Shown here piece by piece: positions 1-59,494 of a stretch of 59,494 nt of DNA. Below the pieces are notes generated by a model. The model was not told where the DNA came from. It saw nothing but the letters and a program-made list of their open reading frames with translations, and made no database searches. Every line of letters starts with the position of its first letter. The stretch's first letter is position 1. The DNA lies in assembly GCA_027451445.1 (NCBI GenBank), contig DAIDJG010000296.1, positions 1-59,494 on the forward strand, read 5' to 3'. This DNA is from Singulisphaera sp. Lineage in GTDB: Bacteria; Planctomycetota; Planctomycetia; Isosphaerales; Isosphaeraceae. Both the position numbers and the translations under genes were made by a program.

Positions 1-85
1 CCCGGGCGTGTGGCGGAAGCCTGCACACCCGGAGAATGGATGCATCAGTTGGGCCGCGTCTGGGGGGCTGGTTGGTACTCCCCCG

Positions 86-2260
86 TCAGCCAGTCAAGGA
101 AATTGGCTGGAAATTGTCGACGCGACCTACGGAACGTAAGATCCTGTTGTCGCTGAATTTCTGATTGACGGCTGCGATTACCTCGCCGCTTACGGCGTCC
201 AACCACCGAATCTGGTCGTCGACGATGACCAACCTGGCGCTGTCCGGTGAAAAGATCAGACTGCGGAATTCATCATTGGCAGAATCGATCTGGCAAGTTT
301 CTCGGCCCGTGGACGTCTCAAATACGCGCACCTTGTCTCCGTTGGCCAGCGCAGCCAGCCGTCCATCGGGCGATAAGACGCGGACCTGGGCGGTGGGCCC
401 CCCGGGCAGGTCGCGGCGTTTCGCTTCGTCCTCGTAACGCGAATCCACGTCCCAGCGCCTGATCTGCCCATTGGCGTCGAGCGTTACCAATTGACCCTCG
501 TAGGCGAGCGTGCCCGCGGCGAGCGCGCTCTCGTGACCTGAGAAGACTGCGGCACTGTTTTCCAGCAGATGCTGGTAGTAGTGCCACTCGAAGCCACGCA
601 GATCGGGCTTGTCGGCGGCTGGCGGGATCGGTAGACCCGTGCCGAGCGCTGGGGCGGTGCTATCGGGAATGTGTTTCGCAAGCAACGTGCGAAGCTGACC
701 GGCCGTGGAACGATCGTCTTTCCACACAAATGGAGCGAGCTGCATATCGGTCGTGTACAGCAACTTGCGGCCGGCTTCCTCTTCGGCTCGAGCCAGCGCC
801 CCGGCGGCCTCGGCCTCGGCGCGTTTGATGTTGGCATCATTTTTTGCGCGACTTTCCGCCGCGGCAGAATTTCGCGCCTCGACCAGTCCGTATGACGTTC
901 CCGCGATGCCCGCCAGCAAGGCCAGCAACAACAGGCTCACGGCGGCGACCGCTCCCTTGTGCCGCTTCAGGAACTTGCCGACGCGGTAGCCCGTGCTGGG
1001 TGGGCGCGCCTCGACCGGCTCGTCGGCGAGAAAGCGCTGAATGTCGCGGCCGAGCGCGTTGGCGGTCTCGTACCGACGGGCGCGTTGCTTCTCCAGGCAC
1101 TTCATGACGACCCAATCCAGTTCGCCGCGCAACAGCGCCATGAGCTTCTTCGGATCGGTCTGTCGAACCGCCGCCACCGAGGGAAGCGAAGCATCGGTCG
1201 ACAGCCGCGTGCTGGGCTTTGACGGTTCTTCGTCCTGAATGATGCGAATCATCTCCGTCAGCGCCGCCTGCTTGAGTCGCATCGCATCGATTGGCCGCAG
1301 CCCGGTCAGCAGTTCGTAGAGGATCACGCCCAGCGAATAGATGTCGGCCCGTGTGTCGATATCGACGCTCGAAAATCCCGCCTGCTCGGGAGCCATGTAT
1401 TCCAGCGTGCCGACAATTGCGCCAAATCCTGTTGACATCGACTGGTCGATCAATTTGCCGGCCGTGGCCTTGGCCACGCCAAAGTCAATGACCTTGGGGA
1501 CAGCCCGGCCGTCCACCAGCGTCACCAGAATATTCGCGGGTTTGAGGTCGCGGTGGACGATCCCTTTCTGATGGGCATGCTGGATCGCCTGGCAGATTGG
1601 TACGAACAACTCCAGCCGCTGCGGGAGTGTGAGCTTCGCCTCGTCGCAGAATTGATTGAGCGGCAGTCCATTGACCAGCTCCATCACGAAAAACGGTCGC
1701 CCGCTGGGAGTCAGGCCCCCGTCCAGAACACGCGCGATATGGGGGTGATCCATCAGCGCCAGCGCCTGCCGTTCCTGCTCGAAGCGCTGGACGACGAGCT
1801 TGGAATCCATCCCCGTTTTGATCAGTTTGAGAGCCACTTTCCGTTTGACAGGCTCGGTCTGTTTGGCCACCCAGACTTCACCCATGCCTCCTTCGCCGAT
1901 TTTCTCGTCGAGCCTGTAGCGCCCAGCGACGACCTGACCGCTCTCCCCATAGCCGCCGTAAGTCACTGTGGCCGCCAGCGAGATTGCAGCGTTTTGAGTA
2001 TTTGGCGCGATGAACCCTGGTTCCTCGTGCCCAGCGGATCCCGCCGCCGGAGCGGCTGCTACATACGTCGCTTCAATCGGACTCCCCAACCGGTCGAGAA
2101 AACTGTCTGCCTCGCCGTGGGCTTTCAGAAGTGCCGCAACTCGCTGCTGCAATTCGGCATCCAAGCCGCATTCCTGGCCCAGCGCCGGCATTTGTTCCGC
2201 CGGCGGGAGCGCAGCCAGTCGCAAGAATATGTCCTGTACAAGCTTTGGATCCGGAGGCAT
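86..2260 (-). CDS. Ser/Thr protein kinase with partial WD40-like C-terminus
   Basis: This is a membrane-anchored Hanks-type kinase, likely the signalling partner of the ECF sigma factor encoded just upstream. The kinase domain (about residues 110-390) has the glycine loop GEGGMGEVW, catalytic HRDLKPANI and DFGVAKA. A single hydrophobic helix follows (AVSLLLLALLAGIAG, about residue 445). The extracytoplasmic part starts with a helical region and has about two WD40-like units (GHESALAAGTLAY, LSPDGRLAALA, FSPDSARLVIVDD). I place the start at 2260 (MPPDPKLVQ) because GAGGA lies about 9 nt upstream; a longer in-frame start at 2329 would overlap the sigma gene. Planctomycete kinases of this class usually carry six or more WD40 units, so the 724-residue product may be truncated. 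Confidence 0.88.
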   Translation of the reverse strand: MPPDPKLVQDIFLRLAALPPAEQMPALGQECGLDAELQQRVAALLKAHGEADSFLDRLGSPIEATYVAAAPAAGSAGHEEPGFIAPNTQNAAISLAATVTYGGYGESGQVVAGRYRLDEKIGEGGMGEVWVAKQTEPVKRKVALKLIKTGMDSKLVVQRFEQERQALALMDHPHIARVLDGGLTPSGRPFFVMELVNGLPLNQFCDEAKLTLPQRLELFVPICQAIQHAHQKGIVHRDLKPANILVTLVDGRAVPKVIDFGVAKATAGKLIDQSMSTGFGAIVGTLEYMAPEQAGFSSVDIDTRADIYSLGVILYELLTGLRPIDAMRLKQAALTEMIRIIQDEEPSKPSTRLSTDASLPSVAAVRQTDPKKLMALLRGELDWVVMKCLEKQRARRYETANALGRDIQRFLADEPVEARPPSTGYRVGKFLKRHKGAVAAVSLLLLALLAGIAGTSYGLVEARNSAAAESRAKNDANIKRAEAEAAGALARAEEEAGRKLLYTTDMQLAPFVWKDDRSTAGQLRTLLAKHIPDSTAPALGTGLPIPPAADKPDLRGFEWHYYQHLLENSAAVFSGHESALAAGTLAYEGQLVTLDANGQIRRWDVDSRYEDEAKRRDLPGGPTAQVRVLSPDGRLAALANGDKVRVFETSTGRETCQIDSANDEFRSLIFSPDSARLVIVDDQIRWLDAVSGEVIAAVNQKFSDNRILRSVGRVDNFQPISLTG

Positions 2261-2286
2261 TGACACATCCTCGCGATCAATAGGAT

Positions 2287-2832
2287 TCACTCGCCAGGTC
2301 CGCACGCAACCAGGCGCGCGTAAGTCCATTTTTGACGAGCCTGATAGACCGTGATCGCCAATGCGGCAGCGATCCCTTCGTGTCCCAATCCGGCAAAATG
2401 CCGCAGCTCAACCACCCGGGCGGCCAGCGGGTCTTCGCCTGCCAGTCGAGTTAATGCCTCGTCCAACGCCAGCAGTCGATCGTCCGACTCGCGAGCGGGG
2501 ACATCGGCCAGTTCCTGTCGTTGCTGTGCTCCCCCATGCCGCAGCCGCCGTTTACGTCTGGCATTTTCGACCAGGATCCGCCGCATCGCCTGGGCTGCCG
2601 CACCAAAGAAATGCGCGCGACTGTTCCAGCGTTCGCACTTCGTCGCGTTCACGAGTCTCAGATATGCGTCGTGAACCAGGGCGGTGGCCTGCAGCGTCTG
2701 CCCCGGCCTCTCCTCGGCAAGTCTGGCGGCGGCCAACTTGCGCAACTCGTCGTAGACTAACGGCAATAACCGCTCGGCAGCGGCATCGTCGCCCTGTTCC
2801 ATTTTTAACAATATGCGGGTGACTTCATTCAT
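2287..2832 (-). CDS. ECF-family RNA polymerase sigma factor, C-terminus probably frameshifted
   Basis: This is a small sigma-70-like factor of the planctomycete ECF group that pairs with Ser/Thr kinases. Region 2 is visible as LVHDAYLRLVN followed by RAHFFGAAAQAMRRILVENA, and region 4 as RVVELRHFAGLGHEGIA. The kinase gene starts 26 nt downstream, so the two probably form an operon. The last residues read YARLVACGPGE instead of the family ending YARAWL. Shifting the frame at about 2312 restores YARAWLRADLASESY and a stop near 2277. One base therefore appears to be missing in a GCGCGC run, through mutation or sequencing error. Confidence 0.85.
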   Translation of the reverse strand: MNEVTRILLKMEQGDDAAAERLLPLVYDELRKLAAARLAEERPGQTLQATALVHDAYLRLVNATKCERWNSRAHFFGAAAQAMRRILVENARRKRRLRHGGAQQRQELADVPARESDDRLLALDEALTRLAGEDPLAARVVELRHFAGLGHEGIAAALAITVYQARQKWTYARLVACGPGE

Positions 2833-3015
2833 CCCGGCCCCGAATGCATCCCATTATCATAGTGAATTGAAAAACGCGCGTTTCAGTATACTCGACCACC
2901 GACCACATTGTCTCGCCGGGTGTTCTCGGGGAGGAATCCGACGAGGCAATGAGTCGAGTTCCGAGACTCTGCGATTCGATGTCATCTGCGACGAATTATG
3001 AAATGACTCTGGCGG

Positions 3016-4470
3016 TCAGCTCCCCATGAACCCGTACAGCGTCTGGCCGCCGATATTGTTGGCGTCGACGATGATGTTGCCATACGGATCGATGGCCAAG
3101 CTCGGCCGGCCGAATGACGTCGTATAGAAGGCGCCGCTGCTTTCGGCCGGTCCAAAGTAAACATATCCTTGTCCGCCACCAAAAGCTGGATCAAGCTGAC
3201 CGGCCGCCGTGTAACGAGCGAGAATGCCCTGATACCCGCTCGGGGTCGAGACAAAGCCGACGATCACAATGTTGCCTGCAGCGTCGATCTTGACATCAGA
3301 GAACGTGCCGTTTTCGTATTGTCCCGGGAACAGTACAGGGGCCGCATAGCCGTTATTTCCGAACGTCGTGTCGACAACTCCGCCGGCGCTGAAATGGGCC
3401 ACGAAGGGGAGGTGGACATACTGCGTGGTCTGGTAATAGGCATCGATATTGCCGACTGCCACGATGCTGCCGTCCGCCTCGAGGGCGATTTTGTTCACGC
3501 CGGTGCCGGCATAAGTAAAACCTGTAGCCACCTGGCCAGAGGCCAGCGTGGCCTGAATCAGCGTGCTGCCGCCGGCGCCGAATGAAGTGTCCAGGCTGCC
3601 GTTGGAATGGAAGCGTGCCAGCTCGCCGGCCCATCCTGTTTTTGTACCAACTGTCGTCCCCAACACGATCTCATAATTATTCGGGTCGGCGGGGGCCGCT
3701 TGCAGCATGATCGAGCCGGGACTGCCGGCAGCAGCACTGAGCGTGGACGTCACGACGCCGCCGGTTCCGAACGAATTGTCCAGCGTGCCGTTGGCAGTGA
3801 GGCGAATGAACTGATCGGTCGCCACCGGGGCAAACACGATAATTCGCCCTTGCGGATCGATGACCGCGTTCGACGGGTCAAACAGCGTGTTCGTGGTGGT
3901 GTACGTGAAAATCCCGTTTTTCCCAAACGTCGTATCCAGAGTGCCATCGGTATTGAAGCGAAGGACGACGAGCTCGTTAGGCCCCGATGTGACGGTTACG
4001 TCGGGCGTCGCATTGGCCACTACCACGATCTTCCCGTCCGATTGCATCAGCACGGCGTCGAAGCCACGGACGGCAGCGTGACTTCCCAGCGAGACGGTGG
4101 CCTCGCCTGTACCGCCGCCAAACGCCGTGTCGAGAACGCCGGTCGTTGTATACCGTGAAATTGTCAGCTCAGAACCCGTGTACGTCTGCGTGCCGTGCTT
4201 GGAGGTTTGGACCTGGAAAGTAAATGTCGTGATCCCTGCCGTCACGCTTTTGCCGTCGGATTGCATTGCCTGGGCAAAACCGGCTCCCGGCGCCGTTGTG
4301 CCGCCATTGCCGAACGCGCTATCAACCGCGCCGGCCGACAGCAGGGCTCGCGCTTCGAGCACTTCGGCGGACAGAGCGACCGGCGAGAACCGGTTGCTGC
4401 CTCGTCGCCGCAGCCTGGGTTCCCGGCCAAACAACTGCCTGAGCACGGGACGGAATTTCAACGCTGGCAT
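3016..4470 (-). CDS. Delta-60 repeat secreted protein with planctomycete extracellular N-terminus
   Basis: This 484-residue protein is probably secreted or surface-located. The N-terminus is basic and leads to LEARALLSA, the LExRxLL signature of planctomycete exported proteins. The rest is built from about seven repeats of the delta-60 type, each containing a DxxFGxxG core: DSAFGNGG, DTAFGGGT, DTTFGKNG, DNSFGTGG, DTSFGAGG, DTTFGNNG and DPAFGGGQ. These alternate with strands such as QSDGKIVVVA and DPYGNIIVDA, as expected for a beta-propeller-like fold. No catalytic motif is visible. The protein may be an adhesin or surface-layer component, but its ligand is unknown. Confidence 0.85.
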   Translation of the reverse strand: MPALKFRPVLRQLFGREPRLRRRGSNRFSPVALSAEVLEARALLSAGAVDSAFGNGGTTAPGAGFAQAMQSDGKSVTAGITTFTFQVQTSKHGTQTYTGSELTISRYTTTGVLDTAFGGGTGEATVSLGSHAAVRGFDAVLMQSDGKIVVVANATPDVTVTSGPNELVVLRFNTDGTLDTTFGKNGIFTYTTTNTLFDPSNAVIDPQGRIIVFAPVATDQFIRLTANGTLDNSFGTGGVVTSTLSAAAGSPGSIMLQAAPADPNNYEIVLGTTVGTKTGWAGELARFHSNGSLDTSFGAGGSTLIQATLASGQVATGFTYAGTGVNKIALEADGSIVAVGNIDAYYQTTQYVHLPFVAHFSAGGVVDTTFGNNGYAAPVLFPGQYENGTFSDVKIDAAGNIVIVGFVSTPSGYQGILARYTAAGQLDPAFGGGQGYVYFGPAESSGAFYTTSFGRPSLAIDPYGNIIVDANNIGGQTLYGFMGS

Positions 4471-5117
4471 GACGGTGTCTCCTGGCTATGCGTTGCGGTA
4501 GAATCCAAACGCCTGCGTTCTGGGTGCGCAAACCGCGCGGCGGGGCAGAGCCACAAGGCCCTACGGGGGCGCCGAGCAGGCGATCCCTGAACAACTGCGA
4601 CGGGCTACCTTCCAGCCACGTCATCCTTCAGTGCGACGTTTCCTTGCTGGCCTGTCGAAAAAAAAATGAGAGATCGCCTGCAGCAGAACTAGATTACCGG
4701 CCGCCCACCAAACATGGCGTGCACGGGACGATTGGGGTGAGCCCATTCATAAAACGAATTGACGCCAATTTTGTTTCACTAATCTCATTTCGCGATCCTA
4801 AGCGAACACAATGCATGCGTTGTGGCATGAAACTAGGTGCTTCCCGTCCAGAGATGGTCGCTTCTTAGTGTCTTAAAATTAGTAAATGCGTATATACAAT
4901 ATTACTATAATTGTTATATTAAAATATAAAATCTACATATAGCAAAATATTACGGGATTGGTCCGTTCTTCCGTACGTACGGGCGACCCAAGACCGTTAC
5001 TTTGCCAGCGGGGCGGTTCGAGCTCCAAATCAGATAGAATCAACTCGTCGCGCCTCTTCTTCTCGACTCGCGTCCTGGTATAGTCGTCTCCTCCCACCCA
5101 TTCAGGAGAAGTGACAC
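4471..5117. other. Intergenic region with an AT-rich island
   Basis: No convincing gene was found. About 4865-4960 is strongly AT-rich against a GC-rich background and contains a TATAAT hexamer at 4906-4911, although no good -35 box lies at the right distance. The island lies between divergent genes and may hold promoters for both. The remainder shows no clear repeat or terminator. Confidence 0.5.
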
Positions 5118-6044
5118 ATGGACCCTCGACTCCACGGTTTTCGCCTGGCGGCGTCCGCGTTGGTCGTTCTGGCCCTCGGGCTCGCCGAGGCTCGGGCGCA
5201 GGACCCTCCCGCAGCGATCACGCACGCGTTCCTCGCGACCGGAGGAGAGACCTACATTCGTGACGGTGCCGGCGCCATCACCTGGCGCTTTCCGCAAGGC
5301 TCGCGCGATGGCTGGGTGCTTCCGAGCGGCAACGTGCTACTCGCCGTGTCGAAGAGTCCGTCCTATCCGGGCGGCGGAGTCGTCGAGGTGACGCGCGAGG
5401 GGAAGGTCGTTTTCGAATACAAAGGAAGCCAGTCCGAGGTCAACACGGCTCAGAAATTGGCCGACGGTCGCATCCTCCTCACTGAGGCTGGCGATAAGCC
5501 CCGCCTGGTCGAAGTCGACATGCAGGGGAAGATCGTCATTGATGTCCCGCTCCAGGCACAGACGAAAAACCATCACCTCCAGACCCGCATGGCGCGAAAG
5601 CTGACGAACGGCCATTACCTGGTTCCGCAATTGCTCGACAGGGTCGTCCGCGAGTACACCCCGACGGGCGCGGTGGTCTGGGAAGTGAAGATCCCTCACA
5701 TGCCTTTTACTGCGATTCGTTTGCCGGACGGTCACACACTCATCGGTTGCACGCTCGGCAATCTCGTCATCGAGGTCGACTCGGATGGTAAGACCGTCTG
5801 GCAGCTCACCAACGACGACCTCCCCGGCGCGCCGATCAACGATGCTTGCGGCGTCCAGCGCCTTCCCAATGGCAACACCGTGGTCACCAGCCACCACGCC
5901 AAGGGTGACGAGGTCAAACTGCTCGAAGTGACCCCGGCCAAGAAGCTCGTCTGGGTCCACCGCGACCCCAAGACGCCTGGCATCCACCACTTCCAGATCC
6001 TCGAGACCAATGGCAAGCCCCTCGAGGGTCCGGCTCTCCGCTAA
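5118..6044 (+). CDS. Secreted beta-propeller protein (PQQ/arylsulfotransferase-like repeats)
   Basis: This 308-residue exported protein has a clear signal peptide (hydrophobic LAASALVVLALGLAEARA, cleavage near AQA/QDP). The mature part repeats a strand pattern with lines such as LPSGNVLLAVS, LADGRILLTEA, LTNGHYLVP, LPDGHTLIGC and LPNGNTVVTS. These alternate with VEVTREGKVVFEYKG-type strands that match PQQ-like or arylsulfotransferase-like propellers. No catalytic residue could be assigned, so a binding or scaffolding role in the periplasm is as likely as an enzymatic one. The start is well supported by AGGAG about 9 nt upstream. No operon partner is evident. Confidence 0.8.
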   Translation: MDPRLHGFRLAASALVVLALGLAEARAQDPPAAITHAFLATGGETYIRDGAGAITWRFPQGSRDGWVLPSGNVLLAVSKSPSYPGGGVVEVTREGKVVFEYKGSQSEVNTAQKLADGRILLTEAGDKPRLVEVDMQGKIVIDVPLQAQTKNHHLQTRMARKLTNGHYLVPQLLDRVVREYTPTGAVVWEVKIPHMPFTAIRLPDGHTLIGCTLGNLVIEVDSDGKTVWQLTNDDLPGAPINDACGVQRLPNGNTVVTSHHAKGDEVKLLEVTPAKKLVWVHRDPKTPGIHHFQILETNGKPLEGPALR

Positions 6045-6075
6045 GTCCAGGTGACGAAGCAGAAATACTCAGCAC

Positions 6076-6206
6076 ACCCGAAACCTGGGGTTCATCCGAA
6101 GATTGAGCGGGAGCCAGTGAACTCACGGGTCGTTATCGAGAGCCCATAGCGCGACGTACTGCTCGCGGACTGCTGGAATTCTGGTGCCTGCCCAATGAAT
6201 ACTGGC
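6076..6206. repeat. Dispersed intergenic repeat, copy 1
   Basis: This stretch of about 130 bp contains AAACCTGGGG near its start and GCTCGCGGACTG then GGTGCCTGCCCAATG near its end. It aligns in order with 6210-6341, and its last part aligns with 11185-11244. It is a diverged direct duplicate of copy 2. Confidence 0.6.
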
Positions 6207-6209
6207 CAC

Positions 6210-6341
6210 GCCCAAAACCTGGGGTGTTTGCGGTGATCGAGCAAGGGGCAGTGAATCGATCCAGCGATTTCCCGAGGGACCGTGGGACGACGTCGTGCTT
6301 TCAGAGTGCCCAAATTTGGTGCCCGGCCAGAATGGCGTTAC
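6210..6341. repeat. Dispersed intergenic repeat, copy 2
   Basis: This copy is adjacent and in the same orientation as 6076-6206. The shared blocks are AAACCTGGGG, GATCGAGC, GCAGTGAA, GGGACGACGT and TTTGGTGCCCGGCCAGAATG. The last block is repeated almost exactly at 11219-11238. Partial relatives lie at 9978-10020. Confidence 0.62.
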
Positions 6342-6358
6342 GGCCAGAATGGCGTTAC
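6325..6358. repeat. Perfect 17-bp tandem duplication
   Basis: The 17-mer ggccagaatggcgttac occurs twice head to tail at 6325-6341 and 6342-6358. It lies at the edge of the dispersed repeat, just upstream of the SUKH gene. It lengthens the open frame upstream of that gene but is probably not translated. Confidence 0.9.
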
Positions 6359-6389
6359 AGTCGCTGGCTCAGCTCATGTGCCAGCGGAA

Positions 6390-6929
6390 ATGCGAACCAT
6401 GTGTGACTCGCTCGTCCGTCGATTAGTGGAACGAATCCACCGCGAACCGACGGTGGATTACCAGCAAGAACCGCCCATCCGGCCCCGTCCGCCGGTCTCG
6501 GCTGCGGCGATCGCCGAGGCCGAGGCCCGGCTCGGGTTCGCATTGCCGCCACTGCTTCGTGAGCTTTACACGCGAGTCGGCGATGGCAGTTACGGTCCTG
6601 GTCGAGGGCTCGCTCGTCTGATCGAGGGCGACTGGTCGCTGGTAGCACGGGCCGAGAGGACGTGCGTGGCTGTGAGTGCGGACGGGGACCTGGCATGGCC
6701 TTCGAGGTTGGTTGAGGTTGCAAGCTGGGGCTGCCACTACACTTCATGCGTCGATTGCTCAGCCCCACCATACCCCGTGTGGTTCTACGACCACGACCAC
6801 AACTGCGGTGACGCCACCCCAGCCGATTACCTCTACCCCGAGGCGGACTCGCTGGAGGGATGGCTATCGGCATGGCTCGAGGGCGTGGACCTGTGGACGG
6901 TCGGGCTGAAGGCGCGGCGGGACGGCTAA
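6390..6929 (+). CDS. SMI1/KNR4 (SUKH) family protein
   Basis: This protein of about 179 residues belongs to the SUKH superfamily, whose bacterial members include immunity proteins against polymorphic toxins and general regulatory proteins. Typical features are AIAEAEARLGFALPPLLRELY, where the helix leads into the L-P motif, then the short strand VGDGSYGPGRGLARL. A later aromatic section (WGCHYTSCVDC, VWFYDHDHN) and a C-terminal SLEGWLSAWLEG helix complete the fold. The start at 6390 (MRTMCDSL) is chosen because the upstream frame is repeat DNA; 6399 is an alternative. No toxin gene lies beside it, so an immunity role is not shown here. Confidence 0.75.
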   Translation: MRTMCDSLVRRLVERIHREPTVDYQQEPPIRPRPPVSAAAIAEAEARLGFALPPLLRELYTRVGDGSYGPGRGLARLIEGDWSLVARAERTCVAVSADGDLAWPSRLVEVASWGCHYTSCVDCSAPPYPVWFYDHDHNCGDATPADYLYPEADSLEGWLSAWLEGVDLWTVGLKARRDG

Positions 6930-6930
6930 T

Positions 6931-7051
6931 CTAGTACCTAGTCAAGCGATTTCTGTCGGGTTGACTCGCAGCAGAAACCGCCGAAATCTAGCCGATTGTT
7001 CGTTGGGGGCAGCCAATCCAACCCGACAAACACAACTTGACTGGGTACTAG
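6931..7051. mobile_element. 121-bp MITE-like element with terminal inverted repeats
   Basis: The ends ctagtacctagtcaag (6931-6946) and cttgactgggtactag (7036-7051) are inverted copies with one mismatch. The inner arms continue the pairing: ctgtcgggttg at 6953-6963 against caacccgaca at about 7018-7027. There is no coding capacity. The size and structure suggest a miniature element mobilised in trans, or a large hairpin. It directly follows the SUKH stop codon, so it may also end transcription. Confidence 0.7.
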
Positions 7052-7154
7052 AGCGCTTAACGGTTGGGTTGCACACGATCAGCCGCCGACAGTCCTCGCT
7101 CTACATCATCCCAAACATCTGGACGCGCCTTAACGTTACGGGCGTGTGTAAAGC

Positions 7155-7258
7155 TTCCTCCCTCCCCCCATCGTGGGGGAGGGCTGGGGTGGGGGGGCCG
7201 TCGCACGGCCATGGGTTGCCCGGAACCCCCCACCCCAACCCTCCCCCATAAGGGGTGA
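7155..7258. repeat. G/C-rich inverted repeat
   Basis: The arm ggggagggctggggtgggg near 7175-7195 pairs with ccaccccaaccctcccc near 7229-7247, flanking about 30 bp that include the small palindrome ggccatgg. It resembles the insertion inside the polyketide synthase gene (30814-30980) and a half-copy at about 10839-10884. I read it as a member of a dispersed palindromic repeat family. Confidence 0.65.
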
Positions 7259-7763
7259 GTGGGTGCTGATGGTTTTGTGTTTTGATTGGTTGTCACCGTG
7301 CGCAATCCAACCGCTCGGCGCTCTAGCCATGCGTCGGTTTGGCTGGCCGCGCCGCCGGCGCCAACTGCAGGCACGTCGCCGCCAAAGGCTCAAGCCATCA
7401 CGAGATTGGCATTGAGCTCGATTGGGACAAAAGCGGGAGCCATGCAGACCATCGGCCTGTCCGAGTCCGCCGTCTCGGTGCTTCACTTCAAACTTCAGGG
7501 CTTGCGAGTGCCCGTTACCGATTGAAGGGATTGGGTCGAGCAGCCTGCGCTGCCACATCGAATCCGGAAGCGCACGCAATGACACAGCCGACGTCTAATA
7601 TCAAAGTATTTGGAATTGATTGTGTGAAAATGTTATAATATTTTAATGTGTAGTCGGTGTCTCTATAGGTATTCGGCTTGGGTCTATTGATCGCGCCGAG
7701 GCCGCGCATTAAATTAGGGTAAGTTCCTTCCCCCCCCCATGACTCCTATAACACGGGTTTGTC
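7259..7763. other. Intergenic region upstream of the DUF1080 gene
   Basis: About 500 bp hold no convincing gene. The first part (7300-7560) has short open frames with no recognisable protein. The second part (7590-7670) is AT-rich and contains the promoter-like pair described separately. Confidence 0.45.
7610..7639 (+). promoter_or_regulatory. Candidate sigma-70-type promoter
   Basis: A TTGGAA box (7610-7615) is separated by 18 nt from a perfect TATAAT (7634-7639) inside an AT-rich patch. It lies about 125 nt upstream of the DUF1080-HExxH gene on the same strand. The -35 box is only a partial match. Confidence 0.5.
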
Positions 7764-9149
7764 ATGGCGGATCGAGCAGCGAAGGTCGTCTCCTTCTTCT
7801 TGCTGACACTGCTGTGCGCCGCACCAAGTCTTGCGCAGGCGCCGAAGGGGAAAGCCCCCAACCAGTGGCGGCCGCTGTTTAACGGTAAGAACCTCGACGG
7901 TTGGGAGCACGTGGGGCCCGGCCGGTTCGTGATCGAGAATGGCTTGCTGCGCACCGAGGGCGGGATGGGGCTCCTCTGGTACACGCGCGAGAAGCTGGGC
8001 AACTGCGTGCTCCGCGTCGTCTACAAGACCAGCAACGAGTGGTCGAACTCCGGGATGTATGTCCGCATCGATGAGAAGCCGACCGACCCCTTGTACGCAG
8101 TCCATCACGGGTTCGAGGTGCAGATTTACGACAATGGCCCGGGCGACGGGCGCTCGGGCTCGGTCTTCTCGTTCGCCCGGGCCCAAGCGGATCCGTCCAA
8201 ACCGCGCGAGTGGAACACGCTGGAGGTGGTGCTCCGCGGCAAGCGGATCACCACGTTTATCAACGGGACGACGGTCGCCGACTACGACTCGAGCGAGTTG
8301 AACCGGCAGGCAACCGACCGCACGGGACAGGCGAACCCCGCCCGTAACCCCCGCGCCGAGTCGGGCTACATTGGTCTGCAGAACTATGACGATCACGCTC
8401 CGGTCTACTTCAAGGAGGTCTCCGTCGGCCCGCTGAGCGCGGCGCCGAGCAACGTCGTGGCCGACCGGCACCATCTCGACCGGCTCAGTGCTCACGAACA
8501 GTCGATCGTCGATGGCGCGGGCGAGCCGTCGGACGTGCTCTGTCGCGAGCACATCATCCTGGTGTGGCCGAAGGATCTGAGGCCGGTCTGGTACGCTGAG
8601 TCGAGGGTGAATAGCCCTGCGAAGATGGCCGACTGGCTCGAGAAGGCCTACTTCCTGAGCATGTTCTGGACGCGTTTCGACCCCAGCGGGCATTACCGCG
8701 AACGCAACCACGAGTCGAGCCGGCTCGTGTTCATCCACAATGGCCAGGGCGACTTCGTCTTCGGCGGCAAGCGTCCGTTCATCGGTCTGCGCGACCTGAA
8801 GGGGCCGAGGCCGGGGAGCGACGACTGGTTCGGCTGGCTCATCCACGAAATGAGCCACGATTTCTGGCACGAGCACTCGGCGTTCTCGCGGGTCAGGCAG
8901 CCCTGGGGCGAGGCGATGTGTGACTACATGCGCTACTCGGTGTTGCTGTACATGGGGATGCGCCAGGCCGCCGCGCGCAACGAGAAAGTCCTCCGAAAGG
9001 CACCGCCCGACGACGCCTATCGCGGCGGCGCCTGGATGTTCCTGAGCCTCCAGCGCGCGCGCCGTTTCGATGGTCCACAGGCGCTCTGGGATTACCTCTG
9101 GGACAGAGACTTTGTGGCCACGTTCGGCCGGCCGCCGTGGCTCAAGTGA
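7764..9149 (+). CDS. Secreted DUF1080 (3-keto-disaccharide hydrolase-like) domain fused to an HExxH domain
   Basis: This 461-residue exported protein has a signal peptide (VVSFFLLTLLCAAPSLAQA). Residues 33-225 form a DUF1080 domain: WRPLFNGKNLDGWE opens it, NSGMYVRI and HHGFEVQIYDNG lie in the middle, and SGYIGLQNYDDHAPVYFKEV closes it. These domains are concanavalin-like beta-sandwiches linked to glycoside breakdown. The second half (about 240-461) is different. It carries WLIHEMSHDFWHEH, an HExxH zinc-metallopeptidase-like motif at residues 361-365, followed by WGEAMCDYMRYS. A downstream Glu in that segment (WGEA) could be the third zinc ligand, as in gluzincins, but this is inference. The combination suggests an extracellular enzyme for glycan or glycoprotein degradation. 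Confidence 0.8.
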   Translation: MADRAAKVVSFFLLTLLCAAPSLAQAPKGKAPNQWRPLFNGKNLDGWEHVGPGRFVIENGLLRTEGGMGLLWYTREKLGNCVLRVVYKTSNEWSNSGMYVRIDEKPTDPLYAVHHGFEVQIYDNGPGDGRSGSVFSFARAQADPSKPREWNTLEVVLRGKRITTFINGTTVADYDSSELNRQATDRTGQANPARNPRAESGYIGLQNYDDHAPVYFKEVSVGPLSAAPSNVVADRHHLDRLSAHEQSIVDGAGEPSDVLCREHIILVWPKDLRPVWYAESRVNSPAKMADWLEKAYFLSMFWTRFDPSGHYRERNHESSRLVFIHNGQGDFVFGGKRPFIGLRDLKGPRPGSDDWFGWLIHEMSHDFWHEHSAFSRVRQPWGEAMCDYMRYSVLLYMGMRQAAARNEKVLRKAPPDDAYRGGAWMFLSLQRARRFDGPQALWDYLWDRDFVATFGRPPWLK

Positions 9150-9327
9150 CATCGGGTTGGGTCGGGGGCCTCGCCAGCCTCTTCAAACCGACCGACAACG
9201 AGACGACGAGCTCATTTTTTCTCAAGTCGCGGGCCTTGCCGGCCGACGTTGACTGAGTGCCCCCCGCCCTGAGGGCGATTGAGGGCGCGTTGAGGGACGG
9301 CCCGATCAATTCCCCCGTGGCGAGACG

Positions 9328-9948
9328 ATGACAAGGAAGTCACGAGTCTTTTGCCGCGTAGAAATCCTCGAGTCCAGGGCGCTTCTCACTGCCCTAACGC
9401 CGGTCGCGATCGCGCACGGCGCGCCTGTGCCGGTCGTTCCCCTCTTAGAGTCGAGTCCGGGTTCCCTTGCGACGTTCACGCCAACGTCCATGCAAACGGC
9501 GACCGTTCCCAACGTGACCCTGACCGAAAATACGCTCGGTAACAATGTCGTGGCGGGAAGCTATGGACACGCCGGCAGGTCGATGCCGATCAGGGCCGAG
9601 GGGAATGTCACGCCTCTGGGACAGGTCAGCGTCACCGGGTCGATCACGCTTTCGGGACGAAGTGCCGCCCACGCGCTATCCGGTGTGCTCACGCTCAGCG
9701 GCGCACAGGGCTCAGTGACCCTTCAGTTTGGCGCCATCAGAGTTCCGGGCAACATGCGCCGTGGACCCCTCGTCGTCACGGAAACCGTGACGGCGACCAC
9801 AGGCGCCGGCGACTCGCTTCAAGGGGAATCCGGTAGCGGGAGCCTGGTACTCGGGCACGGGGCCAGAACGGTTCGTGACAACACGGGACAACTCGTGGCG
9901 GCACGCAATTCCTTCTGGATGGTCGTCCACCTCAACTCTCCGGACTGA
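9328..9948 (+). CDS. Small secreted protein with planctomycete extracellular motif
   Basis: This is a 206-residue protein of unknown function. The N-terminus MTRKSRVFCRVEILESRALLTA carries the LExRxLL motif found in exported planctomycete proteins. The rest is rich in Gly, Ser, Thr and Val with alternating strands (VSVTGSITLSG, LSGVLTLSGAQGSVTLQFG, GPLVVTETVTA), as in a beta-sandwich or solenoid. It has one Cys, near the N-terminus, and no catalytic motif. It probably has a structural or surface role. The Shine-Dalgarno sequence is weak. Confidence 0.7.
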   Translation: MTRKSRVFCRVEILESRALLTALTPVAIAHGAPVPVVPLLESSPGSLATFTPTSMQTATVPNVTLTENTLGNNVVAGSYGHAGRSMPIRAEGNVTPLGQVSVTGSITLSGRSAAHALSGVLTLSGAQGSVTLQFGAIRVPGNMRRGPLVVTETVTATTGAGDSLQGESGSGSLVLGHGARTVRDNTGQLVAARNSFWMVVHLNSPD

Positions 9949-9977
9949 CGGGGTACTTACGGCGGTTTGAGCCTCGA

Positions 9978-10020
9978 GTGCTCGAAAACTGCCGGAATTT
10001 GGAGCCTGGCCAGAACGGAC
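9978..10020. repeat. Dispersed intergenic repeat, partial copy 3
   Basis: The run GTGCTCGAAAACTGCCGGAA followed by TTTGGAGCCTGGCCAGAACGG matches the terminal half of the repeat at 6281-6341 and 11185-11244, with several substitutions. It lies directly after a stop codon. Confidence 0.45.
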
Positions 10021-10054
10021 CTTCCTGGTGGTTGCCGATCAGGGACCGTGCGGC

Positions 10055-10627
10055 TCACCGGAAGGCGACAAAGAGAACGATGACGGCCGGTAGGGCGATC
10101 GCCAATCCCATCAAGAGCGCTTGAGTCCAATCAGGGAGCGCCTTGTACCACGCGAATGGACCGGGCTCGATTCCGATTGCCCGATACGCCTCGTCGCGCT
10201 GGGCGCGACGTTCGGCCTTTTCGCGTTCCGCCTTCTCTCGTTGATGTTCTTGCAGAAGACGCACTGCCTCGTACCGCACTTCGCGATCGCGGCGGGATTC
10301 TTCGAGCACGCGATGAGCTCGTTCGACCGCCTGATCGAGTTTTTCAATCGCCTTTTGGGGATCTTCGTGGGTCGGAGGTACCGGTGTCTTGCGGGATGAC
10401 CATTGCAATGTCGTGAACTTGTGACCGCATGAGCGGCAATAGCCTCGCCGGGCGCGGACTTGCCGCCCACACGCGGGGCAATAGGGAACGCCGTTCTTGA
10501 GAACGACGTTCGTTTTGGAGCAGGCCCCGATGGCTATGGTAATCACGGAAACGACCAGGATGAGGACAAGGCAAGCGAGTTGTTCTTCGGGGCTTGCCTG
10601 ACCGCCTCTCGCGAAAAGGATCACCAT
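10055..10627 (-). CDS. Zinc-ribbon protein with two membrane segments and a coiled coil
   Basis: This 190-residue membrane protein of unknown function has an N-terminal helix (LACLVLILVVSVITIAIGA). It is followed by a double-CxxC zinc ribbon (CPACGRQVRARRGYCRSCG, residues 50-68). A long charged helix rich in Glu, Arg and Lys (about 90-150) looks like a coiled coil. The C-terminal helix (ALLMGLAIALPAVIVLFVAF) is the second membrane segment. Two anchors with a cytoplasmic zinc ribbon suggest a scaffold or sensor. It has no clear partner. The start lacks a strong Shine-Dalgarno sequence, and Met at 10627 is the first in-frame choice. Confidence 0.65.
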   Translation of the reverse strand: MVILFARGGQASPEEQLACLVLILVVSVITIAIGACSKTNVVLKNGVPYCPACGRQVRARRGYCRSCGHKFTTLQWSSRKTPVPPTHEDPQKAIEKLDQAVERAHRVLEESRRDREVRYEAVRLLQEHQREKAEREKAERRAQRDEAYRAIGIEPGPFAWYKALPDWTQALLMGLAIALPAVIVLFVAFR

Positions 10628-10838
10628 GAGATGGGTTCCGATGACGTGACGGGCGAAGGTCGCGATTATGTTATCGACTTCGAAACACGATCACGAGCAT
10701 GGAGTACTGGTCAGGCAGAGAATTGGGGCTGAAATCGAGTCTTTAGCATCGTTACCGGGCGAGCGTGCCCCCTGGAACGGCGGAGCGGACGCCGGACGAC
10801 ACGTTGCACGCAGTAGGCGTCGTCGGCAAAGGTCCTTT

Positions 10839-10884
10839 ATCCCCCCAACCCGCCTTCCGACGGGGTGGGAGTGTGGGGAGTGGC
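10839..10884. repeat. G/C-rich palindromic repeat, partial copy
   Basis: ttatccccccaacccgcctt followed by a CGGGGTGGGAGTGTGGGGAG arm forms an imperfect palindrome. It resembles the element inside the polyketide synthase gene (ends ...ggagttat) and the one at 7155-7258. Confidence 0.5.
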
Positions 10885-10965
10885 GTTGATCCCTCGCCTC
10901 TGGTCTCAAGGAGGATGGAGGCACCCAAGAGCCGATTCCTTGGGGAACTCGCGTCGCAAGCGGAG

Positions 10966-11140
10966 TCCGGAGGCTTTGGAGCGTGTGGAGCTTGCTCCTG
11001 GTTTCGCGCTTCAAAGGCGCGTTGAAAGCGGGAGCGCTGGCAACGCCGTTCGAGAGCAGGATGGTCCTTGGAGGAGCGGGAGGGTATTACGCAAGCGGGA
11101 GCAAGCTCCACTCGCTCCAAAGCCTTCGGATTGCTTCGGA
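10966..11140. repeat. Long inverted repeat (about 40-bp arms)
   Basis: The left arm starting at 10966 (tccggaggctttggagcgtg then tggagcttgctcc) and the right arm ending at about 11130 (ggagcaagctcca then ctcgctccaaagccttcgga) are inverted copies with about two mismatches in 33 bp. The spacer of about 90 bp also contains TTCAAAGGCGCGTTGAAAGCG, itself partly symmetric. This is a MITE-like or REP-like element with no coding capacity. Confidence 0.65.
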
Positions 11141-11184
11141 CGAATCGCTTCCGGTGCAAGGCGCAACAGCCCTGGGAGGCACCC

Positions 11185-11244
11185 CGTGGGACGACGTAGT
11201 GCTCGCGGATTGCCCGACTTTGGTGCCCGGCCAGAATGGCGCTG
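11185..11244. repeat. Dispersed intergenic repeat, copy 4
   Basis: CGTGGGACGACGTAGTGCTC, GATTGCCC and TTGGTGCCCGGCCAGAATGG are shared with 6281-6341 at about 85 per cent identity by eye. It follows the long inverted repeat with no gap, so the two may belong to one composite element. Confidence 0.6.
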
Positions 11245-11352
11245 TGATGGGAACCGCTCAGCGCAGCGGGACAAGCGGCACTCGCGCGAAACGCCGGCTC
11301 TCTGTTAGACTGAACCAAGAGCACCGTCGACTCGTGGTCCCGAGGGAATCGC

Positions 11353-12226
11353 ATGAGCATGGCGCCTGAGGCTCCGATTGGGTCCGCCCTTCACCCGTTT
11401 CTTGTTTCCACCGGCTTCGGCTCCCCTGTCTGCCGCCTTGGCCTCTCGTCCTACGGCAGTACGGCGATCACCGCAGACGACGTTCTCTCGGCGGTCTCTC
11501 GGGGAGTCAACTTCATCAACTGGCAGGGCCTGCCAGAAGGCAACGTCAGCGGCGATGCCTTTCCCGCGGCGATATCCGCCCTTGGTGGCCGCCGCTCGTC
11601 GGTCATCGTCTGCGTTCAGTTCGGTGCCAGGACAGGAGCCGACGCCGCGACGGAACTTGCGCTCGGTCCTCGCGGCCCTTGGCACCCGCTACGTTGACGT
11701 GCTGACCCTCTATTACGTGGAACACGCAACCGAATGGGCGGAAATCACAGCCCCTGGAGGCGCGCTCCGATACCTCCAGGAGGCCAAGAGGGACGGAGCC
11801 GTTCGCCGGATCGGGATCACGAGTCACCAGCGGCCACTCGTCGCGGAAATGGCCAGGAGCGGGCTCCTCGACACGGTCATGATCCGCTACAACGCCGCCC
11901 ATCGGGGCGCCGAGCGGGAGGTGTTCCCGGTCACCCAACCACTCGGCTTACCAGTGATCGCTTACACCGCCCTGCGCTGGGGAGCACTTCTCCATCCGAC
12001 GCCCGACGACCCTCAGGGATTCTTGGTCCCGCGGCCCCCGGCCTGGTACCGGTTCGTCCTACAACAGTCGGCTGTTGCTGTAGCGCTCGCGGCGCCACAA
12101 TCCCGTGCGGAACTCGACGAGGATCTTGGCGTTCTCGAAGCCAGTGAGCCACTCACGGACGAGGCATACGCGATGCTTGCGGGGCACGGGGAGCGGGTTC
12201 GTCGGCACGCGGGAAGTTTTCGCTGA
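11353..12226 (+). pseudogene. Aldo/keto reductase, frameshifted
   Basis: Two overlapping frames together encode one aldo/keto reductase-like protein of about 290 residues. The first frame gives GFGSPVCRLGLSSYGS, the usual N-terminal strand, and ends with VQFGARTGADAATEL. The second frame gives LRSVLAALGTRYVDVLTLYYV, the family's LDxLGxDYVDLxxLH-like region, then EAKRDGAVRRIGITSHQ and YNAAHRGAE. The join lies at the TT at about 11657-11658: dropping one T restores continuous coding. The lesion would abolish the NAD(P)H-dependent reductase unless it is a sequencing error. The rest is well conserved, so the change is recent or artefactual. It stands alone with no operon partner. Confidence 0.75.
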
Positions 12227-13622
12227 AAGAAGGATCGGACGACACCGAGGGAACACGCTTGGTTTTCGTGGATGGCTGGGTCGCTGAGGCTCGCCTGCTG
12301 ACTTGATTCTTTGGAGCACGTTCAAATCTCCGGATGCCGCTCTTTTTCCTTCCGGTCAAATCCACCCCGACCCGTCCGCTGGGGTGAATCCGCCTGGCGC
12401 GCATGCGCGAGCCGGTGGAAATCTGTGGGCGCGCCGATTTTTCTTTCGAATATTTGATGGCCATGGACGTATACTAAGTGGTCAGAAGTCAACGTGCATC
12501 CGATCCCTACCGCCAAGTCACTGTCAACGGTCGGACGGAAAAAGTTAGAGAGGGTCGGTGCAACGTGTCGTCAGCAAATCTCACCACAGGCCATTCATTC
12601 GCTTGGGCCCGCCAGCGCACGAAACGTTGGTCCGGCTGGCGAACATCAGGCGGGAAAACGAACGGTCCCGTTCGTCGCACCCCACGGAGCGCGTATGGTT
12701 ATATTAAGCCTGATGCGTCGGGGGCCACCGCTCGGACGATGGGATTGGGCGAGATCAATGGCCCATCTTTGGGCAACAGGCGAACAGCATATTTCGGATT
12801 TCTCGTAAATCTCGCATGCTATCTTCGAAGTGCATTGTGTGGCTTTGCGAGGAATGGGAAGGTTGGGAAGTTTCTCTCGTCTCGAATCGCCGATCGTTCT
12901 CTGCTGGCCGTACCATCGCGCGGATCACGCGTTAATTGGCGATCGATTGCCCAGTCCCCAATGTCGTCGGCATCGGTTATCGGAAATTCGGAAATTCGGA
13001 ACCCGTTGGTACGTAAGGGGTCTTCATTTCCAATAAACGGTCCGATCGGAAATGCCGGCAGCCGCTCCGAGCCCTCGGTTGTTGAGTCGTCTCAACGCCC
13101 GAGTTTTGATGATTCCGTCGCGCTTTTGAGTTTACACAGAGGCCGCGATGTGAACCGATGTTCCGAGCACTGCGCAGGGGAGGATTGGCTTCGGTGCCGT
13201 TGCATCAACGTTTTGCTGGGACAACCGCGAGAACGCGGAGATAACGATCGGTTTCGGGGCTCTGGTGCGGTGGATCACGTGCGCTATTCCAGCAACGTGA
13301 CGAACCGTCGCCGAATCAAAGGGGCTGACTCGGACAGAGTCCATTGCAGATTAAGTCTGAAACTCTGAAATCGTTGACTTTCCGCGACTTGCGTATTTCA
13401 GAGTTTCCCGCGGACGGCGTGACTCTGAAACCAGGGCGGGGGGTGGCGACCCTCGGGCTGGTCCGTTGGCAACGTGACCGTCCATCGCCCCGCGTCCTCT
13501 GGGCAGTTGCACAGATTATCCCATGGAAGTCTATTTTGTTGGCGGACGATGCGCTGGAATTCAAATCTGATTGGTAGGGAGATTCCCTACACGACGTTCG
13601 TGCATGGTCCAAGGAGCCGGTA
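12227..13622. other. Gene-poor 1.4-kb region
   Basis: No protein could be recognised. The longest open frame (12478-13368, plus) is rich in Ser, Arg and Gly with no domain or start signal and is probably fortuitous. A short direct repeat (ggaaattcggaaattcgg, about 12980-12998) and the hairpin at 13359-13407 are the only structures noticed. Reduced GC in patches would fit an untranslated leader, a regulatory RNA or decayed genes. Confidence 0.45.
13359..13407 (+). promoter_or_regulatory. Perfect 13-bp inverted repeat in the leader region of the ANTAR regulator gene
   Basis: gaaactctgaaat (13359-13371) and atttcagagtttc (13395-13407) are exact inverted copies around a 23-nt loop. They lie about 215 nt upstream of the response regulator gene on the same strand. 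A third partial copy (gactctgaaacc) follows at about 13420. It could be an RNA hairpin, an operator or a terminator; no U-tract follows it. Confidence 0.5.
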
Positions 13623-14309
13623 ATGAGCCACGCTTACAGGGTCTTGATCGCTGATGACGAGAGACCCGTGGCGGCAGGAATTCAGGGTCAACTCGACTCA
13701 CTGGGGTATGATGTCGTGGCCGTCGTCCACGATGGACAGCACGCGATCGAGATTTGCCGCCGGACGCATCCGGATGTGGTGTTGATGGATGTCGAAATGC
13801 CTGGTCTCGATGGTCTGTCAGCGGCTCGCCAGATTGCCAGGGATCCCGGAACGCCCGTTATTATCCTGACCGCCCACGGTCATCCCAACTTGATCGATCA
13901 GGCGGTCGAAGATGGGGTGGTGTACTACCTTGTCAAGCCGATCACCAGCCGCAGTCTTCATGCGGCGCTTCAAGTGTCGGTGGCCCGTGCGCGCGAGCTC
14001 AAGTCGTTGCGGGAGAGCGTCAATACGCTCGAGCTCACCCTCCGCGAGCGGAAATACATCGAGAAGGCCAAGGGCATCTTGATGACGCGCCGAGGGCTCT
14101 CCGAGACCGAAGCGGGCCATTTCCTTCAGCAGCAGAGCCGCGACCGGGGCATGCTGATGGTCAAACTTGCCGAGTCGATCATTCACGCGGACGAACTCCT
14201 GGAATCGCCGGCTGCAGTCCCGACTCACGGCCGGTCCGATCGCTCCAGGGCGCAGAGACCGCGCGATGGATTCGGGGTTCGCAGCCGCAGGACGCAGCTT
14301 TTGGACTGA
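13623..14309 (+). CDS. ANTAR-domain response regulator (AmiR/NasT type)
   Basis: This cytoplasmic two-domain regulator has an N-terminal receiver (residues 4-120) with the acidic pair in VLIADDE, the phosphoacceptor Asp in VVLMDVEMPG, Thr in IILTAHG and Lys in YLVKPI. A linker coiled coil precedes the ANTAR domain (about 138-195: LRERKYIEKAKGILMTRRGL, then SETEAGHFLQQQSRDRGMLMV). ANTAR domains bind nascent RNA and act as antiterminators. The last 30 residues are basic and poorly conserved. AAGGAG lies just upstream of the start. No histidine kinase is adjacent. Confidence 0.92.
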   Translation: MSHAYRVLIADDERPVAAGIQGQLDSLGYDVVAVVHDGQHAIEICRRTHPDVVLMDVEMPGLDGLSAARQIARDPGTPVIILTAHGHPNLIDQAVEDGVVYYLVKPITSRSLHAALQVSVARARELKSLRESVNTLELTLRERKYIEKAKGILMTRRGLSETEAGHFLQQQSRDRGMLMVKLAESIIHADELLESPAAVPTHGRSDRSRAQRPRDGFGVRSRRTQLLD

Positions 14310-14649
14310 CGGGCGGAAAGGTCTCGCAACGAACATCCCCGACGAGAGCCCCCCTTCATTATCGCTGCTGGTTTCCTCTCCTTTCTTCGCGCTACGATTT
14401 CCGCATCCGCTCGTGAGAGAAAAGAATGCCGAGGGGACGTACGCGTCAAGGAGGTTTCGAGCGTACTCCCCTCAGCGTTCGCTCCTGGACGCCTGGCGCC
14501 TGTTAATCCGTGGCGTTCCGAATTACGCTCTGGTTCGCCGAGTGCGCTCGTGCGCGCACCGGTTCAGGCCCGGTCCCGGCGGCGCAAGCCACTCACCGTC
14601 TGGCGCGATAACCACAGAGTTCGCATCATCGAACGAGGAATCCTGAGAA
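14310..14649. other. Intergenic region with a hairpin
   Basis: No gene seen. gaggggacgtacgc (14431-14444) and gcgtactcccctc (14461-14473) can form a stem-loop whose loop contains AAGGAGG. Because the loop holds a Shine-Dalgarno-like sequence but no start codon follows closely, its role is unclear. Confidence 0.4.
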
Positions 14650-16110
14650 ATGCGTGGATCAAGAACATTGGATATTTTGGCGGTGATCCTGTCAACGGCC
14701 GTTCTCTGGGCGTTCGATTCTGCGGACAAGGTCCGGGCCTCTGAGCTGCACGTCGGAGGTGCGATGGTCAGCATCACACCCGAGCGGCCCGTTGCGCTTG
14801 CGGGGCAGATGCATACGCGAATCGCTCGGAACGTTGAGAGTCCGGTCACCGCGACGGTGCTGGCCCTGGAGGCGAAAGACGGCGAGAAGGTCGTCGACCA
14901 GGCGGTCCTGGTCTCCTGTGACCTCGTGGCCATCGAAGACTCGGTGCGCGACCGGGTTCGTCAGCAGATTGCTGCTAGCATCCAGGGCCTCGACCCGCGC
15001 AAGGTTGTCCTCAGCGCCACACATACGCATACCGCGCCGGTTACGAAGGAGGGGGATTACGACATCCCCAAGGAAGATGTCGAGCAGCCCGCCGAGTACG
15101 CGGAGTTCCTTGCGGGCAGGATCACCGAGGCGGTTGCGAAGGCGTGGGAAGCACGCAAACCGGGGCGAGTGGGCTGGGGGCTGGGACACGCTGTCGTTGC
15201 GCAGAACCGGCGCTCGGTTTATGCCGACGGCCGAGCGCAAATGTACGGACCCACGGACCGGCCCGACTTCCGAGGCATTGAGGGCTCGGAGGACCAGGGA
15301 GTCGAGGTGCTCTTCTTCTGGGACGCCGCAGGGACTTTGATCGCCACGGCGATCAATGTGGCGTGTCCGTCGCAGGAGGTCGAGTCGGGCTCAGCGATCA
15401 ATGCCGACTTCTGGCACGACGTGAGAGAAATGCTCCGGGAGCGGCACGGTAAGGATCTGCTCGTGCTCGCCTGGACCGGCGCGGCGGGCGATCAGTCGCC
15501 CCACCTGATGTACCGCAAGCGGGCTGAGGAACGCATGCGGACACTGCGCGGATTGACCCGGCTCCAGGAGCTGTCGAAGCGCATCGTGACTGCGTGGGAG
15601 GAGGCGTACGAGGGGGGCAAAAAGGAGCCGCACACCGACGTGATCCTCACCCACAAATTCGCGACGATCGAGCTGCCAGTGCGCACGATCACGAAGGCCG
15701 AGGCTGCCGAGGCCAAATCGAAGGTCGACACGTATTCGAAGGATCCGCGCAATCGCCGGCTGGTCCTCTGGCACGGCGACGTCGTGAAGCGGTTCGAGCG
15801 GCAGCAGGCGGGGACCTCCGAACCCTTTGCGATGGAGCTGCACGCGATCCGGCTCGGCGACGTCGCGATCGCCACGAATGTGTTCGAGCTCTTCACCGAG
15901 TTCGGGATCGAGATCAAGGCGCGAAGCCGGGCGCTCCAGACGTTCATCATTCAGCTCGCAGGCTCAGGTTCGTACGTCCCGACCGCGCGCGCAGCCCGGG
16001 GCGGCGGCTACAGCGCGATTGCGGAGAGCAACGTCGTGGGCCCCGAAGGGGGTCAGGTCCTCGCGGATTGGACCGTGGAGCTCATCAATTCCCTCTGGCC
16101 TGAGAAATGA
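14650..16110 (+). CDS. Neutral/alkaline ceramidase-like secreted protein
   Basis: This 486-residue exported protein belongs to the neutral/alkaline non-lysosomal ceramidase superfamily, zinc amidases that cleave ceramide and related N-acyl lipids. The N-terminus has a signal-like hydrophobic segment (ILAVILSTAVLWAFDSA). Typical motifs are LHVGGAMVSITPERPVALAG at the start of the mature protein, LVSCDLVAIED, and VVLSATHTHTAPV, which supplies His ligands. Later come WTGAAGDQSP and LGDVAIATNVFELFTEFG. Planctomycetes have many such members whose substrates are unknown, so a ceramidase reaction is only a family-level guess. It is convergent with the esterase gene across a candidate terminator. Confidence 0.82.
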   Translation: MRGSRTLDILAVILSTAVLWAFDSADKVRASELHVGGAMVSITPERPVALAGQMHTRIARNVESPVTATVLALEAKDGEKVVDQAVLVSCDLVAIEDSVRDRVRQQIAASIQGLDPRKVVLSATHTHTAPVTKEGDYDIPKEDVEQPAEYAEFLAGRITEAVAKAWEARKPGRVGWGLGHAVVAQNRRSVYADGRAQMYGPTDRPDFRGIEGSEDQGVEVLFFWDAAGTLIATAINVACPSQEVESGSAINADFWHDVREMLRERHGKDLLVLAWTGAAGDQSPHLMYRKRAEERMRTLRGLTRLQELSKRIVTAWEEAYEGGKKEPHTDVILTHKFATIELPVRTITKAEAAEAKSKVDTYSKDPRNRRLVLWHGDVVKRFERQQAGTSEPFAMELHAIRLGDVAIATNVFELFTEFGIEIKARSRALQTFIIQLAGSGSYVPTARAARGGGYSAIAESNVVGPEGGQVLADWTVELINSLWPEK

Positions 16111-16148
16111 TTCCGAAGTGCTCAATCGAGCTTTCATCCGACGCGCAG

Positions 16149-16192
16149 AGCGGCCACCCGCCCCGAGCCGTTAATCGGGCGGGTTGACCGCT
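16149..16192. terminator. Candidate bidirectional terminator
   Basis: agcggccacccgccccg (16149-16165) pairs with cgggcgggttgaccgct (16176-16192) around a 10-nt loop, with small internal mismatches. It lies between two convergent genes. There is no long U-tract. Confidence 0.6.
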
Positions 16193-16207
16193 GTGCTGGC
16201 GCGGGTC

Positions 16208-17380
<1,173 letters not shown>

Positions 17381-17475
17381 TCACTTCACGCGGCACGGGC
17401 TGTCATGAGGCCGAGTAACCGGCTAACCTGTTGCGAGTCGCGACGATGGCATTCTCTGAATATGGTGTCGACGGC

Positions 17476-18639
17476 ATGAGAACCGTAAGCTTTGGGACCG
17501 TTTGGCTGGGGATTCTCGCTTGGGCCGGCGTGGTCCATGCCAAGGACATCAACGCCTGTCGACTCGTACTGCCGCCGGTGGTCTACGCGGTCTCCGGCAC
17601 TGAGGTCAATCTTTACTTTGAGAACCTGATCCTGACGCCACCGGGCCGCGTCTGGATCTTTGATGTCACCTGTGCGAAGGGGAGTCAACAGGTCGAGCGC
17701 TGGACCTGGATTCCCAGGGACGCGGACGCGGGCGACCTACCGCTGAGCCTGGAAGTCCGCGACGCCGACGACAAGGTGGTGGCGAACGGCAAAACGACGA
17801 TCCGGGTCGCAATCGCCGGCGCTGGTGCTGGCCGGCCGCTGAGATTGCTCTGTATCGGGGACAGCCTCACGCACGCGTCCGTGTACACCGCCGAGCTGAT
17901 GAAATCGTGCGCGGGCAAAGACCAGCCCCAGCTCACGCTGATCGGAACGCACCATCCACCGAGCGCCGCCCCCGGCAACGTGCATGAAGGGTATGGCGGT
18001 TGGACGTTCCAGAGCTTCCTGGAGAAATACACCAATACGCCCGTGCCCGGCGACCATGGGAATCGCAGCAGCCCATTCGTGTTTGGTTCCCCGCAGGGGC
18101 CCGTGTTCGACGTGCCGCGATACGTCAAGGAGAGCTGCGATGGTGTGCCGCCCGACTATGTAACCATCCTGCTCGGCGCCAACGATCTGGCCGGCATCGT
18201 CATGAACCCAAAGTCTACGGATCTGGATGAGAGCATTGGCCGCGTGCTCGGCAATGCGGATCGCCTCATTGCCGGTTGGCGCACCGCGGCGCCCAAGGCG
18301 AAGATCGGGCTGGTGACGATGTTTCCGCCGACCAATCAGGACGGCTTCGGCGCCAACTACGGCAGTTCGCGACTCAAGTACTGGCCGTTTCGCAAGGCCC
18401 AGCATCGCCTGGTCGAAATGATGATCGCCAGGTACGCCAACCGCGCCGATGACGGTCTCTATGTCATACCCGCTTACGGCATGCTGGACACGGCCCATGC
18501 CTTTCCGAGTACGTCGCAGCCGGCCAACGCACGGACGACCGAAAAGGTCACGCGTATCGTCAACGCCCTTCACCCTGGCAGCGGATACGGTCAAATCGCC
18601 GACGCCATCTTCGGCTGGCTGAAGTGCATGGCGGACTGA
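17476..18639 (+). CDS. Secreted SGNH/GDSL hydrolase
   Basis: This protein of about 387 residues is an exported SGNH-fold esterase. The signal peptide is VSFGTVWLGILAWAGVVHA. A short beta-sandwich-like N-terminal region (about 25-115) precedes the catalytic domain. Block I is LLCIGDSLTHAS with the nucleophile Ser, the Gly block is EGYGGWTFQSF, block III is LLGANDLAG with the oxyanion Asn, and block V is NALHPGSGYGQIA with the catalytic His; the usual Asp of DxxH is Asn here. Substrates are likely acetylated or acylated polysaccharides. The start at 17476 gives a clean signal peptide; ATG at 17446 is an alternative. It lies convergent to the sigma gene. Confidence 0.83.
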   Translation: MRTVSFGTVWLGILAWAGVVHAKDINACRLVLPPVVYAVSGTEVNLYFENLILTPPGRVWIFDVTCAKGSQQVERWTWIPRDADAGDLPLSLEVRDADDKVVANGKTTIRVAIAGAGAGRPLRLLCIGDSLTHASVYTAELMKSCAGKDQPQLTLIGTHHPPSAAPGNVHEGYGGWTFQSFLEKYTNTPVPGDHGNRSSPFVFGSPQGPVFDVPRYVKESCDGVPPDYVTILLGANDLAGIVMNPKSTDLDESIGRVLGNADRLIAGWRTAAPKAKIGLVTMFPPTNQDGFGANYGSSRLKYWPFRKAQHRLVEMMIARYANRADDGLYVIPAYGMLDTAHAFPSTSQPANARTTEKVTRIVNALHPGSGYGQIADAIFGWLKCMAD

Positions 18640-18693
18640 GTGGCGAATTCACCATAACCCCCCTCGAGTCTTCTCCGGGTCGCCGCACTGGGC

Positions 18694-19314
18694 TCAACCC
18701 TTCTTGCCGATCTGCCCGTTCCGTTCCTCGAGCCTGCGGATCTCGTCTCGGACGAGCTTCTGCACCTTACTCTTGGCGGTATACACGGTCGCGACCAGCA
18801 TATCGAGTTGCACGGCTGCCTGGGCGCCGGAGAGTCCTCGCAGGGCGGTCAAGTCGAACGCCCGCCACTGTTGCTCCGGGACGTGCGTGCGGACATGTCG
18901 GAGGGCAAGTTCAAGCAACTCCTGATCGAACTCGGCTTCCAGTTGCTGGACCAGGCCTTCGCGGGCCTCGACGCTCGCGAGCAGGCGCATCAGAGCGCTG
19001 TCACCACTGCCGAGGTCGGGCTGCCTCTCGGAGTGGAAATCGCAGAGGACGTTCCGTGTGACCACTTTCAACCAGTTACGAAAGCTCAATTCCGGGTCGT
19101 AGCGAAACTCCCTGAGCTTGCCCACGAGTTTCAAGAGTACGGTCTGGGTCACGTCTTCGGCGTCGGCCGGCTGGAGACGATTCGCCAAACAATAGGAGTA
19201 AATGCGATGCCGATAGCGCCCGGTGAACTCCGCCCACGCGGTGGGGTTATTCGGTTCGCTCCTCAGCCTGCCGAGCAGCGTGACATCTGTACTCTCTATA
19301 CCGTCTGGGTGCAT
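18694..19314 (-). CDS. ECF-family RNA polymerase sigma factor
   Basis: This 206-residue sigma factor has region 2 in FTGRYRHRIYSYCLANRL and DAEDVTQTVLLKLVGKLREF, with RNWLKVVTRNVLCDF for -10 recognition. Region 4 is WRAFDLTALRGLSGAQAAVQ followed by VATVYTAKSKVQKLVRDEIRRL. It belongs to the planctomycete ECF group encoded near Ser/Thr kinases. It is the third gene in a minus-strand series after the membrane fusion protein and the zinc-finger kinase, 242 nt downstream of the latter, so it may respond to that kinase. Sigma genes usually precede their kinase; here the order is reversed. Confidence 0.88.
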   Translation of the reverse strand: MHPDGIESTDVTLLGRLRSEPNNPTAWAEFTGRYRHRIYSYCLANRLQPADAEDVTQTVLLKLVGKLREFRYDPELSFRNWLKVVTRNVLCDFHSERQPDLGSGDSALMRLLASVEAREGLVQQLEAEFDQELLELALRHVRTHVPEQQWRAFDLTALRGLSGAQAAVQLDMLVATVYTAKSKVQKLVRDEIRRLEERNGQIGKKG

Positions 19315-19556
19315 GTCGCGAATGGCTCAACAGGGCCAAAGGAATGCAAGTCGGGGCTCGATTCGCAAGGGGGGGAAACCGTGCGTACCAACGGTCCGGG
19401 GGACTCGGAACAGGGACCGCGGTGCGGATACAACAGTTCATGCGTCTGGATCGTCGAGGCGTACGGTTCGATTGGAGCCATTGTAGCCCAGGAACGTCGC
19501 GCGCGGAACGATCGAGTTGAATGCGTGCCGCTTGAGAAACCGCCGTCGATTCGAGT

Positions 19557-21668
19557 TTACCAGGTTGCGGAGGGAGACCTGTCTGGCTTCAACTCTTCCG
19601 GGCCGGTGTAGACGCGCGCGATGCGGACGCCCAGCGATGATGCGCGCATCGTTGGTGGTGCGAGCCGAAAGGCGGCGGCTCGGCAAAGCGCTGAAACGGC
19701 GTCCCACGACCCTCCTCGGTGCACCGGACTGGGCATACCGTGAGGCGAGAGCTCGTCGGTGTCGCACCATTCGGCGACGTTTCCATGCATATCGTGGAGG
19801 CCCAAGCGGTTCGCCGGGAAGCTCCCAACTGGCACAGGCCGTCGCACACTGCCCGTGGTGTTGAACTGGCAACGATCCGGGGTCAGTAGATTCGACGGAC
19901 TCTCAAAGTAGAAGTCGAACGTGCCCGTCGACGGATCGTCCATGGGGCCGCCCCGGCAGGCATATTCCCACTCTTCGGTCAGCGGCAAACAGTATTTCCA
20001 ACCCGGCTCCGTTTCTCGCCGGTTGAGCGCCGCAATGAACAGGCCGACATCGAGACACTCGACCGACTCCACAGGGAGCCGCTTCAAGGTTTCGTCGCTG
20101 AGCGATATCACGGCGTCGGCACCTTTTCCCTGGCGCGCGAAGTGGGACGGATTCTTGCCGAGCGCGGCCTCCCATTCCCCCTGTGTGACCTCGTATTTCC
20201 CGAGATAGAAATCGTAAGGGATCGTGACCTGGCGGCCTCCGGCCCTTCCCACGCCGCCGCCCATCCAGAAGCGGCCGCTCGGAATTCGTACGAGGACCAT
20301 GCCGATGCCGTTCGTAATCTCGTCCTGGAGAATTGCCGATGGCGGTCGACGGAACGGCCGTGCGGCCTCCAACTCGAAGAACGGTTTGCCGTCCGGTGGA
20401 CTTTGAACGGACCGACTGCCGCGAGCCCCGGGCCGAGGGATCAGGTTGAGCTCGTGGGAAAGCACCCAGAGGGCAAGCAGCGTCGCGACTGCCCAGCCCA
20501 TTTGCGTGAACCAAAACGTGGCGCGATCAGCACGCGACGTGCGCCTGGTGGGCCGATCTAGGGCCTCCGTTAGCGCGGCGGCGCTCGGAAAGCGATGGGA
20601 CGGGTCTTTCGACAGCAGCCTCGCGACCACGTCCGCCAACCAGCGTGGCACGGCCGGATTGAGCTTGCGGAGCAGCGGCGGCTCGTCCTCGCGAATGCGG
20701 CGGAGGACCGCCAGGGTACCATCGGCCTCAAAAGGAGAGCGCCCAGCGCAGAGTGTATAAATCACGCTTCCCAGGCTGAACAGGTCCGAACGGCTATCGA
20801 CAATGCGGGTGTCGGCCTGTTCGGGCGACATGTAGAGCGGCGTGCCAGCCGAGACTCCAGTGCGAGTCAGGCAGTCGTCCATCGCGCGCGCCAGTCCGAA
20901 GTCGCAGATCTTGACGCGCCCGTCCGGGCCTTCCAGCAAGATGTTTCCCGGTTTGATGTCGCGATGCACGAGCCCCCGCGCGTGGGCCGCGGCCAGGCCG
21001 TTGGCCACCTCGCGGGCGATCCGTACCACCTCCTCGATCCGCGGCGGGCGCCCCGTACGAAGGCGTTCCTGTAGCGATGTCCCTTCCACGTATTGCATGA
21101 CGAGGTACGGGATCCCGTCGGCCTGGCCAACGGCGTGGATGGCCACGATGTTCTCGTGAATGACGGCCGCCGCCGCGCGCGCCTCGCGCTCAAAACGGCT
21201 GCGGGCCTCAACTTGGTTGGCCAGGTGCGGCAGAAGCATCTTGACCGCAACGAGCCTTTGGAGCGGACGGTCCAGGCACCGGAAGACCGCACCCATTCCC
21301 CCCACTCCGATCAACCCGAGAAACTCGAACTCGCCCAGACGCCCCAGGGAGAGGGGATCCGCCGAGGGGGCCAGCAGCGAAATCAGCCGCGCCACCTGCA
21401 CCTCGGTCGGCTCGGACCGTCCGCTGTCGACGTCTGTCGTGCGCACGGCCGCGGCTGCGAGCAGGCCGTGGGAGGCCCGGGCCAGCGGTCCGACTCGCTC
21501 AGGCGCCGACACAGCTCGGCGGATCACGGAGTCCGCAGTGAGCCGCTCGAGCATCTCCTGGCAGTGAGCACATTGCTCGACGTGGGCGTTCAACGGGTCG
21601 CGTTCCGTCGGCGGCAACTCGTCGGCCAGCAGCCGATGCAACAACCCATCATCAGGACAGTAGATCAT
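19557..21668 (-). CDS. Zinc-finger / Ser-Thr kinase / FGE-sulfatase fusion protein
   Basis: This 703-residue transmembrane sensor-like protein has an N-terminal anti-sigma-type zinc finger (His29, Cys33, Cys36). The kinase domain is at about 112-370 (GVGGMGAVFRCLDRPLQRLV, VHRDIKPGNIL, ICDFGLARA). A membrane helix follows at about 387-405 (MGWAVATLLALWVLSHEL). The outer part (about 455-690) is a formylglycine-generating-enzyme-like sulfatase-modifying domain, with VRIPSGRFWMGG, YDFYLGKYEVTQGEWEAALG, GLHDMHGNVAEWC and HRGGSWD. In planctomycetes this outer domain probably binds ligand and does not act on sulfatases. It lies 63 nt downstream of the exporter membrane-fusion gene on the same strand, so the two are probably cotranscribed. 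Confidence 0.92.
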   Translation of the reverse strand: MIYCPDDGLLHRLLADELPPTERDPLNAHVEQCAHCQEMLERLTADSVIRRAVSAPERVGPLARASHGLLAAAAVRTTDVDSGRSEPTEVQVARLISLLAPSADPLSLGRLGEFEFLGLIGVGGMGAVFRCLDRPLQRLVAVKMLLPHLANQVEARSRFEREARAAAAVIHENIVAIHAVGQADGIPYLVMQYVEGTSLQERLRTGRPPRIEEVVRIAREVANGLAAAHARGLVHRDIKPGNILLEGPDGRVKICDFGLARAMDDCLTRTGVSAGTPLYMSPEQADTRIVDSRSDLFSLGSVIYTLCAGRSPFEADGTLAVLRRIREDEPPLLRKLNPAVPRWLADVVARLLSKDPSHRFPSAAALTEALDRPTRRTSRADRATFWFTQMGWAVATLLALWVLSHELNLIPRPGARGSRSVQSPPDGKPFFELEAARPFRRPPSAILQDEITNGIGMVLVRIPSGRFWMGGGVGRAGGRQVTIPYDFYLGKYEVTQGEWEAALGKNPSHFARQGKGADAVISLSDETLKRLPVESVECLDVGLFIAALNRRETEPGWKYCLPLTEEWEYACRGGPMDDPSTGTFDFYFESPSNLLTPDRCQFNTTGSVRRPVPVGSFPANRLGLHDMHGNVAEWCDTDELSPHGMPSPVHRGGSWDAVSALCRAAAFRLAPPTMRASSLGVRIARVYTGPEELKPDRSPSATW

Positions 21669-21731
21669 CGGCTCTGCTCCGAATTCCGCGGCAACCGATC
21701 TGCAACGCCCAGGGTGCCAGAAAGCCGGCGC

Positions 21732-22784
21732 TCATGCGGGGGGGCATTCGATCGCGACATCGACCTCGAGTCCGACCGGGGCGACGAACCCATCGGGCAT
21801 TTCAACGAGAACCTGGATCACGTCCAGGTCCCGGCGTTCGCCCCCGGTTCGGGAAAAGACGGTCTTCTTGCCCATGATCGGCTTGACCACCACGAGCCGC
21901 CCCTCGTACGTCCGTGTTCCGAGGCCACGCCCCACGATCGTCGCTTTCTGACCCAGTCTGAGTGCGGAGACGAAACGCTCGTCAACCTCAGCGCGGATGC
22001 GCAGCCGCGAGACGTCTCCATAGACGAGGACTGCGTCGGAGTCCGAGGACCGCGCCGCTTCACCCTCGCGTCGGAGCACCTCGAGGACCGTGCCATCAAA
22101 CGGGGCGCGAAGGAACGCGTCCTCGCGACGCTCGCGGGCCAGCCCAAGGCGCGCCCGCGCAGCTTCCACTTGGGCCCGTGCGACGCTGCGGTCTTCCGGG
22201 CGCACGAAATGGCGCAAGTGATCCAGCTCGGCTTCAGCCTGCTTGAGCTCCACCTGCCGCTGGGAGTGTTCGGTCATGACCTTGTCGTGCTCCGACGTCG
22301 AGACGGAGGAGCGCGTGAGGAGCGCGGTGTAGCGCCGGTGCTCTTCGGCCTGGTAGCGCGCCTGCTCCTTCAGAAGCTCGACCTTGTGCTCGGCGGCGGC
22401 GATCTGATGCGGGTTCACACCGCTTTCCATCTTCTCTTGATCCGCGATCGCGAGCGCCAGGTCGGCCTCGGCCACCGCGACCGCAGTCACCTGCTCCCGT
22501 CCGTCGAGCTCGACGATCACCTCGCCCCGTTTGAAGGATCGCCCAACCTCCGCGTTGCAGTGCGCGATCACACCGTCGGTCTTGAACGAAAGACGTCTCA
22601 CTTCCGTAACGGGCTCGACGTACCCTACCGCCTGGACCGTGCGTCGCATCGCCGCGGACGCACCCGGAGTTGCCGCATCGACCGGGACGGCGTGTCGGGA
22701 TTGGAGTCCGCCGAGGGTGTAGCTTCTCACGAGGATACACATACTCACGAACAGGAGCAGCAGTCCGATGAGAAGTCTTCTCAT
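21732..22784 (-). CDS. HlyD/DevB-type membrane fusion protein
   Basis: This 350-residue periplasmic adaptor of a tripartite ABC exporter has one N-terminal membrane helix (LLIGLLLLFVSMCILVRSY). The first lipoyl half is VGYVEPVTEVRRLSFKTDG. A long helical hairpin (about 100-215) is rich in Ala, Glu and Arg, and the second lipoyl half is FLRAPFDGTVLEVLRREGE. The beta-barrel domain includes RIRAEVDERFVSALRLGQKA. This is the DevB/MacA layout. The start at 22784 (MRRLLIGL) has GGTGAT upstream. It is divergent from the permease gene by about 350 bp, and the regulatory region between them is likely shared. It is the natural partner of the ABC subunits at 23134-24951. Confidence 0.88.
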   Translation of the reverse strand: MRRLLIGLLLLFVSMCILVRSYTLGGLQSRHAVPVDAATPGASAAMRRTVQAVGYVEPVTEVRRLSFKTDGVIAHCNAEVGRSFKRGEVIVELDGREQVTAVAVAEADLALAIADQEKMESGVNPHQIAAAEHKVELLKEQARYQAEEHRRYTALLTRSSVSTSEHDKVMTEHSQRQVELKQAEAELDHLRHFVRPEDRSVARAQVEAARARLGLARERREDAFLRAPFDGTVLEVLRREGEAARSSDSDAVLVYGDVSRLRIRAEVDERFVSALRLGQKATIVGRGLGTRTYEGRLVVVKPIMGKKTVFSRTGGERRDLDVIQVLVEMPDGFVAPVGLEVDVAIECPPA

Positions 22785-23133
22785 AAGATCACCAAATCCT
22801 ACTGGAATCGGGGGCACGAGGGAGGGTCGGACGTGCGTCGGTATCTGCGCGGGATCGGGCCCGGTGTTGCAGGATACCGGCCGTTGGCAGGTACCTCAGA
22901 ACCGATAAACGCAGGTTATGTTACGGAGAAAGCGGATGAAGGTACAGCCTTCTACTCGCACATTTTCACGCCTTGCACTGGCCTCGATCGACGATCGAAC
23001 GATCGTCCGCCTGATTTTGTGAAGAAATTCGGAAATCGGAAAAAAATCCTGGTAGGTTTCCGCGCGTAGAGGAGTACTGATTGCGTGCTTCACCACCGCG
23101 CCGTGCGGTGCTCCGCTTGTCGAGGGAATCCCG
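22785..23133. promoter_or_regulatory. Divergent promoter region of the exporter/synthase cluster
   Basis: About 350 bp separate the minus-strand adaptor gene from the plus-strand permease gene. No protein-coding frame is convincing. It contains the palindrome at 22989-23006 and an AT-rich patch at 23010-23055 (including ATTTTGTGAAGAAATTC). Promoters for both transcription units are expected here, but I could not assign a confident -35/-10 pair. Confidence 0.55.
22989..23006. promoter_or_regulatory. Operator-like palindrome
   Basis: gacgatcg and cgatcgtc form a perfect 8-bp inverted repeat with a 2-bp spacer, preceded by an extra CGATCG at about 22984. It is the only strong dyad in the divergent region and fits a site for a dimeric regulator. 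CGATCG is a common sequence in GC-rich DNA, so chance cannot be excluded. Confidence 0.45.
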
Positions 23134-24261
23134 TTGCAGCTCGTCGCGGTGAGGATCCTCCTCTACAAGAAGGCCCGTTTTGCCTTCACCACGCTCGGCC
23201 TGGGCATGCTGTTCCTGCTCAGCGTCGCGCAGGTGGGTTTGCTGATTGGGTGGATCAACACGATTACGAACGTAATCCGCCATACCGACGCGGATATCTG
23301 GTTAATGTCGGAGAACAACGTCTCGTGGGACTACGGAGCGGCGATCCCGCGCCACCGTATCTACCAGGCACGTAACGTGGAAGGAGTCGCGCAAACAGAG
23401 GGCGTCTTCGTCGGGTGGAGTTCGTGGAAGAAGCCGAACGGGCAGCGGATCAACGTTCAGATCATCGGTATCGACCGCAATCTGGTCGGCGGCCCCTGGG
23501 CCATGCGCGAGGGCCGGGTCGAAGACGTATTCCTGCCGGACAGTGTCATCGTGGACGAACTGTTCTTGAACGAGCTCGGTGTCACGCGGCTCGGCGAGAC
23601 CTTCGAGTTGCGCAACGCCAGCACGGCGAAGGTTCGGGGAATCTGCCGCGAGGTCCGGACGTTCACGGCATCGCCCTATGTGTTCACCTCAATGAAGAAC
23701 GCGATGACTTACGACTCGTCGTTCCACGACGACGACGCGACGTATGTCCTGGTGCGCTGTGTGCCCGGGGCGGATCCCGACCGGGTCGCGCGCGCCATCG
23801 CCGCGCAGGTCCCCGGCATCGAGGCGCTGACGACGCGCGCGATGATGGTCCGGAGCGTCGTCTTTTGGATGGTGGGGACCGGCATGGGGCTGCTGGTGCT
23901 CACCACGGCGGTCCTCGGCGTTGTGGTCGGGGCTGTGGTCGGGGGCCAGACGCTCTTCAACATCACCCAGGAGAGCCTGGGCCACTACGCGACGCTGCTC
24001 GCGCTCGGGTTCACGCGGCGTCAGATCCTCGCGTGCGTGCTCTGGCAGGGGATGGCACTGAGTGCGCTCGGAGTGCTCCTGGGCGGGTTTGCGTTTCACC
24101 AGCTTGCCCGCGCGAGTGCGAGCACGCCGGCACCGCTGGAAATGACGGCCACCGTCTTTGCCGCCCTCGTGGCCGTGTCGGTTGTGTGCTCGTTGCTGGG
24201 TTCGTTTCTCTCGGTGCGCACGGTACTGCGTATCGATCCCGCCGTCGTTTTTCGAGTTTAG
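23134..24261 (+). CDS. ABC transporter permease, DevC/MacB-FtsX type
   Basis: This 375-residue inner-membrane subunit has TM1 near residues 15-40 (FTTLGLGMLFLLSVAQVGLL), then a periplasmic MacB-type domain (about 45-225). Three further helices follow: FWMVGTGMGLLVLTTAVLGV, LWQGMALSALGVLLGGFAF and FAALVAVSVVCSLLGSFLSV. The loop HYATLLALGFTRRQIL is the coupling region seen in FtsX-like permeases, and the end IDPAVVFRV is typical of DevC. It uses a TTG start with GAGGG upstream. It is the first gene of an eight-gene operon and has its ATPase 3 nt downstream. The cargo is probably the lipid made by the downstream synthase. Confidence 0.88.
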   Translation: MQLVAVRILLYKKARFAFTTLGLGMLFLLSVAQVGLLIGWINTITNVIRHTDADIWLMSENNVSWDYGAAIPRHRIYQARNVEGVAQTEGVFVGWSSWKKPNGQRINVQIIGIDRNLVGGPWAMREGRVEDVFLPDSVIVDELFLNELGVTRLGETFELRNASTAKVRGICREVRTFTASPYVFTSMKNAMTYDSSFHDDDATYVLVRCVPGADPDRVARAIAAQVPGIEALTTRAMMVRSVVFWMVGTGMGLLVLTTAVLGVVVGAVVGGQTLFNITQESLGHYATLLALGFTRRQILACVLWQGMALSALGVLLGGFAFHQLARASASTPAPLEMTATVFAALVAVSVVCSLLGSFLSVRTVLRIDPAVVFRV

Positions 24262-24264
24262 CTC

Positions 24265-24951
24265 ATGAATCCCGTCCTGGAATGCACACAGATTCGTCAC
24301 ACGTTCGGCCGGGGCGAGCTCGCCGAAGACGTGCTGCGCGGCGTGTCGGTCGCGTTCGACGCGGGCGAAACCTGTCTGCTGATGGGTCCTTCCGGGTCGG
24401 GCAAGACGACTCTGCTTTCGATTCTCGGTTGTCTCCTGACGCCCACGGGCGGCCGGTTGGTTGTCAACGGGGAGGTCGTGGATCCGAAGTCGAAGAACAG
24501 GCTCAGCCGGCTCCGTCGCGAGAAGATCGGGTTTGTGTTCCAGCACGCGCAACTCCTTCCGGTCCTGACTGTTCGCGAGAACCTCGATGTGGTCGCACGC
24601 AATGGCGGGCTGTCGGGGCGGTCGCTCCGGCTTCGGGTCGATGGGCTACTGGAACGGCTGGGAATCGCCGCAGTGCGGGCAAAGTGGCCGGATCAACTTT
24701 CAGGCGGTCAGCGGCAGCGAGCTGCGGTGGCCCGCGCGCTTTTGAACCGGCCGACGATCCTCCTCGCCGATGAACCGACCGCCTCCCTCGACTGGGAGCA
24801 CGGCGAGGCCACCGTTCGCCTGCTCGTGGAGCAAGCGAAGCAGGAGGGGGCCCTCCTGCTGGTCGTCACCCACGACACCCGGATGCTTCCCTACTTTCGC
24901 CGCCATCTGCACATTCGGCGTGGGGTCCTTCACGAGGACCGCACGCCGTGA
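24265..24951 (+). CDS. ABC transporter ATPase, DevA/MacB/LolD type
   Basis: This 228-residue ATP-binding subunit has Walker A GPSGSGKTTLL, the Q-loop in GFVFQHAQLL, the signature LSGGQRQRAAVARALL, Walker B ILLADEPTASLD and the switch His in VVTHDTR. It has no fused membrane domain, so it must energise the permease encoded just before it. The stop codon overlaps the GTG start of the next gene by 4 nt, which indicates translational coupling to the acyl carrier protein. An exporter ATPase coupled this tightly to a biosynthetic carrier protein suggests that transport and synthesis are coordinated. Confidence 0.93.
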   Translation: MNPVLECTQIRHTFGRGELAEDVLRGVSVAFDAGETCLLMGPSGSGKTTLLSILGCLLTPTGGRLVVNGEVVDPKSKNRLSRLRREKIGFVFQHAQLLPVLTVRENLDVVARNGGLSGRSLRLRVDGLLERLGIAAVRAKWPDQLSGGQRQRAAVARALLNRPTILLADEPTASLDWEHGEATVRLLVEQAKQEGALLLVVTHDTRMLPYFRRHLHIRRGVLHEDRTP

Positions 24952-25235
24952 AAACGTTGGGCCGTGGGAAGGTCCCCGCGCTGTGCTCAGGAGACTCCGA
25001 AGTGTTGCCACAGCTTGAACGGGTCCAGTCGATCGTCTGCGACGTCGGCCAGATCGCTGCCATCGGCCCGGACGAGGATTTTTACGAGAAAGGATTCTCA
25101 TCGCTCCGCGCGATGGAGCTCCTCCTCGAGCTCGAGACGACCTGCGCGGTGAGCGTTCCGGACGACAAGTTCATCGCCGCACGTACGCCGCGTGCCCTCC
25201 ACGCGCTAATCCTGAAACTCCAACACGGGAGCTAA
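24948..25235 (+). CDS. Free-standing acyl/aminoacyl carrier protein
   Basis: This 95-residue carrier protein has the attachment motif GFSSLRAMELLLELE, where the second Ser (about residue 52) should carry 4'-phosphopantetheine. The Asp normally before it is replaced by Ser. Helix III region is VSVPDDKFIAARTPRALHALI. The first 20 residues may be disordered or may start later. The GTG start overlaps the ATPase stop. It is followed 6 nt later by an amino acid:[carrier protein] ligase-like gene, the same pairing known for such ligases, so it probably carries an amino acid and not an acyl chain. Confidence 0.85.
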   Translation: MKTLGRGKVPALCSGDSEVLPQLERVQSIVCDVGQIAAIGPDEDFYEKGFSSLRAMELLLELETTCAVSVPDDKFIAARTPRALHALILKLQHGS

Positions 25236-25241
25236 CCTCTG

Positions 25242-26420
25242 ATGCCGACGCACACCGTGCGACTCGCCGCTCCCGCCCAGGAGATGGCGCGTGAAGAAAT
25301 CCAGAAGCAGCTCGCATTCCTGGCGCGCGGCGTTCAAAACGTGGTCTTCCTGGATCAGGGCGCTGTGCTCCGGTTCGACACACCTGAGGGGGCGGAGCCC
25401 GCGCTTGCGGATCGAGCGCGCGGCCTTTGCGACCGGGTTCAGAAGAGCCTGCGCAGCCTCACGCGGAAGGTGGTCTATCGAAGCCCCGGACTCGAATCTC
25501 CCGCCTTCCGCAGCGATGGCGCCTTACCCGGCATCGTGCGCCTCGGTACGGGGCAGTTCGCGCTCGAAGGAATTGCGCTCGCGCTGTTCCGCTACTTTGA
25601 TCGTCGGTTCGAGGAGTTGGGCGCCCGCTGGGAACCGCAGCCGCTGCTTACACCAACCCTCATCCCCGCCAGCGTTCTGGCACGTTGCGACTACTTTCGC
25701 TCGTTCCCTCACACGGTCACCTTTGCCTGCCATCTCCCCGAGGATGGCAAGCGGATCGACGACTTCCGGGCTCGCCACCAGGACCGCAACGACCTCGACG
25801 AGCGGGCTCTGCACGACATGGCGGCGCCGGAGGCCTGCCTATCGCCCGCAGTCTGCTACCACGTTTATCACCGAAACCAGGGCCGTCAACTCCCTGTAGG
25901 TCTGACGACCTACGCGGTCTGCGGGAAGTGCTTCCGCTACGAATCGAGCAACATGAACGACCTCCGCCGCCTCTGGGATTTCACGATGCGTGAGGTGGTT
26001 CTACTCGGTGCGAAGCAAGACGTGCTCGATGCCCGCACATGCGGCGTGGACCACGTCGCGCGGTTCCTCAAAGACCACGACCTGGCGGGCGAGATCCGCA
26101 CGGCGAGCGATCCGTTTTTCGTTGCCCCCGATGCGCTGGCGTCCCAGGCCTATTTCCAGCTCACCGCCGAGACGAAGTATGAGATCGCCTTGCGGCTTCC
26201 CGACGACGAGTGGCTGGCGGTGGGCTCGCTGAACTATCACACCGACTTCTTCGGTCGGGCCTTCGACCTGAGCACACATGAGGGCACGCCGGCGCACAGC
26301 GTTTGCCTCGCGTTCGGGCTGGAGCGCTGGGTCCATGCCTTCCTGTGCCAGCATGGGATCGACCCCGCGCATTGGCCCCAGACAGTGAGCCGCGCGCCGG
26401 AATTGCGGCAATGGACCTAA
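25242..26420 (+). CDS. Amino acid:[carrier protein] ligase-like class II synthetase
   Basis: This 392-residue protein resembles a truncated, tRNA-binding-less class II aminoacyl-tRNA synthetase of the atypical SerRS/aaCP-ligase type. These enzymes activate small amino acids and load them on the phosphopantetheine of a carrier protein. Visible features are LSPAVCYHVYHRNQGR, with a Cys in the position of the zinc-binding Cys of that family, and CGKCFRYESSNMNDLRRLWDF, which is class II motif-2-like (FRYES) followed by TMREVVL. A late SVCLAFGLERWVHAF is motif-3-like, with the GLER Arg. No N-terminal tRNA-binding arm is seen. Placement directly after a carrier protein gene and before the synthase supports an amino-acid-loading role. 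The amino acid cannot be predicted. Confidence 0.8.
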   Translation: MPTHTVRLAAPAQEMAREEIQKQLAFLARGVQNVVFLDQGAVLRFDTPEGAEPALADRARGLCDRVQKSLRSLTRKVVYRSPGLESPAFRSDGALPGIVRLGTGQFALEGIALALFRYFDRRFEELGARWEPQPLLTPTLIPASVLARCDYFRSFPHTVTFACHLPEDGKRIDDFRARHQDRNDLDERALHDMAAPEACLSPAVCYHVYHRNQGRQLPVGLTTYAVCGKCFRYESSNMNDLRRLWDFTMREVVLLGAKQDVLDARTCGVDHVARFLKDHDLAGEIRTASDPFFVAPDALASQAYFQLTAETKYEIALRLPDDEWLAVGSLNYHTDFFGRAFDLSTHEGTPAHSVCLAFGLERWVHAFLCQHGIDPAHWPQTVSRAPELRQWT

Positions 26421-26483
26421 TGATCCGCCAAAAACATCGGCCAAGAATACTTGTGATCTTGCGGTACTCCAGGGGTGTTCAGA

Positions 26484-29400
26484 ATGCTTCAGAGCGTGCG
26501 AAAGAGTTCGTTGCCCCTGGGCGAGTATGCGAGCCTCGTAGAGGTCGTCATGGCCCACGCACGCGAGCGCGGTGACGACACTGCGTTCATCGCTCTGGAG
26601 GACGGCGAAGAGGAGGGGGAACGGATCACCTTTGGCACGCTCGACGCCCAGGCGCGGAAGATCGGACATTGGCTGGAGCAGCGCGGACTGACCGGCGAGC
26701 GGGTGCTGTTGCTATACCCGAGCGGTAAGCTCGAGTTCATCCAGGCGTTTCTGGGCTGCGTCTACGCGGGGGCGGTTGCGGTGCCGTGCCACTGGGTGCG
26801 CAAGAGTCGCGGAACGGATCGTCTCGCCGTCCTCTGCGCTGATGCCCAGCCTCGCCTCGTGCTGACGGATGTGGAGTCTCGGCCTTTCGTAGAGCCCCAG
26901 GTGGCCGAGGTTCTGGGTCGAGGCGTGCTGCACTGCCTGACCGAGGAGACGCTCAGCGCAGGGGACAGCCGGTGGGATCCGCCGAAGGCGCGGCGGGAGT
27001 CGCTGGCGCTGCTCCAGTACACGTCCGGCTCGACGCGGTTGCCTCAGGGGGTGATGGTCACACAGGGCAACGTGCTGGCGAACGTAGCCGGAATTCAGGA
27101 GGTTTTTGGACTCACTCCCGCATCGACGGTGGTCAGTTGGTTGCCGTTCTTTCACGATATGGGGTTGATCGGCGGGGTGCTGTCGCCGTTGCTCGTGGGT
27201 GCGACCTCCTGCGTGATGCCGCCGAACGCCTTCGTGCAACGGCCGCTCCGCTGGCTGCGGGCGATCACCCGCTATGGCGCCACGCACTCCGGCGGCCCGA
27301 ATTTCGGTTATGACGCCTGCGTCAGGAGCGTCCGCAGCGAGGATCTCACGGGGCTCGACCTGAGTCGTTGGGAGGTTGCGTGGAACGGAGCGGAGCCGAT
27401 CCGGCACCGGACCCTGGAAGACTTCACCCGACGATTCGGGCCTTGCGGCTTCCGGCGTGACGCTCATTTCCCCTGTTACGGTCTGGCGGAAGCGACGCTG
27501 ATGGTCACCGGAGCGCGCGCCGGGCAGGGAGCACGCGCGTTTTCGGTCCGTTCCAGCTCACTGCGCGCTCAACGCTTCGAGCCCTGCACGGCGGAAGGCG
27601 ATGACTACCAGTTCCTCGTGAGCTCCGGACACGTGTTCCGTGACGAGGTCGTGCGGATCGTCAACGCGGACGGCCAGCGTGTGTGTCGTCCCGGGGAAGT
27701 GGGAGAAGTCTGGGTTTCCGGTCCATCCGTCGCGAAGGGGTACTGGAATAATCCTGAAGCCACGAGCGCGACATTTGCCGCCCGGCTCGCCGAACTCGGC
27801 CCTGCCCCGTTCCTGCGTACCGGCGACCTGGGTGTGCTCCATGATGGCGAGCTATTGATTACGGGCAGGTTGAAGGATTTGATCATCATTCGGGGTGTTA
27901 ACCTACATCCGCAGGATGTCGAAGCCACGGTCGAAGAGGCTTGCGACGACCTGCAATCGCATGCCGTCGTGGCCTTCGCCACGGAGGCTGAGACGGCCGA
28001 GGATCTGACGCTCGTTTGCGAGGTGAAACGGACGCGTTTGCGCACGGTCGACCGCGACGAGCTCTTTCGGCGCGTCCGCGCGTCGGTGGCCTCGGAACAT
28101 CAGGTGGCCGTCGGCAGGATCGTGCTGGTCAAGCCTCTCGATGTACCGCTGACGTCCAGTGGGAAGCCCCAGCGCCGGAAGTGCGCCGAGTTGCTCGCCA
28201 GCGGAGGGTTTTCGATCTTGACGGAGTGGCGGCGAACGGGCGTCTCCTTCCAAGCGGTCGAGACGCTGTCCCGGCCTCGGACGCGCGCCGAGCTGCGCGA
28301 CGCACTCGCGTCGGCACTCTCCGGCCTGCTCGCCCTGCCGCGTCAGGAACTGATTCGAAACCGGCCTTTTTCAGCGCTTGGGATGGACTCCGTCCAGGCC
28401 GTCGAGGTCAGTGCCTCCCTGGGCGGTGCATTCGAGCGCAGGTTGCCGGCGACGCTGCTGTTCGATCATCCTGACCTGAACGTGCTCACCGAATTCATCG
28501 CGGGAACGATTCTCGATCTTCCGATTGAACCGTCGCGCACGCTGGAACCCGGCGTGCCGGCGGGTGTCGCGTCTCGCGTTGCCGAGACCCGGATCGCGGT
28601 TGTCGGGCTTGCATGCCGTTTTCCGGGGGCGCGCGACTTCGACGCGTTTTGTGACCTCTTGCAACAGGGGCGGGACGCGATCCGGGAGGTTCCAACGGAC
28701 CGGTGGGACCCACGGGCCATAGACGGTCTCAACGGCGCGACATGCCTGCGTGGGGGCTTTCTGGAGGACATCGATCAGTTCGACGCAAGCTTCTTTGGAA
28801 TCTCACCGCGCGAGGCGGCGAGCATCGACCCGCAGCATCGCCTGCTGCTGGAGGTGAGCTGGGAAGCGCTCGAGGACGCGGGACTCATGTCCGACCGCCT
28901 CGGCGCCAGCCGTTCCGGCGTGTACATGGGTTTGAGCACGCACGACTACGGCCAACTCCTCTGCAAGCGCCGCGCGGAGGAAGCCGACGCGTATCTCGGA
29001 GTTGGCGCGTCGTCGAGCGCCGGTGTCGGTCGGATTAGCTACGCGCTTGGGTTCCAGGGGCCGAGCGTTGCGGTCGATACGGCGTGCAGTAGTTCTTTGA
29101 CCGCCGTGAATCTCGCATGTCAGGCGCTCGACCGAGGCGAGTGCGACCTCGCGCTGGCTGGCGGTGTGAACGCGTTGCTCGACCCAACTTTACATGTCGC
29201 GCTTTTGCGGGCGAAGATGCTGGCGCCTGATGGGCGCTGCAAGACGTTCGACGCATCGGCCGATGGCTACGGCCGATCGGAAGGTTGTGGCGTGGTTGTG
29301 CTCAAGCGGCTTCGCGACGCGGAGCGCGATGGGGACCGCGTCCTCGCCGTCATTCTCGGGGGCGCGGTGAATCATAACGGGACATCCGGCGGGTTTACGG

Positions 29401-32400
29401 TCCCCTCGGGTAACGTGCAGGAGCGGCTCCTCGCCGACGCACTCCAACAGGCGAACAGCGCGCCCGCGGAAATGGCGTATCTTGAGTGTCACGGCACGGG
29501 TACCTCGCTCGGCGACCCAATCGAGGTCGCTGCGGCTGCGAAGGTGCTGGGCGAGGGTCGCGCCTCGGATCGGCCGTTGCTCCTCGGCTCGGTGAAGTCG
29601 AACCTCGGCCATCTGGAGGCCGCGGCCGGGATCGCCGGCCTGCTGAAGGTCATCGCCGCCTTCCGGCAGGATCAGATTCCGCGGCACCTGCACGTAGCTC
29701 GCCCTAATCCACACATCCCCTGGCACGAGCTACCCGTCCGTATCGCGACGGAACCGACGGCCTGGCCGGCCGGCCGCCGGCTTGCGGGTGTGAGCAGCTT
29801 CGGATTCACGGGGACGAATGCTCACGTCGTGGTCGAGGCGCCGGACAGCCCGTCGCCCGCTCGCGATGAACGCGAAAGCTCGCCGCGCGTGCTCGTCCTC
29901 TCAGCACGGACCGAGGCGGCTCTGCACGCGCAAGCGAGGAACCTCGCGACCTGGTTGAGCGAGAGGCCGGAAACTCCGCTCGCGGGCGTTTGCCACACGC
30001 TCGGCATTGGCCGCAAGCACTTCGAGTACCGAGCGGCGATCGTCGCGACGACCGTCGCCGAGGCCCTCGCAGGGTGCTCGGCCCTTGCCACGAGTGCGGT
30101 GCATCCCGACGTGTTCGTCGGCCGCTCGGTGGAACCTCCGCGAGTGGCCTGGCTATTCCCGGGAACGTGCGAGGGCGCTCTCGGAATGGCGGGTACCTTG
30201 TACGACCGCTTCGCGGTCTTCAGGCAATCCATCGATCGGCTCGTCGGGATGATCGCCGCGCACACTGGCACGGAAACCGCATCGATTCTCGATTTCCCGA
30301 GGTCGGATCTTGGCCTCTTCAGCCTGGAGATCAGTTTGGCTGAGCTCTGGCGCTCGTTCGGCCTTGAGCCCGATCTCGTGTTCGGTGGTGGGATGGGAGC
30401 GCTCGCCGCCTGCTACGTTGCCGGCGGCCTATCCCTGGAGGATGCCGTACGTCTCGCGATCTGCAGGACAGAGCAGACGCCTGACGTCGCCCTCTTACCG
30501 CTCCGGCGTCCAATGCTCCTGCTCCACGCCGCCGGGACAGGCGACTGGATGAACGCGGGCGAGAAACCAGAGCCGATGCTCGATGTGTTCCTCAGCCGAG
30601 AGCCCGCGGACTGGTCCCGCCTTACGCCAATCGTGGCGCGGCGACGATGCGACGTCCTTTTGCCAATCGGAGCAGACACCGGCGATCTGGCCAGCCTCAT
30701 CGGACACTGGCCTTCCGACGCGATCAGGCCCGTCATGCTAGATTGCCTATGCGCTGAGATGGGCGCGATCGGTACGCCTGATGCGTTCACCCCCCACGCA
30801 AGCGGGAGAAAAAATAACTCCCCCGCTTGGGAAGGGGGGGTGGGGAGTCAGCGCTCGTCACCGCCCGATCCCGTTGTCCTTGAACCATCGAACGCCGCAG
30901 AACGGTTCGGGGCGAAGAGGCCGCCATCGGACGGCCACTCCCCACCCCCCCAACCCCCCCTTCCCAAGGGGGGGAGTTATCTGGAATTACCCCCGACCGG
31001 CGCCCGCGGTGATATCCGCTTCGCGAACCACTTCGCGCAACTCTACTCGCTGGGCTGCCGCTTCGACTTCGCGGCCTGGGACCGCGACGAATCCCCGCGA
31101 CGGCTCGCTCTGCCAACGTACCCGTTCCAACGAACGCGCCATTGGTTCGAGCACCGCAAAAGCCCCACGCGCCCTGATAATGAGGTCACGCGACTCGACC
31201 TGGCCTCGGGGGAGACGATCATTCAACGCACCGTCTCGGCCCGCTCCTTGTGCTTCCTCAGAGACCACCACATCTACGGTACGATGATCGTCCCGGGCGC
31301 CCACTTCCTCACACTCGCCTTGGACGAGTTCCGCGCCTCATTTCAACTTGTGGACATTGGACTCCAGGAACCGATTCTGGTTCCCGAAGGCGACGAGCGC
31401 ACGCTCGAATTCCTCATCCGCCCCGTCGACTCGATGGGCGAGCGGACGTTCCGCTTCGCGACGCGCTCCGCCTCCAACACCAGCGCAACGGCGTGGTCAA
31501 TCCATGGCCAGGGGCGCGTCCGCATGCGTGAAGAAGCACATGAATCACTTCCCGGCCGATTTGCCCTCGAATCCTGGATATCACACCGCAGCGCGCGGAA
31601 GGGCTCCGAACTGTACGCCGACCTTAATGCACTCGGGCTCCAGCTCGGGCCAGCCTTCCGTCTGATCCAAACCATCTGGTCGGGTGACCGCGAAGCTCTG
31701 GCCGAGTTAATCGTGCCCGGCCACAATCAGACCAACGATTGCGGTGCGATCATCCCGACTCCGGTCCTCGACGCGTGCTGCCAGGTCATTGCCGCGCTGG
31801 AGCAGGACAGCCCAGAACGTTCGCTGTTCCTGCCGACCCACTACGAGCGCTTTGCCGTCTTCGGTCCCATTCCGGCGCGTTTCTACTGCCACGCGCGAGT
31901 CCGGCCTGAAGGGTCGGGTCGGGACGTGCTCGTGACGGACTTGACCCTGCTCGACCCCGATGGCGAGGTGTTCGGCTGCGTCCTCGGCTTCCAGGTGCGA
32001 CGGGCGCCTCGCGCGGCCTTGCTCCGCAACCTGAGAGGCTCGGACGATCGCGCCGCGGGGACAGCGCTTGCCGAGGCGGAAACAGCCGCCAGCCTGCGCG
32101 AGGCTCTCGCCACATCCGAAGATCGACATGCGGTCCTGGTCCGGGTCCTTCAGACCGAAGTGGCCCGCGTTCTCGAGCTGTCCGGCCCCGACGATGTTCC
32201 GGGCGATCAACCCATGGCGGACTTGGGCGTCGATTCGCTGATGGCGAGCGAATTTCGCGACGTCGTGGAAAAACGGCTCGGCCAGAGCGTTCACGTCACG
32301 ACGTTCTTCGATCACCCCACTCTGGACGGCCTCGCCCGCCACTTGCTCGATCATGTCATCACAAGCTTGCCGTCGCGGAACGGCGTTTCCCCGAAACCGG

Positions 32401-34916
32401 CCCCCGAACCGCGCCCGGCGCCGCGTCGCACCCGGTCGAACGACGAACCGATCGCGGTGATCGGCCTGGCGTGCCGGTTTGCGGGACAGGCCGGGGATCT
32501 CGGTGGATTCTGGAAGCTTTTGGAGGCTGGCGGCTCGGTCGTTGGCACATGTCCACCGGGGCGTTGGGACGGCGACGACGTATTCCCGGCAGAGATGGTC
32601 GAGGAGAGTGAGGGCGGACCGTGCGGGGCCTTCCTTGACGATGTCGGGCGCTTCGACGCGGGCTTCTTCGGGCTGTCGGACGAAGAGGCGGAGCGCATCG
32701 ATCCCCAGCAGCGCCTTTTGATGGAGGTTGCCTGGTCAGCCCTGGAGCACGCGGGAATCGTCCCGGCGCAGCTCGTTGATAGTGCGACGGGTGTGTTTAT
32801 CGGCATCGGTCCCAACGAGTACTACCGACGCGCGGGCAGCGGAGTGGACGCGTTCCTCGCGATGGGCAATGACAACAGTGCGGCGCCTGCCCGGCTCTCG
32901 CATCATCTCGGACTGACCGGGCCAAGCCTGGCGATCAACACGGCCTCGTCGTCCGCCCTGGTTGCCGTGCACCAGGCCTGCGCGGCACTCCGGCGTGGGG
33001 AATGCAACCTCGCGCTCGTCGGAGCCGTCTACCTGCTCGTGTCGCCGCTTCAGTTCCAGGCACACGACAAGATTGGAGTCCTCTCCCGGCGCGGGGTGTG
33101 TCGCAGCTTCGACCGTGACGCCGACGGCATGGTCCTCGGCGAGGGCGGCGGCGTACTCGTGCTCAAGCCGCTTCGCGAGGCGGAGGCCGACGGCGACGCG
33201 ATCTGGGCCGTGATCCCCGGGACGGCGGTGAACCACAACGGCCAGAACAGCCCCATGCTGGGCGCCCCGAGCGTCATTGCGCAGGAGCGCCTCATCCGTC
33301 AAGCTCTCAACGAGGCGGACCTGACTCCCGACGACCTCTCCTACGTCGAGGCCCAGGGGAGCGGCACACCGGTCGGCGACCTGATCGAGTTGCGAGCCCT
33401 GGAGAACGTCTTTGGCCAAACCCCGCGCTCCGGACCGCCCCTCCTCGTCGGCTCGGCGCATTCGAACATCGGCCATACGGCCTGGGCCGGTGGGATCGCG
33501 GGGGTTATCAAGACGATTCTTCAGATGCATCATGGACGTGTTGTCCCCACAGCCAACTTTCGCGGCACGAACGAGCGGATGGCTCGCCGAATGCGCGCAT
33601 TGGAGATCGCGGCGGAGCTCCAGCCCTGGATCCCTGGTGGTACCCCGAGGCGAGCCGGCGTCAGCTCGTTCGGGGTGAGCGGTATCAACGGGCATGTCCT
33701 CCTCGAAGAGGGACCCCAGACCTGGAACTCGGCCGCCTCTGCGCCCTTCGCCCCGTACCACGTCTTCAGCCTCAGCGCACGCAGTTCCCATGCGCTGAAG
33801 CGACTGGCGCGTGCATACATCGGGCTCCTGAAAGACGAATCGATCGCCCTCGACACCATCTGCCGAAGGCTCCTTCGTGACCGAACGCACTTCCAGCACC
33901 GCCTGACCGCCGTCGTTGGAACAGCCGAGGAACTCACCAACGCCCTGGAAGCGTACGTTCGGGGCGAACCGTCGCCACGGCTCGTTGCGAGCGAGGCACA
34001 ACCTCTCGCCAGGGTTGCCTTCCTGTTCGACGGGCTCGTGCCCCCATTTCCGCGCATGGGCAGAGAGCTCTTCGAGACTCAACCCGTCTTCGCCGCCGCC
34101 GTCCGGGAATGTGACGAGATCCTCGGCGACGAGCTGCCCGTACGCCTGCTCTCGGTCCTCTACCCCGAGCGGGGGCGCTCGCGCTTGCAGCACGAGCCCG
34201 CGTTCGCCGAGTTGCTGTTGTTCACCCTCGGGCACGCCCTGGCCGAGATGTGGCGCTCGTGGGGGGTTGAGCCGGATGTCGTCGTCGGCCACGACGCCGG
34301 CGTCTTCGCCGCCGCCCGCGTTGCCGGGGTCCTGTCGCTTGCCGACGCGCTGAGGCTCGTCGCGGCCCATGGCCGCTTCCGTCAAGCTCACCTTGTGAAC
34401 GCGCCATCCCGCGCGGATCGCATGGCTCAAGCGGCTCGTGAGTTTGAGATTTTGCTGCACGACGTCGTCCTGAATCCACCGCGGATCCGCGTGGTCTCGA
34501 CGGCCAGTCAAGGACCGGGCAAGGAGATTGACTCGGTCCTCCACTGGACCGAAACCCTAGCCCAGCCGTCGACGTTTGGGCTCGATGGAGCGCTCAGGGG
34601 CCTGGCGGAAGAGCGGATCGCGCTGATGCTCGATTTTGGTGCCGGCGCGAGCCCAACACCCGAAGGCTCGTACCCAACGATCCCGCGGCAGTCCGTCCTA
34701 CGGGAACACGAGCACTCCTGGCAGACCGTATTGCGGGCTGCCGCCGAAATGCACACAAGGGGCGTCACGATCGACTGGAAAGCCCTCGTCCCGCCCGCCG
34801 GGCCCGTGCGGCTCACTTTGCCGAGCTACCCCTTCGAAGGACGGCGTCTCTGGCTCGAGCGCGACGGGTCCGACCGATCCTCCAGGGCGTCCCGACTGGA
34901 GGCTCAACTTCAGTGA
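26484..34916 (+). CDS. Giant hybrid FAAL-polyketide synthase (FAAL-ACP-KS-AT*-DH-ACP-KS*-AT*)
   Basis: This 2810-residue type I synthase has the following domains in order. FAAL is at about 15-595 ([30 protein letters not shown]). ACP1 carries Ser636 ([11 protein letters not shown]). KS1 is at about 700-1120 with Cys868 (DTACSSSL), HGTGT and KSNLGH intact. AT1 is at about 1140-1430, but its GHSxG motif is GGGMG at 1301-1305. DH is at about 1560-1850 with His1595 and Asp1763 in place. ACP2 carries Ser1918. KS2 is at about 1988-2412 with Ser2155 in place of Cys and Gln2291 in place of the first His. AT2 is at about 2425-2795 with GHDAG (Asp2604 for Ser). There is no KR, ER or TE. The start at 26484 has AGGGG upstream. 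It likely extends a fatty acid activated by FAAL. Confidence 0.92.
30814..30980. mobile_element. Palindromic repeat element inserted in the polyketide synthase gene
   Basis: The left arm from ataactcccc through ggggtggggagt (30814-30848) is the inverted copy of the right arm from actccccacc through ggggagttat (30937-30980), the latter with a small extra C-rich insert. The core is about 88 bp. The translated product across 30786-30985 is low-complexity ([24 protein letters not shown]), unlike any AT sequence. The synthase frame continues past it into [14 protein letters not shown], the normal post-AT segment. Similar elements lie at 7155-7258 and 10839-10884. Confidence 0.78.
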
Positions 34917-34950
34917 TCGCCAATCGAACCAGAAGAGGATGGCGACGATC

Positions 34951-36087
34951 ATGTCTGTATTCCTAACGGGGGCGACCGGTTTTCTCGGCGGCTACGTGAC
35001 CGCGCGCTTGCTGGAGTTGCCCGGGCCGGCACTCACCCTGCTCGTCCGTGCCAGCGACCGCGATGAGGCCATCGGGCGCCTTTGGAGAGCGCTTCAGTTC
35101 CACGCGAGCTCCGACCGGTTCCGGGAATGGCTGCACACTCGCATCCGCATCGTTGCCGGCGACATCACCCTTCCAAGTTTCGGTCTCAACCATCCAGACT
35201 GGCACGAGCTGGCGTGCTCGATCGACTCCGTCATTCACCTCGCGGCCACGCTCAACCACCGGTCCGAAAAGCTCTGTCTCAATGTGAACCTTCGCGGCAC
35301 GCTCGAAGTGATCCGGCTTGCGCAGGTCGCTGATGCCGACCACGGTCTGCGGCGCTTCAGCCATGTGAGCACGACCACCGTTGCGGGGATCCGCCAGGAC
35401 GAGGTCGTCGCAGAAGACCGCGCGATCGAGTGGGATCGCTCGGATCACGATCCCTACGCGCGCACGAAGAAGTTCTGCGAGCACATGGTCACGACGCTTC
35501 TGCCTCACGTGCCGCGCACGATCTTCCGGCCGAGCGTTGTCCTTGGTGACAGCCGCCGGCCGGAGACGACCCAGTTCGACCTTGTCCGGGCGTTCGCCTT
35601 CTTTTCCCGGCTCCCCGTCGTTCCGCTGCGCGGCGACGACCGAATCGACATCGTCCCGGCCGACTACGTGGCCGACGCAATCGTGGCACTCCACGGCAAG
35701 ACCCATCCGCTGCACGAGATTTATCACCTGACATCGGGGACTGGCTCGGAGACCTTCAGCGCCATCATGACCGCGCTGTGCGCCCGGCCGACCTTCGCTC
35801 CCTGGCTCCGATCTCCTTGCGCCTGGGGCGTTCGCCGGGTTTCGGAGTGGCGAGGAACGCAGATAGGGCGGGTCGCGTCTCTGATCCGCGTGTTCCTGCC
35901 TTACATGCTGGCCAACACGGTGTACGACAACCGGCGGGTTGTCGACGAGCTGGGTCGCCGGCCTCCGCCGTTCTCGGGCTACTGTGCGGAGCTCCGGGAT
36001 TTCGCCCTGCAGCACAAGTTTCATTACCCCTACACACCGCTTCTGGCTGCGGATTCGGCCGTCATGACGACGGAGAGGGTGGTTTGA
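34951..36087 (+). CDS. Thioester reductase-like SDR (NAD-binding-4 family)
   Basis: This 378-residue NAD(P)H-dependent extended short-chain dehydrogenase is of the thioester-reductase family, which releases carrier-bound acyl chains as aldehydes or alcohols. The cofactor loop is VFLTGATGFLGGYVTARLL. VIHLAATLNH, NLRGTLEVIRLA and the catalytic pair in DPYARTKKFCEH (Tyr and Lys) follow, then TIFRPSVVLGDS. The C-terminal 120 residues hold the variable substrate domain. It lies 34 nt after the synthase, which has no thioesterase, so reductive release is the obvious role. ATG at 34939 is an alternative start; I prefer 34951 because of AGAGG about 12 nt upstream. Confidence 0.86.
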   Translation: MSVFLTGATGFLGGYVTARLLELPGPALTLLVRASDRDEAIGRLWRALQFHASSDRFREWLHTRIRIVAGDITLPSFGLNHPDWHELACSIDSVIHLAATLNHRSEKLCLNVNLRGTLEVIRLAQVADADHGLRRFSHVSTTTVAGIRQDEVVAEDRAIEWDRSDHDPYARTKKFCEHMVTTLLPHVPRTIFRPSVVLGDSRRPETTQFDLVRAFAFFSRLPVVPLRGDDRIDIVPADYVADAIVALHGKTHPLHEIYHLTSGTGSETFSAIMTALCARPTFAPWLRSPCAWGVRRVSEWRGTQIGRVASLIRVFLPYMLANTVYDNRRVVDELGRRPPPFSGYCAELRDFALQHKFHYPYTPLLAADSAVMTTERVV

Positions 36088-36088
36088 T

Positions 36089-37741
36089 ATGAACATCGTG
36101 AGCGACATCCTCGAACGTCTCGCGGCATTCCCCGAGCACCCCGCACTCAGCGAGGTCGTCAAGGGCGCCCTGCACGCGACGACTGCAGGAAAGCTGCTGG
36201 ACGCGGTCAACGCGGCCCGCAACCTTCTGGCCGAACGTGGCTTCCGCCCCGGCGATCGTTGCGCCTTGATCGGCCCGAACGGTCCGGCCTGGTGCGCGGC
36301 CTGTCTCGCGGTCCTGGCCGAAGGCGGCGTGCTCGTACCGCGTTACCATCGACAGGCCGTCTCCGAGGTACTCCCGTCGCTGCGCGATGCCGACCCAGCG
36401 GTGATCTGGTGCGGGAGCGCTGCGCTGCGCGACGAAATCGGCACCCTCTGGTACGACGCCCCACCGGTGCTCCTCCTCGATGAGATCCTCTCGACCGCGC
36501 CGGACGTTTCTCGGGTTGGGGGGTTGACAAACGTCGACCCTACGGCGCCAGTCGCGATCTTCTACACATCGGGATCAACGGGCGAGCCCAGGGGTGCGGT
36601 CCTGACCGCTGAAAACGTCGACTTCATCCTCACGCGAACCTCCGACCTGGTCCGGCGCTGGCTCGCTGGCATCGCCCCAGCCGAGCTGCGGGTTTTCCAC
36701 TACCTGCCCCTTTGCTTTGTCGGCTCCTGGGTCAACGTTCTGATCGCACTCCGGATGGGGTATCGGCTGATCTTCGGTACCGACCTCGACCGCCTGGCCG
36801 CTGATATCGCGCTCACCCAGCCGCATTACTTTCAGAACGTCCCCATCGTCCTGGAGCGCTTCCGGACCGGAATCACGCGTCACATCGTGGGGGCGGGCCG
36901 CGTCCCGAGGCTTCTGTTCCGCGAGGCCGGCGCAGCCTGGTCGCGTAAGGCGTCGGGGATGTCGAGACCACTCGACCCGATCCGGCTCGGGCTGGCTCGG
37001 GCGCTTCTGTTCGCGAAGGTGCGGCGACGATTCGGACAGGACCTGCGCGCACTGATCTCCGGGTCCGCGACGCTCGCGGCCGACGTGCAGTCGTTCTTCG
37101 AGATGCTCGGCATCCCTGTCGTTCAGACATATGGACTCAGCGAAACGGCCGCCATCTGCACGATCCACCCGCCTGGTGAGGGCGTGCCCGGGACGGTGGG
37201 CTTCGCGCTGGAGGGGGTCGCGATGCGTCTCGGCGACGACCAGGAGATCCTCGTCCGCGGCCCGAACGTGTTCGCCGGCTACTGGCAGAGACCGGAGGAG
37301 ACTGCCGAGGCGTTCAGCGGCGGTTGGTTCCGTACCGGCGACCAGGGTGAAGTCGACAGCGCGGGCCGCTGGCGGATCACGGGGCGGATCAAGAACATCA
37401 TCGTGACCTCCGCCGGCCACAACGTCAGTCCGGAGCCGATCGAGGACGCACTCCGCCGCCACCTGCCGACCGCGGAGCACGTTGTCGTCCTCGGCGACGA
37501 TCGGAAGCACATCATCGCGGTCGCCACGGGCCAGGTCACGTCTGCGCAAGTGGAGGCTTCGGTGTCGGCGGTCAACGCGAGTCTTCCCCACTACAAGCGG
37601 ATTTACTCGCACCACATCAGCCCGGTTCGCTTCACGGTGGAGAACGGCATGCTCACAGCCACCCACAAACTCAACAGGCGGGCGATCGAGGCGTTTGTGT
37701 CGACCTCGCTCGAAGCTGCAAACGCGAGCGGCCCGGCGTGA
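36089..37741 (+). CDS. AMP-forming acyl-CoA/acyl-ACP synthetase
   Basis: This 550-residue ANL-superfamily ligase resembles long-chain fatty acyl-CoA synthetases. The motifs are IFYTSGSTGEPRGAVLT (P-loop), VQTYGLSETAAICT, GGWFRTGDQGEV and RITGRIKNIIVTSAGHNVSP. The terminal THKLNRRAI carries the catalytic Lys. It starts 1 nt after the reductase stop with GGAGAGGG upstream. It is distinct from the FAAL domain of the synthase, so the cluster has two acid-activating enzymes. One may prime the synthase and the other may activate a second acyl chain or recycle the reductase product after oxidation. Confidence 0.88.
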   Translation: MNIVSDILERLAAFPEHPALSEVVKGALHATTAGKLLDAVNAARNLLAERGFRPGDRCALIGPNGPAWCAACLAVLAEGGVLVPRYHRQAVSEVLPSLRDADPAVIWCGSAALRDEIGTLWYDAPPVLLLDEILSTAPDVSRVGGLTNVDPTAPVAIFYTSGSTGEPRGAVLTAENVDFILTRTSDLVRRWLAGIAPAELRVFHYLPLCFVGSWVNVLIALRMGYRLIFGTDLDRLAADIALTQPHYFQNVPIVLERFRTGITRHIVGAGRVPRLLFREAGAAWSRKASGMSRPLDPIRLGLARALLFAKVRRRFGQDLRALISGSATLAADVQSFFEMLGIPVVQTYGLSETAAICTIHPPGEGVPGTVGFALEGVAMRLGDDQEILVRGPNVFAGYWQRPEETAEAFSGGWFRTGDQGEVDSAGRWRITGRIKNIIVTSAGHNVSPEPIEDALRRHLPTAEHVVVLGDDRKHIIAVATGQVTSAQVEASVSAVNASLPHYKRIYSHHISPVRFTVENGMLTATHKLNRRAIEAFVSTSLEAANASGPA

Positions 37742-37794
37742 GAGATCGGGCCAAGCACAAGAACAATCCACGAACCGCCTGGTGAGGAATAACT

Positions 37795-39129
37795 GTGACG
37801 ATGACACGTACCATCGAGACGCTTGGCCAGAGCCTCTCTCTCGACGATCCGTTCTTCCCAGCGCACCTATCGGAGCGACTGCTGAGCTTCGTTCGCTTGT
37901 TCCGAGAGTGCGGCGACGTCTTTCCGGTCCGCTTGCCCGGCTCAGCGGGTGAGGCGATTGCCGTCTGTCATCCCGACCTGGCGGCACACATCCTCGTGCG
38001 TAAATATCAGTCGTACAGGAAGGGTCAGGGATACGGCCAGATGCGCCTGTTGCTGGGCAACGGCGTGATCACGCTCGACGGCGACCGCTGGAGGCAGCAG
38101 CGCCGAATTCTCCAGCCGGTCTACGCTCGCGCTCAAGCCGCGGAGCGGCTCCCCGCGCTCGCAGAATTGCCGAATGAGCTCGCTACGTCCTGGTTGTCGG
38201 CGGCCGACCGCGGCGAGTTCGTCGACGTGACGCGCGACGTGTCGCAGCTCACCTTCTCACTGATCATGACGCTCCTCTGCGGCGATGACTACCAGCGGAT
38301 CCGAGGGACGGCGATGGAGGACCGGTTCAGTCGGATCGCCACATCGAGCGATCGTGACCTCGACTTCGTTCACAGTTTCGCCATGCCGGTCCGCGCGACC
38401 TTGTTCGATTGGATCGAGCGCCGCGTGGAGAACGGCGAGACGCACAACGACCTGCTCCACGTCCTCATCGCCGCGCGTGACCCCAGGACCGGGTTGCCGA
38501 TGGCCGAGGAACAGATTCTCGATGAATGCCTCACATTTATTGTCGCGGGTGTCGAGACCACCGCAACGACGCTCTCGTGGCTGTGGTACTATCTCGCCCA
38601 GTCGCCTGAGGCAGAGCTCGCGTTACTTGCCGAATTGGCACGGGGATCCGAGTCGTTCGCACTCGGTTCGTCCGTCGCGCAGCTCCCCTACATCCGGCAA
38701 GTTGTCTACGAGACCATGCGCCTCTTTCCTCCGGTCTGGGTCTATCCGCGGATCGCGTTAGAGGACGATCTCTTGAATGGCGTCCCGGTACGTGCGGGTG
38801 CAAACGTCCTCATCGTGACCTACCTCATCCACCGCCACCCGGACTTCTGGAACGAGCCCCAGCGCTTCTGCCCTGACCGCTTTGCGGGAGACGCCATGTC
38901 TCCCGCGTTCCTGCCGTTCTCGCTTGGTCCTCGGCGCTGTTCGGGCGAGGACTATTCCCTGGCCTTGATGGACATGATTCTCCGTACCATCGTTCCGCGT
39001 CTGGCCCTCCAACCGAGCGGCGATCCATTTCCCGATCTCGTGGCCGAAATCAACCTTCGCCCCGCCCGATCGATCCGCCTCCGACCTCAAAGGCGCGTCA
39101 CTCAACCGGCTCGGTCCGACGACGATTGA
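37795..39129 (+). CDS. Cytochrome P450
   Basis: This 444-residue haem-thiolate monooxygenase has the I-helix oxygen-binding motif FIVAGVETTATTLSW, the K-helix ExxR in VVYETMRLFPPVW, and the haem loop LPFSLGPRRCSGEDYSLAL with Cys382 as axial ligand. It has no N-terminal membrane anchor or fused reductase, so external redox partners are needed. It is the last gene of the operon, 53 nt after the ligase, with GGTGAGGA before a GTG start. The sequence resembles P450s of the CYP102/110/4 fatty-acid hydroxylase side of the family by eye. Hydroxylation or epoxidation of the lipid product is the likely role. Confidence 0.9.
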   Translation: MTMTRTIETLGQSLSLDDPFFPAHLSERLLSFVRLFRECGDVFPVRLPGSAGEAIAVCHPDLAAHILVRKYQSYRKGQGYGQMRLLLGNGVITLDGDRWRQQRRILQPVYARAQAAERLPALAELPNELATSWLSAADRGEFVDVTRDVSQLTFSLIMTLLCGDDYQRIRGTAMEDRFSRIATSSDRDLDFVHSFAMPVRATLFDWIERRVENGETHNDLLHVLIAARDPRTGLPMAEEQILDECLTFIVAGVETTATTLSWLWYYLAQSPEAELALLAELARGSESFALGSSVAQLPYIRQVVYETMRLFPPVWVYPRIALEDDLLNGVPVRAGANVLIVTYLIHRHPDFWNEPQRFCPDRFAGDAMSPAFLPFSLGPRRCSGEDYSLALMDMILRTIVPRLALQPSGDPFPDLVAEINLRPARSIRLRPQRRVTQPARSDDD

Positions 39130-39268
39130 GCGATCTGTCTCACTCTGTGGTCGTTCTCAACCCGGCGGAACCGGGAACGTCGGCGGAAGGCACGTGTTGG
39201 AAAAAGGTTGGCGTTCAGCGATTGGCGCGCATACACTCATCGGCCGGAAGCCCACCCGTGCTTGGTAA

Positions 39269-41506
<2,238 letters not shown>

Positions 41507-41784
41507 ACTCGGTGCCAATCGGGAAATCAGACTCGAAGCGCGTCGCCGTCTCGCAAGGTGGTGCACACGCTTCGGTCTGATCGACCGCCGTCTACCGAAT
41601 CGCGTCAGGTGTCGCGAACTACAGTGCGGTCCTTTGGCTTTTACGAGGTAACGCAGGCGACACCACTCCAAGAGCGCGCGTTCGCGCTCCTAGGCGTATC
41701 CATGTAGCCGGAATGACACATTAGCAATGAACGTATCCTAAATATGCGCTCTATTTTAGAGTCTGCCCGGCCGATAAGTGTGGT

Positions 41785-42459
41785 TTAACCCACATGGATC
41801 ACCAACGCGATCAGAAAGAGGGCGAGCGTAATCCCCCGGCGTTCCAGGCGACCTCGCAGCAAGTCGCGCGCACACGAAAGCCGGCCCTTCACCGACCCCA
41901 CCGGCCAGTTCAGCAGCCGGGCAGCCTCCTGGTTCGTCTTGCCTTCGAGATAACAGAGGACGACCGGCGTTCGATACTTTTCGGGGAGTCTCCCGAGCTC
42001 CTCCTGCAGTGCGGGCCGAAGATCCTCCCAGACGTGGCGTTGATCGGGGGAGGCAAACTCCGCGGTCTTCGGCAGACTGCGCTCGCGAGCCTGCCGCCGG
42101 GCGGACAAGACCCGGGCGCGAATGGACACGCGGTACGCGACCTCATACAGCCAACTCGACAGCACATTCCGATTCCGAATCGAACCGGCTTTCCGCGCCA
42201 GAGCGAGAAATGTCGCCTGAAACGCGTCCTCAGCCTGCTGGTGACTTCCGAGAACACCTCGACAGACTCCAAACACCATCGACCCATGACGACGCACCAG
42301 CGCAGCAAATGCGTCTTCCGCCTCAGCGCCGTCCGACTCGACGAACCGGCCGAGCAGCATCTCATCGGTGGGGGGCGCTTGTTCGGACATAGACAAGTCT
42401 TCTCCTTGAGTTGGGGCGAGATCGTCATCGATTGAGAAGACGGATAATCTGGAACGCAT
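41785..42459 (-). CDS. ECF-family RNA polymerase sigma factor with hydrophobic C-terminus
   Basis: This sigma factor has region 2 in FAALVRRHGSMVFGVCRGVL, AEDAFQATFLALARKA and SSWLYEVAYRVSIRAR. Region 4 is LPEKYRTPVVLCYLEGKTNQ then EAARLLNWPVGSVKGRLSCARDLL. The last 14 residues (TLALFLIALVIHVG) are hydrophobic, as in planctomycete sigma factors whose C-terminus is extended by membrane helices; here only one short segment remains. The start at 42459 has GAGAGGTG upstream, but 42390 (MSEQAPP) has AAGGAG about 11 nt upstream and is an equal alternative. It is divergent from the next sigma gene and convergent with katG. Confidence 0.85.
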   Translation of the reverse strand: MRSRLSVFSIDDDLAPTQGEDLSMSEQAPPTDEMLLGRFVESDGAEAEDAFAALVRRHGSMVFGVCRGVLGSHQQAEDAFQATFLALARKAGSIRNRNVLSSWLYEVAYRVSIRARVLSARRQARERSLPKTAEFASPDQRHVWEDLRPALQEELGRLPEKYRTPVVLCYLEGKTNQEAARLLNWPVGSVKGRLSCARDLLRGRLERRGITLALFLIALVIHVG

Positions 42460-42808
42460 ATCGTTGGCACCTCTCTGATTGCAGATAAACGAACGGTCGA
42501 GCAAGCGTCCTGCTCGCCGCTCGGCCCAAGGCGCCGATGTGCGGTTATCGGGCTTGCGTTGTGTTCTGTTGCGCCCCGAGTAGCGGCAACCCGCGCGGCG
42601 ATACGCCACGGGGATTTCAAAAACCGAGCGATATTTCCGGTCATGCACCTACCGCAGCGTGCTAACCACCCGACCTTGACCCTGCACCGGCGTCGTGCTC
42701 CGATATTCGTGAGGGAAATCTTCCAGGCTCTGTGGCGGCAGTGCCGGGGAGATTCCGCTTCTGGGAAAAGTGACCCCGTTCGCGGTTCGAACTGACGCGG
42801 AAGACGCG

Positions 42809-43393
42809 ATGTCCGACGAGACACCCACCGACCAGTCTCTGCTTCGGCGGTTCCGCCGCGGGCAGGACGACGCGCCGACGCTCCTGTACCTGCGCTATGC
42901 GGGGCGCCTGCGCTCGCTCGCGGCCGCTCAAAGTTCCCCCGCGCTGGCGTCTCGCGTCGACCCTGAAGACATCGTGCAGTCGGTCTTTCGTACGTTCTTC
43001 CGGCGCGCGGCCCAGGGACAGTACGAAGTGCCCGAGGGCGAGGAGATCTGGAAACTGCTGCTAATCATCGCGCTCCATAAGATCCGCGACGTGGCCGATT
43101 TCCACCGCGCGGCGCGGCGCGATGTGCGCGCCACGGCCACCGGCGCGGTATACGATCGTTCCCTCGCCGTGGAATCCGGACCGGACGAGCACGCCCTCGC
43201 CGTGCTCCGGCTGGTCATCGACGAAACCCTCGAGTCGCTTCCTGCGACGCATCGGCCGATCATCGAGCTCCGGATCGCCGGTCATGAGCTGGCCGAGATC
43301 GCCGCCCAGACGAGACGCTCCAAGCGTACCGTGGAACGAGTCCTTCAGGAGTTCCGCGGGCTCCTCGGTGCCCAGATCCGGGGGGGGGATTGA
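42809..43393 (+). CDS. ECF-family RNA polymerase sigma factor
   Basis: This sigma factor of about 194 residues has region 2 in [32 protein letters not shown] and [18 protein letters not shown]. Region 4 is [20 protein letters not shown] then [20 protein letters not shown]. It is of the planctomycete group coupled to kinases. The kinase gene begins 1 nt after its stop codon, so the pair is surely cotranscribed. The start is ATG at 42809 ([12 protein letters not shown]); a longer in-frame start at 42770 is less likely. Confidence 0.88.
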
Positions 43394-43394
43394 C

Positions 43395-46300
43395 ATGCAC
43401 TCGGTGCGTCCCAAACCCCTCGGCGCGAGGGTCGATCCATTCGTCGACGCCTACGAGGCGGCTCAGGATGAAGACGGCAGCGCTGAGCTTGCCGCTTTTT
43501 TGCCTGAACCAGCCGATCCATGTTATCTGACCGTCCTCTGTGAGCTGATTCGGGTCGATCTGGAATACGGCTGGATGCGGGGAGCCCCCCGGCGTCTGGC
43601 CGACTATCGGGCCGTGTACCCGGCGCTGTTCCGCGAGACCGAGCTGGTCCGTCAGGTGGTCTTCGAGGAATGGCGCCTGCGACGCCAGGCCGGCGAAGCC
43701 GCGCTGCCTGAGGATTACCAATCCTTCGGAATGGCGGATTACATCCGTTGGCTCGACCGATCCAGCTCGCCCGCTCCCGCCGATGCTGGTCCGTGGAAGG
43801 CTGCCGAGGGACTGGAAGAGGCGGCTCGACTCTACCAGAGGCATCGGACCGAGAACCCGCCGCAATGGAACGAAGCGCTGGCGTCCTACCCCGGTCCTCG
43901 TGAGCATCTGGACCTGTTCCGAAGCCTCTATGCGGCCGACCCTCGTGAGGCGGACCAGTTGGCCGACGGACTGACGGGATTCCCGGCGTCGGGGACCGCG
44001 TTTGCCGGATTCCGACTGACCCGCGAGCTTGGCCGGGGGGCCTTCGCCCGAGTGTTTCTGGCGGTCCAGCCCGAGCTGGCGGACCGTCTCGTCGCGCTCA
44101 AGGTCTCGGCCGAGGCGTTCGGCGAGTCGCACACGCTCGCGCAGCTTCAGCACACGAATGTGGTCCCCATCTATTCGGTCCACCAGGTCGGCGCACTTCG
44201 GGCCGTCTGCATGCCGTATTTCGGGGCGACGACGCTCGCCGACGTGATCCGGTCTGTCCGCTCGCGCGCGGGGTTGCCGGATTCGGGCGCCGCGTTTGTC
44301 GAGGCGATTTCATCCATCGGTACCCGAAGAGAGCCGGCCGCGCCGAAGCCAGCTTCGCACGCGACCTCGGCGCTTCAGACGCTGTCCGGATTAGGCTACG
44401 TTCAGTCCGTACTGTGGATCGGGGCTCGGCTCGCGGATGGCCTGGCGCACGCCCACGAACGGGGTATCGTCCACCGCGATCTGAAACCGGCCAACATCTT
44501 GCTGACGGACGACGGCCAGCCGATGCTTCTCGACTTCAACCTGGCGGCCGACACCAAGCGCGGCGACATCGCCGTGGCGGCTTCGATCGGCGGGACGCTT
44601 CCCTATATGGCCCCGGAGTGCCTCGAAGCGCTTCGAGGCACGGGGGAACCCGGTGATGGACGGGGCGACATCTATGCACTCGGCCTGATCCTGATCGAGT
44701 TGCTGACGGGCCGCCACCCGTTGCCGATCCGCCGAGGCGCGGTCGACGAGATTCTGCCTCTCATGATCCAGGACCGTCGTGTTCCGTCGCCCGTCGTGTT
44801 TTCCGGCACCCCGGCGGTCTCCCCGGCTGCCGCGGCCATTCTCCGCCGTTGCATCGAGCCCGACCCAGGCCGGCGATATCAGACGGCCCGGCAGCTCTTC
44901 GAGGATCTCGAGTGCCAGCTCAACAACCGGCCGCTCCGCCACGCGCCGGAGCCTTCGCTGCGCGAGCGTGCCCGTAAATGGACCAGGCGACACCCACGGC
45001 TCAGTTCCTCGAGTGCGATCGGCCTGGTCGCCGCGGTTTTGATCGCGGGAGTATTGGGGTTCTATGTGCAACGCCAGCGCCGGTGGGCTCCGCTGGAAGC
45101 AGCCCACACCTACGAGGCGCTCACTGCCGACCACGAGGCGGCCCTCACGCTCCTCCTCGACCACTCGCACCGGGATGAGGGGATCGCCGCCTGCCGGCGG
45201 GGCCTGGAGCGGTATGGCGTGTTGAGCACAACGGCCTGGCAGCAATCTGCGCTCGTTCGGGGACTCTCGGCGGCAGACCAGATTGAGCTGCGCTCACGTG
45301 TGGGGGAACTTCTCTTGCTTTGGGCCCGCGCACTGGCCAAGGAGGCGGCGGGCGCGAATTCTGAGCGGCGAAACGCGCTGATCCGCGAGGCCTGGGCCCT
45401 GAACACGCGCGCCGAGACGTGTTACGCGCCTGGGGCGGTCCCGCGCCTTCTCTGGTCGCAGCGAGCCGACCTGGCACGACTCGCAGGTGACCACGCGGGG
45501 GCCGAGCGGGCGCGCAGCCAAGCCTTGGCGACGCGCATTGATTCGCCGAGAGAATATGCACTGCTTGCAATTGACCGCTCCGACGATCCCGCGAGCCGCG
45601 GCGCATTGGCCGCACTCAGCGAGGCGGCCCGGATCCACCCCACTGATTTCCCCCTCATGATGAGCCTTGGCCAGTGTCTGGCCTCGCGGGGACGCATGGC
45701 CGAGGCCGAGGACTGCTTCACGGTCGGGACCACCCTGCGCCCGCGATCGCCCTGGCCTTACTTTCACCGGGGCCGGGTCGCGATCGAGCAGCGGGACTTC
45801 GCGCAGGCTCGATTGGATTACGATGCCGTTGTACGGTTCCGACCCGATCTGCCTGCAGCGTATGTCAATCGGGCGCTCGCCTTGATTGGATTGGGGGAAG
45901 ACGCGGCGGCGATCGACGATTTGACGACGGCCCTGGCACGCGGGGTGAGCGAAACGCGTGTTTATTTCATCAGGGCCGGCGCCCGTGCTCGGACGGGCGA
46001 CTCCGAAGGGGCCAAGCACGATCGGACGGAAGGACTTCAGCGTACGCCGTCCGACGTCGAGAGCTGGACAGTTCGTGGCCTGGCACGGCTCCCCGACGAC
46101 CCTCAGGGAGCACTCGCCGACTTCGACGAGGCACTCCGTCTCGACCCTCGCGCGCGGCCGGCCCTGCGCAACAAGGCCGCGGTCCTCGCCGAGCATCTGG
46201 GGCGCACAGAAGACGCTGTCAACGTGCTCGACCGGGTCGTTGCGCTCTATCCCGACGAGGTCCAACCTCGAGTCGAGCGGGGCGTTCTTCTGGCTCGACT

Positions 46301-46709
46301 CGGACGACGAGGCGACGCCCACCGCGACGCCGAAGAGGCCGGGCGACGCGACGCGTCATGCGATACGCTCTATCGGATCGCTTGCATCTACGCCTTGACC
46401 TCGAAGTCCGACGCAGCCGATCGCTCGCGTGCCCTTCAGGCCTTGACCAGGGCCATTGTCTGCGATGCCAAATGGGTCAGCGTGGCCCAGACTGACGCCG
46501 ATCTCGACCCTTTGCGAGGCCTCGATTCATTCCGCCTCCTGATTCGGCCGGTGGATCGGGATGCATCAGGAGAAAAGGATGCACCTGCTGCAGAGGCCGT
46601 CGGTGCCAGCAGAGAGCAGGCTGGAGTACACAGCGCATCGTCTCAAGTCTATGATTCACACAGGAAGCCTCATTCGCGAATCCGTGAACGCGTCCTTCAA
46701 CACGAATGA
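43395..46709 (+). CDS. Membrane Ser/Thr kinase with TPR repeats and a DFN variant motif
   Basis: This 1104-residue kinase begins directly after the sigma gene, with a run of Gs as Shine-Dalgarno. The N-terminal 190 residues are non-catalytic. The kinase domain (about 200-515) has [20 protein letters not shown], the Lys in VALKVS, and [13 protein letters not shown]. The metal-binding DFG is DFN ([10 protein letters not shown], Asn codon at 44538-44540), and [12 protein letters not shown] follows. A membrane helix ([20 protein letters not shown]) lies near residue 545. The outer part is made of TPR-type repeats ([40 protein letters not shown]). The C-terminal 40 residues are low-complexity. It probably senses protein partners outside the cytoplasm. 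Confidence 0.88.
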
Positions 46710-46789
46710 GGAAGGTTGGTCGCGAGGTATCATCACTGCGGGAAATGTTTGATTTCGTCGGTTCCTCGGGACTTGAAGGGTGAACTCTC

Positions 46790-49489
46790 ATGAGACCCGT
46801 CCGGCCCATCGGCCGCAACAAGTCCTGCCGTCCGGCGCTGGAGGTGCTCGAGGCGCGCCTCGTGCTTGCCCAGTTCGGAGTTCCCTGGCACGACCCAACC
46901 CACCTGTCCGTGAGCTTTGCACCCGACGGTACATCAATCGCGGGTCATCCCAGCACCCTCTTCCAGACCCTCGACGCCAACGAACCCGCTGCCGAATGGC
47001 AGGCCCAGATTCTTCAGGCGTTTCAAGCATGGTCTGACCAGGCAAACATCGATTTCTCGGTGTCGGCCGACGGTGGCGAGCCGTTTGGTACGCCTGGGCC
47101 CGACCAGCACGATCCGCGGTTCGGCGACATCCGGATCGGTGCCCAGCCCATGCCGGCCAATGTCCTGGCGATTGCGGTACCGCACGACCCGTTCCTTTCC
47201 GGTACCTGGTCGGGCGATATCCTTCTCAATAGCACCGTGTCGTTCGGGACGCAAAACGTCGACCTGTTGCCGGTGATGTTGCACGAGGTGGGCCACGCGC
47301 TGGGACTCCCCGAGAGTGATGACCCCGGTTCGGTCATGTTCTCGCAGCTTAACCTCCAGAACACGACCCTCTCGCAGGGGGACATCGCGGCCGTCCAGGC
47401 CCTGTACGGGACCGATTCGGACGATCCGTCCACAGGGAGCGTCTGGAACAATCCGCTGCAGACCGCCACGCCCTTCCCGGCACCGGACGGATTCGACGGT
47501 ACGACACCTTTATTTCAGTACGCGCATCTTTCAACAGACGCTGGCGCCGGGGTTTACTCGGTGCAGGTGCCCGCCGGCGCGAGTGGACCCGTCACCATCC
47601 GCCTGCAGACGGCGGGCGTGAGTCTGCTCATGCCTAGGCTTTCCGTCTACGATGGGTGGGGCAAGCTCCTCGCCGACGTCAGCTCGGACACCTTAGGCGG
47701 TGACACGCTACGGGTCACCCTCCCGCATGTCGACGCCGGCGCTACGTTCTACGTCGAAGCGCGTGCGGCTGCCAACGACACGTTCAACTCGGGCGAGTAT
47801 GCGCTCGCCGTCAATTTCGACGCGCGCTCGACCGTATCCAGCGGCCAGATTGACACACTTGCACGCCAGTCGTACAGCTACCTGTCCCCCAACGACCTCA
47901 ACGCGATCTTCCTCCACCCGACCACCGCGCTGTTCCACAACGACCATCACACCGACGACACATTCGCAACCGCTGCCCCTCTCGCCCCGGCCACTGACGG
48001 ATACGGCGTTTTCCAGGCCCCTGACCGGATCACTGCGAGTGTCAGCGACCCGACTGACAGCGACTTCTATCAGATCGAAACCCCGAGCGCCCAGTGGTCC
48101 ACCGACGGCTCAACGGGCTACGCATTGCCCCTGGTCATGACGGTGACGGGCCGAGCGACCGAGGTCAACGGGATCATGCCTCTGGTCGCGGTGTTCGACG
48201 CGAACCATGACCCCGTGCCTGCCCAGGTGCTTGCCCACGGCGATGGTACGTACACGATTCAGGTGCCCGACGCCCAACCCAGCGCCACCTATTACGTACG
48301 TGTGAGCGGCGACCCGACGTCCGGCAAAGTGGTGGGCAACTACGACCTCGACGTGGAATACGGCTCCACGGTCGCCAGTCCCACCACATTCGTCAGCGGC
48401 ACAATTAGCTCTTCGATGGGCACGTCGGCCTATGAACTCGTGGTCGATGAGAGTCAGCTCTTCTCCTTCCTGCTTGCCAATACGACTGCGCAGGCGCCCG
48501 TGACCATGACCCTCACGGACAGTTCGGGGCATATCGAAGCCACCCGAACCGCCAGCCCCGGCGACACGTCCGGTGGAGACGGTATCCTCCTTCTCCCGGG
48601 TGTCTATCGCGTGACTTTCAGCGACCCGGTCACGCCGGGTGCGTTCCCAAGGGCGGTCTCGTTCCGACTGTACGGCGCCAACCTGACCGATCCAATCGGT
48701 CCGTCTCTGGACGATCCCACGCATAATCCTATCGCCAATCCGGCGCCCGGAGTCGGGGATGGCATCGTGCCTCCCGTGGTCGGTTCGGCGGACACCCCCT
48801 ATTCCTGGTTGGCCCTGACGCTCGCAGCCCCGCAGGGTTCCGGCGCTACCCTGACCACCCCTCTGAGCGAAATGGTCGCCGTCGGTCCGGGGAGCACGAG
48901 CCTTCCCTCGGCGCCCGTTACCCTTGGCAGCCGAGGTACGGTCAGTCCGCTCCAGCCTCTGAAAGGAATCACAACGAACCAACCGACGGGCAGTTTAGGA
49001 AACGCCGGCACGGCCGCTCAAATCGGGCCGACGAACCGGCTTGGGATCGCGGCAAACCCAGCGTTCGGAGGGGTGCTCGGTGTCCGCTCACCCGTGGACG
49101 AACTCATCGAATCCGCTATCGTTTTGGCAACAAACCTCACGTTTTCCGTTGGGCCCCTGCCAACCTCGAACGAATCCGAAGTCGAACGAATCGCCACCGA
49201 GTGGGAGCCGACGGCCCCTGTGCCCGCCGGCAATTCGACTATGCAACTGGTCTCGGCGCAACCCTCGGAAACTTCGGATGGGGGGGCGGTGGCCATCGAC
49301 GCGTCCGCGATCGATCGATCCGAAGCGGTTCGTCACAGCGAGTCTCGGGGCCGGGGAACACATCCCGCGCTGACACGTATCCCTGCCGTCATCGTCGTCG
49401 GGATCCCGGCCGGGTTCTTCTGGTGGAAAACACGCCGCCTCAAAAAAGAGGGCGAGAAGCAAGCGTCGGTGCTGATCACTTTAGGATGA
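46790..49489 (+). CDS. Matrixin-like surface metalloprotease with C-terminal anchor
   Basis: This 899-residue surface protein opens with ALEVLEARLVLA, a planctomycete LExR-type export motif. Residues 30-205 are a matrixin-type zinc protease domain with LNSTVSFG, MLHEVGHALGLPESDDPGSV and a Met-turn (VMFSQ). The zinc motif is HExGHxxG (His165, Glu166, His169), but the third ligand position, usually His, is Glu175. Further beta-rich pre-peptidase-like repeats follow (AGVYSVQVPAGASGPVTIRL, SDFYQIETPS). The C-terminus has a membrane helix (IPAVIVVGIPAGFFWW) and a basic tail. It is 80 nt after the TPR kinase and may be its target or substrate regulator. Confidence 0.82.
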   Translation: MRPVRPIGRNKSCRPALEVLEARLVLAQFGVPWHDPTHLSVSFAPDGTSIAGHPSTLFQTLDANEPAAEWQAQILQAFQAWSDQANIDFSVSADGGEPFGTPGPDQHDPRFGDIRIGAQPMPANVLAIAVPHDPFLSGTWSGDILLNSTVSFGTQNVDLLPVMLHEVGHALGLPESDDPGSVMFSQLNLQNTTLSQGDIAAVQALYGTDSDDPSTGSVWNNPLQTATPFPAPDGFDGTTPLFQYAHLSTDAGAGVYSVQVPAGASGPVTIRLQTAGVSLLMPRLSVYDGWGKLLADVSSDTLGGDTLRVTLPHVDAGATFYVEARAAANDTFNSGEYALAVNFDARSTVSSGQIDTLARQSYSYLSPNDLNAIFLHPTTALFHNDHHTDDTFATAAPLAPATDGYGVFQAPDRITASVSDPTDSDFYQIETPSAQWSTDGSTGYALPLVMTVTGRATEVNGIMPLVAVFDANHDPVPAQVLAHGDGTYTIQVPDAQPSATYYVRVSGDPTSGKVVGNYDLDVEYGSTVASPTTFVSGTISSSMGTSAYELVVDESQLFSFLLANTTAQAPVTMTLTDSSGHIEATRTASPGDTSGGDGILLLPGVYRVTFSDPVTPGAFPRAVSFRLYGANLTDPIGPSLDDPTHNPIANPAPGVGDGIVPPVVGSADTPYSWLALTLAAPQGSGATLTTPLSEMVAVGPGSTSLPSAPVTLGSRGTVSPLQPLKGITTNQPTGSLGNAGTAAQIGPTNRLGIAANPAFGGVLGVRSPVDELIESAIVLATNLTFSVGPLPTSNESEVERIATEWEPTAPVPAGNSTMQLVSAQPSETSDGGAVAIDASAIDRSEAVRHSESRGRGTHPALTRIPAVIVVGIPAGFFWWKTRRLKKEGEKQASVLITLG

Positions 49490-49971
49490 GATCATGTCCT
49501 TAGTCAATAGCGCAAAGCCGGTCGAGCGAGTGTGAAATGGAGAGCGCGGCCTCGTGAACTTCTCAAAAGAGTAAATCGGCCTCCCCGCACGGTCAAAATC
49601 ATGTCGGAGGATGATCCATTCCGGTGCGCGATTGGATGCGCGTTCCGGCGTCGAGTTACCGCCACTTTCATCAGCGCTGGGCCATTTCGATCTGCGACGC
49701 CGCCAACTCTCGGCTGTCGCCGCCTGGATACTCGGGGGCTCGCGGAGCCGTACTCGCCCAGACTTCACCTGGAAATCTTGGCAGTCCAGCTTCCTCGGCC
49801 TACTCGAGATACACCGCACCGATACGTTCGGCGACCCTGACCAATTACGATTGTCACTGAATGGAAGGCGCAAAGCGAGGGCGGTAGCCAGAAGCTTCAC
49901 CCAGGTTACGATTCGTGGCTTGGAATGAACCGGGTTCCCGCTTATCGAGGAAGGCAACGGGAGGAACTTCG
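49490..49971. other. Intergenic region, no gene seen
   Basis: About 480 bp hold no recognisable gene. A 158-residue minus-strand frame (49481-49957) has low complexity and no domain. No repeat or strong terminator was noticed. Confidence 0.45.
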
Positions 49972-50436
49972 ATGACCAGTCCGATTCGACCGCCCTTTAC
50001 GCTGGAGACCGCACTCGCGAAGGTGCGTGCCGCCGAAGACGCCTGGAACTCGCGCGATCCGGTTCGCGTGTCGCTGGCGTACTCGACCGACTCGACCTGG
50101 CGCAACCGCGATCGGTTCATCAGCGGCCGCAGCCAGATCCAGGAGTTCCTGACTGGGAAATGGAAGCGCGAGCTGGACTATCGGCTGGTAAAGGCCCTTT
50201 GGACGTTCGACGAGCGCCGGATCGCGGTACGGTTCCAGTACGAGTGCCACAACGCCTTGGGTGAGTGGTTTCGCAGCTACGGCAACGAGCTCTGGGAATT
50301 CGACGACGATGGCTTGATGCGTCGGCGTGAAGCGAGCATCAACGACATCGCCATCGCCGAGAGTGAGCGCAGGTTCTTCTGGCCCGCTCCGGGCCCCCGA
50401 CCGCAGGGCCACCCCGGCATCCCTGACGTCGCGTAG
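49972..50436 (+). CDS. DUF1348-like NTF2-fold protein
   Basis: This 154-residue NTF2-like protein is of the DUF1348 group. Family features are [20 protein letters not shown] at the N-terminal helix, [19 protein letters not shown], then [37 protein letters not shown] and [20 protein letters not shown] follow, with the conserved aromatic end [12 protein letters not shown]. The fold is a cone-shaped pocket used by small enzymes and binding proteins, but the function of this family is unknown. The start at 49972 has GGGAGGAA upstream; the longer frame from 49915 is not supported. Confidence 0.9.
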
Positions 50437-50894
50437 TGGCAGTTTTGGTCCGTGGTGCACGCGATTAAGTCAAAGGGCGGTTCCGACTACCGAAGTCAGG
50501 CGTCGTTCCGCCCTCAAACCAAAGCACGATGATGAGGGGGCTGGTCGCGTTCTTGTGGGCGGTCGTCCCAGCAGAGCCGGCGCCCGAATTGCAGGGTGAA
50601 GAGTGAGCGACGGACCGCGAACTCTTCGCCAACCCGTGCTCCATCTGCGGCGACTCGGGCTCCAAGGCCGTCAATGCGATCATCGTCGCAGCCAATGGGC
50701 GGCTCTGTTGCCAATCGGTTCCTCTGTCGCCGCCGTCGCCCCTGGTTCGAGGCCCTGAAGTGTCATTCGCTCGGAGCGACTGTCGGGGCTGCGGACATGG
50801 ACGGGTTGGACGCTTGAGCCTCTTGGGCTCCCCTTGTCGAGGGCCGCGGCCAACGGAACCCCTCATTGCCCCGTTTTTCGAACGGAGAAGTTTG
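50437..50894. other. Intergenic region, possible gene remnant
   Basis: About 460 bp without a recognisable gene. The minus-strand frame at 50514-50714 and nearby frames have compositions like coding DNA but no family could be recognised; they may be decayed coding sequence. Confidence 0.35.
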
Positions 50895-52454
50895 ATGTTG
50901 AACACGCACAATCCGATCAAGGGAGTCGCACTCGTTCTGCTCACGGGCGGACTGATCATCCAGGCGCACTCGGCCGGAGGCCAGGCCCCGAACACCCAGA
51001 CGCCCCCGCGTCCGCGCGACGCGATCGCCGACGCCCAGACGCCGAAAGATGTGCCAGAGGAGCGGCCGGAACAACGGAAGACCACACACGACCGATCCGA
51101 CCACTTCACGCCCAGCCAGGCGACCCCTTCCTCGGACGCCCTGAACGACCAGCCGGAGCGCGGCGGCATGAACGGCTTCGATTTCTATCGCGACCCCCTC
51201 GGTGCGATGAAGCCGGGCATGACCTTCGAGGAGGGCTACAAGGCCGCCGTGGCCAACAAGCCGGCGGTCCTGGCGCGACAGCGCAAGCTGCTGGAGAGCC
51301 GCTACAACCTCGAGCCCAAGCTCGACCCCAAGGCCAAGATGTCGCGGGGAAAGCCCCTCGTCGTCGGGCCGACGGCCCGCCTGCCGCAGGGGACGAGCTG
51401 GGAGACGCTGGGCGCGAAGAGCCCTGAGGAGATCCGGCGCCAGGATTTGTTTCCCTACAAAGCCCTGCCTCATCCCGTGCAAGGCGGTGGCCTGGGAGGA
51501 CAGGTCTTTCCCAAGATGCAGATCAAGATGTTCCCCCGCCTGGAACGCTACGATGTCGAGTTCGACCTCCCCGAAGCCTTCCTGCCCGAGTTCCCGCCCG
51601 CGATGTATCTTCAGAGCCGGCCCGAGCTCGGCGACGTCTCGCGCGGTGAGGTCGTCTCGATCAACAATTACTACCGCCTTTTCAAGGATATCTTGACGCC
51701 GGTGCAGCTCGATGGCCTGCGGCTTTTGCTGACGCCGTTCCCCCAGGAGGAGTTCAATCCGACCGACGACCGCAAGAGCGCCGAGCCCAGTCTTGGCGTG
51801 ACCTGCCTCGACTGTCACGTCAACGGGCACACCAGCGGGCAGTTCCACATCACTCCCGACTCTCGGCCCGAGCAGCGACGGATTCGCCTCGACACGGTGA
51901 GCCTGCGCGGTGTCTTCAACCAGCAGATCCACGGTTCGAAGAGGAGCCTGCGCTCGGTCGAGGACTTCACCGAGTTCGAGCAGCGTACGGCCTACTTCAA
52001 CGGCGACGAGATTCACGCCATCAAGAAGGGAATGCACATCCTCGATCGCGTCCACGTGACGCACATGGCCCAGATGCAAAACATGCTCGATTTCCCGCCC
52101 GCTCCCAAGTTGACCGTGCTCGGCCGCCTCGATCCGGAGAAGGCGACTGAGGTCGAGCTGCGTGGCGAGAAGCTGTTCTTCGGCAAGGCGCAGTGCTCCG
52201 TTTGCCACCCGGCGCCCTTCTACCTCGATAATCAGATGCACGATCTCCACGTCGAGCGCTTCCTGAAGAATGAGGCGGGCGACGGCCCGATCAAGAGCTT
52301 CACGCTGCGCGGCATCAAGGACAGCCCGCCGTACCTGCACGACGGCCGCTGCCTGACGCTGGAGGACACCGTCGAGTTCTTCAACCTCGTGCTGGGGATG
52401 AAGCTCACAAAGGACGAGAAGCAAGATCTGGTGGCATTCCTGCGGCAACTGTAA
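50895..52454 (+). CDS. Exported two-haem cytochrome c (MauG/peroxidase-like)
   Basis: This 519-residue exported protein has a hydrophobic N-terminus (GVALVLLTGGLIIQAHSAGG). Two haem-binding motifs are visible: CLDCH (Cys304) and CSVCH (Cys434), with late PPYLHDGRCLTLEDTVEFFN and DEKQDLVAFLRQL. The last two resemble the C-terminal haem domain of dihaem cytochrome c peroxidases and MauG-like proteins. Residues 45-250 are a Pro- and Lys-rich region without recognised domain. It may accept electrons in the periplasm. The start has GGAGAAG upstream. A stand-alone gene. Confidence 0.85.
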   Translation: MLNTHNPIKGVALVLLTGGLIIQAHSAGGQAPNTQTPPRPRDAIADAQTPKDVPEERPEQRKTTHDRSDHFTPSQATPSSDALNDQPERGGMNGFDFYRDPLGAMKPGMTFEEGYKAAVANKPAVLARQRKLLESRYNLEPKLDPKAKMSRGKPLVVGPTARLPQGTSWETLGAKSPEEIRRQDLFPYKALPHPVQGGGLGGQVFPKMQIKMFPRLERYDVEFDLPEAFLPEFPPAMYLQSRPELGDVSRGEVVSINNYYRLFKDILTPVQLDGLRLLLTPFPQEEFNPTDDRKSAEPSLGVTCLDCHVNGHTSGQFHITPDSRPEQRRIRLDTVSLRGVFNQQIHGSKRSLRSVEDFTEFEQRTAYFNGDEIHAIKKGMHILDRVHVTHMAQMQNMLDFPPAPKLTVLGRLDPEKATEVELRGEKLFFGKAQCSVCHPAPFYLDNQMHDLHVERFLKNEAGDGPIKSFTLRGIKDSPPYLHDGRCLTLEDTVEFFNLVLGMKLTKDEKQDLVAFLRQL

Positions 52455-52686
52455 GTCGTTGTGACACTCGCTTCGAGTCGGGCTCGGCGTGGGTCTCGCG
52501 ACCGTGGGAATGCATCTGTCCGGTCTCAATCCCCGAGTCGGCGCGCGCCCCGAGGGCTTACTCCAAAGCCTTGGCATCCACGAACCGCTCGCGCGCTCAC
52601 CGAGGCCAACTTCCGGCAGGTAGGGAGTTGAAAGGCACTCCGGATTGGTCGAGAATCGTGAGCCACCCACATTGGAGAAGCCGAAC

Positions 52687-53637
52687 ATGACGCACACGGT
52701 CATCGACAGTCTTACCACGCGGCGGACCTTTCTCGGCGGCACCGCCGCTCTGGCGGCGTGCGCGATCATGCCGCGCGGCGTATCGGGCGCGGATGGTGCG
52801 AAGCCCAACTCCGTCTTCAGCGGCGTCCGAGTCGGTTGCATCACCTACAGCTATCGAAGCGGACCCAACACGGCGGATTACACGCTCGAGTGCCTCCTGA
52901 AAGACGGTCTAAGCGAAACTGAGCTGATGGACGGTCCCATCCGGTCCTTCGCGGGAATTACCAGCGTGCGCGGCGGCGTGGGCAAGGACAAGCAGCAAGC
53001 GGCATCTTCATCCCTCAGTGATGCCGACCGCGCCAAGCAGCGCGAGTCTCAACTCACCAAGTGCACCCAGTTGCGCAAGCTGTTCAATGACGCCGGCGTC
53101 AACATTCACATTCACAAGTTCCCGTTCGGCTCGACGGACGATGACATCGACTTCAACTTCGAGATTGCCAAGGCGCTGGGCTGCAAGGCGATCACGACCG
53201 AGCGCAACGACCCGCAGGCCAAGCGCCTTGCGCCGTTTGCCGAGAAGCACAAGATCTGGGTCGCCTTCCACAACCACACGAACAACATCCCGACGATGGA
53301 GGACATCGATCCGCTGACGAGAATCGGCGAGTACATCGGGTTCAATTTCGACATCGGACACTACGTCGCCGGCACCAAGGGCAAATCGCCGATCCCGGTC
53401 ATCGAGAAATATCACGACAAGATCATCAGCTTGCACTTGAAAGACCGCACCGCCGACGGCGGTAACCTTCCCTGGGGCAAGGGTCAGACGCCAATCAAGG
53501 ACGTACTCCAGCTCCTCAAGAAGGAGCAGTGGCCGATTTACGCTGACATCGAGCTGGAATACCCGGTCCCGCAGGGCTCCGACGCGGTTAAGGAAGTGGC
53601 CAAGTGTCTGGAATACTGCAAGGAAGCGCTCGCCTAG
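52687..53637 (+). CDS. Tat-exported sugar phosphate isomerase/epimerase-like protein
   Basis: This 316-residue TIM-barrel protein is of the xylose-isomerase-like (AP endonuclease 2) family. The Tat signal is TTRRTFLGGTAALAACA. Barrel features include GVRVGCITYSYR, AKALGCKAITTER, KIWVAFHNHTNN, with His and Asn near the metal site, and IGFNFDIGHYVAG. KIISLHLKDR follows, and IYADIELEYP supplies the acidic metal ligand. In planctomycetes such proteins are usually sugar isomerases or keto-sugar enzymes of the periplasm; the substrate is not shown. The start at 52687 has GGAGAAG upstream, and the upstream Met at 52645 would spoil the Tat signal. Confidence 0.9.
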   Translation: MTHTVIDSLTTRRTFLGGTAALAACAIMPRGVSGADGAKPNSVFSGVRVGCITYSYRSGPNTADYTLECLLKDGLSETELMDGPIRSFAGITSVRGGVGKDKQQAASSSLSDADRAKQRESQLTKCTQLRKLFNDAGVNIHIHKFPFGSTDDDIDFNFEIAKALGCKAITTERNDPQAKRLAPFAEKHKIWVAFHNHTNNIPTMEDIDPLTRIGEYIGFNFDIGHYVAGTKGKSPIPVIEKYHDKIISLHLKDRTADGGNLPWGKGQTPIKDVLQLLKKEQWPIYADIELEYPVPQGSDAVKEVAKCLEYCKEALA

Positions 53638-54254
53638 AACGCTGCAATGTCGCGCCGTGCGGTCCCTTCCATGTGTGCATACGCAACATAAAACGTTCGC
53701 TGCACCCAGTGGTCTGATTCTCGCCGGTTACGGTGGGCAGCCTGCCTCGGCCTGTTGCCACGGATTGCCATGCGGCGCCAGCGCCGGGCGCGTTGCCAGG
53801 TGCGATCGAAGAACAGGAGCGTGCAGGTGAGCCCTCTGGAGACCTTTACGTACAAGAATCGTCGCTCATCAGCGTTCCGCAATACCCCGACACGATCCCG
53901 ATTGCTCATATCTCAAATACGATTTCACTTGCCGCGCTGACTTCTCCGTTTTTTCTCGGCCCCCCGATTGCTAAATAGCCTTGCTTGATCCTGGGACGTT
54001 TCCTTTCAATATGGCTGGCAAGGACTTGTGATGAGTGAGCTACTTACCCCGCTGGGGACCGCTCCTGTCCGACTCTCGCATCTGGAATCAAGCCAACGCT
54101 TCATCTCTCAGCGCGCCCCAAGATCAAGCAAGGCTATTTAGTCTCGCGCCCACTTCGCTGTACATGTGTTGACAATCGGCCGATTCTTCGTTCAAATCCA
54201 CATGCCCGCTGGAGTCGACGGAACTACCGGAGTCTCCTCGGAGAGGGACGGAAT
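53638..54254. other. Intergenic region with a MITE-like element
   Basis: No gene was recognised in these roughly 615 bp. The main structure is the inverted-repeat element at 53971-54141. The rest, including 53640-53960, carries only low-quality open frames. Confidence 0.5.
53971..54141. mobile_element. 171-bp MITE-like element
   Basis: Terminal inverted repeats of 25 bp: ctaaatagccttgcttgatc then ctggg at 53971-53995, and ccca then agatcaagcaaggctattta then g at 54117-54141, with one mismatch. The interior of about 120 bp is non-coding. No clear target-site duplication is visible. It is unrelated in sequence to the 121-bp element at 6931-7051. Confidence 0.72.
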
Positions 54255-55010
54255 ATGTCAACAATATCGCGCTCGGCCTCACGCGGTCGATTTCTGCTCT
54301 GGCTTGGCATTGCCCTCGCCCCGTTGGGCATCGCGGGCTACGTTGCCCAGCTTTGTCTCCATTGGCTCGTCGTGCCGTGGTACATGCCCGCGCTCGCGTG
54401 CCTGGGTGTCGCGCTGGTGGGTGTATCGCTGTGGGAGCGGAGGACGGTCTGGCGCGTGCTCGCGCTCGTCGCTCTCGTGGGGCTCGGCGGATTCGAGGTG
54501 ATGGCCTTGAGCGCGATGCGGCTGCCGCGCTACACCGGGCCGGTCGCGCTTGGCAAGCCGTTCCCCTCGTTCGAGGCGAAGCTGGCGGATGGTACGCCGT
54601 TCACTCAAGCGGGGCTGGCGGGCGACCAACATACTGCGATGGTCTTCTTTCGGGGACGGTGGTGACCGGTCTGCATGACCGAGCTGGTCGAGCTCGAACG
54701 ACGCCATGCCGAATTCGCGAAGCGCAACGCCCGCGTCATTGTGGTTTCCGTCGAGGGTGTGGACGATGCCAGGAAAACGCAGGCCGATTTCCCACATTTG
54801 ACGTTGGTATCGGATGATGCCCATGGACTGTCAGAGGCAGCGGAGTTGATCCATCCCCATGCGGGTCCCAACGGCGGTGATACGGATGTTCCGACGACAT
54901 TCCTGGTCGACCGCGCCGGTATCGTGCGCTGCGTCTACCGATCACCGAGCGTGATCGAGCGGCTGTCGCCGGATGCGTTACTGAAAGCGATGGATCAACG
55001 TCTGCGCTGA
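54255..55010 (+). CDS. Membrane thioredoxin-fold protein with in-frame UGA at catalytic Cys (probable selenoprotein)
   Basis: Reading through TGA at 54663-54665 gives a single 251-residue protein. The N-terminus has two to three membrane helices (FLLWLGIALAPLGIAGYVAQ, ALACLGVALVGVSLW, LALVALVGLGGFEVMAL). The C-terminus (about 100-251) is a peroxiredoxin/AhpC-TSA-like fold: GKPFPSFEAKLADGTPF, MVFFRGRW, then U-PVC (residue 137 is UGA). NARVIVVSVEGVDDA, HLTLVSDDA and VPTTFLVDRAGIVRCVYRS follow. The family motif is RGxWCPxC, so the UGA falls exactly on the first redox Cys, as in known Sec-containing peroxiredoxin-like proteins. The frame is unbroken on both sides. The alternative is a nonsense mutation or read error. 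Confidence 0.78.
54666..54696 (+). promoter_or_regulatory. Candidate bacterial SECIS hairpin
   Basis: Directly after the in-frame TGA, cgagct (54680-54685) can pair with agctcg (54691-54696) around the loop ggtcg. The loop begins with GG and lies 23 nt from the U of the UGA, which fits the known geometry of bacterial SECIS elements. A competing 4-bp stem (gacc/ggtc) exists. Confidence 0.6.
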
Positions 55011-55065
55011 CTCGGCACGCCGTTCGGTGGCCAAAGATTCCCCGTTCAGTCACCGGGAGGGCGGA

Positions 55066-55737
55066 GTGGACGCGAAAGCCCTGAAATTCCTTGCGACGCC
55101 GGAGAAGGGCGAGGTCTCCGCCCTCCTGGTCCGACCGGAGGACGCGACGCACCTCCTCGTCCTCGGCCACGGCGCGAGCACGAACATGCGGCACGCCACG
55201 ATGCAGACGATCGCCGATCGTCTGGCGAAGGTCGGAATCGGCACATTCCGTTACAACTTCCCCTATTCGGAGCATGGCAAGGGGCGCGACGCTCAGCCCG
55301 TTTGCACGGCGACCGTCCGATCGGCCGTAGTCGCCGCGCACGAGGCAGCTCCCGACTTGCCGCTGCTGGCCGGTGGCCACTCCTTCGGGGGCCGGATGAC
55401 ATCCACCGCCGCCTCCGAGTCGCCGATCGACGGCGCCCGCGGACTGGTCTTCTTCTCGTTCCCACTCCACCTGGCGGGGAAGCCGGAGACGAAACGGGCG
55501 GAACACCTCGCGAGCGTCACCGTACCGATGCTCTTCCTCAGCGGCTCGCGCGACGAACTGGCGGATCTGGCTCTGTTGCGGCCGGTCTGTGCAAAGCTTG
55601 GCGACCGTGCAACGCTCCACGTCCTGGACACGGCGGACCATGGTTACAAGATCCTCAAGAAGTCGCGTACCAGTGCTGAGGACGTCTTCGACGAGATGGC
55701 GCGCGTGCTGCGCGACTGGGCGCGGAATCGGGTGTGA
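55066..55737 (+). CDS. Alpha/beta hydrolase, dienelactone-hydrolase/KANL3-like
   Basis: This 223-residue cytoplasmic hydrolase has HLLVLGHGASTNMRH, the nucleophile elbow LLAGGHSFGGRMTS, an Asp in LSGSRDELAD, and a late His in DTADHGYKI. It matches small KANL3/Tex30-type hydrolases. The substrate is unknown. GTG at 55066 has GGGAGG 5 nt upstream, so it is preferred over GTG at 55027. It follows the thioredoxin-fold gene by 55 nt and precedes xthA by 36 nt. Confidence 0.85.
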   Translation: MDAKALKFLATPEKGEVSALLVRPEDATHLLVLGHGASTNMRHATMQTIADRLAKVGIGTFRYNFPYSEHGKGRDAQPVCTATVRSAVVAAHEAAPDLPLLAGGHSFGGRMTSTAASESPIDGARGLVFFSFPLHLAGKPETKRAEHLASVTVPMLFLSGSRDELADLALLRPVCAKLGDRATLHVLDTADHGYKILKKSRTSAEDVFDEMARVLRDWARNRV

Positions 55738-55773
55738 CGCGACGGCTGTGCAGGAAGTCAGCAGGACTACCGG

Positions 55774-56547
55774 ATGAAAATTGCCACATACAACGTTAAC
55801 AGCATCGGGGCCCGTCTGCCGGTGCTTCTGCACTGGCTTGCCCAGTCGAAGCCGGACGTCGCCTGCTTGCAGGAACTGAAGGCGGTCGACGAAAAGTTCC
55901 CCGCCGACGCCCTGCGCGAGGCGGGTTACGAGGCCGTCTGGCACGGTCAGAAAGCCTGGAACGGCGTCGCCATCCTCGCCAGGGGCCAGAAGCCGCAGGA
56001 AACCCAGCGCGGCCTTCCCGGCGATCCCGACGACACCCACAGCCGCTACATCGAGGCCGAGGTGGCCGGCGTGACGGTCGGCTGTATCTACTTGCCCAAC
56101 GGCAACCCCGCGCCGGGTCCGAAATTTGATTACAAGCTGAAGTGGTTCGAGCGGCTCCAGGCTCATGCCGCGGGCCTGCTCGAGAAGGGGAACCCTGCTG
56201 TCCTCGCAGGCGATTTCAACGTCATCCCCGAGGAGCGCGATGCCCTCAAGCCGGAACGCTGGGCCGGGGATGCTCTGTTCCTGCCCGAGACCCGCGACGC
56301 CTACCGGGGGCTGCTCGCGCAGGGTTGGACGGATGCTGTTCGTGCGATTCATCCCGTTGCCAGGGTTTACACCTTCTGGGATTACATGCGGAGCGCGTTC
56401 GCCCGCAATGACGGCATCCGCATCGACCATCTGCTTCTGAGCCCCGATCTTGCGCCTCGGCTCAAGGCCGCGGGCGTTGACCGCGAAATCCGGGCGCTGG
56501 AGAAGACCAGCGACCACGCGCCGACGTGGGTCGAGATCGAGGGCTGA
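55774..56547 (+). CDS. xthA: Exodeoxyribonuclease III
   Basis: This 257-residue enzyme is an AP endonuclease/3'-5' exonuclease for base excision repair. Motifs are IATYNVNSIGARL, VACLQELKAVDEKFP (metal-binding Glu), IYLPNGNPAPG, VLAGDFNVIPEERD and IRIDHLLLSPDL. The end is TSDHAPTWVEIE with the catalytic Asp-His. Length and order are typical. The dinB gene begins 5 nt after its stop, so the two are probably cotranscribed. Confidence 0.95.
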   Translation: MKIATYNVNSIGARLPVLLHWLAQSKPDVACLQELKAVDEKFPADALREAGYEAVWHGQKAWNGVAILARGQKPQETQRGLPGDPDDTHSRYIEAEVAGVTVGCIYLPNGNPAPGPKFDYKLKWFERLQAHAAGLLEKGNPAVLAGDFNVIPEERDALKPERWAGDALFLPETRDAYRGLLAQGWTDAVRAIHPVARVYTFWDYMRSAFARNDGIRIDHLLLSPDLAPRLKAAGVDREIRALEKTSDHAPTWVEIEG

Positions 56548-56552
56548 TCGGA

Positions 56553-57728
56553 ATGAGTGCTGAGGGAGGCCTCGCGGCCTTGGATTCCATGCCGGAGCCT
56601 CAGACCGAGCGATCTGCGCCGGAGACCGCCGCGCTCAGCGAAAGCGCGACCGTCGAGCGGGCACGGCAGCGTAAGATTATTCACATCGACATGGACGCGT
56701 TCTATGCCTCTGTCGAGCAGCGGGACAATCCGGAGTTGCGCGGCAAGCCGATCGCGGTCGGCGGCTCTCGTGAGCGTGGCGTCGTGGCTGCGGCGAGCTA
56801 CGAGGCTCGTAAATTCGGCGTGAAGTCTGCGATGCCGTCCATGACCGCCCGGCGAAAGTGTCCGGACCTGATCTTCGTGAAGCCGCGGTTCGATGCGTAT
56901 CGGGCCGTGTCGCGTCAGATTCATGAGATCTTTGCGGCGTATACGCCACTCATCGAGCCACTCTCTCTCGATGAGGCGTATCTTGACGTCACCGAGCACC
57001 TGGGCGCCATCGCCTCCGCGACCGAGATCGCCAAGCAGATCCGGGCGACGATCCGATCCGAGACCGGTCTGACCGCGTCGGCGGGCGTCTCCTACAACAA
57101 GTTCCTCGCCAAGATCGCGTCCGACGAGCGGAAGCCGGACGGCCTGTTTGTCATTACCCCGAGGACGGGTCCGAGCTTCGTGGAAAATCTCCCGGTCGGT
57201 CGATTTCATGGAATTGGACCGGTAACCCGCGCCAAAATGGAGCGTCTTGGAATCCTTAGCGGCGGCGATCTCAAGGCGCAGACGTTGTCGTTTCTCGAGC
57301 AACACTTCGGAAAATCGGGGCTCTACTACTACTCGCTGGCGCGCGGTATCGACGAACGACCTGTCTGTGCGCATCGCATTCGCAAATCCGTCGGCGCGGA
57401 AAAGACATTCGACGCCGACCTGCGCACTCTTGACGAGGCACGCCTGGCCATCGAGCCGCTCGTCGCGAAGGTCTGGGCCTATTGCGAGCGGTCGAACACT
57501 CGCTGGCGCACGGTCACCCTCAAGGCCAAGTACGCGGACTTCCAGCAGATCACGCGCGGTCGGACCGGGGAAGAGCCGTTTGCGACACCAGCGGCCATTG
57601 AGGCCGTCGTGTATGCGTTGCTCGACGCACTCTTTCCGGTCGATAAGGGGATTCGGTTGATTGGCGTATCATTGTCGTCGCTTGCAGCCGAGACCGGCGT
57701 TGAGCACCAGCTCCGCTTGCCGTTCTAA
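56553..57728 (+). CDS. dinB: DNA polymerase IV
   Basis: This 391-residue Y-family translesion polymerase begins with an N-terminal extension of about 45 residues before KIIHIDMDAFYASVEQ, where the catalytic DxD-containing palm starts. Further motifs are GVVAAASYEARKFGVKSAMP, LSLDEAYLDVTE (the metal-binding Asp-Glu pair), the helix-hairpin-helix region FHGIGPVTRAKM, and the little finger ending RLIGVSLSSLA. No C-terminal clamp-binding motif was clearly seen; the very end LRLPF may serve as a beta-clamp box. It is paired with xthA. Confidence 0.95.
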   Translation: MSAEGGLAALDSMPEPQTERSAPETAALSESATVERARQRKIIHIDMDAFYASVEQRDNPELRGKPIAVGGSRERGVVAAASYEARKFGVKSAMPSMTARRKCPDLIFVKPRFDAYRAVSRQIHEIFAAYTPLIEPLSLDEAYLDVTEHLGAIASATEIAKQIRATIRSETGLTASAGVSYNKFLAKIASDERKPDGLFVITPRTGPSFVENLPVGRFHGIGPVTRAKMERLGILSGGDLKAQTLSFLEQHFGKSGLYYYSLARGIDERPVCAHRIRKSVGAEKTFDADLRTLDEARLAIEPLVAKVWAYCERSNTRWRTVTLKAKYADFQQITRGRTGEEPFATPAAIEAVVYALLDALFPVDKGIRLIGVSLSSLAAETGVEHQLRLPF

Positions 57729-57869
57729 TGGGCGTTCACGCGGCTTTCGCACTTCCGCAACACGGGTCGCGCATCGTTGTGTCGCGACGGTGCGTGCGTA
57801 TGATAAGCGCTTGACGATGTGCGAGACGACCTCCTCCGTCGCGCCGTCCCGAACCCGGGAGCGAACAGC

Positions 57870-59243
57870 ATGTCCACGACCAAGTCCGCGGGTGCCCTGC
57901 CGCCCACCGAGCATACACCCCGGCCTTATGCCGGCCCGACGCGCGATGAGGTTCTCGCTCTGCGCAGGGAGTACCTCACGCCAGGGCTGATCACGTACTA
58001 TCGCGACCCTCTCCTCGTGGTCGAGGGGCACATGCAGTACCTCTGGGACGACGCCGGCCGGCGTAACCTCGACGGCTTCGCGGGGATCGTCAGCGTATCA
58101 GTCGGCCATTGCCACCCCCGCGTCGTCGAACGGGTGCGCGAGCAGCTCGGTACGCTCCAGCATACGACCACGATCTACCTCCACCCGACCGCAGTCCAAT
58201 TTGCGAAAGCGCTCGCCGACCACATGCCCGAGGGGAGCGGGCTGTCGGTCTGCGACTTCACCAACTCGGGGAGCGAGGCGAACGAGGTCGCGGTCCTGTT
58301 GGCGCGCGAGTACACCGGGAACGCCGAGGTCATCGCGCTGCGCAATGGGTATCACGGCGGCACGCAGGCCGCGATGGCCTTGACCGCCCACAGTGACTGA
58401 AAGTTCCCGAGCAGTCCCTCCGTGAACGTGACGCACACAGCACCTGGTTACTGCTACCGCTGCCCGCTCGGCCTGTCCTACCCGAGCTGCGAGGTGAAGT
58501 GCGCCCGAGACGTCGAGGACGTGATCCGCTACGAAACCTCGGGCGCAGTTGCTGCGTTCATCGGCGAGCCGATCCAGGGTGTCGGCGGCACCGTCACGCC
58601 GCCTCCCGAGTATTTTGCGATCGTTTGCGAGATCATCCGCAAGCACGGGGGCCTCTGCATCGCCGATGAGATCCAGACCGGCTTCGGCCGGACCGGCGCG
58701 CATTTCTGGGGCTTCGAGAACTGGGGCGTAACCCCGGACCTTGTGACGATGGCCAAGGGGATCGGCAACGGCGCACCGCTCGGCGCCTGCGTCACCCGTC
58801 CGGAGATCGCCCAGACCATGACCCGCCGCATCCACTTCAACACCTTCGGCGGCAACCCCGTCTCGATGACGCAGGGGCTGGCGACCCTGGAAGTCATCGA
58901 CGCCGAGGGGATCCAGGAGAACGCGCATCGTGTCGGCAGTCACTTGAAGTCCCGGCTGTTCGAGCTGCAGGAACGCCAATCTCTGATCGGCGAGGTCCGG
59001 GGCCTTGGCCTCATGCTGGGCGTCGAGCTCGTCCGCAACCGCGCGTCGAAGGAGCCGGCGACCGCGGAGACGGCCGAGGTTCTGGAGCGCTGCAAGGAGC
59101 GGGGCCTGCTGATCGGCAAAGGCGGACTCTTTGGAAACGTCCTGCGGATCAAGCCGCCGATGTGCCTCTTGCGCGACGATGCCGACTTCCTCGTCGACTG
59201 CCTCGACGAGGTGCTGTCCGGACTCACGGGGCCCCAGATGTGA
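57870..59243 (+). pseudogene. Class III aminotransferase interrupted by an in-frame TGA
   Basis: Two in-frame parts encode one PLP-dependent class III aminotransferase (AGXT2-like) of about 457 residues. The first part includes VGHCHPRVVERV, FTNSGSEANEVAVL and ALRNGYHGGTQ. It ends at TGA 58398-58400 after MALTAHSD. The second part continues with [47 protein letters not shown], and the PLP Lys in [14 protein letters not shown]. Homologues have Trp (TGG) at the TGA position (HSTWKFP-like), so a single G-to-A change explains the stop. The start at 57870 (MSTTKSAG) has GGGAG upstream. It is either a recent nonsense mutation or a read error. Confidence 0.82.
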
Positions 59244-59351
59244 CGTCGGCATGGTGTAACCCGAACCGGATCCGTGGACCCTCTCGGACATCTGTGGTAT
59301 CGTCAACGGGGTGTTTCTGTGGGTCGGGCTGGGAATACTGAGGGCCAGACG

Positions 59352-59494
59352 ATGCGCGGTACCGGTTTGGTCGGGGTCATGATGCTGTTCGGCCTCCTCG
59401 GGGCGGGCGAACCGGCGAAGCCGGCGGTCGACTTCCGGCTCCAGGACCACCGCGGAGCCTGGCACGCGCTCGACGAGTCCCGCGACCGGCAGGT
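59352..59494 (+). CDS. Redoxin-family exported protein, start only
   Basis: This is the first 47 residues of a gene that runs off the right edge. It has a hydrophobic signal-like N-terminus (GLVGVMMLFGLLGAG) followed by AVDFRLQDHRGAWHALDES, the usual entry strand of AhpC/TSA- and thioredoxin-like redoxins. GAGGG lies upstream of the ATG. The active site is outside the window. Confidence 0.6.
   Translation, partial: MRGTGLVGVMMLFGLLGAGEPAKPAVDFRLQDHRGAWHALDESRDRQ

Follow-up and report, generated by a model that had tools for sequence, protein, structure and literature searches.

A composite planctomycete locus with a partly disabled FAAL-polyketide synthase, an aminoacyl carrier pair and a DevBCA-like exporter, possibly for an amino-acid-bearing envelope lipid

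The proximity of genes for acyl activation, aminoacyl transfer, reductive release and export in a Singulisphaera sp. genome raises the question of whether they serve one pathway and, if so, what that pathway would make. The window, by which we mean the whole 59,494-nucleotide stretch analyzed, corresponds to contig C296 in an assembly of 10.88 Mb and 622 contigs, with an estimated completeness of 96% and contamination of 4.8%. ORF calling and Pfam and NCBIfam scans place eight genes on the plus strand in the order permease, ATPase, free acyl carrier protein (ACP), amino acid:[carrier protein] ligase, polyketide synthase (PKS), thioester reductase (TR), acyl ligase and cytochrome P450, with the adaptor gene of the exporter divergent on the minus strand, exactly as a sequence-only reading had described them. 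The intergenic gaps in run order are 3, -4, 6, 54, 22, 1 and 53 nt, counting the 22 nt upstream of TR to the ATG at 34939; the gap before the PKS is 63 nt from an ATG at codon 3, and that before the P450 is 59 nt from its ATG, in agreement with the earlier range of minus 4 to 63 nt. Acyl activation, the aminoacyl carrier and tripartite ABC export do lie together in one tight run, as had been claimed. All frames carry the strong GC3 signal typical of real genes, and GC content (58-68%) is even across the contig, so nothing in it marks the locus as a foreign fragment. The locus is a composite of known parts, drawn from unlinked cassettes and including a partly disabled PKS. The reading that we favor, tentatively and with somewhat less than even confidence, is a composite operon that would make a reductively released, amino-acid-bearing lipid and move it to the envelope.

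The run ends with the P450. A katG gene at 39293 begins 163 nt further on, is not tightly coupled to the run, and was rejected as an operon member because of that gap and its ordinary KatG product; a search of the same-genus genome G001, run without a control, found no KatG homologue. At the other end, a plus-strand ORF (21093-23069) was interpreted as a shadow of the kinase and adaptor genes that it overlaps. A consensus sigma-70 promoter was not found, terminator signals did not rise above chance, and the scans for Rfam features and tRNAs were empty. Elsewhere in the window lie a weak neutral-ceramidase-like protein (14650-16110; PF04734, 30.6 bits against a cut-off of 32.1) with esterase and GDSL lipase genes near it (16208-18639), two large Ser/Thr kinases (19557-21668 and 43122-46709), one with an FGE-sulfatase domain and one with TPRs, both near sigma-70-type factor genes (18694-19314 and 41785-42648), and an 899-aa protein with an M10 (matrixin) peptidase domain (46790-49489).

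The exporter has a tripartite composition, with a separate HlyD/DevB-like periplasmic adaptor (21732-22817, minus strand; Pfam HlyD_D23, 1.2e-12), a DevC-like permease of the MacB/FtsX type (23134-24261, plus strand; MacB_PCD and FtsX) and a DevA/LolD-like ATPase (24265-24951, plus strand). The DevB, DevC and DevA models match below their curated cut-offs (90.8 versus 129, 88.4 versus 290 and 190.5 versus 295.8 bits, respectively), and DevB is the second-best match of the adaptor. Five permease orthologues (41-53% identity) occur in four genomes, with the next best matches at 33% or less; the adaptor orthologues (41-45%) stand beside the orthologous permease and ATPase genes, and the ATPase orthologues share 51-57%. 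The exporter forms a clade of its own. Where the contig permits, the relatives have all three genes in the order permease-ATPase-adaptor, whereas the adaptor of the window is divergent. An alpha-oxoamine synthase of the BioF/SPT family lies directly upstream of the exporter in two genomes, and in a third the exporter adjoins a fatty acyl-AMP ligase (FAAL), an unknown gene and a methyltransferase; other neighbors are hut genes (a second copy, one genome) and an IS66 transposase (one genome). The alpha-oxoamine synthase and FAAL neighbors fit a cargo of acyl or amino lipids, toward which the evidence leans, with a genomic context that is not constant among relatives. The earlier proposal of lipo-amino acid export remains a reasonable conjecture.

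The amino acid would come from the free ACP (24948-25235, plus strand; Ppant motif GFSSL; PF00550, 5.2e-11) and the adjoining class II aminoacyl-tRNA synthetase (aaRS)-like ligase (25242-26420, plus strand; NF005479, 152 bits; PDB 3mey, 7.3e-29), which is predicted from its family to aminoacylate a carrier rather than tRNA. Alignment with Bll0957 (3mey) shows conservation of the Cys, Glu and Cys positions and of the motif-2 Arg; the zinc ligands of Bll0957 we take to be Cys131, Glu176 and Cys279. Like the Bll0957-family ligases, the window enzyme keeps the zinc ligands and motif 2 and has its own carrier gene next to it, but it forms a subfamily below the NCBIfam cut-off (152 versus 357 bits), has a longer N terminus and adjoins a PKS. 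Orthologues at 54-64% occur in four genomes of the same family and three of another, and a carrier gene adjoins the ligase in the orthologous loci examined. These loci lack the PKS, reductase and exporter seen here; one has a stand-alone ketosynthase nearby (L013). In four loci the pair is preceded by a hexapeptide-repeat acyltransferase (mutual similarity 53-71%), and glycosyltransferase genes lie near some of the pairs, so the usual role in relatives is probably aminoacyl transfer to a sugar. The trio of hexapeptide acyltransferase, ACP and ligase at L007:16384-17441, L011:4373-6572, L193 and L194 may be a cassette that aminoacylates polysaccharides.

The reductase and acyl ligase have a different home. 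TR (34939-36087, plus strand; PF07993, 1.2e-44) is a short-chain dehydrogenase (SDR) of the thioester-reductase type that matches the R-domain model TIGR01746 at 9.1e-41, below its full-length cut-off. Its closest PDB match is the MxaA release domain (4u7w; 8.6e-25), and the Thr and YxxxK residues are kept, which makes the reductive release proposed earlier plausible; compared with the MxaA and Nrp domains, TR is stand-alone, without a carrier domain of its own. It is followed by an acyl-CoA/ACP ligase with an AMP-binding_C_3 domain (36089-37741, plus strand; PF00501, 2.5e-51) and by the P450 (37795-39129, plus strand; PF00067, 4.6e-55), in which AGxETT, ExxR and FxxGxRxCxG are intact. Same-class relatives have distant TR homologues only (about 34%); closer ones occur in Acidobacteriota (54-60%) and in other families of Planctomycetota (47-57%), where the TR-linked acyl ligase is 38-51% identical to that of the window. 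There the gene belongs to a fixed cluster of HAD-fatty acyl reductase (HAD-FAR), TR, a polysaccharide-pyruvyl-transferase-like protein, acyl ligase, enoyl-CoA hydratase, ACP, AMP-ligase and DAG kinase. Among the 80 TR loci fetched, scored where the flank was long enough, the pyruvyl-transferase-like gene adjoins TR in 73 of 73, the acyl ligase follows in 64 of 64, and the reductase precedes TR in 61 of 63; a ketosynthase, exporter, aminoacyl ligase or P450 like those described here occurs in none of the 80. The window TR falls inside the reductase clade of this cluster (support 100/99), with an unsettled placement within it. The window locus shares TR and the acyl ligase with the cluster, in the same order and on the same strand, but none of its other genes, and neither HAD-FAR nor pyruvyl-transferase-like genes were found in this genome.

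By domain content alone, the eight-gene cluster resembles the elb ether-lipid genes of Myxococcus xanthus (PMC9131029). The elb set joins a HAD protein, a FAR-ACS-ACP-AGPAT protein and an SDR; this set is not together at the window locus, and no HAD-FAR homologue was found in the genome. At L064:7479-18357, and also at L182, L183, L185 and L187, the fixed cluster looks like an elb-type ether-lipid pathway. At L103, a metagenome-assembled genome labelled Acidimicrobiia carries a reductase that groups with those of Acidobacteriota, through either transfer or mis-binning.

None of the other genomes searched has the full locus, the search covering the ligase in 99 relatives and 398 genomes of the class, the reductase in 392 genomes of the phylum and in a contig collection of 84,980 species (for close relatives only), and the permease and P450 in 298 genomes of the class, where the strict P450 cut-off (1e-70) shows only that there is no close homologue. 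Related genomes do hold homologues of the parts, but not in combination, an outcome that the sequence-only reading had named as refuting it and that partly undercuts it. No description of such a locus was found in the literature searched, and its composition is new within the genomes and literature covered. The run might instead hold two neighboring pathways, in which the exporter and the ACP-aminoacyl ligase pair decorate an envelope polymer or lipid while the PKS, TR, acyl ligase and P450 make an unrelated fatty aldehyde or alcohol. The separate cassette that the pair forms near polysaccharide-type genes in relatives speaks for this, as does the origin of TR and the acyl ligase in another cassette. 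However, the genes overlap or nearly abut on one strand, the pair sits inside the run, and the Pfam scan revealed neither a glycosyltransferase nor a hexapeptide transferase among the genes of the run. We consider two pathways unlikely.

The synthase itself (26475-34916, plus strand; 2813 aa) has the domain order FAAL-ACP1-KS1-AT1-DH-ACP2-KS2-AT2 by Pfam and NCBIfam, and the earlier "hybrid PKS" label hides a second ketosynthase (KS) and two acyltransferases (ATs) without catalytic residues and the lack of a ketoreductase (KR). The FAAL domain (26475-28229; PF00501, 1.9e-64; FAAL subfamily models), ACP1 (28281-28544; GMDSV), KS1 (28587-29834), the dehydratase (DH; 31197-32021) and ACP2 (32145-32345; GVDSL) keep their motifs. 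KS1 retains DTACSSS, ECHGTGT and NLGH, with the Cys-His-His triad intact, and DH retains the ten-residue HxxxGxxxxP and, as LDACCQ, DxxxQ. We judged the KS and AT residues against the KS-AT regions of eight aligned planctomycete PKSs and looked for the motifs in a wider set as well. KS2 (32457-33707) reads NTASSSA for DTACSSS, EAQGSGT for ECHGTGT, and NIGH; it has lost the cysteine and the first histidine, leaving Ser-Gln-His. In place of the GHSxG present in all eight homologues, AT1 (29892-31139) has GGGMG and AT2 (33762-34904) has GHDAG; the HAFH region is missing from both, in AT2 through a large internal deletion. All residues lost from AT1, AT2 and KS2 are retained by the eight homologues. 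The domain scans found no KR, enoylreductase (ER), thioesterase (TE) or C-terminal ACP in the PKS, and the Pfam scan found no KR in the adjoining operon genes. A hidden KR between AT1 and DH was looked for and not found, the stretch consisting of truncated AT1 and an inserted repeat, and an intact second extension module is ruled out by the missing catalytic residues.

Besides the two ACPs, FAAL, KS1 and DH are thus the only domains predicted to be catalytically intact. At most one KS would be able to condense, and if it condenses at all, malonate and any ketoreduction would have to come from elsewhere, the former because of the dead ATs and the latter for want of a KR. The idea of an "extended" lipid is accordingly weak, with a single intact KS and no working AT. 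The FAAL-ACP-KS-AT order is that of FAAL-PKS loading modules such as that of G001 (FAAL 44-45%, KS 53-54%), from which the window PKS differs in the degeneracy of both ATs and KS2. The repeat in AT1 is a 167-bp inverted-repeat element (30814-30980), inserted in frame, with 32-nt arms that are 94% complementary and a single-strand folding z score of -6.8. Its core has 13 matches in the genome and none in four relatives, and the element resembles a MITE-type insertion that the domain would tolerate. Copies of its 14-nt core are likewise present close to KS genes of contig C505 (L022, L030).

These losses might mean that the synthase is decaying, with the PKS serving only as a FAAL-ACP loader and scaffold, KS1 perhaps idle, and the product a simple fatty aldehyde or alcohol or an aminoacyl lipid. 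Three of the four KS and AT domains are dead, there is no KR, and a repeat lies in AT1; yet KS1 and DH keep their motifs, and the frame is open across 2813 codons with strong GC3. Decay seems to us about as doubtful as two separate pathways.

In the composite operon that we prefer, FAAL would adenylate a fatty acid and load it onto ACP1, and KS1 would elongate it by one or a few malonyl units at most, supplied in trans since both ATs are dead. Any ketoreduction would also occur in trans before DH acts, the locus having no KR, and the chain would end on ACP2; the C-terminal KS2-AT2 would carry out no condensation and might play a part in structure or in transfer. The SDR reductase would free the chain as an aldehyde or alcohol, the aaRS-like ligase would charge the free ACP with what may be a small amino acid, and an enzyme other than those assigned would presumably join the amino acid to the lipid through an amide or ester bond. 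The P450 could hydroxylate the chain, the acyl ligase could activate a second acid or recycle the product, and the DevBCA-like pump would move the lipid, its putative substrate, to the outer envelope. What the sequences show directly is which gene families are present, which catalytic residues are kept or lost, how the genes are ordered and that the cassettes have separate homes; the order of the reactions, the identity of the amino acid, the way it is attached to the lipid and the cargo of the pump we infer. Support comes from the tight co-directional spacing of the eight genes, the motifs kept in FAAL, KS1, DH and both ACPs, the Bll0957 zinc site and motif 2 in the ligase, the match of TR to NRPS/PKS release domains, the alpha-oxoamine synthase (two genomes) and FAAL (a third) beside exporter relatives, and the kinship of TR and the acyl ligase to genes of a lipid-type cluster that also holds a fatty acyl reductase, an ACP, an AMP-ligase and a DAG kinase. 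Against it count that neither a condensation nor an N-acyltransferase domain that could form an amide was found at the locus, that the relatives' ligase-ACP pairs have glycosyltransferase or hexapeptide acyltransferase genes nearby, which suggests a sugar acceptor, that the whole locus was seen once and so has no comparative support as one pathway, and that hut genes and an IS66 transposase also occur next to exporter relatives. A bolder variant, which we regard as improbable, makes KS2 (Ser-Gln-His) and the serine-less AT2 a new non-condensing transfer domain that would hand the acyl chain held by ACP2 over to the aminoacyl group of the free ACP, the aaRS-like ligase and pseudo-KS replacing an NRPS module; the N-acyl aminoacyl thioester would then be reductively released and exported.

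The sequence-only reading had likened the locus to heterocyst glycolipid (HGL) synthesis and export, a likeness that holds loosely and fails as a close HglE analogy. HGL export by DevBCA-TolC is established (PMC6161253), and here too a type I PKS-like synthase adjoins a DevBCA-like exporter, which likely shares the role of moving lipid to the outer envelope. According to PMC3098273, HGL and Pfa-type secondary lipid synthase clusters contain KS, ACP and KR; this locus has no KR. Its PKS is instead FAAL-loaded, with a dead second KS and AT, and it adds an aminoacyl ligase-ACP pair and a P450, lacks a glycosyltransferase and has an exporter below the Dev cut-offs. A second, HglE-like PKS, accompanied by a DevC-like permease in divergent orientation, lies separately on contig C537 of this genome (G000; L146) and in relatives (L144, L147), namely in genomes G017 and G010, both of which also have an ATPase at 44-45%. 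We rejected HglE membership of the window PKS because it has no KR and the genome holds this distinct HglE-like PKS. That the locus is a planctomycete HglE/DevBCA-type locus is most improbable, despite the established HGL export by DevBCA-TolC and the matches of its transporter genes to Dev family models, given the missing KR and glycosyltransferase, the Dev scores below cut-off, and the distinct HglE-like PKS and permease on C537 and in relatives.

If the composite operon is read correctly, a lipid pathway would have been joined from cassettes that normally reside in different settings: a sugar-type aminoacyl donor, an ether-lipid-like reductase-ligase pair, a FAAL-PKS and a DevBCA-like pump. 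Should the ligase feed the lipid, a PKS would receive its amino acid from an aaRS-derived enzyme, with no NRPS involved. The links of the exporter clade to alpha-oxoamine synthases and FAAL also offer a testable guess at what this planctomycete envelope pump may carry.
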